IMG/VR virus record: IMGVR_UViG_3300020421_000043 | Location: 1 to 43,561 of that record | Length of the DNA stretch: 43,561 nt | Source of the DNA: a virus | Strand: one strand, 5' to 3' | In this document: piece by piece, positions 1-43,561 of the stretch | Numbering within the stretch: position 1 is the first letter of the stretch | Layout: every line of letters starts with the position of its first letter | Translations under genes and position numbers: made by a program | The notes under the pieces: generated by a model | Databases searched by the model: none | What the model saw: only the letters and a program-made list of their open reading frames with translations | What the model was told of the DNA's origin: nothing

Positions 1-171
1 ATGTATAAGACGGTTACATTCTGCGACCGTGTGCAATCTAAGTCCTACATCAACAAAGTATCGTTTGAAAAAGAGGTTGAAAATCGTATCGAAGGTTATA
101 AGTATGAGGTGACTGATATGCACCTAGAACCACAACTTTTCAACTCTGCCCTTATTCAAACTCGCTGGTGA
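1..171 (+). CDS. Hypothetical small protein, possibly 5'-truncated
   Basis: An open frame begins with ATG at the first base and encodes 56 residues (MYKTVTFCDR... ending QTRW) before TGA. Because the window starts here, the ATG may be the true start or an internal Met of a longer protein. The composition is mixed and soluble-looking, with a Lys/Glu/Tyr-rich middle, no membrane segment and no motif I recognise. The next gene starts one base after its stop, so it looks like a member of the same tightly packed transcript. I cannot assign a function. It is supported mainly by the gapless + strand packing. Confidence 0.5.
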   Translation: MYKTVTFCDRVQSKSYINKVSFEKEVENRIEGYKYEVTDMHLEPQLFNSALIQTRW

Positions 172-172
172 T

Positions 173-307
173 ATGAAAGTAACTCAATACTTACTAAGTG
201 GAATCTTTATCTTTGTTGGATTAACATGTTACATGTTATTCTTAGCAGATCGAGATTCTAAAATGATGGACTACTACGAATCAACAACTATTCAAGGATC
301 AAAATGA
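173..307 (+). CDS. Small single-span membrane protein
   Basis: This is a 44-residue ORF (MKVTQYLLSG...). Residues 5-25 form one uninterrupted hydrophobic stretch (YLLSGIFIFVGLTCYMLFLA), followed by a charged, polar tail (DRDSKMMDYYES). That is the layout of a one-pass inner-membrane peptide with a short N-terminus and a soluble C-terminal tail. It begins 1 nt after the previous stop and its TGA overlaps the next ATG (ATGA), so translation is probably coupled. No family is recognised. Candidate roles for such phage peptides include modifying the host membrane or superinfection exclusion, but that is only inference. Confidence 0.6.
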   Translation: MKVTQYLLSGIFIFVGLTCYMLFLADRDSKMMDYYESTTIQGSK

Positions 308-498
308 CTCACACTTCATACACTGATCGCTACTCTTCTGATGAACATTTTGATGGAGATTGGGATGACATAGTGTCACCAGATGAGTATGATGATTATA
401 TTGATCGAGTGCAGTATGCCAAGAGTAATGGTTACAAACGTCCAGCACTTTATGTGCCACGTCAACAACGCCGAATGAGTATTCTATCAGAGTATTGA
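304..498 (+). CDS. Hypothetical acidic small protein
   Basis: This 64-residue protein has an Asp/Glu/Tyr-rich N-terminal two thirds (DEHFDGDWDDIVSPDEYDDY) and a basic C-terminus (KRPALYVPRQQRRM). No domain is recognised. It overlaps the membrane peptide upstream by 4 nt (ATGA) and the next gene by 1 nt (TGATG), as expected for a coupled phage operon. The strong charge polarity (acidic head, basic tail) is its only notable property. Function unknown. Confidence 0.6.
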   Translation: MTHTSYTDRYSSDEHFDGDWDDIVSPDEYDDYIDRVQYAKSNGYKRPALYVPRQQRRMSILSEY

Positions 499-674
499 TG
501 CAAACTACTGAAATCGACACAATCATTGATAAACTTAAGGATGCTATCCGTGTCTGTCATGAGATAGATAGTTCGGATACTAATCCTGATCGGAGTTATC
601 CTTTCGCTGCAGGATATGCTCGTTCATCAATGCAATCAGCGGTCCAATCTCTTCAACAACTAAAACAAACATGA
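498..674 (+). CDS. Hypothetical small helical protein
   Basis: This is a 58-residue ORF starting at the ATG inside TGATG. The N-terminal half (IDTIIDKLKDAIRVCHEI) has amphipathic helix periodicity, and the C-terminal half (SMQSAVQSLQQLKQT) could form a second helix, so a helical hairpin is plausible. The motif FAAGYARSSMQ sits between them. No family is recognised. It overlaps both neighbours (1 nt upstream, 4 nt downstream), which supports real translation. Function unknown. Confidence 0.55.
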   Translation: MQTTEIDTIIDKLKDAIRVCHEIDSSDTNPDRSYPFAAGYARSSMQSAVQSLQQLKQT

Positions 675-913
675 CTGACCTAAATGTGACTGACATTAGC
701 GACAATGATAGATTTCCATATCGCCAACATCTTCGCGGTTTGTTGTGTGACATAGTGGGAGAATATCTTGCTAGTGAGGAAGTTTCTGCTGATGATTTGA
801 TTGATGATTTTCGCGCCGAGATTAAATCATGGATGGACTATCATCAACAAAATGAAATGAAAGCATCACAAATGTACTGCAAATCTGCTGGGTTTGCGAA
901 TAGCAAACTATGA
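671..913 (+). CDS. Hypothetical protein, 80 residues
   Basis: The ORF starts with the ATG of an ATGA overlap and encodes a predominantly helical, acidic protein (LLCDIVGEYLASEEVSADDLIDDF) that ends ...GFANSKL. It is probably soluble. The last 25 codons deserve attention. In the +1 frame the DNA from about 873 to 957 reads LLGLRIANYDPGVPIGEQHT before a TGA, which looks more protein-like than the annotated C-terminus. A +1 frameshift, natural or from sequencing, could therefore have altered the end of this gene. No function can be assigned. Confidence 0.6.
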   Translation: MTDLNVTDISDNDRFPYRQHLRGLLCDIVGEYLASEEVSADDLIDDFRAEIKSWMDYHQQNEMKASQMYCKSAGFANSKL

Positions 914-1227
914 TCCAGGTGTGCCAATCGGGGAACAGCACACCATCGGTTGATTTTCACGCCAAAACCTGCAACAATGGCAGTATGCAAAAAAACAAAT
1001 TCAACGATCCCTGCTCCATCGCCATTGAGACCGATGAGGCGCTGATGGCGATCCATAACCCCTACGTGGCGACCCTCGTAGAGATGGGATATGATCGCGC
1101 TGACTGTGAGATGGTCGCCGCTGCTGGTCGCCCTGATCCTTCCTATCCTCGGACAATCTACGGGCGGACCTTTGACACCAAAGCAGAGTATGATGAGGCG
1201 CTTGCTGACTACCTGAACGGGATGTGA
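910..1227 (+). CDS. Hypothetical protein with atypically high GC
   Basis: This 105-residue ORF starts at the ATG overlapping the previous stop. An alternative start at 985 would give 80 residues (MQKNKFNDP...) and removes a Cys/Ser-rich N-terminus that looks less protein-like. The core (NPYVATLVEMGYDRADCEMV) resembles a small helical domain, and the C-terminus is TFDTKAEYDEALADYLNGM. By hand count bases 1021-1200 are about 58% GC, whereas most neighbouring genes are near 40%, and codons such as GCC, CGC, GTC and CGG are frequent. This suggests recent acquisition, perhaps from a high-GC Synechococcus host or another phage. Function unknown. Confidence 0.6.
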   Translation: MIQVCQSGNSTPSVDFHAKTCNNGSMQKNKFNDPCSIAIETDEALMAIHNPYVATLVEMGYDRADCEMVAAAGRPDPSYPRTIYGRTFDTKAEYDEALADYLNGM

Positions 1228-1242
1228 CAACCCTAGAACCGT

Positions 1243-1280
1243 CCACTTTTAGTGGATTTCTCCGCCACTTCCTGTATATT
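1243..1280 (+). promoter_or_regulatory. Candidate promoter with upstream inverted repeat
   Basis: The gap 1228-1337 contains the inverted repeat TCCAC-TTTTA-GTGGA (1242-1256) and, about 20 nt downstream, a TGTATATT element (-10-like TATATT at 1275-1280). A near-identical TGTATATTAA string occurs at 3955-3964 in front of another small gene. No good -35 box is visible. I read it as a weak promoter or processed leader for the gene starting at 1338. Confidence 0.35.
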
Positions 1281-1337
1281 AAAGGAGTGGAGGGGAAACG
1301 ACCTCACCGCACTCTTAACCCTCTCTTTTCTCTCATC

Positions 1338-1685
1338 ATGCGTAAGATCGAAACTCAAATGTGTGCCGCTGTTCAATCTAACTCTGATTGGCAGTCTGCT
1401 AACACTTCAGTTCATTTTGATCCTGAAACTGGCGTGTCTGTTGTACGTCTCCACGGTAACAAGATTGCCGAGGTTTCTGACAACGATATGACAATCTTTG
1501 ATGGTGGTTGGCAAACAACCACAACTAAGTCACGTTTGAATGCACTTTGTGATGAGTTTTGCATCGCTGGTGAGGGAGTATTTCAAAAGAATTACAAGTG
1601 GTTTGTAAGAAAGTTTGCGGGTGCGGTGAACGGTAACAGTGTATTCACAACCGAAGATTTCAACAACGGTTACATCTTCTCATGA
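1338..1685 (+). CDS. Conserved-looking hypothetical protein, 115 residues
   Basis: I use the ATG at 1338 (MRKIETQMCAAV...). A GTG at 1224 would extend the frame by 38 residues and overlap the previous stop by 4 nt. That extension, however, translates the inverted repeat and -10-like element and reads like non-coding DNA. The mature sequence alternates short beta-like and helical segments (VSVVRLHGNKIAEV, TIFDGGWQTTTTKSRLNALCDEF), then GEGVFQKNYKWFVRK. The layout reminds me of small proteins common in cyanophages and cyanobacteria, but I cannot name a family. The start is preceded by a pyrimidine-rich leader (CTCTCTTTTCTCTCATC) with no Shine-Dalgarno sequence. Confidence 0.65.
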   Translation: MRKIETQMCAAVQSNSDWQSANTSVHFDPETGVSVVRLHGNKIAEVSDNDMTIFDGGWQTTTTKSRLNALCDEFCIAGEGVFQKNYKWFVRKFAGAVNGNSVFTTEDFNNGYIFS

Positions 1686-1930
1686 TTACGACTGCAAACG
1701 CTTCAGATTGGGACGACTTTTGGAACGGTCCCGATATCAATGACATTCCCACATTTCGCAAAACTAACATGACAAAACTTCAACTTGACACGGTTCGATC
1801 ATACTTTACAGAATCAGAGTGGGACACACTTTTTGATGCTATCTGTGAGTTTCAGGATCATGGCGATGAAGAGTCTGAAATGAGTTACAACATCCAATCC
1901 AAAATGCAGGAGTTATTTGTCAATGTTTGA
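1682..1930 (+). CDS. Hypothetical acidic protein, 82 residues
   Basis: It starts at an ATGA overlap with the previous stop. An internal ATG at 1769 (MTKLQLDTVRSYFTESEW) is an alternative that would leave a compact 53-residue helical protein. Composition is acidic (ASDWDDFWNGPDINDIP; FQDHGDEESEM) and the C-terminal half looks helical. It overlaps the next gene by 8 nt. No motif or family is recognised. The coupled overlaps on both sides support translation. Confidence 0.55.
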   Translation: MITTANASDWDDFWNGPDINDIPTFRKTNMTKLQLDTVRSYFTESEWDTLFDAICEFQDHGDEESEMSYNIQSKMQELFVNV

Positions 1931-2078
1931 ACTACAATTGGAAGCGATTGAAGTGATGGAAACTATCGAAGATTCCGTCGAATTTATTTGTTCTGAGAAT
2001 CAACTATCAGGACAAAAAGTGTGGACAATGATTGCTGCACTTGCTGATGCTAAACTTGCACAATTCCCAACAGACTAA
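1923..2078 (+). CDS. Hypothetical small protein, 51 residues
   Basis: This short ORF (MFELQLEAIEVMETIEDSV...) starts within the last codons of the upstream gene (8-nt overlap). It is almost entirely helix-prone: an acidic first helix, a Cys-containing turn (FICSENQLSG), then a hydrophobic second helix (KVWTMIAALADAKLAQF). A two-helix fold is likely. No family is recognised. A 23-nt gap separates it from the next gene. Confidence 0.5.
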   Translation: MFELQLEAIEVMETIEDSVEFICSENQLSGQKVWTMIAALADAKLAQFPTD

Positions 2079-2101
2079 TTCACCTTTATTCTTCTGAATC
2101 A

Positions 2102-2365
2102 ATGAAACTTAACGAATCACAACTTAATACATTGAGGACTGATTATTGCAATCTGATTATTGACTCCATGGACATGGATTCGCTTCTCGGTTGTATGTTT
2201 GATATGATGATGAAAGAATATTCTACATGTGGACAAGATGAACTTATCGATGAGATTTTGAATCTTTATGATCAAGAAGTTCTCGATAGTTTGTTACCTA
2301 AAGAAGAGGTGATTAGTGAGTTAGAAGTTAACACGCCACAGATGGGAATGGGAGTCGGTAAATGA
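2102..2365 (+). CDS. Hypothetical helical protein, 87 residues
   Basis: The ORF starts MKLNESQLNTLRTDYCNLII, continues with a Met/Asp-rich segment (DSMDMDSLLGCMFDMMMKEY) and an acidic helix (DELIDEILNLYDQEVLDSLL), and ends PQMGMGVGK. The whole protein looks helical and acidic. The start follows a pyrimidine-rich leader (CACCTTTATTCTTCTG) without a Shine-Dalgarno motif, as at 1338, 3240 and 3991. It overlaps the next ORF by 4 nt (ATGA). The style matches small genes common in cyanomyoviruses, but I cannot name a function. Confidence 0.6.
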   Translation: MKLNESQLNTLRTDYCNLIIDSMDMDSLLGCMFDMMMKEYSTCGQDELIDEILNLYDQEVLDSLLPKEEVISELEVNTPQMGMGVGK

Positions 2366-2538
2366 CAAGTATCGTATCCGCTTCTGATGTTAAAACAAGA
2401 GAAAAACATTATGTTGTTCGTTTCTCAAATGGCACTTATGTTTGGTCGAATTCAGTGATAGGTGTTTTGCCATTCTTTCAGAAGTCGTATTCACATTTCC
2501 CTGGTGAAGATCCTCCGTCTCATTATTACTATCCATGA
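2362..2538 (+). CDS. Hypothetical small protein, 58 residues
   Basis: This ORF (MTSIVSASDVKTREKHYVVR...) overlaps its upstream neighbour by 4 nt (ATGA) and the oxygenase downstream by 4 nt (ATGA). The centre (HYVVRFSNGTYVWSN) looks like a beta hairpin, and the end is aromatic and Pro-rich (FPGEDPPSHYYYP). No family is recognised. The sandwiched position suggests co-translation with the 2OG-Fe(II) oxygenase, so a link to that enzyme is possible but unproven. Confidence 0.55.
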   Translation: MTSIVSASDVKTREKHYVVRFSNGTYVWSNSVIGVLPFFQKSYSHFPGEDPPSHYYYP

Positions 2539-3065
2539 GTATTAAAGTCTATGATGATTTTCTAGATCCGCAAGAGTTTTCCGAACTGAATACGATTGCT
2601 TTGTCTAGTGATTTTCCTTGGTACTTTAATAGGTGCATTACTCATCACACAGAGGAGAGAACATTCGGTCAATTCACTCATACTTTCTATCGAGTGAATG
2701 AGGGAGTGATTAGTGAATTCGCCTCTAAGTTTGTGGGTTTTTTGAGGACACAGATTGAAAATGTTCATGCTGATTCTGATGTGATTATCGTAAGTTCAAA
2801 AATGAATTTGAACGTAATGCGAGATGATCATTATCCCATTGGCACATTTCATGTTGATCGTGTCATCCCTGGTGATATTCACAAAACCGCAATCTTTTAC
2901 CTGAATACAAATGATGGGTTTACTAAGTTTGAAACGGGGAAGATTGTGAAGAGTGAAGCGAATCGTATTGTTATCTTTGATGGTAACATTAATCATCATG
3001 GATATACATGCACTGATGCTCAAACTCGTATTATCTTAAATGTTAATTATCTTGTATTGCCGTGA
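2535..3065 (+). CDS. 2OG-Fe(II) oxygenase (HxD type)
   Basis: This 176-residue protein has the layout of a 2-oxoglutarate/Fe(II)-dependent dioxygenase (double-stranded beta-helix). The iron ligands would be H106 and D108 (in FHVDRV) with the distal His at H154 or H155 (in NINHHGY). R165, ten residues after H155, fits the 2-oxoglutarate-binding Arg. Between them lie typical jellyroll strands (KTAIFYLNTNDGFTKFE, NRIVIFDGN). The length is that of compact prolyl-hydroxylase-like phage proteins. Such enzymes use O2 and 2-oxoglutarate to hydroxylate proteins or small molecules. Many cyanophages carry several, mostly with unknown substrates. It sits inside a chain of overlapping small genes (4 nt each side). 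The family call is firm; the substrate is unknown. Confidence 0.88.
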   Translation: MSIKVYDDFLDPQEFSELNTIALSSDFPWYFNRCITHHTEERTFGQFTHTFYRVNEGVISEFASKFVGFLRTQIENVHADSDVIIVSSKMNLNVMRDDHYPIGTFHVDRVIPGDIHKTAIFYLNTNDGFTKFETGKIVKSEANRIVIFDGNINHHGYTCTDAQTRIILNVNYLVLP

Positions 3066-3196
3066 AAAAAGAAACATCGTCAACTCGACAAGTGTTTAAC
3101 TATTATGGACAATTATCAATCAAATCACAAGATCGTTTGTATCAAGAAATCGTAAAGTATTATAGGGATGAAGAGATGCAAAAGATTGACAATTGA
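3062..3196 (+). CDS. Hypothetical basic small protein (GTG start)
   Basis: A 44-residue ORF starts with GTG in a GTGA overlap with the oxygenase stop. It encodes a Lys/Gln/Tyr-rich helical peptide (MKKETSSTRQVFNYYGQLSI... KYYRDEEMQKIDN). The coupling geometry and absence of other coding in this stretch support it. It is short and unrecognised, so the call rests on context. Its stop lies inside the -35 region of the promoter for the next gene. Confidence 0.5.
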   Translation: MKKETSSTRQVFNYYGQLSIKSQDRLYQEIVKYYRDEEMQKIDN

Positions 3197-3214
3197 TATT
3201 TTCTAATATAAAAT
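3186..3214 (+). promoter_or_regulatory. Sigma70-type promoter
   Basis: TTGACA (3186-3191) is followed after 17 bp by TAAAAT (3209-3214), one mismatch from the consensus -10. Transcription should begin near 3221, giving a leader of about 20 nt before the ATG at 3240. The -35 overlaps the end of the preceding small gene. This is a host-polymerase (early-type) promoter. Confidence 0.7.
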
Positions 3215-3239
3215 AGTACAGTCTACTTCTCACTCCACA

Positions 3240-3446
3240 ATGCTTCTTACTAACACTCAACTTACACGCTATCGCGTTACTATCGATTTCACCGTAGATG
3301 ATACTAACTGTGTTCATCCTAGAGATTGGAACTGGAAAGAACTTTTACAGTTAAAAGGTGATGAAAAGGTAAGGGAATTATATGTAGAAAACCTCGGTAC
3401 ATATAACACTAAGAAAGGTAAGCGAAAGGAGAAGAAGAATGGATGA
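3240..3446 (+). CDS. Hypothetical protein with basic C-terminal tail
   Basis: This 68-residue ORF has a beta-like N-terminus (RYRVTIDFTVDD), then HPRDWNWKELLQLKGDEKVRELYV and a strongly basic tail (KKGKRKEKKNG). The N-terminal portion resembles a family of small cyanophage proteins of unknown function (strand, D-W-N core, L-x-x-E-x-V helix). It has its own strong sigma70-like promoter and a pyrimidine-rich leader without a Shine-Dalgarno. It overlaps the next, extremely acidic, ORF by 8 nt. The basic tail next to an acidic partner could mean the two proteins interact, but that is inference. Confidence 0.65.
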   Translation: MLLTNTQLTRYRVTIDFTVDDTNCVHPRDWNWKELLQLKGDEKVRELYVENLGTYNTKKGKRKEKKNG

Positions 3447-3555
3447 GGAAGAGTATGCAATGCTGATTGAATCAGAAGAGGAAAGGTATAGAGAAGATAA
3501 TAAAGATGAGTATGATTATGAGTACGCAATCGAGGTAGAATACGACAGCGATTAG
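3439..3555 (+). CDS. Extremely acidic 38-residue peptide
   Basis: This ORF (MDEEEYAMLIESEEERYRED...) starts in the last codons of the preceding gene after an AAGGAG-type ribosome-binding site (about 3427-3432). Of 38 residues, 18 are Asp or Glu and only 3 are Arg or Lys, and there are five Tyr. No fold is recognised. Highly acidic mini-proteins in phages sometimes mimic DNA or neutralise basic partners. The adjacent protein has a strongly basic tail, so a charge-paired complex is a reasonable hypothesis only. It is the last gene before a strong terminator. Confidence 0.6.
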   Translation: MDEEEYAMLIESEEERYREDNKDEYDYEYAIEVEYDSD

Positions 3556-3577
3556 TGCTCAAATACACTGCAAAGTG

Positions 3578-3617
3578 CCTTCGGATATGCTTCAGAGTAT
3601 CTCCGAAGGTTCTTTTT
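3578..3617 (+). terminator. Rho-independent terminator
   Basis: CCTTCGGA (3578-3585) pairs perfectly with TCCGAAGG (3602-3609) around a 16-nt loop, followed at once by TTCTTTTTT. It lies 22 nt after the stop of the acidic peptide and closes the first gene block. Confidence 0.85.
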
Positions 3618-3771
3618 TATGCTATTAATTAAATGGTTAATTAAATGTAGTTGCGTGTTGTATCTCTCGTAGATGTATGCGTGAATTAAGTGCTCTCAGA
3701 GTAGTGATCTTGGACCGCAGGCTATCATGAATCCCAGAAAATGTCAAGACCTCCGAGGCACACTTATGGAC

Positions 3772-3783
3772 CCCTTATAAGGG
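3772..3783. promoter_or_regulatory. Perfect 12-bp palindrome, candidate operator
   Basis: CCCTTATAAGGG reads identically on both strands and ends 21 bp before the -35 box of the promoter at 3805. The position suits an activator or repressor dimer. No regulator gene is recognised in the window. Confidence 0.45.
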
Positions 3784-3804
3784 ATTCTGATGGTAGCAAA
3801 TTAC

Positions 3805-3833
3805 TTGACAATCCTTGGAGCATTCGTTATACT
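3805..3833 (+). promoter_or_regulatory. Strong sigma70-type promoter
   Basis: Consensus TTGACA (3805-3810), 17-bp spacer and TATACT (3828-3833) give one of the best host-type promoters in the window. The start should be near 3840, about 150 nt upstream of the ATG at 3991, so the transcript has a long untranslated leader. Confidence 0.8.
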
Positions 3834-3839
3834 AACTCT

Positions 3840-3990
3840 GTAAGGGTTCAAAGGACAGTGCTTAGCTTATAGCTACCATACTTTCAGTCCCTATGAGTCG
3901 TTCTGTATACACTACGTGAACTGTCCACTATTCTCCCATGAGCAGTCTAGATCGTGTATATTAAGAGAGTCAAAGAGATTTGCTTCACAA
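3840..3990 (+). promoter_or_regulatory. Possible structured 5' leader RNA
   Basis: In the predicted transcript, GGACAGT (3853-3859) can pair with ACTGTCC (3920-3926), enclosing a hairpin TAGCT-TAT-AGCTA (3863-3875) and further short complementary stretches. Downstream is TGTATATTAA (3955-3964), which also appears upstream of the gene at 1338. I do not recognise a known riboswitch. It could be a regulatory leader, a small RNA, or chance. Confidence 0.35.
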
Positions 3991-4188
3991 ATGACTCAGA
4001 CTACACTCAACGTTGCTACTGCATCCCGTGGAGATCTTTTGATTGCTGATGCTCGTGGTGAGGTAAAGTACACCGTGCTTAAGACTCAACGTCCTCGGAA
4101 GGATTTGCTTGTTATGACACAAACAAAGGGTCTCCGTACTAACACTAACAGAGGTAAGATTAACACTAAGATGGCTTCAGTTATCTGA
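3991..4188 (+). CDS. Hypothetical basic protein, 65 residues
   Basis: The ATG at 3991 (MTQTTLNVATASRGDLLIAD...) is preferred over an upstream in-frame start at 3916, which would translate the leader including the TGTATATT element. The protein is basic (RGEVKYTVLKTQRPRKDLLV, then a Thr/Asn/Arg/Lys-rich tail TKGLRTNTNRGKINTK) and seems to start with a small beta-rich segment. The basic Thr/Asn tail could bind nucleic acid, but no domain is recognised. It stands alone with its own strong promoter and long leader. The gap after it carries a hairpin, so it is probably a separately controlled monocistronic unit. There is no Shine-Dalgarno. Confidence 0.65.
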   Translation: MTQTTLNVATASRGDLLIADARGEVKYTVLKTQRPRKDLLVMTQTKGLRTNTNRGKINTKMASVI

Positions 4189-4198
4189 TACACATTCA

Positions 4199-4223
4199 AG
4201 AGGGAGTGCTTGACATTCCCTCT
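4199..4223 (+). promoter_or_regulatory. Hairpin overlapping a promoter -35
   Basis: AGAGGGAGTG (4199-4208) pairs with CATTCCCTCT (4214-4223) through nine Watson-Crick pairs and one G-T pair, with a five-base loop. No U-run follows, so it is not a standard terminator. The TTGACA of the candidate promoter occupies loop and stem. It may stabilise or process the upstream mRNA, or act as an operator. Confidence 0.5.
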
Positions 4224-4238
4224 CAAGTCTGGTAGGAT
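4210..4238 (+). promoter_or_regulatory. Candidate sigma70-type promoter
   Basis: TTGACA (4210-4215), 17 bp, then TAGGAT (4233-4238, four of six matches). The transcript would have a leader of about 190 nt before the gene at 4438. Confidence 0.5.
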
Positions 4239-4437
4239 AACAGTAGCAAATAGCAGGGTTTTTGCGGTTGTTATGTGTTATGTTATGTTCCGATGGGGGG
4301 TGTTTTAATAATAGCTAACTACCCTAACCTACAACGAACCAAAATCGAGAGAGTGATTACGAGTTCATTTAAAAAATTTTTCAGGTATAAAAAAGTACTG
4401 TAGGGTCGAGCATAGATAAGGAGACTATCGAGGAATT

Positions 4438-4635
4438 ATGCCAACTTATAATATTAACGAGATGCTCTTTCATGTATATGAGAAGAACACTGAGGGTCAG
4501 ACGAGGGTACTTAATTGTTGTCTAACAGTAGATGAACTCGAAACCAAGTTAGAGAACAAAGAGATTGATATAAGCAAAGTAGAAATAGAGTGTCTACCAG
4601 CTGATCCAGGGGCTTGTGAAGATGCAAGTTATTGA
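4438..4635 (+). CDS. Hypothetical small protein, 65 residues
   Basis: This ORF (MPTYNINEMLFHVYEKNTEG...) follows a clear Shine-Dalgarno (GAGGAA 4430-4435). It has a beta-hairpin-like start, a helix (CCLTVDELETKLENKE) and a closing strand (DISKVEIECLPAD), which suggests a compact alpha/beta fold. The pattern (tyrosine/asparagine start, strand, D/E-L-E-x-K-L helix, final strand) is shared loosely with the 55-residue protein at 5465, so the two may be distant paralogues. It overlaps the oxygenase gene downstream by 14 nt, implying co-expression. Function unknown. Confidence 0.6.
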   Translation: MPTYNINEMLFHVYEKNTEGQTRVLNCCLTVDELETKLENKEIDISKVEIECLPADPGACEDASY

Positions 4636-5287
4636 TCTACCAAACTTCGGTATTATTGAAGCACAACTCACTCAAGAACAGATTGATTGTCTCTACAATG
4701 ATTTGATTCGACAAGCTCCTGAGGGATGGGAATTTGACGGACATAAAATTGTCAAGGGAACAGAAGTACCTCAGTGGGACTTCGAGTGGTCTGAAGAGAC
4801 GTATGAGAAGTTTATGGGAGAGTGTCTCGGTCCTTGCATCAACACGTATGCCGAGAAGTATGGTAAACATACTCTGATGTGTACCTCACAGATGCATGGA
4901 ATTAATGTAAGTCGGTGTTGGGTGAGGTGCAGCAAGCCAGGAGAGTATCTCTCAGTACATGATCACAGCGCTCTGTGGTCCTTTGCAGTGTGGTTGAACA
5001 TTCCATATGACTATAGAGATGAACAGAAGGACAACGAAGCGTTCAGACCTTATGCAGGGGACTTCCAGTTAATCTATCCATCAACTACAGGTATTATGTT
5101 GAAGAAGAATTGGAGACTTGATAGAGGTATGGAAGGTCGTATGATATTCTTCCCGAGTCAGATTAGTCATATGGTGTATCCACATCACACCACCAGCGGC
5201 GCGGCGTTCGACGGTGAGTATCGTGTATGTGTTGCAGGTAACATATCATTAGATAGTTATCAAGTATTAGACAATGTTGCTTCTTAA
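4622..5287 (+). CDS. 2OG-Fe(II) oxygenase (HxH-type, TIGR02466-like)
   Basis: This 221-residue protein starts at the ATG at 4622, 9 nt after AGGGG. A GTG at 4616 is too close to that site. It resembles the putative 2OG-Fe(II) oxygenases with an H-x-H metal motif. The predicted ligands are H113 and H115 (in SVHDHSALWS) and a distal His, H183 (in SQISHMVYPHH) or H188. R201 (in EYRVCVAGN) would bind 2-oxoglutarate. The stretch GDFQLIYPSTTG before the distal His and the FFPSQISH strand are typical. It is clearly different from the smaller HxD enzyme at 2535. Substrate unknown; hydroxylation of a protein or metabolite is the general activity. A short GC-rich patch (about 5190-5212) lies after the distal His. 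Confidence 0.83.
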   Translation: MQVIDLPNFGIIEAQLTQEQIDCLYNDLIRQAPEGWEFDGHKIVKGTEVPQWDFEWSEETYEKFMGECLGPCINTYAEKYGKHTLMCTSQMHGINVSRCWVRCSKPGEYLSVHDHSALWSFAVWLNIPYDYRDEQKDNEAFRPYAGDFQLIYPSTTGIMLKKNWRLDRGMEGRMIFFPSQISHMVYPHHTTSGAAFDGEYRVCVAGNISLDSYQVLDNVAS

Positions 5288-5328
5288 AGTATTAAATGTA
5301 TAGATAGGTTAACATTGTTAATATAAGC

Positions 5329-5478
5329 ATGAATGTAGAACTGGAACCTTATCATCTAGACTTGATAATTGAGACGATATCGTATAGACTAGAGGAGGAC
5401 AGTCAATTACATTTTTTACCTGATGTACGCTCTGATCTAGAAGAACTACTTGCCACTTTTGAAGATGAATGTTTATAA
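5329..5478 (+). CDS. Hypothetical acidic small protein, 49 residues
   Basis: The ORF MNVELEPYHLDLIIETISYR... is acidic and helical. The middle (HLDLIIETISYRLEED) and end (PDVRSDLEELLATFEDE) read as two amphipathic helices, compatible with a helical hairpin or small dimeric protein. It lies 41 nt after the oxygenase and overlaps the next ORF by 14 nt. No family is recognised. Confidence 0.5.
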   Translation: MNVELEPYHLDLIIETISYRLEEDSQLHFLPDVRSDLEELLATFEDECL

Positions 5479-5632
5479 TGTATTTGTCGGTGAAAACATG
5501 ATTATTCATGAATGCCGAGAAGAAGATTTAGAGCATAAGCTTGTATTCGTCAGAGAGTATTTCGATTGGTATAAAGATGATGACCTCCGCAATGAGATGT
5601 TGAAAATCGTCAAGATTGACACCTCTAAATAA
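5465..5632 (+). CDS. Hypothetical small protein, 55 residues
   Basis: I use the ATG at 5465 (MNVYNVFVGENMIIHECREE...); a TTG at 5450 would add five residues. The protein has a hairpin of two short strands (YNVFVG, MIIHECR), a central helix (EEDLEHKLVFVREYFDWYK) and a final strand (EMLKIVKIDT). This resembles a family of small cyanophage proteins of unknown function with a strand-strand-helix-strand layout, and loosely the protein at 4438. The gene overlaps the previous one by 14 nt, and CTAAATA lies at its stop (5625-5631). Confidence 0.6.
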   Translation: MNVYNVFVGENMIIHECREEDLEHKLVFVREYFDWYKDDDLRNEMLKIVKIDTSK

Positions 5633-5642
5633 ATCGTGACCA

Positions 5643-5671
5643 TTGCAATGATTGGTTTGCTGTGGTAGAAT
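5643..5671 (+). promoter_or_regulatory. Sigma70-type promoter
   Basis: TTGCAA (5643-5648) and TAGAAT (5666-5671) are spaced 17 bp, 23 bp before the ATG at 5695. CTAAATA at 5625-5631, close to the T4-type late octamer, is also upstream, so the glycosyltransferase-like gene may be expressed both early and late. Confidence 0.6.
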
Positions 5672-5694
5672 AATTTTGTAAAACATTCTAAGTT

Positions 5695-6447
5695 ATGGCT
5701 AAAGGATTTACTGTAAAAGCAAAAGCTCCTACTCCAAAGAAAGTAGAAGATGATTTTGACCTCGCAGCTGCTAAAGAAATGGTAAAGGGCAAAAGCATTG
5801 TCTTTTGTCTTCCAGGACGCGGCGTCTCGTATATTTTTCTCAAAGCATTTGTTCAACTATGCTTTGATCTAGTTCAAACAGGTGCAAGTATTCAGATTGC
5901 ACAGGACTACTCTTCCATGGTTAACTTTGCACGATGCAAAGTACTCGGTGCTAACGTTCTCCGTGGACCCAAACAGATTCCCTGGGATGGTAAGTTGGAG
6001 TATGATTACCAACTGTGGATCGACTCGGACATCGTTTTTGATGTTGAGAAGTTCTACCGTCTTGTGTGGATGAAGAAGGACATCGCAGCTGGTTGGTATA
6101 TGACTGAAGATGGTAAGACCACTTCTGTTGCACACTGGCTTGAAGAAGATGACTTCGCTAAGAATGGCGGTGTGATGAATCACGAAACTGGTGAATCCAT
6201 CTCTCGTCGTCGTAAGCCTTTCACCGTTGACTACACAGGTTTCGGATGGGTACTGATTAAGAAAGGAGTCTTCGAGAGTCTTGAGTATCCCTGGTTCGCT
6301 CCTAAGATGCAAGTCTTTGATTCTGGCGATGTTCAGGATATGTGTGGTGAAGATGTTTCCTTCTGTCTTGATGCTAAGGAAGCTGGTTATGAGATCTGGT
6401 GTGATCCAGGTATCCGTGTTGGACATGAAAAGACCCGAGTTATCTGA
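5695..6447 (+). CDS. GT-A-type glycosyltransferase-like protein
   Basis: This 250-residue protein begins with a basic, disordered-looking tail (1-20), then a Rossmann-like strand (KSIVFCLPGRGVSY, 33-46). It carries the hallmarks of GT-A-fold glycosyltransferases: a DxD-type motif D110-S-D112 (YDYQLWIDSDIVFD) for metal-nucleotide-sugar binding, an acidic acceptor region (GEDVSFCLDA, 218-227) and a late His (H244, in VGHEKT). It is a single catalytic domain without membrane segments. The donor and acceptor are unknown. Its place directly before the virion block suggests it may glycosylate structural proteins, but it could equally act on host glycans. Similar proteins are frequent in cyanomyoviruses. 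The ATG at 5695 has only a weak ribosome-binding site. Confidence 0.75.
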   Translation: MAKGFTVKAKAPTPKKVEDDFDLAAAKEMVKGKSIVFCLPGRGVSYIFLKAFVQLCFDLVQTGASIQIAQDYSSMVNFARCKVLGANVLRGPKQIPWDGKLEYDYQLWIDSDIVFDVEKFYRLVWMKKDIAAGWYMTEDGKTTSVAHWLEEDDFAKNGGVMNHETGESISRRRKPFTVDYTGFGWVLIKKGVFESLEYPWFAPKMQVFDSGDVQDMCGEDVSFCLDAKEAGYEIWCDPGIRVGHEKTRVI

Positions 6448-6602
6448 TGCAGTATAAAGTTATGGAGTTGGGTACTGATGGGTGGGGTATCAACAACCCC
6501 GTTCTAGATCAACACCTAACTAAGGAGCAAGCTAAAGAGAGACTTGAACATTATATAAGTGAAGGAGTCTCACCTCAAAGACTCCAAGCAACACCTCAAT
6601 AA
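6447..6602 (+). CDS. Hypothetical small protein, 51 residues
   Basis: This ORF starts one base within the previous stop (TGATG) and encodes MQYKVMELGTDGWGINNPVL..., then a helix (HLTKEQAKERLEHYISEG) and VSPQRLQATPQ. The pattern of a short strand, a GW turn and a K-E-Q-A-x-x-R-L helix resembles small phage proteins that lie between larger genes, but I cannot name a family. It is translationally coupled to the glycosyltransferase-like gene and is followed by a GC-rich hairpin, so it ends that transcript. Confidence 0.6.
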   Translation: MQYKVMELGTDGWGINNPVLDQHLTKEQAKERLEHYISEGVSPQRLQATPQ

Positions 6603-6607
6603 ATCCT

Positions 6608-6631
6608 GGCGGCGCGTTTCTCTGTGCCGTC
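6608..6631 (+). terminator. GC-rich hairpin, weak terminator or processing site
   Basis: GGCGGCGC (6608-6615) pairs with GTGCCGTC (6624-6631), with two G-T pairs and an 8-nt loop. TCTCT follows rather than a long T-run. It marks the boundary between the accessory genes and the virion block. Confidence 0.45.
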
Positions 6632-6654
6632 TCTCTAAAAACCTCTAAGTATTA

Positions 6655-6661
6655 CTAAATA
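6655..6661 (+). promoter_or_regulatory. Late-promoter-like CTAAATA abutting a start codon
   Basis: CTAAATA ends at the base before the ATG at 6662. If used as a late -10 element, transcription would start inside the gene near 6668 and only the Met codon at 6677 could serve as a start. It may instead be fortuitous. Confidence 0.3.
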
Positions 6662-6808
6662 ATGGCTGTAAGAAAAATGTCTAAGGAGGGTTCGGCTTTC
6701 ATCGAATCTCAACCTAAGAAAACACGTCAAGGTAGTGGACAAAATACTAAGTATGCCGCTACATCTGCAAACAACAAACGTAAACGCTATCGGGGACAAG
6801 GAAGGTAA
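6662..6808 (+). CDS. Small basic conserved protein, 48 residues
   Basis: This ORF (MAVRKMSKEGSAFIESQPKK...) encodes a very basic peptide ending KRKRYRGQGR, with a middle rich in Gln, Gly, Ser, Thr and Asn. The pattern M-S-K-E-G-S-A-F-I-E-S-x-P-K-K-T-R-Q-G resembles a small protein I associate with T4-like cyanophages at this position, just before the baseplate genes. A Met at codon 6 (ATG at 6677) is an alternative start. It overlaps the next gene by 1 nt (TAATG). High charge and no hydrophobic core suggest a disordered nucleic-acid or virion-binding peptide; that is inference. Confidence 0.7.
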   Translation: MAVRKMSKEGSAFIESQPKKTRQGSGQNTKYAATSANNKRKRYRGQGR

Positions 6809-6963
6809 TGGCTGATTCTGATCCAAGAAACTCACCTAATGCAGAAGCTCCTGCAGTCGAAGGTGCTCAACAGTTTGGATATGATGTTGCTGCTCAAGCA
6901 AGAAAGAAAGCAAAAGAGTCTAGAAACGAAACTAATCCAAATTCACCTCTTGCTGCTGGTTAG
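6808..6963 (+). CDS. Small hydrophilic protein, 51 residues
   Basis: The ORF MADSDPRNSPNAEAPAVEGA... is Ala/Pro/Asn/Ser-rich at both ends, with a helix-prone centre (FGYDVAAQARKKAKESR). It is likely intrinsically disordered with one amphipathic helix. It overlaps the previous basic peptide by 1 nt and lies 5 nt before the next gene. I recognise the style as a small gene between cyanophage late genes but not a function. Opposite charge character to its neighbour may hint at co-assembly. Confidence 0.6.
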   Translation: MADSDPRNSPNAEAPAVEGAQQFGYDVAAQARKKAKESRNETNPNSPLAAG

Positions 6964-6968
6964 ATTAT

Positions 6969-7625
6969 ATGAGTTCACTAGTTGTTAATCTACCCTCACA
7001 AAAAGTGTGGGTCCGTAAAGAGTATCTAAGAGACTTGCAAGACGGACATGGTGAATTTGTTGAAGGCGTCTGGGTGTCGGCTAAGTCGATACCTGGACGT
7101 TCTTTTTATTTTGAAACTTATTTGCCTGAATATGGTGCAATGTTTGATAAATTGCCCATCAGTGCATTTGTTTCAGAACCAAAGACACCTGATCCTGATC
7201 TAGATCTGCCTAATTTGCAGTTTTGGAATTGCATGGACTATGGAGTAATCAATGTATGCAAACAATTTGTAGCATCTATGGACTGGCAAGTCCGAACTAG
7301 ACACTTTGGTAACCTTATGGGTACATATATTTGTACTCTAGACAATTATCATGGTGATCCTGATGTAATTGATTACTCTACAAGTGAAATTCCACAGGAA
7401 CATAAGTCATTTAATGTACTTGAATTGGAAAATGGACAGTTTGCCTTGTATCCAAACAACAGATGTCGCATCTTTGACATTAGTCTAACCCCCCAAGAGC
7501 CAAAAATACCCGACTTTAAGGTCTCTACGGAGTACTATCAGGTAGAAAACGGTATTGATTGGGGTAGATTGGGTGATACTGATGAATATTTCTGGGAAAC
7601 ACCCGAAGAAAAGGATAATAAATAA
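6969..7625 (+). CDS. Conserved T4-like cyanophage protein, 218 residues
   Basis: This soluble, Tyr/Trp/Asp-rich protein starts MSSLVVNLPSQKVWVRKEYL... and continues with FVEGVWVSAKSIPGRSFYFE, LPEYGAMFDKLPISAFV, then CMDYGVINVCKQFV and the acidic tail GDTDEYFWETPEEKDNK. I recognise the sequence style as a conserved protein next to gp25 in T4-like cyanophages, but no function. It does not look like T4 gp53, which a position-based annotation might assign. Being in the late block suggests a structural or assembly role. It is 5 nt after the previous gene, and AATAAATA lies at its 3' end. Confidence 0.7.
   Translation: MSSLVVNLPSQKVWVRKEYLRDLQDGHGEFVEGVWVSAKSIPGRSFYFETYLPEYGAMFDKLPISAFVSEPKTPDPDLDLPNLQFWNCMDYGVINVCKQFVASMDWQVRTRHFGNLMGTYICTLDNYHGDPDVIDYSTSEIPQEHKSFNVLELENGQFALYPNNRCRIFDISLTPQEPKIPDFKVSTEYYQVENGIDWGRLGDTDEYFWETPEEKDNK
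7617..7624 (+). promoter_or_regulatory. Candidate late promoter (AATAAATA)
   Basis: AATAAATA differs at one base from the T4-type late octamer TATAAATA and sits 28 bp before the gp25 start, across the stop codon of the previous gene. GGCGGAG (7628-7634) is the likely ribosome-binding site for gp25. Confidence 0.4.
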
Positions 7626-7651
7626 AAGGCGGAGATATAAACTCTAGAATA

Positions 7652-8068
7652 ATGGCTCGATCCATCAGTAAAAAACGAGTATCCAAAACTTTTAAGGATA
7701 TCAGTTTGTCATTTGTACCACATCCTGTTACAAATGACCTAGGATCGTTTAATGATGCAGATGCAATTAAAAGATCTGTAACCAATTTAGTTAGAACTAA
7801 TATTGGTGAACGATTCTTTCAAAATTTAATTGGTTCTACCATTGAAAATTCCTTATTTGAGCAACCAACAGATGATCTTGCTTCTGGAATGGAAGAAGAA
7901 ATTCAGTACTTACTCGCAAACTTTGAGGAAAGGATAGATAATGTAGAGGCTAGAGTATATCATCCACCAGATTCCAATGATATGAACGTTCATTTAACAT
8001 ATACCATCATTGGATTGCCCTTACCAGTGCAAGATATCGATTTTATCCTACAATCTACTAGGACATAA
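7652..8068 (+). CDS. 25: Baseplate wedge subunit gp25
   Basis: This 138-residue protein matches the T4 gp25/GPW_gp25 family (T4 gp25 is 132 residues). It has a basic N-terminus, then LSFVPHPVTNDLGSFNDADA, the helix IKRSVTNLVRTNIGERFFQN (around 40-59) and a C-terminal strand segment (VEARVYHPPDSNDMNVHLTY). The R-T-N-x-G-E-R-F/P signature is a hallmark of this family. In T4, gp25 joins gp6 and gp53 in the baseplate wedge and lies near the sheath-initiating region. Its stop overlaps the gp6 ATG by one base, matching their joint role. Confidence 0.93.
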   Translation: MARSISKKRVSKTFKDISLSFVPHPVTNDLGSFNDADAIKRSVTNLVRTNIGERFFQNLIGSTIENSLFEQPTDDLASGMEEEIQYLLANFEERIDNVEARVYHPPDSNDMNVHLTYTIIGLPLPVQDIDFILQSTRT

Positions 8069-9939
8069 TGTCATTTAATCAATTTACAAACCTAGATTTT
8101 GATAGCCTTAAGGTACAAATTAAGGATTATCTTCGTGCGAACAGTAATTTTACTGATTTCGACTTTGAAGGATCCAATTTTTCAGTCTTAATTGACCTTC
8201 TTGCATATAATTCTTACATTACGTCATATAATACCAATATGGCGGTCAATGAATGCTTCCTTGACAGTGCTACTCTTAGAGAAAATGTTGTTGCACTGTC
8301 GAGAAACATCGGATATGTACCTAGATCAAGTAGATCTTCCCGTGCAGTCATCAACTTCTCTGTTGATTTGGGTTCAAATGACACTAGAATCGTAACTTTG
8401 AAGGCGGGAACGGTTGCATTAGGGTCTCAGGTAAACGGACAATACATTTTTTCAATTCCCGACGATTTTGTTACTACCGTAGACAACAATAATATTGCAT
8501 TTTTTGATAATTTGGACATTTATGAGGGAGTTTACCTCACAAAAACTTTTACAGTAGATTATTCTGTTCCAAATCAACGATATATTATTCCAAATGCTAA
8601 TGTTGATACGTCTTCAATTCGTATTCAGGTAGAATCTACAACAAATGAGATTTATCAGCTATACGATAACATTCTGAGAGTCGATTCTACGTCCAGATTG
8701 TTCCTTATTCAGGAAATTGAAGACGAAAAATACGAAATTCTATTTGGCGACGGAATTTTAGGTAAAAAACCACCTGCTGGTGCTAAAATTACTGTAAGTT
8801 ATATCGTTACCAACGGCAGTAATGGTAATAATGCTTCTAATTTCACATTTACTGGTATTCTTAAGGACGATACCATCTCAACTATAACAGATGGCATCTC
8901 ATTGATTACTACTCAGCAGAAATCTTCTAGTGGAGATGATGTTGAAAGTGTAGATTCCATCAAATATCTTGCACCTCGTATATACGCGGCACAGTACCGT
9001 GCAGTGACGGCAAATGACTACAAGGGTATAATCCCCTTCATATACCCTAACGTTGAATCTGTGACCTCCTACGGGGGGGAGGAGTTGGATCCGCCTGAGT
9101 TTGGTAAAGTATTCATATCTGTTAAACCAAGAAATGGTTCTTTCCTATCACAGATAACCAAAGATCAAATTTCAAGAGAACTGAAACAGTATTCTATTGC
9201 AGGCATCAAACCAGAAATTGTAGATCTGAAATATTTGTACGTAGAGACTAATTCAGCAGTTTATTATAATACTAACTCTGTTTTTGATCCTGCTACACTA
9301 AGAACTAAAATTTTCAATACCCTCACTGCGTATTCTAAGTCTGATGACATAAACAGTTTTGGTGGAAGATTTAAGTACAGTAAAGTTGTTGCTCTTATTG
9401 ATGATACTGATAATGGAGTTACCTCTAATATTACTAAGGTTAAGATTAGAAGAGATTTGATTCCAGAACCTGGACTATTTGCAACGTATGAATTGTGTTT
9501 TGGTAATGCTTTCTTTGTAAATTCTAAAGGGTACTCTGTACGATCCACTGGATTTACTGTAGATGGCATTGGTGGAACTCTTTACCTTGCTGATATCCCT
9601 AGTACTTCTACTAGAGGAAGAATCGTATTCTTCAAATTGGAAAATAACGAACCAGTCATTGTTAAGAATAATGCTGGAACAGTTAAATATGATGAAGGAG
9701 AGGTTCTTTTGGATGTGGTAAATATATCAGGAACTTCTTTGAATAATGGAACAGTTCAAATAGAGGCAATTCCCGAGTCCAATGATATCATTGCTTTGAA
9801 GGACATCTATTTGCAATATGACGTTGCAAATAGTGAGGTAACTGCTCTCGTTGATGTTGTTTCTTCTGGTGAGAATACTTCCGCTACTTCATATGTCGTG
9901 ACTTCCAGCTATTCCGACGAAGGATATATCAGATCGTAA
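8068..9939 (+). CDS. 6: Baseplate wedge subunit gp6 (J-like)
   Basis: This 623-residue protein is close in length to T4 gp6 (660). The N-terminus (FTNLDFDSLKVQIKDYLRAN, residues 6-25) and the segment FLDSATLRENVVALSRNIGY (about 64-83) are typical of baseplate J/gp6 proteins. So are the central YLAPRIYAAQYRAVTANDYK segment (about 301-320) and the following VESVTSYGGEELDPPEFGKV. gp6 dimers connect wedges into the baseplate ring, a sheath-contraction platform conserved across contractile systems. It overlaps gp25 by one base, and the next gene starts one base after its stop, so gp25, gp6 and the giant are one translational block. Confidence 0.93.
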   Translation: MSFNQFTNLDFDSLKVQIKDYLRANSNFTDFDFEGSNFSVLIDLLAYNSYITSYNTNMAVNECFLDSATLRENVVALSRNIGYVPRSSRSSRAVINFSVDLGSNDTRIVTLKAGTVALGSQVNGQYIFSIPDDFVTTVDNNNIAFFDNLDIYEGVYLTKTFTVDYSVPNQRYIIPNANVDTSSIRIQVESTTNEIYQLYDNILRVDSTSRLFLIQEIEDEKYEILFGDGILGKKPPAGAKITVSYIVTNGSNGNNASNFTFTGILKDDTISTITDGISLITTQQKSSSGDDVESVDSIKYLAPRIYAAQYRAVTANDYKGIIPFIYPNVESVTSYGGEELDPPEFGKVFISVKPRNGSFLSQITKDQISRELKQYSIAGIKPEIVDLKYLYVETNSAVYYNTNSVFDPATLRTKIFNTLTAYSKSDDINSFGGRFKYSKVVALIDDTDNGVTSNITKVKIRRDLIPEPGLFATYELCFGNAFFVNSKGYSVRSTGFTVDGIGGTLYLADIPSTSTRGRIVFFKLENNEPVIVKNNAGTVKYDEGEVLLDVVNISGTSLNNGTVQIEAIPESNDIIALKDIYLQYDVANSEVTALVDVVSSGENTSATSYVVTSSYSDEGYIRS

Positions 9940-9940
9940 A

Positions 9941-12900
9941 ATGCCTGAACAAAACAAAGTTAAGATCTCTCAATTAATTGAGTCTCAGATTCCTTCATTT
10001 TTGAATCAAGAGTCTCCTCTTTTTACTGAGTTTTTAGAACAGTACTACATTTCCCAAGAACATCAATCTGGTGTTACAGATCTTGCTGTTAATTTGCCAG
10101 AGTATAGGCAGATTACCGCATTTAACAATGAGAGTTTAATACCATATAATGTTCTTCTTTTAGATATTTTTTCTGCGGACGATACAATTACAGTTCAGTC
10201 AACTGCAGGATGGCCTGATCAGTACGGACTTATTAAAATTGATAATGAAATTATTACATACAAGTCCAAGACTGAAACTCAGTTCTTAGAGTGTAGTAGA
10301 GGTTTTAGTGGAATTAGTAAAATTCAGCAGGACGTTAATTCTGAATTTTTAGATTTCTCCATCTCCGAAGCTGATGAACATAGTGCTGGGTCGTTAGTAT
10401 ATAATTTAAGTAATTTATTTCTACAAGAATTCTTTGCCAAGTTTAAGAAAGAATTTTTACCTGGGTTTGAAAACAGATCTTTTGTTGAAGGCACCTCTGT
10501 CCAAAATACCCTTACTAGAGCTAAGGATTTTTACTCGGCAAAGGGAACTGATGCATCATATCAAATTCTCTTTAAACTATTGTATGGTGAAGAAATTGAG
10601 CTCATCAAACCAATTGATGATACTATTACTTCTTCTGCCAATGTCTATTTCAAGACTAAGAATATTCTTGTAGAAAATCTTTTTGATGGAGATCCCTTAC
10701 GAACTGTAGGTAACTTCCTGTTCCAAAATGTGACTGGTATTGGAACAGTAAGTGCTTCGATTTATAATGTAGAATACAGACCTATTGATGATAAAGATTT
10801 CTATGAAATCTCTCTAGACGCATCTTCATTCTCTGGAAGTTATCAAGTTCCTGGTAAAACAAAAACACTACAAGGTATTCCTCAGTTCTCGGATAATATT
10901 CTGGTTGACTCTACTGTTGGATTTGATAGAGAGGGATCGCTCTTAATCAAACCTACAGTAGATTCAAACTTTATTGAAATATCATATACAGATAAAACAA
11001 TTAATCAATTTTTAGGTGTCAGCGGTATTTCCACTGACTTGGTATTTGGTGCAGAAATTTTTGAAGATAAACTAGCTTTTTCTTATGCTGGATTTGGACA
11101 AACATCTCAGGTACAACTAAGAATCGTTAATGTCATTGATAACATTGACGTAAGTGATACTGCCAATATGGTAGTTGGTGATAGCTTAAAACTATCTACT
11201 TTTGGTTTGGATAAGGGAGAAGACTCTCAGTTTAATAGTTGGATCTATAATATCCCAACAATTCATAATATTAGTTCTGTTGACCAACTCAACATCAATA
11301 CATTCAGAATTAATCTTTTTGATGATGTTGTCTTCTATATTGGTGAAAAAATTGTTCTCTCCAATGACAATACAGAGATAACTGGTGAGATTAGAATTAT
11401 TGAATATGATGCTTCTAGAAGTGAAAAGAGACTTAGTAATAAAGTTGTAGTTTTGGTGAATGGAACTCTTCCAATAGAACCAAAAGTTCTTAAAAAAACA
11501 ATTGTAAAAGCTGAGCACAATCTAGGTAGATTTCCAGGAATTAATAAGTTCCCTGTTGGAATTCAGAATAGTTATCTTTCGGAGAATGGAGATGACTATT
11601 TTGTAACTACTGCTGGTATTCCAAACTATCCTCTATTTGCAACTGATAATAAGAAATTTGTTAAAACTGATATTAATGAAACTACTGATTCGGATGGAAC
11701 CCCAATCAATGGTGGCGGATTTACCTATTTGATGAAGTCTGTAGATGCTGATGATACTAACACTCCCATTAAACATGATTATGCAACGGGAGATAAGATC
11801 TTCTGGGACAATATTGACAACAGCGGAATACAAACAGGAATTTATTTTGTTACTGCTGTAAATGAAACGGAGTTCTACTTATCTTTTAGTGGATCTGATG
11901 TATTTTCTCAAAAGTATATTCCATTTAACATAAACTCTACAGGGCAGTATGTTGTTAAGTCTGGTTTTGAGAATAAGGAGATACAACACCAGAAAATTTT
12001 AAAGAAGTTTCCATATGTACGGAAGGAACAATATTTTGATGATCCAAATGCTAGAGATGTTAAAAACAGACCTGTTGGTCTTCTAGCTAATGGTGTTGAA
12101 ATATATCCACCAACAGTATTTGATGAACAGATTTATTACGGTGATATTGTTAATATTAAAGTTACAAATACTGGTAAAAATTATGATGTGATCAATGGTC
12201 CAGACATAGTAGTTCAGGATCAAGATGGAAGTGGGTGTAAAGCTTTTCCAACCGTTACGGGATCATTCCGTGAAGTTAGACTTGTTTCTCCTGGAATTGG
12301 ATATCAGAAAAAACCAAAGATTACTGTTGAAGGTGGAAACGGTAGTGGTGCTGTTCTGGAATCTAATTTCGTAAAAGGAAAAATCATTGTTAATTTTAAG
12401 GCTGATGGAACATCTGTAAATTCTAACTCAGAGACTATCGATTTTCCGACAGTTCATAATTTTGAACTTGGAGAAGAAGTCTTTTATGACTCTAAAAACA
12501 ACACTCCGATTGGTAATTTGATTAGTGGTGCTACTTACTTTATTAGGATTGTTGACAGTAAAACAATAGCTTTACACACATCTTTCCAGGATGCAGTTAA
12601 TAATACCAATACAGTAAATATTGGAGCTCCAAGTTTTGGTTTCCATAGTTTTGTTTCTACGAAATCCAAAAATACGATTACCAAAATATATGTTAAGGAA
12701 CCTGGAAGTGGTTATTCAAATAGAAAAGTAATTGTTCCTTCTCGAACAACTGCTGCAGGAACAAGATCTGGTATTGATACCTCCGACAATTACATTTACG
12801 CAAGAGGACACAACTTCGTTACTCGTGATGTCGTAAGATATTCCCATACAGAAAATGCTATTGGTGGGTTGAGTAGCACTACAGAATACTTTGTAAAAAC

Positions 12901-15900
12901 TATTGATTCTAATAAATTTAAACTATATGATGTTGGAATTGGTACTGCGAGAGATATTACTAACTTTGAAAAGAATAAAGAAGTATTTCTAACTAATTTT
13001 GGATCAGGCGAACATACACTCTCTTATCCTCCAATTGTTGTAAAAGTAGAATCCATTTCTGCTATTGGTTCAACTACTATTATCCAACCACAACTGGATC
13101 CAGTAGTTCTTGGTAGTATCGATAATGTGTACCTACAAGAAGGTGGTATTGGATATGGATGTACAAATATTATTGATTTCCATAGAAGACCTAATGTTGG
13201 AGTTTCTACGGTTGTCTTTAATGCATTACTGAAACCAATTATTATTGGCGGTCGTATTGTTGATGTGCAAATTCTTGCAAAGGGTAAGGGTTTTAGAAAA
13301 GACTCTGATATCTTTATTCATGGTTCATCTGGTGATTTTGCTCAAATCAATCCAATCGTTGAAGATGGTGGTATTGTCGCTGTCCAAATTCTTGACGGCG
13401 GAGCTGGATATGAAAATGATGTATCCTTAGAACTTAGAAATAGAGGTACTGAAGCTAAGTTTATTGCTGATGTCCATGAATGGAAAATTAACCAAGTAAC
13501 GAGAGCTGCTGAAAATATTAATCCAGAAGATGGATGTATATTAAAACCAACTACTAATCCAAATCTTGGACTCCAAGCCGTATCAATGTATCCTCCCAGA
13601 AAGTTGAGATATCAACTTGGAGATAATATTGATGTAGGCAATCTTGAATTATCACAAAATGCTATTCATTCTCCTATCTTGGGATGGGCATATGATGGTA
13701 ATCCAATTTATGGTCCATATGGTTTTGAGAACCAAATTGGCGGTTCAATAGTTAGACAGAATAGTGGTTATATTCTCAATAATCAAAATCTTGATGGTAT
13801 ACGACCTCCAGCATATTCATTAGGTTATTTTACAAATGATTATTTGTTTAATAATTCTGGAAGTCTAGACAAACATGGCGGAAGATATTGTGTAACTCCA
13901 CAATTTCCAGATGGAACGTATGCATACTTTTTCAGCATTGACGTTGATTCTAGTGGAGTTGCTGAACCCAAATTCCCATATCTTATTGGAGACAGATTTA
14001 AAGACCTTCCAGTACCAGATAATTTCAATACATTCTTTAACCAAGATCTTGATATTTCTAAAGAAAAATTATCTAGAAATATCGGACCATATTATTTGTC
14101 CTTTGGAAACTCCAAATATGATCTGATTGATAAGGTAGATGATTCATATCAACAGAAATTCTTTGTAACTAAAGTAAAAACTTCTGGTATTGGATCTGTT
14201 AGCATCTTTAGTAGAGGTTCTGATTATAAAGTCAATGATCTCTTGTCGGTTAACAACGAAGGAACGGATGGATCTGGAGCCAATATTGTTGTTGACACTA
14301 TTCTTGGTAAGGATATTAGTGAAATTAGTGTAGGAGTTTCAACTTACAAGGAAACTGAACTTAGAATAAGTGGCAGAAGTGTAGTTGGAATAACCACAGT
14401 TCCACATGACTTCTTGGATAATGAATCAGTTCATATTTCTGGAATAACAACTGCTAAGTTTGCACCATTTTTTGGCAAACAAAAAATTACTGTACCAAAC
14501 CGTCGTGTAGGACTTGCAGAATATCTTCCTAATATTGGAGTAACAGGAATAACAACCTTTATTTCTGTTACAGATACTGTTGGGTTTAAACCTGGTGATC
14601 ATATCGGTGTTGGAACCGAAGTTATGGTTATTACTGAAGTTGATAATAAGTTTAGGAGATTTAGAGTCAATCGCCAAAATTATGTTGGCATTGCAATTAC
14701 GCATCCTGTCTCACCAAACTCCGTTTTCTTGAAACCAGTTGAGTTTGAATTTAGTGCTGCCACAGTTGATAAACAATTCTTCACTTATGCAGTACAACCA
14801 AATAGAAGTATATACTTCTCACCCGAAAACACCGTGGGTGTGGGTTCTACGGGCAGAATCTACGATATCATTAATACTGGTATTGGAACAGTTTTAACAC
14901 AAAGTTATGATACTAGATTTGTACCCGAAAGAAGAATCTTTATCCCAAATCATCGTCTTGCTACTGGACAACCATTAAGATACAATGTTGGTACTGCTGG
15001 AACTTCCCTAGTTGTTTCAAATACAGCTATTGGAGCTACTTCGGGCATCGGAACTGTTAAATTAGAGGATGACTCTATTGTATATGCAGTTAATTTTGGG
15101 CAAAACTATCTTGGAATATCTACTGCTGGGTTTACTACAATTGGAGATGCATTATACTTCTTCGATATAGCAGCCAATATTGGATATGCTCATTCACTTA
15201 CTACCCAGTTCCCCAGAGTTAATGCAAGAGTTGAAAGATATTTTACTAGCGTTGTCACTGATACTAATCATGGATTGGAAAGTGGTGATATTGTAAAATT
15301 CAATACATCACCAACTCAGTCAGAAAATATTAAACTTAGATTTGATCCTCTTATTGGTAAGATTACATCGGACAGAGTAAGCTTCTCTAGTACTAGTATT
15401 TCTGCAGATTATACTGCTATCGATATTGAAGATGAAACATTTAAGAGTGGAGATAAAGTAGTATTTTATGCGTCTGATGGTAATCTTATTGGTGGATTGG
15501 AAAATAACAATACATATTTTGTTCTCCGTGAAGATCCACAATTTATCAAACTTGTTCAGTATAAGTCGGATATTGTAGATTCAAATTCAATTGTATTTTC
15601 TTCTGTTGATATTGGTACATATGAAATTGCTAAGATAAATCCAGCGTTATCTTTTACGGAAGGTAATCAATTTATTTTTGATGTTTCTGATGTGTCTCTA
15701 AAAGACATGAGATTGGAATTTTATTCTGATGCCAATTATAGAAATAGTTTGGAAGTTCAAGGAACTGACCAGGGTGGATTTGCTATTACTAGAAATGGTA
15801 TATCTGGAACCACGGATGCTACAATTATTATTGACAGTAAAAAAGATTATCCAACTAAGAGTTTTTACAATTTAGTTCCAGTGGTCCCTTCTGACCAAAG

Positions 15901-18889
15901 AAAACTAAGTGTTATTTCGGACAAAGATGTTATTGGTAATAATAGCGTCACTCTTAATGAAATAGTAGTTAATGGTGAGCAACGAATTACTGTTAGTGGT
16001 GATAAAGAATTTACATACAATCTTGATCGCAGACCATCAGAAACACAGACTTATGTTTCTAGACTTGGTGTTAGTACAATTTTCTATGAAACATCATCTA
16101 CCTCTGCTGTCGGTCCAGTTTATTCTACAAAAACAAACTTTTCTGGTAGAGGATACAGAATTATTCCATCTACTAACGGATTTGTGAGTACTTCTGGTAA
16201 GAATGCAACGGTCAAAATTCTTTCCAGTGATATTGGTAAAATTGATACTCTAGAAAGAGTTAAGGATGGATTTGATTATCCAACAGATCCTACTTTGATT
16301 CCATTCCTAAGTGTACCAGCTGTAATTGACGTTGCAGGGGTTCAGAGAATTAATGAAATTGAGATTTTGGATGGAGGTAGAAATTATTCTCAACCACCCA
16401 ACTTGATTATACGTGGTAATGATACGATTGATCTACAATCTAGAATTAATGGTGGAGCTGTAGACAAAGTATTCATTCTTCAAAATGCTTTTGAATTTGA
16501 TGAACCTTTGAGCATTATCCCAACACAAAACTCTAATGGATTTGACATTGATCAAATTACTCATGTTGGAGATACTGTAACTATTGAATTACTTCTTGAT
16601 GCTCAGTTCAATCAACCAGTCAGAACGGGATATGGAACTACTGATATTGAGTTTCCGTTTAAAGTTGGAGATTCTATTTTTATTGAAGGATGTAGATTAA
16701 AAGCCGATTCTTTTGCAGACGGCGAGATTAATTTCAACTCGGAAAACTTTGATTTTAAGTTCTTCACCGTTACTGGAGTCAATACTTCTAGTTTTACACT
16801 TTCGTATAGTGTTGCTGGAATTAATACAGGAACCTTGGGATCTTACGATGATGATTTTGGACTAGGTTATGTCGTTAATTCTAACGATATGGCAAAGTTT
16901 AGAATGAGTCTTATTAATGATGCCAAATTCTTATCTGAAGAAAAAATCACTTCTAAGAAATTTGAAGGATTTGTATCTCCAGGTGGTTGGGATCCTAGAT
17001 TGAGTCAACTTAGACTCTCTGATACTTCTGGAATATTATCTGTTGGAGATGAGATCTATGGAGAACAGTCCACTATCATAGGTAGAGTTGAAGCTGTTAA
17101 TAGATTTAATGTTAGAAGTACGTTGGGAGTTAGTAGAGATAAAGTCGCAAAAAATGATAATACCACTGGAATTCTTAACGAGTTTAGTCAAAGAATTTCT
17201 GATAACTTCTACTATCAAAAGTTTTCATATTCCATTAAAGGAAGAGTTCCATATGATACATGGAGGGAATCTGTAAGATCTATTGTTCATCCTTCTGGAT
17301 TTAGAGAATTTTGTGATCTTGAGATTATTAGCCAACCAACCACCAATATGAAGGTTAAGTCGGCTACTAATTCTGTAAATCTCTTAGTTAATATTGATAG
17401 TGACATTTATCTACAAGAAAGACAGAACTTTGCTCTAGTCACTGAAGATGATATGGCTCCAGATGGAAGTATTCAAAGAATTTTCTTCCCAGAAGGTAGA
17501 CCTATTAAGAGTTACATTCTGAATAAGACTAATAAAGTTCTATTGATGGATGATATCTCTTCTGGTTTCAATGGAGATCACGATAGAACTGGAACGTTAG
17601 TTGGTAATATTGGATTTAAACTGAGAGCTAATGGTCAACCATTATTTAAAGCAACTTTCGATGCATCCAATAGTTCAGTTGTTGATCTTGTGGATAACAT
17701 CATTACTATTCCTAATCATAACTTCCAAACAGGTCAGGAATTGAATTATAGTCTAGAAGGTGGATCTCCAATTGGAATTGCTACTACATCTCACATTGCT
17801 GGTCTTAGAGACATTGTAATGAGTGTAGAAACAGCATTGGCTGGCAGTGGTGCAATGTTTGAAAATGGATATAACATAGAAATTCCAGAACATACTGTTA
17901 CTGGTGTTGGTACTGTAGTAAATCCAATTGTTACATTTGTTGTATATGGATTTGGAAGTCCTGATGGTGGTCTTCCTGGCATTTCTACTAGAGGAACGGG
18001 GGCTAGATTCCAAGTTAAATTTACATATGACCAAAGTACAGGTCAACCACTTTCTACGAATATTACCCTGACTCAGGGTGGTAGTGGATACTATGTTGGT
18101 GATAATGTGAGTATTGCTGGTACTCATTTGGGTGGAACTACTCCTGCAAACGACCTAACATTCCCTGTATCACGCATCACTGGTACTCAAACAGGTGTTA
18201 CTACTACTTACCTTAACGTACCATCCACAAGTGATTTAAGCGGTACTGGCGCACGTTTTGACGTTACTAGAGATTCAAATCTTGATGTTGAAAGTATTAT
18301 TGTTGTTAGTGGTGGTAGTGGATATGTAAGTACGGAAACAATTTCTATTGCTGGAACTTATATTGGTGGTAGTGGTTCTAATGATGATCTTCTCTGTACA
18401 CCAGTAGAGCTGGGTGGAACATCTATTCCAGAAAAAGTTTTTGTTCAGAAAATTGATGATGTTACATTTAAGATTAGTGGACTATCCACTGCATTGCCAT
18501 TGAATTTTGTTGGATATGGAACTGGAACTCATAAGTTTAGCGTTGCTGACCCATCTACAAATGCATTAATCTTGATTGATAATATCATCCAAAGTCCTCT
18601 TAGAAACAAAAAACTTGAGATTGGTATTGGATCTCCAATTGGAATATATGATCAAAGTATTGTCGTTACTACTGGAATTACGTCTTTGGCACCAAATGAT
18701 GTGATTAAGTTTGGTGATGAATTTATGAAGGTTAAACAAATTGGTGATGGAACATTTGTTCAAGGTAGAAGAGCAGAAATTGAAAATACTGTAGACAATA
18801 ATTTCTTCTATGATGTCAATAGAGTGAACTCCACTATCACTAGGTTTAATGAGACTGTTGTAACCCATGATGATAGACCTCCGTATTAA
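9941..18889 (+). CDS. Giant gp7-position baseplate/virion protein with YHYH-like domain
   Basis: This 2982-residue protein lies where T4 has gp7 (1032 residues). The first 230 residues include FLNQESPLFTEFLEQYY and RAKDFYSAKGTDASYQILFK (about 193-212) before LLYGEEIELIKP, a motif shared with gp7-like wedge proteins. I therefore propose the N-terminus docks on gp6. The middle (about 730-1160) is a chain of beta modules marked by G-x-G-Y and GSGA turns. Around 1170-1340 lies a YHYH-like domain with GWAYDGNPIYGPYGF (about 1247-1261) and a conserved HGGRYC segment. The end (2707-2827) has two GGSGY...SIAGT repeats. No transmembrane or catalytic site is visible. It is AT-rich (about 28% GC in sampled lines). 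The gp7 equivalence is inferred from position and the N-terminus. Confidence 0.8.
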   Translation: MPEQNKVKISQLIESQIPSFLNQESPLFTEFLEQYYISQEHQSGVTDLAVNLPEYRQITAFNNESLIPYNVLLLDIFSADDTITVQSTAGWPDQYGLIKIDNEIITYKSKTETQFLECSRGFSGISKIQQDVNSEFLDFSISEADEHSAGSLVYNLSNLFLQEFFAKFKKEFLPGFENRSFVEGTSVQNTLTRAKDFYSAKGTDASYQILFKLLYGEEIELIKPIDDTITSSANVYFKTKNILVENLFDGDPLRTVGNFLFQNVTGIGTVSASIYNVEYRPIDDKDFYEISLDASSFSGSYQVPGKTKTLQGIPQFSDNILVDSTVGFDREGSLLIKPTVDSNFIEISYTDKTINQFLGVSGISTDLVFGAEIFEDKLAFSYAGFGQTSQVQLRIVNVIDNIDVSDTANMVVGDSLKLSTFGLDKGEDSQFNSWIYNIPTIHNISSVDQLNINTFRINLFDDVVFYIGEKIVLSNDNTEITGEIRIIEYDASRSEKRLSNKVVVLVNGTLPIEPKVLKKTIVKAEHNLGRFPGINKFPVGIQNSYLSENGDDYFVTTAGIPNYPLFATDNKKFVKTDINETTDSDGTPINGGGFTYLMKSVDADDTNTPIKHDYATGDKIFWDNIDNSGIQTGIYFVTAVNETEFYLSFSGSDVFSQKYIPFNINSTGQYVVKSGFENKEIQHQKILKKFPYVRKEQYFDDPNARDVKNRPVGLLANGVEIYPPTVFDEQIYYGDIVNIKVTNTGKNYDVINGPDIVVQDQDGSGCKAFPTVTGSFREVRLVSPGIGYQKKPKITVEGGNGSGAVLESNFVKGKIIVNFKADGTSVNSNSETIDFPTVHNFELGEEVFYDSKNNTPIGNLISGATYFIRIVDSKTIALHTSFQDAVNNTNTVNIGAPSFGFHSFVSTKSKNTITKIYVKEPGSGYSNRKVIVPSRTTAAGTRSGIDTSDNYIYARGHNFVTRDVVRYSHTENAIGGLSSTTEYFVKTIDSNKFKLYDVGIGTARDITNFEKNKEVFLTNFGSGEHTLSYPPIVVKVESISAIGSTTIIQPQLDPVVLGSIDNVYLQEGGIGYGCTNIIDFHRRPNVGVSTVVFNALLKPIIIGGRIVDVQILAKGKGFRKDSDIFIHGSSGDFAQINPIVEDGGIVAVQILDGGAGYENDVSLELRNRGTEAKFIADVHEWKINQVTRAAENINPEDGCILKPTTNPNLGLQAVSMYPPRKLRYQLGDNIDVGNLELSQNAIHSPILGWAYDGNPIYGPYGFENQIGGSIVRQNSGYILNNQNLDGIRPPAYSLGYFTNDYLFNNSGSLDKHGGRYCVTPQFPDGTYAYFFSIDVDSSGVAEPKFPYLIGDRFKDLPVPDNFNTFFNQDLDISKEKLSRNIGPYYLSFGNSKYDLIDKVDDSYQQKFFVTKVKTSGIGSVSIFSRGSDYKVNDLLSVNNEGTDGSGANIVVDTILGKDISEISVGVSTYKETELRISGRSVVGITTVPHDFLDNESVHISGITTAKFAPFFGKQKITVPNRRVGLAEYLPNIGVTGITTFISVTDTVGFKPGDHIGVGTEVMVITEVDNKFRRFRVNRQNYVGIAITHPVSPNSVFLKPVEFEFSAATVDKQFFTYAVQPNRSIYFSPENTVGVGSTGRIYDIINTGIGTVLTQSYDTRFVPERRIFIPNHRLATGQPLRYNVGTAGTSLVVSNTAIGATSGIGTVKLEDDSIVYAVNFGQNYLGISTAGFTTIGDALYFFDIAANIGYAHSLTTQFPRVNARVERYFTSVVTDTNHGLESGDIVKFNTSPTQSENIKLRFDPLIGKITSDRVSFSSTSISADYTAIDIEDETFKSGDKVVFYASDGNLIGGLENNNTYFVLREDPQFIKLVQYKSDIVDSNSIVFSSVDIGTYEIAKINPALSFTEGNQFIFDVSDVSLKDMRLEFYSDANYRNSLEVQGTDQGGFAITRNGISGTTDATIIIDSKKDYPTKSFYNLVPVVPSDQRKLSVISDKDVIGNNSVTLNEIVVNGEQRITVSGDKEFTYNLDRRPSETQTYVSRLGVSTIFYETSSTSAVGPVYSTKTNFSGRGYRIIPSTNGFVSTSGKNATVKILSSDIGKIDTLERVKDGFDYPTDPTLIPFLSVPAVIDVAGVQRINEIEILDGGRNYSQPPNLIIRGNDTIDLQSRINGGAVDKVFILQNAFEFDEPLSIIPTQNSNGFDIDQITHVGDTVTIELLLDAQFNQPVRTGYGTTDIEFPFKVGDSIFIEGCRLKADSFADGEINFNSENFDFKFFTVTGVNTSSFTLSYSVAGINTGTLGSYDDDFGLGYVVNSNDMAKFRMSLINDAKFLSEEKITSKKFEGFVSPGGWDPRLSQLRLSDTSGILSVGDEIYGEQSTIIGRVEAVNRFNVRSTLGVSRDKVAKNDNTTGILNEFSQRISDNFYYQKFSYSIKGRVPYDTWRESVRSIVHPSGFREFCDLEIISQPTTNMKVKSATNSVNLLVNIDSDIYLQERQNFALVTEDDMAPDGSIQRIFFPEGRPIKSYILNKTNKVLLMDDISSGFNGDHDRTGTLVGNIGFKLRANGQPLFKATFDASNSSVVDLVDNIITIPNHNFQTGQELNYSLEGGSPIGIATTSHIAGLRDIVMSVETALAGSGAMFENGYNIEIPEHTVTGVGTVVNPIVTFVVYGFGSPDGGLPGISTRGTGARFQVKFTYDQSTGQPLSTNITLTQGGSGYYVGDNVSIAGTHLGGTTPANDLTFPVSRITGTQTGVTTTYLNVPSTSDLSGTGARFDVTRDSNLDVESIIVVSGGSGYVSTETISIAGTYIGGSGSNDDLLCTPVELGGTSIPEKVFVQKIDDVTFKISGLSTALPLNFVGYGTGTHKFSVADPSTNALILIDNIIQSPLRNKKLEIGIGSPIGIYDQSIVVTTGITSLAPNDVIKFGDEFMKVKQIGDGTFVQGRRAEIENTVDNNFFYDVNRVNSTITRFNETVVTHDDRPPY

Positions 18890-18890
18890 C

Positions 18891-18898
18891 TATAAATA
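18891..18898 (+). promoter_or_regulatory. T4-type late promoter TATAAATA
   Basis: A perfect T4-type late octamer lies in the 29-bp gap after the giant gene and 20 bp before the ATG at 18919. It is expected to be read by host polymerase carrying the phage late sigma and clamp. Confidence 0.75.
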
Positions 18899-18918
18899 AC
18901 TGAAAAACTATTTGAGTA

Positions 18919-19947
18919 ATGGCAAAGCAAGGCATTAATACTGGTACTGCCCCTAATGATGGCACTGGAGATACCCTGCTGGCAGGAACTCTAAAGATCA
19001 ACAGTAATTTTGATGATCTTTACAATATCTTTGGAGACGGAACCAACCTTATTAGTTTCGTCTCTTACGCTAGTACTGCAGGGTATTCTACTAATGCAGG
19101 TATCGCATCCACATCTACATATGCTCAGACTGCAAGATATGTAACTGATGATATTGACATCAATACATCGGGTATCCTGACATCTTCATATGCTGACATT
19201 GGTAAGATTACCATTCAACAACCAGGAGCGATTACTGACGGTCCAATTGAGGTTGGTTTTGCAGCTACAATGTTCCGAATACGATCTGACGGTATGGTCG
19301 GCATCGGAACATCTATACCAACGTCTCAACTTGAAGTTGTATCTTTCTCCGATTCTAGACCAGCACTGTGGGCGATTGCAAAATCAAATGGTCCTTCCTT
19401 TAGAGCTTCAGACCAAGATATTACTCCAGATAAGACTTTTGTTGTTACAAAAGATTCCAATATAGGTATTGGTACAAATGTTCCAGCTCCTAACCAAAGA
19501 CTTGATATTCGTGGGAATGTAATTGCTGAGGGAGTTGTCACTCTTGATGGAACAACTAATTTTAATAGTGATATCACAGAAACAGTAGTAAATGACTTTG
19601 GTGATAATATTACAGTTTCTGCGGCAGGAACTTTAACTGTTGATCTTTCTCAAGGAACTGTAGTTCTTGGTGGAATTAGTACTTCGGTTACGACCTGGGA
19701 CTTCACTAATGTTACTGCATTAAATAGTAAGGCGACTACAGCAACTCTTGTTATCAATTCTGGTGTTGGATACACCTATGGTGATTCAGTTAATATTAAT
19801 GGTGGACCTATTGCTGGTGGTATTAGGTGGGTTGGAGGAAACCCCCCACCTGCTTCCCCAGGTGAAGATATTTTAACATTTAGTATAATTAGAGATTCTT
19901 CTGGTTTAACAAGAGTTTATTGTAGTAGTTCCATTAATATTAGCTGA
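18919..19947 (+). CDS. Tail-fibre-like virion protein, 342 residues
   Basis: The N-terminus (GINTGTAPNDGTGDTLLAGT, residues 5-24, then KINSNFDDLYNIFGDG) is a module seen at the start of many T4-like cyanophage fibre and virion proteins. It is followed by a Ser/Thr/Ala/Gly-rich coiled or beta-repeat section (about 48-110), a segment with GMVGIGTSIPTSQLEV and SNIGIGTNVPAPNQRLDIRG typical of fibre proteins with G-I-G-T repeats, and a C-terminal GVGYTYGDSVNINGG module similar to those in the adjacent giants. It has its own late promoter. The role as a short fibre or decoration is inferred. The next gene starts 8 nt after its stop. Confidence 0.75.
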   Translation: MAKQGINTGTAPNDGTGDTLLAGTLKINSNFDDLYNIFGDGTNLISFVSYASTAGYSTNAGIASTSTYAQTARYVTDDIDINTSGILTSSYADIGKITIQQPGAITDGPIEVGFAATMFRIRSDGMVGIGTSIPTSQLEVVSFSDSRPALWAIAKSNGPSFRASDQDITPDKTFVVTKDSNIGIGTNVPAPNQRLDIRGNVIAEGVVTLDGTTNFNSDITETVVNDFGDNITVSAAGTLTVDLSQGTVVLGGISTSVTTWDFTNVTALNSKATTATLVINSGVGYTYGDSVNINGGPIAGGIRWVGGNPPPASPGEDILTFSIIRDSSGLTRVYCSSSINIS

Positions 19948-19955
19948 TAAGATAA

Positions 19956-22900
19956 ATGCCAAGAACCACACCTGGATCGGGAGCTATTCTAAGACCAGTA
20001 TTCAACTCCTCTTACGGTGTAGAGAGGATTGAAGTAATTGCTGGTGGAAATGATTATACTAAAGCAGATCCTCCTAAAATTGTTATTGACGGAACTCAAA
20101 TTCCTGTCGTAGAAGGTATTTTTTATCCAGTTATTACTGGGGTTGGTACGATTAGTGAAGTAGTCATTTTTAACACTGGTGCTGGATACTACCCAGTATT
20201 CTCAACAACTACTTCATCCCAAGTTGTTGTTGATAGAGGATCTTTTGGATCTATTTCTACTATTCATGGAACTGGTATATCTTCGGTATTTGTTGGTGAC
20301 TATAATATTGTTGAAGATGATATCTTTTTTATCGATGCTCCTTATGGTAAAAGGGGTCCAGTAGGATTAGAAACGGGATCCACTTTCAATGGAAGATTAT
20401 TCTCAAGAAAATTTGATGCATTTGAACCTCAAGATAAAAACTTAGTTCTTGATGATATCTCACTGGAATTTACTGGAATTGCTGGAACTAATTTTAGAGT
20501 AACAGAAAATCTGGGCATAGTATCTTCTTTGTTCAATAGTGTTAATACTGGAGTAGAGATTAATAATAATCCGTTTATTCTCATCAATAATGTTGTTCAG
20601 ACTCCAAACTTAGATTTTACATTTAATAATGCTTCTGACAATCAATTAAATTTCTTAAGTGGTGTACCTAGAGCGGGAAGACTTGATAAGGTTGGAATTG
20701 ATACTGGTTGTGGATATTATATTCCAGTAGAAGCTGCGGCAGTTGCTGGTGTAAATTCTTCTGGATCTGTTGATTATGTTCAACTTCGTGGTGGTGGACA
20801 AGGATATAGAAATCCTCCCAATGTTCGTATTAGGGCTACAAACGGTATTGGTGCATCTGCTACTGCAGTTCTTGGAACCAAAGTAGATACTCCTGTTGGA
20901 ATTGCAACGGCGGTATTTGATATGTTTAGTGGTATTGGAACTTTTACCACTGCATCTCCGCATGATCTATATGATGGAGATAGAGTTGTAATTACTGGTG
21001 CTGGATTTACATTTACTCCACTATCTGCGGTAAGGAATATTAATGAGTTTGGATATGATTATATTACTGGTATTGCTACACTTAGTGTCTATGGTGGACA
21101 TTATATTGGTACTGCATCCAATCAGTCCAGACATCTATTAATTAGGGGAATTCAGGTAACTGATGGTATTAGTACCTTTACTCTAAGAGAAGATTCATAT
21201 CCGATTATTTCTATTGGGAATACTGAAGAAGCTAAGATTAACATTGGTATTGGAACTACGGGACTCCAGTATGTAAGCGCTGGTACAGTTCAAGCTGGTG
21301 TAGATACCAATATTCTTGAAGCAAGAAATGTAATCGGTTTTGATGTTATTGATACGCCGACCGATGATACTTTTGAGGTATTCTTAGGAATTACTACTTT
21401 CCCACATAACTATGTGACTGGTGGAGTCGTTCAGAGAGACCAGACGGGTATTGTAACAGCGATTAACCTTACCTCTGGTGGTACTGGGTACTTTCCTGCC
21501 GCAAGGGTCGTATACAGTGATAATACGCAGGAATCAGGAATCACAACATTTACTGCTCATGGTGAACAGATTGGAGTTACAACAAATGTTGGTACTGCTG
21601 AGTATGATCCTGTTGTTGGAATTTTGACTGTCAGATTTAGTGAGGATCATGGCCTTACTAATGATGATGCAGTAAAACTTGAAGGATTGGTATTTGATAC
21701 TATTAATGGACCTGTTACTTTCCCTAGAGGATTGAAAAAGTATTTTGGATTTACAGTTCCAAATAATGTTGACATTAATATTGATGCCACAGAAGAAATG
21801 TATGATCTCACAAGAAATGTGGGAGTCCATACAGGACAAACTCTTACAGGAACTATTACCCGCTATAAGGGTCACGGATTGAAAACAGATGACTTTGTTG
21901 TTGTCAGTGGAGTTGGCCAAACTACAACTAGTTCCGTAGACTTAAGACTTTCTGATGTTGAATATGATAATGTTAGTGGAGTAGCAACTATTACTACGAG
22001 AAGAAATCATAATTTCACAAAAAATGATTTTGTAATTGTTAGTGGAATTGCATTTACTTGTGATTATTCACCACAGATTGGTATCACTACTGCTGAGTAT
22101 GATAATATCAGTGGTATCATGACAATTACCACTGCTTCTCCACACGGATATACTGAAGGTGGTAAAGCAGGAAGTGTTGTTCTCAGTGGACTTGGATTTA
22201 CTTGTGACATCGATAATGGTGCTTCCATTCACTATTATCCAAGACATAGAGATGAATCATATCAAAAGTCTATTTCTATTGCTTCGACAACAAACACAAC
22301 AATTACTTTAGATGTAGGTAAGTCCCCAAGAAATGAGTCATATCCACATACATTTGCATCTGCAACAACAGGATCTGTAGTTTCTGGTGGTGACTATGAA
22401 CATAGTTTTGTTGGATCTGCTTCCAGTGCCATTATTCTTGGTGGTGACTATGATTATAACTTTGTTAGCGCAACATCTGAATCTATTGTTGTTGGCGGTG
22501 ACTATGATCATACTTTTGTAAGTTCTGGATCTACTGCACTCTGGAGAGGCGGTGGATATCCACATACCTTTGTTAGTGCGGGAGCTACTGCTGTCATCAC
22601 TGGTGGAGATTATACATACACGTTTGTTCCTGATAATAATAATGGTGGTGCTATTGCAAAATACACTTGGGCAGGACCATTCCTAACTCCAATTGCAGTG
22701 GGGTATATTCCATCTACGGGAGTATTGACACTTCAATTTAACCAACCACATTTCCTAACTACAAATGATACGGTTGGTATTGCAACAGGATCGTTGACAT
22801 TCACATGCGATATGGATGGCAATGCAACTGAACATCTCTATCCTAGACGTAGAGATCCTGTTCATAATAGATCAGATATTCCAGTTGCTAGTGTTGTTAA

Positions 22901-25900
22901 TGCAACTACGATTACGGTAAATGTTGGAGCTACTCCTATTGTTTATCAACAACCAACTAATGCGGTATATGATCCAGATATTGGTGAAATAATAATTACT
23001 GTTCCAAATCATGGACATGTTAAGGGCGAAACTATTAAGTTGACTGATAATTCGTTTACATTTACTTGTGAATTGGATGATAATCAGACTCAACACACTT
23101 ATCCAAGACCTACTGACCCAGCTGGTGGTGGATATGCTTCTACTACTAATACTGTTGCAATTACAACCCATACTGATGATACATTTACTATTCCTGTTGG
23201 GGCTTCCCCATTGCAGTATTTTCCAGCTACAGGAGCACAATATAATGCAACTTCTGGTATTCTGACAGTCACTGCACCAAGTCATGGATATGTTAATGGT
23301 GATTTTGCCAGATTTACCGATAACTCTTTAGTATTTACTTGTAGTTTAGACGGGAATGCAACGGAACACCCTTACCCAAGACCCACAGACCCAGCATCTG
23401 GAATTGCACTTACAATTAGTAATGTAACGACAAATACGTATGAGGTTAACGTTGGGACATCTACCAACTCATATATTCAAGTTACTAGTGCAAGTTATAA
23501 CCCCAAGACTGGTATTATGTTGGTTGGGACGGGTAATACTGCTCATGGATTAACAACTACGACTGGTAATCTATTGATCCAAGATGGATCAATGACATTT
23601 ACTTGTGATTTGGATAATAACCAAACTCAACACAGTTATCCAAGATCAACTGACCCTGCATCTGGGGCAGGTCTCGCTATTGTGGGATATTCTACAAATA
23701 CATTTGATGTTAATGTTGGAGTGTCAACGCATATCTTCAAATCAGCTACTGACGCAAAATATACTGCTTCTACAGGAATTCTTACGGTAACTTGTCCAAA
23801 TCATGGACTCCGAGTTAATAGATCTTTCAAATTTACTGACAATACTCTTAGTTTCACTTGTGGAATGGATGACCATTCTACGGTTCACACATATCCAAGG
23901 TCAACTGATCCATATTCCGATACTAGAGTTGTTGTTACTGCTAGAACTGACGATACGTTTACGGTAAATGTTGGTCCAACTACAAGTTATTTCTGGGATG
24001 TTAGTGACGCTAACTATGTTCCAGATACTGGGATCATCGAGTTGACTGTTGGTGCAGGACATACGTTATTTGCTGGCAAACCTGTACGAATTCAACCAGA
24101 GTCTTTGATCTTCACATGCACCAAAGATGGTAACTCTACAGAACACAGATATCCTCAAAAAGGCGATCCATATTGGATCTCTGCAGGTATTGCATCTGTA
24201 TTGAACACTACAAACGTTAGAATCAATGTTGGTCCCTCTACAACACCATCATATTATGTTGGTGGTGGAACTATTCAAGGATCCATTGTTGCTCCTAGAG
24301 AACAAAATAACTCTGATAGTGGAATGGATTTCTCATTCTCTGGTGCCTTTGTAGAAAAGGTTGGTGGAGCAACTACGTTTAGTGTTCAAGTTGGTCCTTC
24401 TACGACACCACACAACTATAATAGAGGTGGTACGGTCACTAGAGCACAAAGATTTGCAGATTCTTTGGATGATGCATATGATGGATTATATGTTGGTGAA
24501 AAACTAACGGGAGCAACTTTCCGTTCTAATAGTGGAATTGTAACTGAGAAAAATTACTACGCAACTCCAGGAAGAGTTCATAAACCAGTTCGTGTTGAAA
24601 TTACTCCACCAGATCCGTATTTTAATAGGGATTTGATATATGCTGAAGGATCTACTGGTATTGGAACTAATGCTGTAGTTGAATTTAGAATTAATGCTGA
24701 TGGAGAAATACAAGAATATCAAATTACTGAAGAAGGAGTTGCATTTAAAGTAGATGACATCCTAACCGTTAGTGGAATTTCTACAGACCCAAGGGTTGGA
24801 GTGCATACAGAATTTACTCTTAAAGTTCTTGAGTTGACCAATGATAAGTTCTCTGGATTCTATCCTGGACAATTTATTCTTTTCGATGATATTAGTCAGT
24901 TCTTCAATGGACTTAGAAGTAAATTTACCTTATCTGTAACTACTGGCGGACAAACAGAAATTCTAAGTTTGAAGACACTTCCTGGAAGTGATATGGATAT
25001 TAGTAATAATATATTCATTTACATTAACGATATTCTACAAGTTCCTGGAGAATCTTATATTTTCAAAGGAAGTAGAATTATTTTCAGTGAATCTCCTAAG
25101 TCTGGATCCAAGTGTTCTGTATTCTACTTCCGAGGATCTAAGAGAGATGTGGAAACAATTAATCCACCTCTGACTGTTAAAGCAGGTGATACTGTAACTA
25201 TTAAAGAGAATAAAATAAATCTATTTGATCTAGATCAATTCCCAAGACAAGGTAAGAGAATCGTTGCTTCTGATATTCTTGAAACATTTGCATATAAGAG
25301 CGTCGGTATTGATACTGCTCCAACTGCAGAAAGACCATTGACATGGAAGAAACAAAGAAGAGATAAGATTCTCTCAGGAACCTTAATTTCTAAGGCTAGA
25401 CCAAGTTTGAAGTCTAGAACTACACCAACTACTAGAATTATCAGAGATGTGGGTGAAAGTGATAGGGAAATATATGTAGAAAATGCGTTCCCAATCTTCT
25501 CGGATATTGATTTGGTAACTCAGTCTGAAAGAAATATCTTGATAATGGATGACCGAGAGATTAGGACAGCAATTAGTACATCTAAAGTTGCTACTTCTTC
25601 TAGTGTTTCTAGTATTTCTATTTCCGATAGTGGAGTTGGATATGCTCTCACGTCACCAGGCGTAACTATTTCTTCTTCTTTAATTAAGAGAAAGGATCCA
25701 ATTTCTGATTGGAGTTTTGATGATATTATCACTGGATTTGGACCAGGATTGTATGATTGGAAAGAATTGGCTTATGGTGATCAAGTAATTGCTGTTGGAA
25801 CAAGTAGTAAATACATCAATACAAAGAGTGGAACTTTCTGGGAAAGGGGAACCGTTGGATTTGGTGGAACGATTACGATGAATACCGTCGCACTCGGCAA

Positions 25901-27434
25901 ATCAACTTCATCTCCAATAAACTATGTAAGAGCCTCTGGAGAATACTCCAAGGTTGTTAAGGGAGTCTCTGTTGGTAATACTTTCACGGATTGGCAAGAA
26001 GTTCAATTGATTGAACAACGACAAATTCCTGCAATTCAGTCCACGTTGGATTTTGCATCAGAATACGAGGGAACTTTCAATAAAATTATCTTTGAACCAA
26101 CCAGAGATGCTTGGGTTACTGTGGGAACTGGTGGATCTATTTTTACTGGAGTTGGTATTGGAACTACAACGATGTATAGTCGTTTTTCTAGAACTCTAGA
26201 AGATCTAAATTCAATCGCATATGGAATGGGTGAATTTATTGTTGCGGGAAATGGTGGAATTCTCCTTTCCTCAAATGAAGGTTTAGTTTGGACTCCATTA
26301 TCCAGTAATACTCCAAAAAATATTACGGATATTGTATTTGATGGGGATAAATTTGTCTTTGTTGGTGACGGTGGACTTATTGGCATTTCATCTGACAAAA
26401 ACTTCTGGATGATTTACAGTGATCCAAATGCTACAAATCCAGCTACATTTGACTTTGATAGAATTAGGTATCAAGATGGATTCTATGTTGGAATTGATAC
26501 TTCTGGAAATTTACATTATTCATTCGATTTGGCTAATTGGACTCTCCGAGAGATTGACCACTCCAATATACTTTCAGATTTAATTAAAACTGATTATGGT
26601 ATCAATGGAAGAACTGTTGCGGTTGGATCTGGATCAACTGCTTTCTATGCAGATCCAATTATCAATAGAGCTACTGCAAGATCTTCAGTTACCAATGGTA
26701 TTGTTACTAGTGTCACTATCGAAAATGGTGGATTTGGATATGAAGTGGGATCAAACCCACCAGTGATTATTGAAACAGATCGTACAGTAAATGAAAAAAT
26801 TCTCTCTATCGATGCCGTTGGTGACTTTGGTGTTATTGTTGGTGTAAACACCAATCGACCTGGAATTGGATTTAGCACTCCACCTACTATAGATTTTGTA
26901 CTTAAATCTGATTTTTATGATAATAATAACCTTGGATATGGGTATTCTTCATTGAATACATTGGGCGTAAGTTATTCGGAACTATCTGCGGGTGATTATT
27001 TTATCATCTATGATAGTCCATTGGTAGTTGGTCATGCATTAACTGGCATCACTACTTCTATTGGAGGATATTTAAACTTCCCACTTAACAAGATAGCAGA
27101 AATTCCCGCAGGAGAACATCTACAGGGAAGATTCTTTGTTGAAAAAGTAACGCCTGTCGATGTTGTATCTGGACTAGTTACAGTAACATGTGCTTTCCAA
27201 CCAAAACCATTTTCGTCTATTGACATTGAGGTCGGTCTTGATCCAAATGGACCATATTTCTTAGACAATGAATTTGACTATAAACCATATTATGGTAAAT
27301 ATACTTGGGGCAGAATTACCAACTATCAAAATAGAGCTGGTGGAAGTCCCAAACAATTCTTTGTTAATTCAGACAATGGATCGACTGGATTATCAACTGC
27401 TGCTGTGGTTACTAGAATTCAACCTTTATCTTAA
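19956..27434 (+). CDS. Giant repeat-containing virion protein with beta-propeller-like C-terminus
   Basis: This 2492-residue protein is a string of beta-rich modules. Residues 1-690 hold G-x-G-Y/GGGQGY turn modules. From about 700 to 1430 there are repeats of about 87 residues carrying FTC...H.YPR..DP (starts at 748, 949, 1036, 1127, 1215, 1300, 1386). Inside the first lies an exact 18-residue repeat (796-892). Residues 1650-1750 include IFIYINDILQVPGESYIFKG followed by FYFRGSKRD, a module seen in other phage fibre proteins. Residues about 1926-2238 contain phrases such as FIVAGNGGILLSSNEGLVW and FVFVGDGGLIGISSDKNFW, typical of sialidase/Ycf48-like propeller blades. No catalytic site is claimed. 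It lies between a fibre-like protein and gp8, so a baseplate-peripheral or receptor-binding role is likely. Confidence 0.8.
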   Translation: MPRTTPGSGAILRPVFNSSYGVERIEVIAGGNDYTKADPPKIVIDGTQIPVVEGIFYPVITGVGTISEVVIFNTGAGYYPVFSTTTSSQVVVDRGSFGSISTIHGTGISSVFVGDYNIVEDDIFFIDAPYGKRGPVGLETGSTFNGRLFSRKFDAFEPQDKNLVLDDISLEFTGIAGTNFRVTENLGIVSSLFNSVNTGVEINNNPFILINNVVQTPNLDFTFNNASDNQLNFLSGVPRAGRLDKVGIDTGCGYYIPVEAAAVAGVNSSGSVDYVQLRGGGQGYRNPPNVRIRATNGIGASATAVLGTKVDTPVGIATAVFDMFSGIGTFTTASPHDLYDGDRVVITGAGFTFTPLSAVRNINEFGYDYITGIATLSVYGGHYIGTASNQSRHLLIRGIQVTDGISTFTLREDSYPIISIGNTEEAKINIGIGTTGLQYVSAGTVQAGVDTNILEARNVIGFDVIDTPTDDTFEVFLGITTFPHNYVTGGVVQRDQTGIVTAINLTSGGTGYFPAARVVYSDNTQESGITTFTAHGEQIGVTTNVGTAEYDPVVGILTVRFSEDHGLTNDDAVKLEGLVFDTINGPVTFPRGLKKYFGFTVPNNVDINIDATEEMYDLTRNVGVHTGQTLTGTITRYKGHGLKTDDFVVVSGVGQTTTSSVDLRLSDVEYDNVSGVATITTRRNHNFTKNDFVIVSGIAFTCDYSPQIGITTAEYDNISGIMTITTASPHGYTEGGKAGSVVLSGLGFTCDIDNGASIHYYPRHRDESYQKSISIASTTNTTITLDVGKSPRNESYPHTFASATTGSVVSGGDYEHSFVGSASSAIILGGDYDYNFVSATSESIVVGGDYDHTFVSSGSTALWRGGGYPHTFVSAGATAVITGGDYTYTFVPDNNNGGAIAKYTWAGPFLTPIAVGYIPSTGVLTLQFNQPHFLTTNDTVGIATGSLTFTCDMDGNATEHLYPRRRDPVHNRSDIPVASVVNATTITVNVGATPIVYQQPTNAVYDPDIGEIIITVPNHGHVKGETIKLTDNSFTFTCELDDNQTQHTYPRPTDPAGGGYASTTNTVAITTHTDDTFTIPVGASPLQYFPATGAQYNATSGILTVTAPSHGYVNGDFARFTDNSLVFTCSLDGNATEHPYPRPTDPASGIALTISNVTTNTYEVNVGTSTNSYIQVTSASYNPKTGIMLVGTGNTAHGLTTTTGNLLIQDGSMTFTCDLDNNQTQHSYPRSTDPASGAGLAIVGYSTNTFDVNVGVSTHIFKSATDAKYTASTGILTVTCPNHGLRVNRSFKFTDNTLSFTCGMDDHSTVHTYPRSTDPYSDTRVVVTARTDDTFTVNVGPTTSYFWDVSDANYVPDTGIIELTVGAGHTLFAGKPVRIQPESLIFTCTKDGNSTEHRYPQKGDPYWISAGIASVLNTTNVRINVGPSTTPSYYVGGGTIQGSIVAPREQNNSDSGMDFSFSGAFVEKVGGATTFSVQVGPSTTPHNYNRGGTVTRAQRFADSLDDAYDGLYVGEKLTGATFRSNSGIVTEKNYYATPGRVHKPVRVEITPPDPYFNRDLIYAEGSTGIGTNAVVEFRINADGEIQEYQITEEGVAFKVDDILTVSGISTDPRVGVHTEFTLKVLELTNDKFSGFYPGQFILFDDISQFFNGLRSKFTLSVTTGGQTEILSLKTLPGSDMDISNNIFIYINDILQVPGESYIFKGSRIIFSESPKSGSKCSVFYFRGSKRDVETINPPLTVKAGDTVTIKENKINLFDLDQFPRQGKRIVASDILETFAYKSVGIDTAPTAERPLTWKKQRRDKILSGTLISKARPSLKSRTTPTTRIIRDVGESDREIYVENAFPIFSDIDLVTQSERNILIMDDREIRTAISTSKVATSSSVSSISISDSGVGYALTSPGVTISSSLIKRKDPISDWSFDDIITGFGPGLYDWKELAYGDQVIAVGTSSKYINTKSGTFWERGTVGFGGTITMNTVALGKSTSSPINYVRASGEYSKVVKGVSVGNTFTDWQEVQLIEQRQIPAIQSTLDFASEYEGTFNKIIFEPTRDAWVTVGTGGSIFTGVGIGTTTMYSRFSRTLEDLNSIAYGMGEFIVAGNGGILLSSNEGLVWTPLSSNTPKNITDIVFDGDKFVFVGDGGLIGISSDKNFWMIYSDPNATNPATFDFDRIRYQDGFYVGIDTSGNLHYSFDLANWTLREIDHSNILSDLIKTDYGINGRTVAVGSGSTAFYADPIINRATARSSVTNGIVTSVTIENGGFGYEVGSNPPVIIETDRTVNEKILSIDAVGDFGVIVGVNTNRPGIGFSTPPTIDFVLKSDFYDNNNLGYGYSSLNTLGVSYSELSAGDYFIIYDSPLVVGHALTGITTSIGGYLNFPLNKIAEIPAGEHLQGRFFVEKVTPVDVVSGLVTVTCAFQPKPFSSIDIEVGLDPNGPYFLDNEFDYKPYYGKYTWGRITNYQNRAGGSPKQFFVNSDNGSTGLSTAAVVTRIQPLS
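22197..24250 (+). repeat. Tandem coding repeats (FTC-YPR-DP units, about 87 residues)
   Basis: Seven copies start at residues 748, 949, 1036, 1127, 1215, 1300 and 1386 of the 2492-residue protein. Each has FTC, an acidic turn (such as LDGN or DDNQ), a His, YPR or YPQ, then a DP or DE turn and a closing N-V-G strand. The last six are spaced 85-91 residues. A truncated copy starts at residue 700. Confidence 0.85.
22341..22631 (+). repeat. Exact 18-residue (54-bp) tandem repeat
   Basis: Five successive units of exactly 18 residues follow the pattern Y-x-[HY]-x-F-[VA]-x-S/A...G-G-[DG], with a sixth partial unit (YTYTFVP). There are no indels. They lie within the first FTC-type repeat, whose spacing is 201 instead of about 87 residues. 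Confidence 0.85.
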
Positions 27435-27437
27435 CCA

Positions 27438-27444
27438 CTAAATA
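27438..27444 (+). promoter_or_regulatory. Candidate late promoter (CTAAATA)
   Basis: CTAAATA in the 41-bp gap before gp8 resembles the late octamer and lies 31 bp before the ATG at 27476. Confidence 0.45.
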
Positions 27445-27475
27445 CTAAAAGAAAAAACGTCTAGTTTTCATCAAA

Positions 27476-29071
27476 ATGCCTGCCATTATATCGGAACAGT
27501 TTAGAATTCTAAACGCCGAAACCTTTGTAAAGAGTTTCGTTGGCGTTGGGTCTACCGTAAACAAATATTATGCATTCATTGGGTTACCCAATGCTTTTGA
27601 GGAAGAGGCTGGTGGAACAAGTGACTGGTCTACTAATACTCCCGCTCCATTAGATGGGTTCCTTGAAGAACATCAAATCAAGGAATCTATTATTGCAATG
27701 AAGAAAATTACGGACAAAGATGTTCGTAGATTGGTCCGTAAAGTCGAATGGATTGCTGGTACAACTTATGAAATGTATCGACATGACTATACAATTTACA
27801 ATACAACCCCAATTACAAAACAGGGTAATTTGTATGAATCGAATTACTATGTTGTTAATGAAGACCTGAAGGTCTACATTTGCCTTCAAAATGGATCTGA
27901 TCCAGAAAACCCAAGTGGTAGACCATCATATGATCAACCAACTTTTATTGATTTGGAATCAAGAGCCGCAGGTACTTCTGGTGACGGTTATGTTTGGAAA
28001 TATTTGTATACTATAAAACCATCTGAAATTGTAAAGTTTGATAGTATTGAATATATCCCAGTTCCCGAGGACTGGGGGCTGCGAGGTGAATCTGTAGCAA
28101 CCAGAAATAATTCTATTGATGGAAAAATTGAAGTTGTAGTTATTGACACTAGAGGATCTAATTACCAACCAATTTCCACATCATTCTCCAATGTTGATAT
28201 TTTGGGTGATGGTATTGGTGGTAAGGCAACCGTAACCATTGACTCCTTTGGTAAAGTATCTGAGGTATTCGTTACTGATGGTGGATCTGGATATACTCAT
28301 GGATCTATTCAATTCTTCCCAGGAGCTCCTGGAAGTCAAGAAGGTGGACCACTAGAAAACCTTACTAATACTGGTATTGGTACTACTTCTATTAGTAACT
28401 TTAGTGTAATTATTCCACCAAAAGGTGGACATGGATATGATGTCTACAGAGAATTGGGTGCATATAGAGCTCTTCTATATTCTAGATTCGAGACTATTGA
28501 AACCAACCCAGATATTATTGAGGGTAATGATTTTGCTAGAGTTGGAGTTATCAAAAATCCAACAATCTTTGGTAGTAACACTGAACTTTTGGAGACCTCT
28601 CAGGTTAGTGGACTGAAAGGGATTAAGATGGGTGGTATCACTACAGCGACAACATATGCTGTAGACTCCGAAATTACCCAGACAGTTGGTGTTGGATCCA
28701 CTGCTATTGGATATGTCGCATCTTGGGATAACATTAGTGGAGTTCTTAAATATTACCAACCAATGGGTCTTGCTTCTAGTGAAACTGGATATAAGATTAT
28801 TCCATTTACGGCAAGTCCTGATGCGGGATTTGGGTTGACAATTGCTGGGGAAACTGTCACTGGACCATTACTATCAGTAAATACTGATTTTAACGGTGTA
28901 AGTACCTCAATAAATAATAAGACATACCAACTTGGTCTTAACTTTGTTGCTGGTATTGCGTCTGCTGAATACAACACTAAGTCTGGCGAAATTATCTATA
29001 TTGATAATAGAGCCCCTATTCCTAGATCTGCAAGTCAGAAAGAAGACATCAAGATTGTTCTGGAGTTCTAA
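27476..29071 (+). CDS. 8: Baseplate wedge subunit gp8
   Basis: This 531-residue protein begins MPAIISEQFRILNAETFVKS... and includes KITDKDVRRLVRKVEW and AGTTYEMYRHDYT, typical of the gp8 proteins of T4-like cyanophages. These are longer than T4 gp8 (334 residues) because of added beta modules (for example GGSGYTHGSIQFFPG). YIDNRAPI at the C-terminus is also typical. In T4, gp8 dimers bridge gp7 and gp10 in the wedge. Here it follows the gp7-position and fibre-like giants and is 6 nt before the DUF4815-like gene. The order matches gp6-gp7-gp8 of T4 with insertions. Confidence 0.88.
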   Translation: MPAIISEQFRILNAETFVKSFVGVGSTVNKYYAFIGLPNAFEEEAGGTSDWSTNTPAPLDGFLEEHQIKESIIAMKKITDKDVRRLVRKVEWIAGTTYEMYRHDYTIYNTTPITKQGNLYESNYYVVNEDLKVYICLQNGSDPENPSGRPSYDQPTFIDLESRAAGTSGDGYVWKYLYTIKPSEIVKFDSIEYIPVPEDWGLRGESVATRNNSIDGKIEVVVIDTRGSNYQPISTSFSNVDILGDGIGGKATVTIDSFGKVSEVFVTDGGSGYTHGSIQFFPGAPGSQEGGPLENLTNTGIGTTSISNFSVIIPPKGGHGYDVYRELGAYRALLYSRFETIETNPDIIEGNDFARVGVIKNPTIFGSNTELLETSQVSGLKGIKMGGITTATTYAVDSEITQTVGVGSTAIGYVASWDNISGVLKYYQPMGLASSETGYKIIPFTASPDAGFGLTIAGETVTGPLLSVNTDFNGVSTSINNKTYQLGLNFVAGIASAEYNTKSGEIIYIDNRAPIPRSASQKEDIKIVLEF

Positions 29072-29077
29072 AGAAAA

Positions 29078-32000
29078 ATGCCACAGAATACCAACTTAAA
29101 TTCATCTCCATATTTTGATGATTTCAGTGCGTCTAATAATTATCAGAGGGTTCTGTTTAAGCCTGGACTCCCAATTCAGTCCAGAGAATTAACTACTCTA
29201 CAGTCAATTCTGCAGAACCAAATTGAAAAGTTTGGTAAGCATATGTTTAAAGAGGGATCTGTAGTTATCCCTGGACAAATTGCATATGACGATGAGTTTA
29301 CCTCCGTCCAGATTGATGAGTCTCATTTAGGACTTCCAGTTTCTTTGTATTTGAATTCCCTAAAAGGAAAGAGAATCAAGGGAGAAACTAGTGGTGTTAA
29401 AGCAAAGATTGAAGATTATATTACGAATTCCGAGTCCGAAAAAAGCAATTATACGTTATACATTAAATATGAAGGTGCTAGTGAAAACGATTTCTCTGGT
29501 ACAACTTTCACCGATGGTGAAAATTTAATCGCTCAAGAAGATATTGACTACACCCTTTCTAGTATTAGAACGGGAACTAGTTTTGCTACCGCAATTATTT
29601 CTAATTCTACTGCCGTAGGATCTGCTGCAAAACTTGCCAATGGTGTATATTTTATTCGTGGATTTTTTGTAGATGTACCAGATTCTACAGTAATTCTAGA
29701 TCAATATGATGATGCACCAAGTTATAGAGTTGGTCTAGACATTTCCGAAGAACTTGTAACTGCTTCGGATGAATATAACGATTTGTATGACAATGCTAGG
29801 GGATTTTCAAACTTTGCAGCTCCTGGTGCAGATCGACTAAAAATTTCAACAAAGCTTATTAAGAAGTCTTTGAATGATTTCAATGATGAAAATTTCATTG
29901 AATTGCTTAGGATTGAAGATGGGGATATTCGGAAGTTCAGTAATACCACTACATATGATTTAATTACTGATGAGTTAGCGAGAAGAACATATGATGAGTC
30001 TGGAGATTACTATATTACTCCATTTGGTATTAATGTTAAGGAAACACTTAATGATAGGATTGGTAATGATGGAGCATATTACTCCAATCAAACTACCCAA
30101 CAAGGAAATATTCCCAATAAGGATATAGTATCTCTTTCAATTGGACCTGGAAAAGCATATGTTCGTGGATATGAAGTAGAGACTCTGAATACGAGTACAC
30201 TAGATATTCCTAAGCCAAGAACAACAGCAAATGTTACCAATGAAGCTTTGCCTTTTAGTGTAGGCAGAACTATTGAAGTCAATAACGTTTATGGATCTCC
30301 TGCAGTTGGTCTTGGAACAGAAGGACTTTTAAATCTCCATGGATCTAGAACTGCAACCCCAGGATCCACTAGTGGACTTCATGTTGGTGTTGCAAGACTC
30401 TATGATTTTAGATTGAGAGATGCTGCATATGCAAATGAAGGTACTACTTTTAGAGCATCGTTGTATGATATTCAAACTTTTACATATTTGCAATTAAATG
30501 CCGAGTCATCTATTAATGTTCCTGCATTCATTGAGGGACAGAATAGTAGTGCATCTGGATATGTATTTTCGGCTTCATCGAAGAGTAAGCAACTGGTTTT
30601 GTATCAGGTTAATGGAGAGTTCCAAAATAATGAAGAAATTCTTCTAAATGGACAACGAATTAATAGAAGTATTACTGAGTTTGATGATTACGGTATTCAA
30701 GATGTCTATCAAATCGCATCTGCTGATGGAGTAGCATTTACTGCTGATACTAAGCTGACCAATAAAATTAGGTTTGCAGAACCTGGAAGTGAATATACAA
30801 TTAGTGTTGAAAGTGCGGGTGTATCTACAATTACTTCTCCTAATGCCAATTTTGGTGCAGTAAGTGGTATTTCTACTGGTGATGTGATCGCATATAGTAA
30901 AGCAGCTACTGCAACACCGTCATATGCTGTCGTAAAGCAGATTGGTACTAATGCAAGAAGCATAATTGTTGAAGCAACTACTACCGTAACCAATGTAAAC
31001 GTAGGTACTCTTCCAACTAGTGAGATTACTGCAAGTGACGTGAATAAAGTCACTTTGGAAATTCTTAATAGTGGAAGTAATACTTTATATGCAGAACTTA
31101 CTGAACCAAACGTTTCTTCTGTAAATCTCAACGACGCTGAGATTGTTTTCAAGAAAACATACTATATTGCAGTTTCTTCTGGTGCATATAGTGCAACATT
31201 GGAATCCGATTCAAGTCTAACTTTGGAACCTTATGATGCCGAAGATTATAACGTATCCTTCGATTCTACTGGAACAACTGAGTCTCTTTCTGATCAAAAA
31301 TTGACAGTTTCTGGTAGGACCGTCACTCTTTCTCAGATGAGTGAAGATGGTGCCGCTACTCTTACCGTAACGTGGAAGAAGAAAAATCCTAAAGCTAAAA
31401 ACAAAGTATTCAGCAGAGCTAATACTATTCAAATTTCCAATTCAGCTACAAATACTTCTGGAATCGGAAATTCCAGTGGAAATGATGGGTTAACATTCTC
31501 TGAGGTTTATGGAACTAGAGTCCAAGATAAGAGAATTTCTCTAGGAATTTGTGATGTAGCACGAGTTGCTGCTGTTTTTGAATCTTCTTCAAATAGTAGT
31601 CCACAACTTCCAAAAATTATCCTAACGGATTTGAATGCATCTATCACCAATGCACTTAAAGGTGAATCCATAGTTGGAGAAACCTCTGGGGCATCTGCAA
31701 TTTTTGTAGAAACTAATGGAACGAATGAAGCATCATTTATCTACGAAAACGAAAGTGTATTCCAAAGTGGGGAAACTGTAGTTTTCCAAGATTCCAATAT
31801 TACTGCTAACGTACAATCTTTTCTTTCTGGAGACAGAGATATTAAGAATAACTTTGAATTTGATCCTGGTCAAAATGAAGATTATATAGATTTCTCTTCT
31901 CTTATTAGAAAAAATTCTGCAAATGCTCCAACTAAGAGATTAACTATTGTCTACGATAGTTTTGTTATTGAAAATTCTGATCCTGGAGATCTAGTTTCAG

Positions 32001-35000
32001 TCGATTCTTACGATGCTACTCTTTATGGTAATACTCTTCCATATATTGGTGAAATTCCAGTCTCTGATATTATCGATCTGAGACCTAGAGCTGTTTCTGT
32101 AGCTTCTACTTTATCTCCCTTTGAATATAAGTCTAGAGAATTCAATCCACTAACATCATCGACTACTCACGTATTTTCTAGTAATAAAAACATTAACTTA
32201 AGTTATGATTATTATTTGGGTAGAATTGATAAAATTTTCTTAACAAAAGATGGAGTTTTTAACAGAGCAGAAGGAGTTCCTTCATATGATCCACAAGTAC
32301 CAAATAGTGTAGATAATGCTCTAGAGATTGCTACCCTTGAGATGCCTCCATATCTCTATAGTGTTGATGATATTGAGGTTCAAGTTGCTACCCACAAGCG
32401 ATATCAAATGAGAGATATTGCTAATATTGATACTAGACTTACTAATGTAGAGTACTATACAAGTCTTTCTCTCCTAGAGACGGAAACTTCTAGTTTGACT
32501 ATTAAAGATCCAACTACAAATCTTGATAAGTTTAAATCTGGATTCTTTGTTGATAACTTTAGATCCAAACTAGGTGGAGGAGCCGTTTCCGATAGTCAGT
32601 ATAGATGTAGTATTGACACCGCAGAAGGAGAGGCAAGACCCGAACACTATACGACATCAATAGATCTTTTGTTGGGATCTGAAGCTATTATTGGTGCTAG
32701 TGCTGCAGGTTCGGCAACTCCAGATGCAGACTATAGATTTGTATCAGATCTTGGGGATGCAAATGTTGTCAAGAAAGGTGATGTTGTAACTCTCAAATAT
32801 ACTGAGAGAGAGTGGCTTAAGAATAAGTTTGCTACTAGAAGTGAAAATGTAAACCCATTCCATGTTGTAAATTGGATTGGAGTTTTGGAATTGAATCCAG
32901 CAACAGATACTTGGATTGATACTAGAAAAATTCCTAGTATGACCGTAGATATGGAAGGCAGCTACAATGCCATCCAAGGAATGGTTGGTGGGACGGATAG
33001 TAATACTGGATTATCTCCCATTCAGTGGGGTTCGTGGGAAACGACCTGGACTGGTAAAACTAGGACCAAAGGTCCTGTTATTCTGAAGAAGAAAAATAGA
33101 GTCAAAGGCTCTATGAGGAAGAAGAGAAGAAGAGGAAAGTTTGTACGTGGTAGAGGTATTCCCGTTACTACTACTAAAAGGTGGAAACAGAAGATTACTA
33201 AGATTAGAGAAATAACCACTGTTAAAACTGGAACCAAATCTAGATCTGGTATACAATATAAAGTTGAAGAGTCATTTGACTCGAAGAGTTTAGGAAGTAG
33301 GGTCGTTTCCAGCGATGTTGCTGCTGTAATGAGATCTAGAAACATTGAATTTGTTTGTAAGAGACTCAAGCCCAATACAAGACTCTATGCATTCTTCGAT
33401 AATATCGATATGAATGCCTTCATTGTTCCGAAACTTATTGAAATTGAAATGGTAAGTGGAACCTTCGGTGTTGGTGAAACTGTTGTTGGAAATGGAACTA
33501 ACTCTACAAACAAGAGTATTAGGTTTAGATTGGCTCAACAAAATCATAAGTATGGTCCGTATAATTCTCCTACTCAGACGTATGCCAGCAATCCATATAA
33601 TGTTGCGAATAGTATCTCTGGATCATATTCCTCAACTACAGGGTTACTTAATGTAGACACTGCGTCTCTTGAACTTCAATCTGCATCTGGATTCTTTGGA
33701 TGTCTCGATAAGAATATGACCTTGGTTGGTCAGTCTAGTGGAGCTATTGCAAAAGTTAAAGATATTAGAATTGTTACTGATAGAGCTGGTGTTGTAATCG
33801 GATCTTTGTTTATCCCTGATCCAACTGTAGCATCTTCACAAGTATTCAATACTGGTAGTAAGACTTTTACACTGACTTCTAGTTCGAGTAACCAGACTAT
33901 TTCTGGATTTACTGATAGTTCTGCTGAAACGACATTTATGTCTACAGGAACAATCAATAACACTCAAGAAACAACTCTACGAATTCGTAATGCTAATGTT
34001 GAAAGAGTTCCCTCAACACAATCTAAAAACATAACCAGAAGTAGAACTAGATTAAAAGCAACAGTTAAATTTAAAAATAGAAAGAAAAAACAAACAAGAT
34101 GGGTTGATCCACTTGCACAGTCATTTGAAGTTCCAGATGAGAACGGAGTTTTCCTCACTAGTTGTGAAATTTACTTCAGAACAAAGGATGCTTCTGAATT
34201 GCCCGTAACATTGCAAGTCAGAGATCTGGAACTAGGTTTACCTACGCAATCAATTTTGCCTTTTGGTGAGGTTGTTCTTGATCCATCTGAAGTTGTTACT
34301 TCAAACGATGGCAGTAAAGCAACAACATTTACCTTCGATTCTCCTGTATATTGCCAAGGAGGAAATGCATATGCTTTGGTTCTTCTTTCTGCTTCCAATG
34401 AATACACAGTATTCATCTCTAGAATGGGTGAAGAGGATATTTCTACTATAAACAGCGCGGACTCTGAGAAGATTATTGTTTCCCAACAACCACTTCTTGG
34501 TTCACTATTTAAATCCCAGAATGGTGCTACATGGGATCCAAGTCAGTTTGAGGATCTGAAGTTCAATCTTTATCAGGCTCAATTTAGTTCCACAAGTGGA
34601 ACTGTTAAATTCTATAATCCTGATCTAGACATTGGCAACAAACAAATTGTTACACTGAGTAATAATCCTCTTAATATGTTATCCAATAATACCGTTATTG
34701 GTCTTGGTAAGAGTTTGACTTCTAATGAAGTTGCTGGTCTTGTTGCGGGTACAACCATTGGACAAGAAAATAATGCAAACTTCTCTGCAAAACTTATCAA
34801 GGTTCTTGGTGCTGTTGGTATTGGAAGTGTTCTCGATCTAACGAGTGCAGGAAGTGGATTTGCAAATGGAACTCCAACGTATACTGATGTTCCTCTAGTT
34901 AGTTTGACTGGAAATGGATCTGGTGCAAAAGCAACAATTGTCGTTGGATCTAATATAGTAAGTTCTGCTACTGTTTCTGCTGGAGGCACTGGATATTCTA

Positions 35001-36613
35001 TTGGTGATGTATTGACTGTAAATCCAACCAATACTGGTGGATTTGGTTCCAATTTACGACTCTCTATTAAAAATGAAGTGGGTATTATTAGTGCCTTCAA
35101 TACACTAGTTGTTGATAGAGTTCAAGGCGTTCCAAATGTAGATGCGTCCTCTGCGGTTGTTTTTACAACAGGTGCTGGATCGACATCAATTATTTCCGCA
35201 ACTTCTATTCAATATGTTGATAGTATCAGTGATGGACTGACATTTATGGTCAAACATAGTAACCATGGAATGTATAGTCCATTGGATATGGTTGTACTTT
35301 CAAATATTGAAACTGATGTAAAACCAGAGAAACTCACTGCCAAATATAATTCTTCTTCGACTGATAATCTTTCAGTAACCAATGTTGGAGTTTATACTAG
35401 TTTTGAGAATGTTCCTGTCGATTCAAATAATCCTGGATATTTGAAATTGGGTGATGAAATTATCAAGTATACTGGGGTCACCACAACCTCCAGTGCAATT
35501 ACTGGTATCACTAGAGCTGTTGATGATACTACTTCTGGAAATTATTCTGTAGATGATCTACTTTTCAAGTATGAACTTAATGGTATTTCATTGAGAAGAA
35601 TCAATACTTCGCATAATCTTGGTGAAGTAAACATCACTAAGTATCCAATTGACGTTGATTCTTATTGGTTGAAGGTTGGTATTTCCAGTAGAGGTGTTGA
35701 TAGAAGTCCTGGAAATGCTACTGGATTACCAGAATTATATTGGAATGAAACCAAGTCTGCTGGATCTTATATTGCGGAAGGCACTAATACTGGTTCAGGT
35801 AATGTTCCAAGAGCTACCCAAAATATTCCTTTCAATATAGTGAGACCAAACTTCACTATCTTACAACCAGATGGAACCACTGTTTCCGCATCCTGTAGGA
35901 CATTTAGTGGAGATAGTCCAGATGGAAACATGGGGGCATTCATTGATCAGGGATTTGAACCCATCTCCTTGGAAGGCGATAACGAATTTACTTCACCAAG
36001 AATTGTTGCATCTAAAGTAAATGAATTGACTAGATTGGAGAATTTCCCTGGAAGAAAATCATTTGCAATAGAAGTTACTCTTAACACTGAAGATGAATTT
36101 GTTTCTCCGCAAATTGATTTGGACCGAGTAGGTGCTGTCTTCATTATGAATAGACTCAACAATAAAGTTGATGACTATGCAACTGATAAACGAGTGAATT
36201 CTCTTGATAATGATCCAAATGCTGCCATTTACTTAACTCAGGTTATTAATCTTGATAAGGCTGCAGATGGATTGAAAGTTATGTTTGATGCATATAGACA
36301 TCATACAAATGACATTAGAGTTCTTTACAGGGCATTCCGTGTTGATGCACCTTCGGGAGATCAACTATTCCAGTTGTTCCCTGGATATAAAAATCTAGAT
36401 CTTGCTGGTGGAATTATCGATCCTACCAAAAATGATGGGTTACCCGACAAGTTCGTTCCCCCATCTGATGGATATGATGATATTAATCCATATGAATTCA
36501 ATGTCTCAAACATTCCACAGTTCAATGCATTCCAAATTAAAGTTTGTATGTCTGGAAGTAACTATGCTTACGTTCCAAGATTGAGAGACTTCAGAGTTAT
36601 TGCTACAATTTAA
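29078..36613 (+). CDS. Giant DUF4815-type virion protein (gp10-position)
   Basis: This 2511-residue protein opens with NSSPYFDDFSASNNYQRVLF, FKPGLPIQSRELTTLQSIL and GSVVIPGQIAYDDEF, the signature of DUF4815-type phage tail proteins. Residues to about 600 include RTTANVTNEALPF and GPGKAYVRGYEVE. A linker near 1326-1389 is strikingly basic (KKKNRVKGSMRKKRRRGKFV), and a second basic stretch (1653-1673) runs into WVDPLAQSFEV (from 1674), a motif I associate with a beta domain in several phage fibre proteins. The C-terminal part has GGTGYSIGDVLTVN and ends VPRLRDFRVIATI. It follows gp8, the gp10 position in T4, so a baseplate pin or fibre-network role is likely; equivalence is not shown by sequence. 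Confidence 0.82.
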   Translation: MPQNTNLNSSPYFDDFSASNNYQRVLFKPGLPIQSRELTTLQSILQNQIEKFGKHMFKEGSVVIPGQIAYDDEFTSVQIDESHLGLPVSLYLNSLKGKRIKGETSGVKAKIEDYITNSESEKSNYTLYIKYEGASENDFSGTTFTDGENLIAQEDIDYTLSSIRTGTSFATAIISNSTAVGSAAKLANGVYFIRGFFVDVPDSTVILDQYDDAPSYRVGLDISEELVTASDEYNDLYDNARGFSNFAAPGADRLKISTKLIKKSLNDFNDENFIELLRIEDGDIRKFSNTTTYDLITDELARRTYDESGDYYITPFGINVKETLNDRIGNDGAYYSNQTTQQGNIPNKDIVSLSIGPGKAYVRGYEVETLNTSTLDIPKPRTTANVTNEALPFSVGRTIEVNNVYGSPAVGLGTEGLLNLHGSRTATPGSTSGLHVGVARLYDFRLRDAAYANEGTTFRASLYDIQTFTYLQLNAESSINVPAFIEGQNSSASGYVFSASSKSKQLVLYQVNGEFQNNEEILLNGQRINRSITEFDDYGIQDVYQIASADGVAFTADTKLTNKIRFAEPGSEYTISVESAGVSTITSPNANFGAVSGISTGDVIAYSKAATATPSYAVVKQIGTNARSIIVEATTTVTNVNVGTLPTSEITASDVNKVTLEILNSGSNTLYAELTEPNVSSVNLNDAEIVFKKTYYIAVSSGAYSATLESDSSLTLEPYDAEDYNVSFDSTGTTESLSDQKLTVSGRTVTLSQMSEDGAATLTVTWKKKNPKAKNKVFSRANTIQISNSATNTSGIGNSSGNDGLTFSEVYGTRVQDKRISLGICDVARVAAVFESSSNSSPQLPKIILTDLNASITNALKGESIVGETSGASAIFVETNGTNEASFIYENESVFQSGETVVFQDSNITANVQSFLSGDRDIKNNFEFDPGQNEDYIDFSSLIRKNSANAPTKRLTIVYDSFVIENSDPGDLVSVDSYDATLYGNTLPYIGEIPVSDIIDLRPRAVSVASTLSPFEYKSREFNPLTSSTTHVFSSNKNINLSYDYYLGRIDKIFLTKDGVFNRAEGVPSYDPQVPNSVDNALEIATLEMPPYLYSVDDIEVQVATHKRYQMRDIANIDTRLTNVEYYTSLSLLETETSSLTIKDPTTNLDKFKSGFFVDNFRSKLGGGAVSDSQYRCSIDTAEGEARPEHYTTSIDLLLGSEAIIGASAAGSATPDADYRFVSDLGDANVVKKGDVVTLKYTEREWLKNKFATRSENVNPFHVVNWIGVLELNPATDTWIDTRKIPSMTVDMEGSYNAIQGMVGGTDSNTGLSPIQWGSWETTWTGKTRTKGPVILKKKNRVKGSMRKKRRRGKFVRGRGIPVTTTKRWKQKITKIREITTVKTGTKSRSGIQYKVEESFDSKSLGSRVVSSDVAAVMRSRNIEFVCKRLKPNTRLYAFFDNIDMNAFIVPKLIEIEMVSGTFGVGETVVGNGTNSTNKSIRFRLAQQNHKYGPYNSPTQTYASNPYNVANSISGSYSSTTGLLNVDTASLELQSASGFFGCLDKNMTLVGQSSGAIAKVKDIRIVTDRAGVVIGSLFIPDPTVASSQVFNTGSKTFTLTSSSSNQTISGFTDSSAETTFMSTGTINNTQETTLRIRNANVERVPSTQSKNITRSRTRLKATVKFKNRKKKQTRWVDPLAQSFEVPDENGVFLTSCEIYFRTKDASELPVTLQVRDLELGLPTQSILPFGEVVLDPSEVVTSNDGSKATTFTFDSPVYCQGGNAYALVLLSASNEYTVFISRMGEEDISTINSADSEKIIVSQQPLLGSLFKSQNGATWDPSQFEDLKFNLYQAQFSSTSGTVKFYNPDLDIGNKQIVTLSNNPLNMLSNNTVIGLGKSLTSNEVAGLVAGTTIGQENNANFSAKLIKVLGAVGIGSVLDLTSAGSGFANGTPTYTDVPLVSLTGNGSGAKATIVVGSNIVSSATVSAGGTGYSIGDVLTVNPTNTGGFGSNLRLSIKNEVGIISAFNTLVVDRVQGVPNVDASSAVVFTTGAGSTSIISATSIQYVDSISDGLTFMVKHSNHGMYSPLDMVVLSNIETDVKPEKLTAKYNSSSTDNLSVTNVGVYTSFENVPVDSNNPGYLKLGDEIIKYTGVTTTSSAITGITRAVDDTTSGNYSVDDLLFKYELNGISLRRINTSHNLGEVNITKYPIDVDSYWLKVGISSRGVDRSPGNATGLPELYWNETKSAGSYIAEGTNTGSGNVPRATQNIPFNIVRPNFTILQPDGTTVSASCRTFSGDSPDGNMGAFIDQGFEPISLEGDNEFTSPRIVASKVNELTRLENFPGRKSFAIEVTLNTEDEFVSPQIDLDRVGAVFIMNRLNNKVDDYATDKRVNSLDNDPNAAIYLTQVINLDKAADGLKVMFDAYRHHTNDIRVLYRAFRVDAPSGDQLFQLFPGYKNLDLAGGIIDPTKNDGLPDKFVPPSDGYDDINPYEFNVSNIPQFNAFQIKVCMSGSNYAYVPRLRDFRVIATI

Positions 36614-36822
36614 TGGATAAAATAAAAGTTGAAAATAGTCACTCTCTATATCGAGACAACGAGACTGGAGCAGTGGTAAATTGCAATGATGGTGCATATG
36701 AGTCGTATATCAAACAAAAAAGAATTGCGGCTCAAAAATCATTAGAAATAGATGAATTAAAAAATGATGTCAGTGAACTTAAGGTCATGATGAAACTTCT
36801 TCTGGAAAAATTGGATAAATAA
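36613..36822 (+). CDS. Small coiled-coil protein, 69 residues
   Basis: This ORF (MDKIKVENSHSLYRDNETGA...) starts one base inside the previous stop (TAATG). After a short beta-like start (HSLYRDNETGAVVNCNDGAY), residues 34-69 form a strong coiled-coil candidate (SLEIDELKNDVSELKVMMKL, then LLEKLDK). Small coiled-coil proteins of this type commonly follow the large fibre genes in T4-like cyanophages. A role as a trimerisation or assembly factor is plausible but inferred. It also carries GATAAATA at its end, overlapping a possible late promoter. Confidence 0.7.
   Translation: MDKIKVENSHSLYRDNETGAVVNCNDGAYESYIKQKRIAAQKSLEIDELKNDVSELKVMMKLLLEKLDK
36814..36821 (+). promoter_or_regulatory. Candidate late promoter (GATAAATA)
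   Basis: GATAAATA differs from TATAAATA at one base and lies 23 bp before the ATG at 36845, across the stop codon of the previous gene. Confidence 0.4.
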
Positions 36823-36844
36823 CTAAAATCTTCCTTTTTGTGTA

Positions 36845-37177
36845 ATGGCAGCTAGAAATGTCAATTTAGTCATTGAACAAAACGTTGATTTTGAAGCAAC
36901 CTTTACTATTAAGAATGCGAATAATTCGCCATTAAATTTGACTGGGTACTCTGCTCTAGCGAAGATTAGAAAACACCCAGATGCGACAAAATACACGAAT
37001 TTTGTTATCTCTTTCCCAAATAGAATCAATGGTGTCGTAAAAGTAGCCCTTGCGGTAACTTCTACTGGAACTTTGGAGGGAGGAAGATATGTATATGATC
37101 TGGTACTTGTTTCTCCAAACAATTATAAGACTCGACCTATAGCAGGAAATGTTTTAGTGTTACCTGGAGTATCATGA
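36845..37177 (+). CDS. Small beta-sandwich virion protein, 110 residues
   Basis: This protein (MAARNVNLVIEQNVDFEATF...) has an immunoglobulin-like strand pattern: VDFEATFTIKNANNSPLNLT, SALAKIRKHPDATKYTNFVI, VVKVALAVTSTGTLEGGRYV, then YDLVLVSP and RPIAGNVLVLPGVS. Proteins of this kind, resembling the small beta domains of phage baseplate attachment proteins, lie after the giant fibre genes in T4-like cyanophages. I infer a structural role. It overlaps the next gene by 4 nt (ATGA). Confidence 0.7.
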   Translation: MAARNVNLVIEQNVDFEATFTIKNANNSPLNLTGYSALAKIRKHPDATKYTNFVISFPNRINGVVKVALAVTSTGTLEGGRYVYDLVLVSPNNYKTRPIAGNVLVLPGVS

Positions 37178-37851
37178 CTGATTACTTAGTAAATTTAAAT
37201 AGTCCTGGATCATATTCAGTTGGAGTTGACTACGAAATTCCATCGAAGTCAACCCAGAACACCAACCTCATCATTGATGACATTAATGGTCAATTTAATG
37301 GTATTGGTGTTACTTTTTCATTAAATAGTGGTGGCGATACATATAGTCCATTAAATGACCAACAACTGATTGTTTGTAAAAATAATCTGGTCATGGAACC
37401 AGGAGAAGATTTCACCATTGCTGGTGATCAACTTATTTTCTCAGTTGCACCAGTTGTTGGTGATGACGTATTCATCATTGCTCTTGCAACTACTGCGGAT
37501 CTGACAAGATCAGTTAATTTTGTTATTGATAGTGGATCTCAGGATATCTCCCCAGGAAGTAAAGGCAAAGTTACTGTCGATGTTTCTGGAACAATAGAAT
37601 CGATCAAAGTGTTGAGTGATCAAACAGGAGATATTGTTTTAGAGGTATCAAAATCTAACTTCCAAGATTTTCCTACATTTACAACAATTACTGATAATCA
37701 ACGAGTTCAACTACAAACCCAAAATAAGTATGTTGATGATGTACTAAATAACTGGGATAAGGCGATCGTTGCTGGCGATATACTAGATTTTTCAGTAGTC
37801 AGCTCAACAAACATGCGAAGGTTGTTGATCTCTTTAAAATTAAAATTATAA
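37174..37851 (+). CDS. Beta-rich virion protein, 225 residues
   Basis: This protein has an N-terminal segment (MTDYLVNLNSPGSYSVGVDY) and then LIIDDINGQFNGIGVTFSLN and QQLIVCKNNLVMEPGEDFTI, the module that also occurs inside the 2492-residue giant as IFIYINDILQVPGESYIFKG. The C-terminal half (VNFVIDSGSQDISPGSKGKV, IVLEVSKSNFQDFPTFTTIT) is also all beta and ends in a basic tail (RRLLISLKLKL). It is probably a tail or fibre-associated structural protein. It overlaps the upstream gene by 4 nt, and a TATAAATA late promoter overlaps its stop. Confidence 0.7.
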   Translation: MTDYLVNLNSPGSYSVGVDYEIPSKSTQNTNLIIDDINGQFNGIGVTFSLNSGGDTYSPLNDQQLIVCKNNLVMEPGEDFTIAGDQLIFSVAPVVGDDVFIIALATTADLTRSVNFVIDSGSQDISPGSKGKVTVDVSGTIESIKVLSDQTGDIVLEVSKSNFQDFPTFTTITDNQRVQLQTQNKYVDDVLNNWDKAIVAGDILDFSVVSSTNMRRLLISLKLKL

Positions 37852-37854
37852 ATA
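37847..37854 (+). promoter_or_regulatory. T4-type late promoter TATAAATA
   Basis: A perfect TATAAATA octamer lies 43 bp before the ATG at 37898. Together with the terminator at 38937 it makes the next gene a likely monocistronic late transcript. Confidence 0.75.
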
Positions 37855-37897
37855 AGTATAGTTCTTAAAGTCTAACCCTTACGAGGAGTTGTTTTCG

Positions 37898-38905
37898 ATG
37901 GCATTACTAGTCCCCAATATTGGTGAAATTGAGTCTCTCCGTTATCTGATTGCTCAGAATAACTTTGTTGCAGACTTGGAGGATACCTCACCAAGAAATC
38001 TCGTTCTTAAACTATTTACGAGTAACACCACCCCTGCTGAGGGTGATGTACCTTCCCAGACTGCATATTTTGAACCATATATTGATGGAAACGTCAATGG
38101 TTACGGAACTACTGCAAATACTGGTTACCCCCTTTGCGTCGATAATAGAATCGACCAAGACTACACCGCACAGTACGGTGTTCTTCTAAACGGATCTCGC
38201 TGGGTTATTAAGAACGTTGGTAGTGGTACAACCGCAACCTATCCCGAACAGACTTTCACCTTTACTGGACCTGCTGGTAATATCTACGGTTATTACGTAA
38301 CTAGAGCAAACAACATGCCTGTATCCGTACAGGGTGTTAACCATGCAGCTAGTGTGGGTATCGGAACAACCGTCACCAAGGGTAACAACACTGATCCATG
38401 TATTGGAGTTGTTGGTAATAGATTCTTCACTGTTGACCCACAGGTCTCTATCAACGATCTAACTCTTGGACAGTATGTCGCTGGTAACGCGGGTGTTCAG
38501 ACTGGAACGCGAATTATTGGTCTCGATCGAGCCTTGCAAGTTGTCTATCTAGACAAACCACTGATTGATAACATTCAGGTTGCAACTGACCCATCGGTTA
38601 CCTTTAGTTTCGGTAAGATTGCTATTGTCAACCACGGTCTTCAAAGAGGAGATATCCTTTACGTTGCTGCTGGTGCAGGTAATACAACTCTTGAATCTAA
38701 TGTTTATACCGTCTTTGACGTACAAAACGCTGACGAGTTTGTAACCACACCGTCCCTAACCGCAACATCCAACGGTGTTCTTGGACTGAATACTGCGACC
38801 CTGTACTCCAGCATCATGTACGCTGAGAGATTCACGAATGGTCCATACAACATTCAGAACAACGGTGACCAAATTAAAATCACCCTGAACGTCGCACTTG
38901 ACTGA
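37898..38905 (+). CDS. Virion structural protein, 335 residues
   Basis: The ATG at 37898 (MALLVPNIGEIESLRYLIAQ...) is chosen over an upstream TTG because GAGGAG (37883-37888) sits 9 nt before it. The N-terminus (RYLIAQNNFVADLEDTSPRN, then LVLKLFTSNTTPAEGD) looks like a domain found in other cyanophage tail-related proteins. The body is all-beta (VTFSFGKIAIVNHGLQRGDI, then LYVAAGAGNTTLESNVYTVF). It has a perfect late promoter, a strong ribosome-binding site, more C-ending codons and higher GC (about 42-52% in sampled lines) than the preceding giants, and its own terminator. These point to high, independent expression. I infer an abundant virion protein; its exact location is unknown. Confidence 0.78.
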   Translation: MALLVPNIGEIESLRYLIAQNNFVADLEDTSPRNLVLKLFTSNTTPAEGDVPSQTAYFEPYIDGNVNGYGTTANTGYPLCVDNRIDQDYTAQYGVLLNGSRWVIKNVGSGTTATYPEQTFTFTGPAGNIYGYYVTRANNMPVSVQGVNHAASVGIGTTVTKGNNTDPCIGVVGNRFFTVDPQVSINDLTLGQYVAGNAGVQTGTRIIGLDRALQVVYLDKPLIDNIQVATDPSVTFSFGKIAIVNHGLQRGDILYVAAGAGNTTLESNVYTVFDVQNADEFVTTPSLTATSNGVLGLNTATLYSSIMYAERFTNGPYNIQNNGDQIKITLNVALD

Positions 38906-38936
38906 TTCATATATAAAATAGAATATTTGTCATGGT

Positions 38937-38971
38937 GGGGATTGCTTTATTATCAAGGCAATCCCCTTTTT
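38937..38971 (+). terminator. Rho-independent terminator
   Basis: GGGGATTGC (38937-38945) pairs perfectly with GCAATCCCC (38958-38966), extendable inward by three pairs including a G-T, with a short loop and followed by TTTTT. It lies 31 nt after the previous stop and only 24 nt before the next ATG. Confidence 0.88.
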
Positions 38972-38994
38972 CATCAAATGATAAGAATTAAACT

Positions 38995-41900
38995 ATGGCC
39001 GTTTATGTCTACGATACCAATAAGGTAGATATATTCGTTTCGGAAGATAAGGGTTCGGTAACCACTTCTGCAACGAGTACGGCTGACTATGGAAACATTT
39101 CAGACACTGCTGACGATGATCGCGGTGCAGATAATTTCAATCCTTGGTATTTCGGATTAATTACAGACCTAGCGGATGTCTTGCCATTTGGTAAGTTTGA
39201 TGTTGGTGGAAACGCATTACCACTAATTTCTCCAGCTATTCCTGGTTCTGGACTATTCCGCATAGAAGATATTGCAGAAGTATCGTATGTAACCCCCTGG
39301 AGAGGGTCTGGGACCCTCTTCGAGATCGGTGGAGGTCTGGAAAGACTTGTCATCCCAGACTTGGGTGCCGCAGGACCATCTCCGTCCATATATGGACAAG
39401 CAAAAGAATCGAATACATTTGTTGCAGTCGGATCTGGTATACTCGCTCAACTTTCTGATAAAGGAGAGACAGCCAAATTTAACCGATATCCTTGGGACGC
39501 TACAGGTACTCTTACCCTCAGTGGATATAACGGTACATTATTTCCAGACGACTTTATCGCTGTCATTAAAAATGTCGCGAAAGTCAAAGGCGTTGCGCCG
39601 ACTCGTGTCATTTATGACTATAGTCTGGATCCAGACACCAAATTTGATGCCGAAAACTACGGATTCGTATTCAATACATCAGGTGGTAAGTTCTCCGATG
39701 CGGAAGATCTAACCTTCGATAGAATCATCACTAAGAACAAGGATAGATCCTTTAGTGATGATGATCAACTTGAATATGAGAATTTAGGTGATATTACTGT
39801 TACTACTCAACAGAAAGATCTTCCTGTTGACATTCTGCCAGATGATTTGGTTGATTATCAAGTCAACTATCAGAGAACACAGATCCAAGGTAGTGGTAGT
39901 GGTATTGGTCCTACTGGTGGATTTGACATCGGTAGACATGTTAAATTTGGCACTGGTAGTGGATCAAGAGAATTCTATTGGAGATTTGACACTACAAACT
40001 CCGATTATATTAAATTATCTGTCATTAGAGGCAGTGATACGAATGGTGGTGAAGATCCAGACACTACTCAAGAAAGTCTATATCTCGATAGATGGACTGG
40101 AAGTAGTTGGATAAGAATTACTACTGTTTGTGCATATAACGATACTACGTTCAATTCCTTAAAAGAAGTATCAATTGCTCTCACTGCACAAAACAGAGGT
40201 GATTACTTCTATAGACTCAGACAAGATAATTCAAGTAATAATGCCAACTGGGATCATTATGGTGTTACTAGCATCACATATGATCTTCGTCAAACATTCC
40301 CAATTGATGTTGAAAATAACGGAGTCATTGAGAGAAAACTCGGTGGCGGATTGTTCATGCACGATTACCAGGCAACTGGTATCAGTGCATCAGAAGCCAT
40401 TCCATTCGCATATCTTGGTACTGGATCTCTATTTGCACTTGGAGAACTCGATCCAGAAAAAGATGTCGATCAGGTATTTGGATATGCAGGTTCTGGTGGA
40501 TTCAATGTTACTGGAGAGAACTTCTTCAGTCAGGCTCCACAAAGTACAATATTCGGTCTCGAAGGAGAAATTTCTTTCAGTGGATCTTGTGTCGAAAGAT
40601 TTGTTCCTGCAACTGTCGATAATACAGTACTCTTCAATCACGTTGGTTCTGCTAACGATAAGATTATTTGGCAGGCTGGGGAACGTAAGATCACGATCAG
40701 ACCAATTGGATTTGGATCTGTACTTCTTTCTGATACTCCACCTACATCTACGGCAACTCTGTTTGTATCTGGTGCAGCATCGAATCTCGAAAGAACATTT
40801 GCAGATGGCAATGTAAGTCTATTCGATATCAGTGGAGATGCTGGCAATCCACTGAGTGCAAGATTCACCCCACACTTTAGATCTGCAAGAGGGGATATTA
40901 TTCTCCCAGATGAGGATTGGGGTCTTATTGTTAACTCGGCTACCGAGTTTGAAGATTGGGGTTATATCCGAGAAGTTGCAACTACTTCTCTCGTATTTGG
41001 AGATATTCTTTCTCCATTCAATTACGTTCAGGTTGGCGGTCAACATTATCCAAGTACAGATACATTCTCTGTTGGAGAGTCTTCGCTCACCAAACAGACA
41101 CTTGGATTTACTGGAATTGCAACCTTCAGAATTTCCGAAGATTCCAGTCTGGAAAGAACGTTCGATTACGAATCTTCTGGTATTACTGGTATTGCCACCT
41201 ACAAGGCTGGTATCAATATCTTTGGTTACAACTGGTTCAGTCAGGCTCCACAGAGTACAGTATTCGGTCTCGAAGGAGAATTCACTCTTAGTGGTTCTGC
41301 TAACGAGTCCATCACTCCATTCATTGAACCTCAAGGAACTGACGGCAACTTCACTTTCCTATCTGGTTCTGCAGAAACAAGATCACTTGCACCCGATACA
41401 ACAGGTGATGCATATATTGGCGGAACTGCTGATATTAGATTCAGTCCTGCTGTTATTGGTGTTGGTATTGCTACCCTCCGTACAGGTAGAGAAGAGTTCC
41501 AGACATACCTCAGGATCATTGATCCTGACATGGATCTTGTCCTCACCACAATTGGTGGTGGACTTATCAATGAAGACTTTGTTAAGAGTTACAATGAATC
41601 TTCGATCTACTATGGTCCTCAAGATGAAGATCGTGGACATATCCTCGATGCAGCTGCATATGGGATGGGTCTCAACTTCTCTGGTGCTGCATCTGATGTT
41701 GAAACCTATGATGATGAGACGAACACTTATGACCAAGATGTACTGTTCAGTAGCAACGGTCTAACTTACGACCAGAGCACTGGTGGAACAAGTATTCTTC
41801 CAAGTTTCGACAAAACAGAATCGTTCCCTGTCAACTTTGGAACTACTGTCGTATCTGAAGATCTTGGTACTCTCACCGAAGGAAATCCAATTCCAGGTGG

Positions 41901-43561
41901 TCCAGCATATGATCAATACCTATATCCAAATTACACTGGATTCATTGATCAGGATATCAACCAAGGTTATGATGACTTTGGATTCATCAATGCTACTACC
42001 GATTCTCAAACAAGAGTACCGTTTGGTCAGGTTGATATTGAGCAACCTCCAATTCTTACGATCACCAGATTTATTCCTCAATGGAATGGTTCTGGTACTA
42101 TTACTCCTTCGGGTACTGCGGAAGAGAGATTTATCACCTCGGATGGCAATACCGTCCTATTCGACTTTATTGGTACTACTTCCCCAGAGAAGTTTATTGC
42201 TCAGACTCCAGAAGATACAATTCTCTTCACAATCTCTGGTGCAGCCGAAGACGAATCGGTCACCTTTGCCGAAGTTGGAATTGGAACTGTTTATCTCTCT
42301 GGTGCTGGAGTCGAGAGTGTCAGGTTTGTCGAGATTGGAACTGGCATTCTTTCCTTCTCTGGTTCTGCATTGGAAAGATCCTCCATGGATCCTCCAGAAG
42401 GAACTTATCTACATGTATTCAGTGGAGCAGATGTTCGACCTGGACTTTCCTTTGCTTGTCAAACAACAAAGGCAACTCAACGTCTGTTTGGAGAACTATA
42501 TCATCCAGATATCGACTTCACTCCACATTATGGTATTGAGAGAAATATTGGTATTGAGACCGCATTTACACTTGCGAGTGGTGGTGGTCTCAATGAAGAT
42601 GGTACTGGTCCTGGTATTGTCACTACCAGATATCTTCCCGATTACAAAGGACAAGGTATTCTTACTCTTAGTGGTAAGGCTATTGGTCGTACCAATGCAC
42701 CAATCTTTACCGATGGTACTATCTATATCCTCGGTATTCATACCGCGGCTCAGGGAATCAGTTCTGGAAGAGAGACTGGTCTTTCCGAAAGTTATTCTCC
42801 TGGAACAATCTTTGGTGGTCCTGGTCAAGTCACCTTCAAGGGTGTCTCCCCGACTCGTCCAATTCAGGTATTTGGATATTATGGGGACGACAGAGATCCT
42901 GGAGCTGGAACGACTGGAGTTATTTCGATTATTCCTTCTCAACAAGGACTCGAAATCAGATCCCTCAAAGATTATGTTGGTGTTGGAACTGGATACTTCT
43001 CTGCAGGATATTCCGATCTCGCTGCAACATTCAGAGAAATTGGAACGGGAGAACTCTTCAAGTTCTCTGCTCTATACGAAAGAAGAACCTTCGATTATAT
43101 TGGATCTGGATTACTTACTGCATCTGGAACAACAGATGCTCCAAGTTCTTTCCAGACTCCAGAAAATACAGTCCTCTTTACAGTTTCTGGAGATATACGA
43201 GAAAGAGTCTCCCTGGACAACGAGACTGGTGGAACGATTTCCATCTACAACACAGAAAGAGTTATTACTGGAATTACTCTTTCTATCGCAACTGGAGGCA
43301 CGTTCAGTTTCTTCTCCAGTGGTGCAGAATCGATTGTTATTCCTTCGGAGACTACTACGGCTCTCTTCGATATCGAAGGAATTGCCGAAACGGCACTCAA
43401 TCAAGTTTATGGATACTACGGAGATGATAGAGATCCAGGCACATCTGGAACTATCACAATTGTCGGTGAACTCACTCACCCACAGATTGACTATACTCCC
43501 GCAGAGTTTGGATTTGGAGATCTCACTTTCGTTGGCGAATCTCTCGTCAAGGTCGATCTCA
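38995..43561 (+). CDS. Giant tail-fibre-like protein, 3' end beyond window
   Basis: The frame opens with MAVYVYDTNKVDIFVSEDKG and stays open for 1522 codons to the window end. It is beta-rich and repetitive: many short units ending F-S-G-x-A-x-E-R (for example LSGSANESITPF, FSGAASDVETYD, LSGAGVESVRFVEIG). Two near-identical DNA copies encode FSQAPQST-[IV]-FGLEGE. Two copies of YGYYGDDRDPG-like strings occur near 42868 and 43405. No enzymatic motif is seen. The family layout fits the very long, variable host-contact fibre genes of T4-like cyanophages. The start is the first ATG after a terminator, with a weak ribosome-binding site (ATAAG at 38981-38985). GC is near 45% in sampled lines, above the preceding giants. 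Confidence 0.82.
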   Translation, partial: MAVYVYDTNKVDIFVSEDKGSVTTSATSTADYGNISDTADDDRGADNFNPWYFGLITDLADVLPFGKFDVGGNALPLISPAIPGSGLFRIEDIAEVSYVTPWRGSGTLFEIGGGLERLVIPDLGAAGPSPSIYGQAKESNTFVAVGSGILAQLSDKGETAKFNRYPWDATGTLTLSGYNGTLFPDDFIAVIKNVAKVKGVAPTRVIYDYSLDPDTKFDAENYGFVFNTSGGKFSDAEDLTFDRIITKNKDRSFSDDDQLEYENLGDITVTTQQKDLPVDILPDDLVDYQVNYQRTQIQGSGSGIGPTGGFDIGRHVKFGTGSGSREFYWRFDTTNSDYIKLSVIRGSDTNGGEDPDTTQESLYLDRWTGSSWIRITTVCAYNDTTFNSLKEVSIALTAQNRGDYFYRLRQDNSSNNANWDHYGVTSITYDLRQTFPIDVENNGVIERKLGGGLFMHDYQATGISASEAIPFAYLGTGSLFALGELDPEKDVDQVFGYAGSGGFNVTGENFFSQAPQSTIFGLEGEISFSGSCVERFVPATVDNTVLFNHVGSANDKIIWQAGERKITIRPIGFGSVLLSDTPPTSTATLFVSGAASNLERTFADGNVSLFDISGDAGNPLSARFTPHFRSARGDIILPDEDWGLIVNSATEFEDWGYIREVATTSLVFGDILSPFNYVQVGGQHYPSTDTFSVGESSLTKQTLGFTGIATFRISEDSSLERTFDYESSGITGIATYKAGINIFGYNWFSQAPQSTVFGLEGEFTLSGSANESITPFIEPQGTDGNFTFLSGSAETRSLAPDTTGDAYIGGTADIRFSPAVIGVGIATLRTGREEFQTYLRIIDPDMDLVLTTIGGGLINEDFVKSYNESSIYYGPQDEDRGHILDAAAYGMGLNFSGAASDVETYDDETNTYDQDVLFSSNGLTYDQSTGGTSILPSFDKTESFPVNFGTTVVSEDLGTLTEGNPIPGGPAYDQYLYPNYTGFIDQDINQGYDDFGFINATTDSQTRVPFGQVDIEQPPILTITRFIPQWNGSGTITPSGTAEERFITSDGNTVLFDFIGTTSPEKFIAQTPEDTILFTISGAAEDESVTFAEVGIGTVYLSGAGVESVRFVEIGTGILSFSGSALERSSMDPPEGTYLHVFSGADVRPGLSFACQTTKATQRLFGELYHPDIDFTPHYGIERNIGIETAFTLASGGGLNEDGTGPGIVTTRYLPDYKGQGILTLSGKAIGRTNAPIFTDGTIYILGIHTAAQGISSGRETGLSESYSPGTIFGGPGQVTFKGVSPTRPIQVFGYYGDDRDPGAGTTGVISIIPSQQGLEIRSLKDYVGVGTGYFSAGYSDLAATFREIGTGELFKFSALYERRTFDYIGSGLLTASGTTDAPSSFQTPENTVLFTVSGDIRERVSLDNETGGTISIYNTERVITGITLSIATGGTFSFFSSGAESIVIPSETTTALFDIEGIAETALNQVYGYYGDDRDPGTSGTITIVGELTHPQIDYTPAEFGFGDLTFVGESLVKVDL
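40525..40569 (+). repeat. 45-bp near-identical repeat in fibre gene, copy 1
   Basis: This 45-bp segment matches 41236-41280 with two mismatches and encodes FSQAPQSTIFGLEGE. The spacing between copies is 711 bp. Such DNA-level similarity within a fibre gene suggests recent duplication or gene conversion. Confidence 0.85.
41236..41280 (+). repeat. 45-bp near-identical repeat in fibre gene, copy 2
   Basis: Second copy of the 45-bp repeat, encoding FSQAPQSTVFGLEGE. It differs from the copy at 40525 at two positions. Confidence 0.85.

Follow-up and report, generated by a model that had tools for sequence, protein, structure and literature searches.

What does the 2982-codon reading frame that follows the gp6 gene in this virus encode, and what does the YHYH-like domain embedded in its product do there? 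The window analysed here spans positions 1 to 43,561 of the IMG/VR virus record IMGVR_UViG_3300020421_000043 and contains a baseplate wedge cluster with the gene order gp25, gp6, P0001 (the protein in question), gp9/gp10-like, P0002, gp8, and DUF4815 protein (Table 1). An open frame of 2982 residues in the gp7 position, almost three times the length of T4 gp7, had been noticed from the sequence; it starts with ATG, is uninterrupted, and is 2.9 times as long as T4 gp7 (1032 aa).

Table 1. Coordinates of the wedge cluster and of the parts of P0001 and P0002 (nt positions in the window; res, residues of the encoded protein).
Feature	Position	Strand	Basis or remark
gp25-like wedge subunit	7652..8068	+	phrog_261; synteny
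gp6 baseplate wedge, 623 aa	8068..9939	+	phrog_219, E=2.8e-197
gp7-position protein P0001, 2982 aa	9941..18889	+	
Helical part 1 of gp7 core (res 1-66; helices predicted at 9-40)	9941..10138	+	AF2; weak PF23786 Baseplate_wedge match below cut-off
Beta module within helical core (res 67-150)	10139..10390	+	AF2, pLDDT ~80-90 for res 71-120
Helical part 2 of gp7 core (res 151-222)	10391..10606	+	res 192-221 match T4 gp7 729-758
Conserved segment (res 1094-1492) that holds the YHYH-like domain	13220..14416	+	comparison with relatives
QAVSMYPP (res 1212-1219), site of YHYH in cellular relatives, without histidines	13574..13597	+	alignment
PF14240 match (res 1242-1334): HSPILGWAYDGNPIYG ... LDKHGGRYCVTP ... 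GTYAYF	13664..13942	+	Pfam profile
gp7 core, C-terminal part (res 2326-2500)	16916..17440	+	motif FSYSIKGRVPYDTWRESVRSIVHPSGF at 2428-2454
Lineage-specific tail past break point (res 2939-2982)	18755..18886	+	next to no counterpart in fused relatives
gp9/gp10-like connector protein, 342 aa, at split	18919..19947	+	PF07880, E=2.6e-11; phrog_677
P0002, 2492 aa	19956..27434	+	from res ~86 matches C-terminal part of relatives' single gp7 polypeptide
First 82 residues of P0002	19956..20201	+	41% identical to start of P-SSM4_082
gp8 wedge subunit	27476..29071	+	PF09215, phrog_438

Identity and core of the gp7-position protein

The P0001 gene lies directly 3' of gp6 within the wedge cluster, which is the position of gp7 in T4, and the gp25-gp6-gp7 synteny recurs in the relatives fetched. 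Its nearest isolates by amino acid identity over the full length are the Synechococcus phages Sf-FS3 (77%) and S-SSM7 (59%), and the divergence from Sf-FS3 at the three codon positions (0.181/0.113/0.394) indicates purifying selection. The gp7 proteins of S-SSM7 (SSSM7_101), Sf-FS3, and other marine T4-like cyanophages are the same protein with the same domain. Upstream of the cluster, at 6969-7625 of the window, lies a gene for a 218-aa protein that matches phrog_3704 (named ferredoxin) and whose relatives carry the annotation transcriptional regulator or ferredoxin.

The size of P0001 is ordinary for its position. Lengths derived from annotated coordinates in 17 related phages range from 1016 to 7312 aa, and 14 of them exceed P0001: HTVC008M (1016), S-CRM01 (1454), S-H34 (1942), Sf-FS3 (2995), S-SSM7 (3007), S-H9-2 (3224), ACG-2014j (3494), S-CAM9 (3884), S-SM2 (4156), ACG-2014f (4225), P-HM2 (4454), S-T4 (4749), S-SCSM2R (5172), P-SSM2 (5195), S-RIM14 (6198), Syn33 (6376), and P-SSM4 (7312).

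Similarity to T4 gp7 is confined to short stretches. Residues 192-221 are 60% identical to T4 gp7 729-758, a match also recovered as a profile, and residues 2428-2454 (FSYSIKGRVPYDTWRESVRSIVHPSGF) align with T4 gp7 862-888 (YVMKIKSNLPSSRWKSDVIRFVHPVGF). Both the core motif FYxxKGxxASYxxLFKxLYxEE and the C-terminal KIKS...W...VHPxGF are present, and the two core stretches (residues ~1-222 and ~2421-2486) flank an insertion of ~2,200 residues, where by these alignments T4 has ~100. The gp7-like N-terminal motif of the original prediction is a genuine similarity, but its counterpart in T4 gp7 lies in the C-terminal half and not at the N-terminus. T4 gp7 has ~640 residues before the core, whereas in P0001 the core stands at the N-terminus, and no counterpart of those first ~640 residues was found in P0001. 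The Pfam models of the peripheral domains V (PF21427) and VI (PF21456) match T4 gp7 but not P0001, and the helical gp7 model does not match P0001 either. Since the peripheral domains are missing, P0001 is best described as a gp7-core homolog in the gp7 position that does not belong in full to the family of T4-type gp7 proteins. Against a gp7 identity, one published account describes both pelagimyophages and cyanomyophages as devoid of T4 gp7 (PMC7029224).

The AF2 model of residues 1-365 places the core helices around a beta module, in keeping with the beta modules previously noticed in this protein, although its overall confidence is low (pLDDT 63); the top PDB hit in a fold search with this model was 5iv5_BJ, a 1004-residue T4 baseplate chain, and the match was weak (E=1.1e-3, TM 0.14). 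With T4 gp7 (PDB 5iv5, 5hx2) and gp17 of Vibrio phage XM1, which form the (gp6)2-gp7 wedge unit, P0001 shares the core motif, the position after gp6, and a two-part core with an insertion (PMC10457771). XM1 gp17, a short gp7 ortholog of 242 residues, has an N-terminal core, and extra regions hold tail spikes (PMC10457771). A solved baseplate structure from a marine T4-like cyanophage did not turn up in the literature searched. Presence in virions is documented for the gp7-position protein ORF122 of S-CREM2 (91 peptides; PMC10665884), which we take as the P0001 ortholog by position and size, so that the evidence for virion presence is that of ORF122.

A YHYH-like domain in the insertion

The embedded YHYH-like domain is real: residues 1242-1334 match PF14240 with E=3.9e-18 and 66.5 bits (cut-off 25), with GWAYDGNPIYGPYGF at about residue 1248. 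The match covers profile positions 92-183 of 193, and hence the second half only. As an unusual addition to a baseplate protein, which is how it had first been regarded, the domain does not stand: PF14240 was found in the gp7-position frame of 12 of the 14 related isolates tested and in 463 phage records, nearly all of cyanophages, and the fusion is already in print (PMC7824862). No PF14240 match was obtained in the gp7-position frames of S-CRM01 or Pelagibacter phage HTVC008M, nor in T4. A YHYH-like domain in gp7 is therefore normal for marine cyanophages.

The retained half, with its signatures DGxPIYGP, LDxxNGRxC, and GTYAYF, has a mean identity of 56%, equal to that of the core block 151-225, whereas the half expected to hold the histidines reaches 36%. 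Because the retained half is as conserved as the gp7 core, a structural role of the domain appears more likely. H1243, D1252, D1300, D1310, and C1317 are nearly invariant among viral copies, which makes a different site possible. The AF2 model of residues 1094-1492, built with 49 sequences, has a mean pLDDT of 53; a fold search with this low-confidence model returned no match, and searching PDB sequences with the YHYH region yielded chance matches only.

Binding of host sugars or of a receptor would agree with the location of the domain in what is probably an outward arm. This function seems rather unlikely to us, as the domain is among the most conserved parts of P0001 across Prochlorococcus and Synechococcus phages, unlike typical host-range domains; for the sugar-binding unit that had been envisaged, nothing speaks beyond an annotation in the literature (PMC7029224).

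A gp7 gene split between P0001 and P0002

In relatives, one long gp7 protein matches both P0001 and P0002, and the gene between these two encodes a gp9-like connector. The two matches meet or overlap in each fused protein: in S-CAM9, P0001 residue 2938 ends at 2742 and P0002 residue 86 starts at 2742; in S-SM2, the same two residues join at 3176; in P-SSM2, the matches join at 3190-3215; and in S-SCSM2R, they overlap at 3420-3446. By this comparison with relatives the gp7 gene is broken, and the direction of change is suggested by the distribution of the break. In the other cyanophages fetched, gp7 is mostly in one piece, and only in the Lipsvirus-like group does a gp9-like gene separate the P0002 part from the rest at this point. 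The split is shared by S-SSM7 and Sf-FS3. A gp9-like gene and P0002 follow in the IMG/VR loci L004, L010, and L012, and L009 contains the start of P0002. The three isolates with the split group as one clade in the gp6 tree, with the fused S-SCSM2R as sister (100/99), which favours one break in their ancestor, with some deeper forks open.

Conversely, the two-gene state may be ancestral, with the long gp7 of other phages having arisen by fusion; P-SSM4, too, carries a gp9 gene, along with a protein whose N-terminus is similar, after gp7. However, P-SSM4 carries a region like P0002 1001-1408 inside gp7 itself, and in the gp6 tree the isolates with a split gp7 fall among those with a fused one (again with some deeper forks open), so that we regard an ancestral two-gene state as unlikely. 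On a break of the gp7 gene, one further proposal, which we put forward as speculative and doubtful, is that P0001 and P0002 each retain a portion of the beta module that lies at the break and reassemble non-covalently, with the gp9-like connector at the joint; were this true, the break would create a docking site for tail fibres.

Two observations concern P0002 itself. Its residues ~640-1450 (gene at 19956-27434 of the window) contain repeats with FTFTC-LD-N-T-H-YPR-TDP and GGDY-H-FVS, which are common to other cyanophage virion proteins. Its homolog in Sf-FS3, XYM58898.1 (L003:30052-37530), is named YHYH domain-containing protein in GenBank; PF14240 is detected only two genes upstream of P0002 and XYM58898.1, and so this annotation looks misplaced.

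The histidine signature and the role of P0001

In Iyer et al, 2021 (PMC7824862), the domain is already described and predicted, from a histidine triad and an aspartate, to be a Zn-dependent hydrolase, with AOO14285.1 as exemplar; the GH and YHYH histidines are our reading of that triad from the cellular alignment. As a tail-associated enzyme, the domain would open the cell wall, a prediction for which the histidine triad and the aspartate of the family and the fusion to baseplate proteins speak. The signature H-x(4-11)-YHxH upstream of DGxPIY is present in 55 of 59 cellular YHYH proteins, taken from a genome scan as frames shorter than 760 aa in genome or plasmid records together with two longer ones. 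It is present in 0 of 110 viral copies in long ORFs, of which 88 are from IMG/VR and 22 are long phage-like frames in genome contigs. The viral loci were drawn from scans keyed on the retained half, with the best 80 taken, and are not a random sample; the longest motif-bearing ORF was used per locus, with gp6 adjacency not confirmed locus by locus. Even HxH is absent upstream of DGxPIY in all 110. P0001 likewise lacks YHYH with its preceding histidine, taken as the predicted Zn triad, and the exemplar AOO14285.1, the protein directly after gp6 in S-RIM14 (KX349303) and hence a gp7-position protein, has no HxH anywhere in its 6198 aa. Long phage gp7-like ORFs also occur at L058-L063 in bins named Flavobacteriales or Euryarchaeota, and are probably phage contigs therein.

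Bacterial PF14240 proteins and the free-standing cyanophage protein AOO14286.1 share the DGxPIYGP / LDxxNGR / GTYAYF half with P0001 but keep GH...YHYH, whereas the gp7 copy has none of these three histidines. Judged by its sequence, the domain of P0001 is a degenerate derivative of YHYH. As the signature is gone from all long-ORF viral copies examined, a metal-binding role of the gp7 copy, as first proposed for P0001, or a Zn-hydrolase role is unlikely; we dropped the gp7 copy as an enzyme after the histidine count and hold the published reading to be very improbable for it. A better candidate enzyme would be AOO14286.1 (573 aa), the next gene in S-RIM14, which contains CGGHPEQNGRYHYH and has a GSSNGG motif in its C-terminal part; direct inspection of this protein and 12 relatives showed the triad. 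An intact free-standing YHYH protein adjoins gp7 in S-RIM14 and S-SSM4, and no such gene stands beside gp7 within the window. The C-terminal stretch of AOO14286.1 (L219:24409-26130) resembles an alpha/beta hydrolase (GSSNGG), and Pfam names the YHYH part only.

Beta repeats, large size variation, and one homolog annotated as large exoprotein might suggest a fused tail fibre or adhesin in place of gp7, but this is hardly credible for P0001 given the gp7 core matches at both ends and the strict position after gp6.

Taken together, we consider it likely that P0001 is a gp7 wedge scaffold with a beta-rich arm that includes half of a YHYH domain as a building block and whose distal part was split off as P0002. 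In this Lipsvirus-like marine T4-like cyanophage, residues 1-66 and 151-222 together with ~2421-2486 would, by analogy with T4 and XM1, pair with the gp6 dimer in each of six wedges. The ~2,200 residues at the position of the ~100-residue domain V of T4 would form an outward arm to which fibre or adhesin proteins dock, and the half YHYH domain would most likely serve as a folded building block or as a surface for contacts, and not as an enzyme. That the distal arm is a separate protein in the Lipsvirus-like lineage would be due to a gp9-like connector gene having interrupted the gp7 gene.

These results correct a published functional prediction, in that the exemplar YHYH metal hydrolase lacks the family histidines and the intact copy is the next gene. 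They also show where cyanophages grew gp7, namely at the domain V position and by two thousand residues or more, and offer a natural example in which a fibre-connector gene interrupts the gene of a baseplate scaffold.
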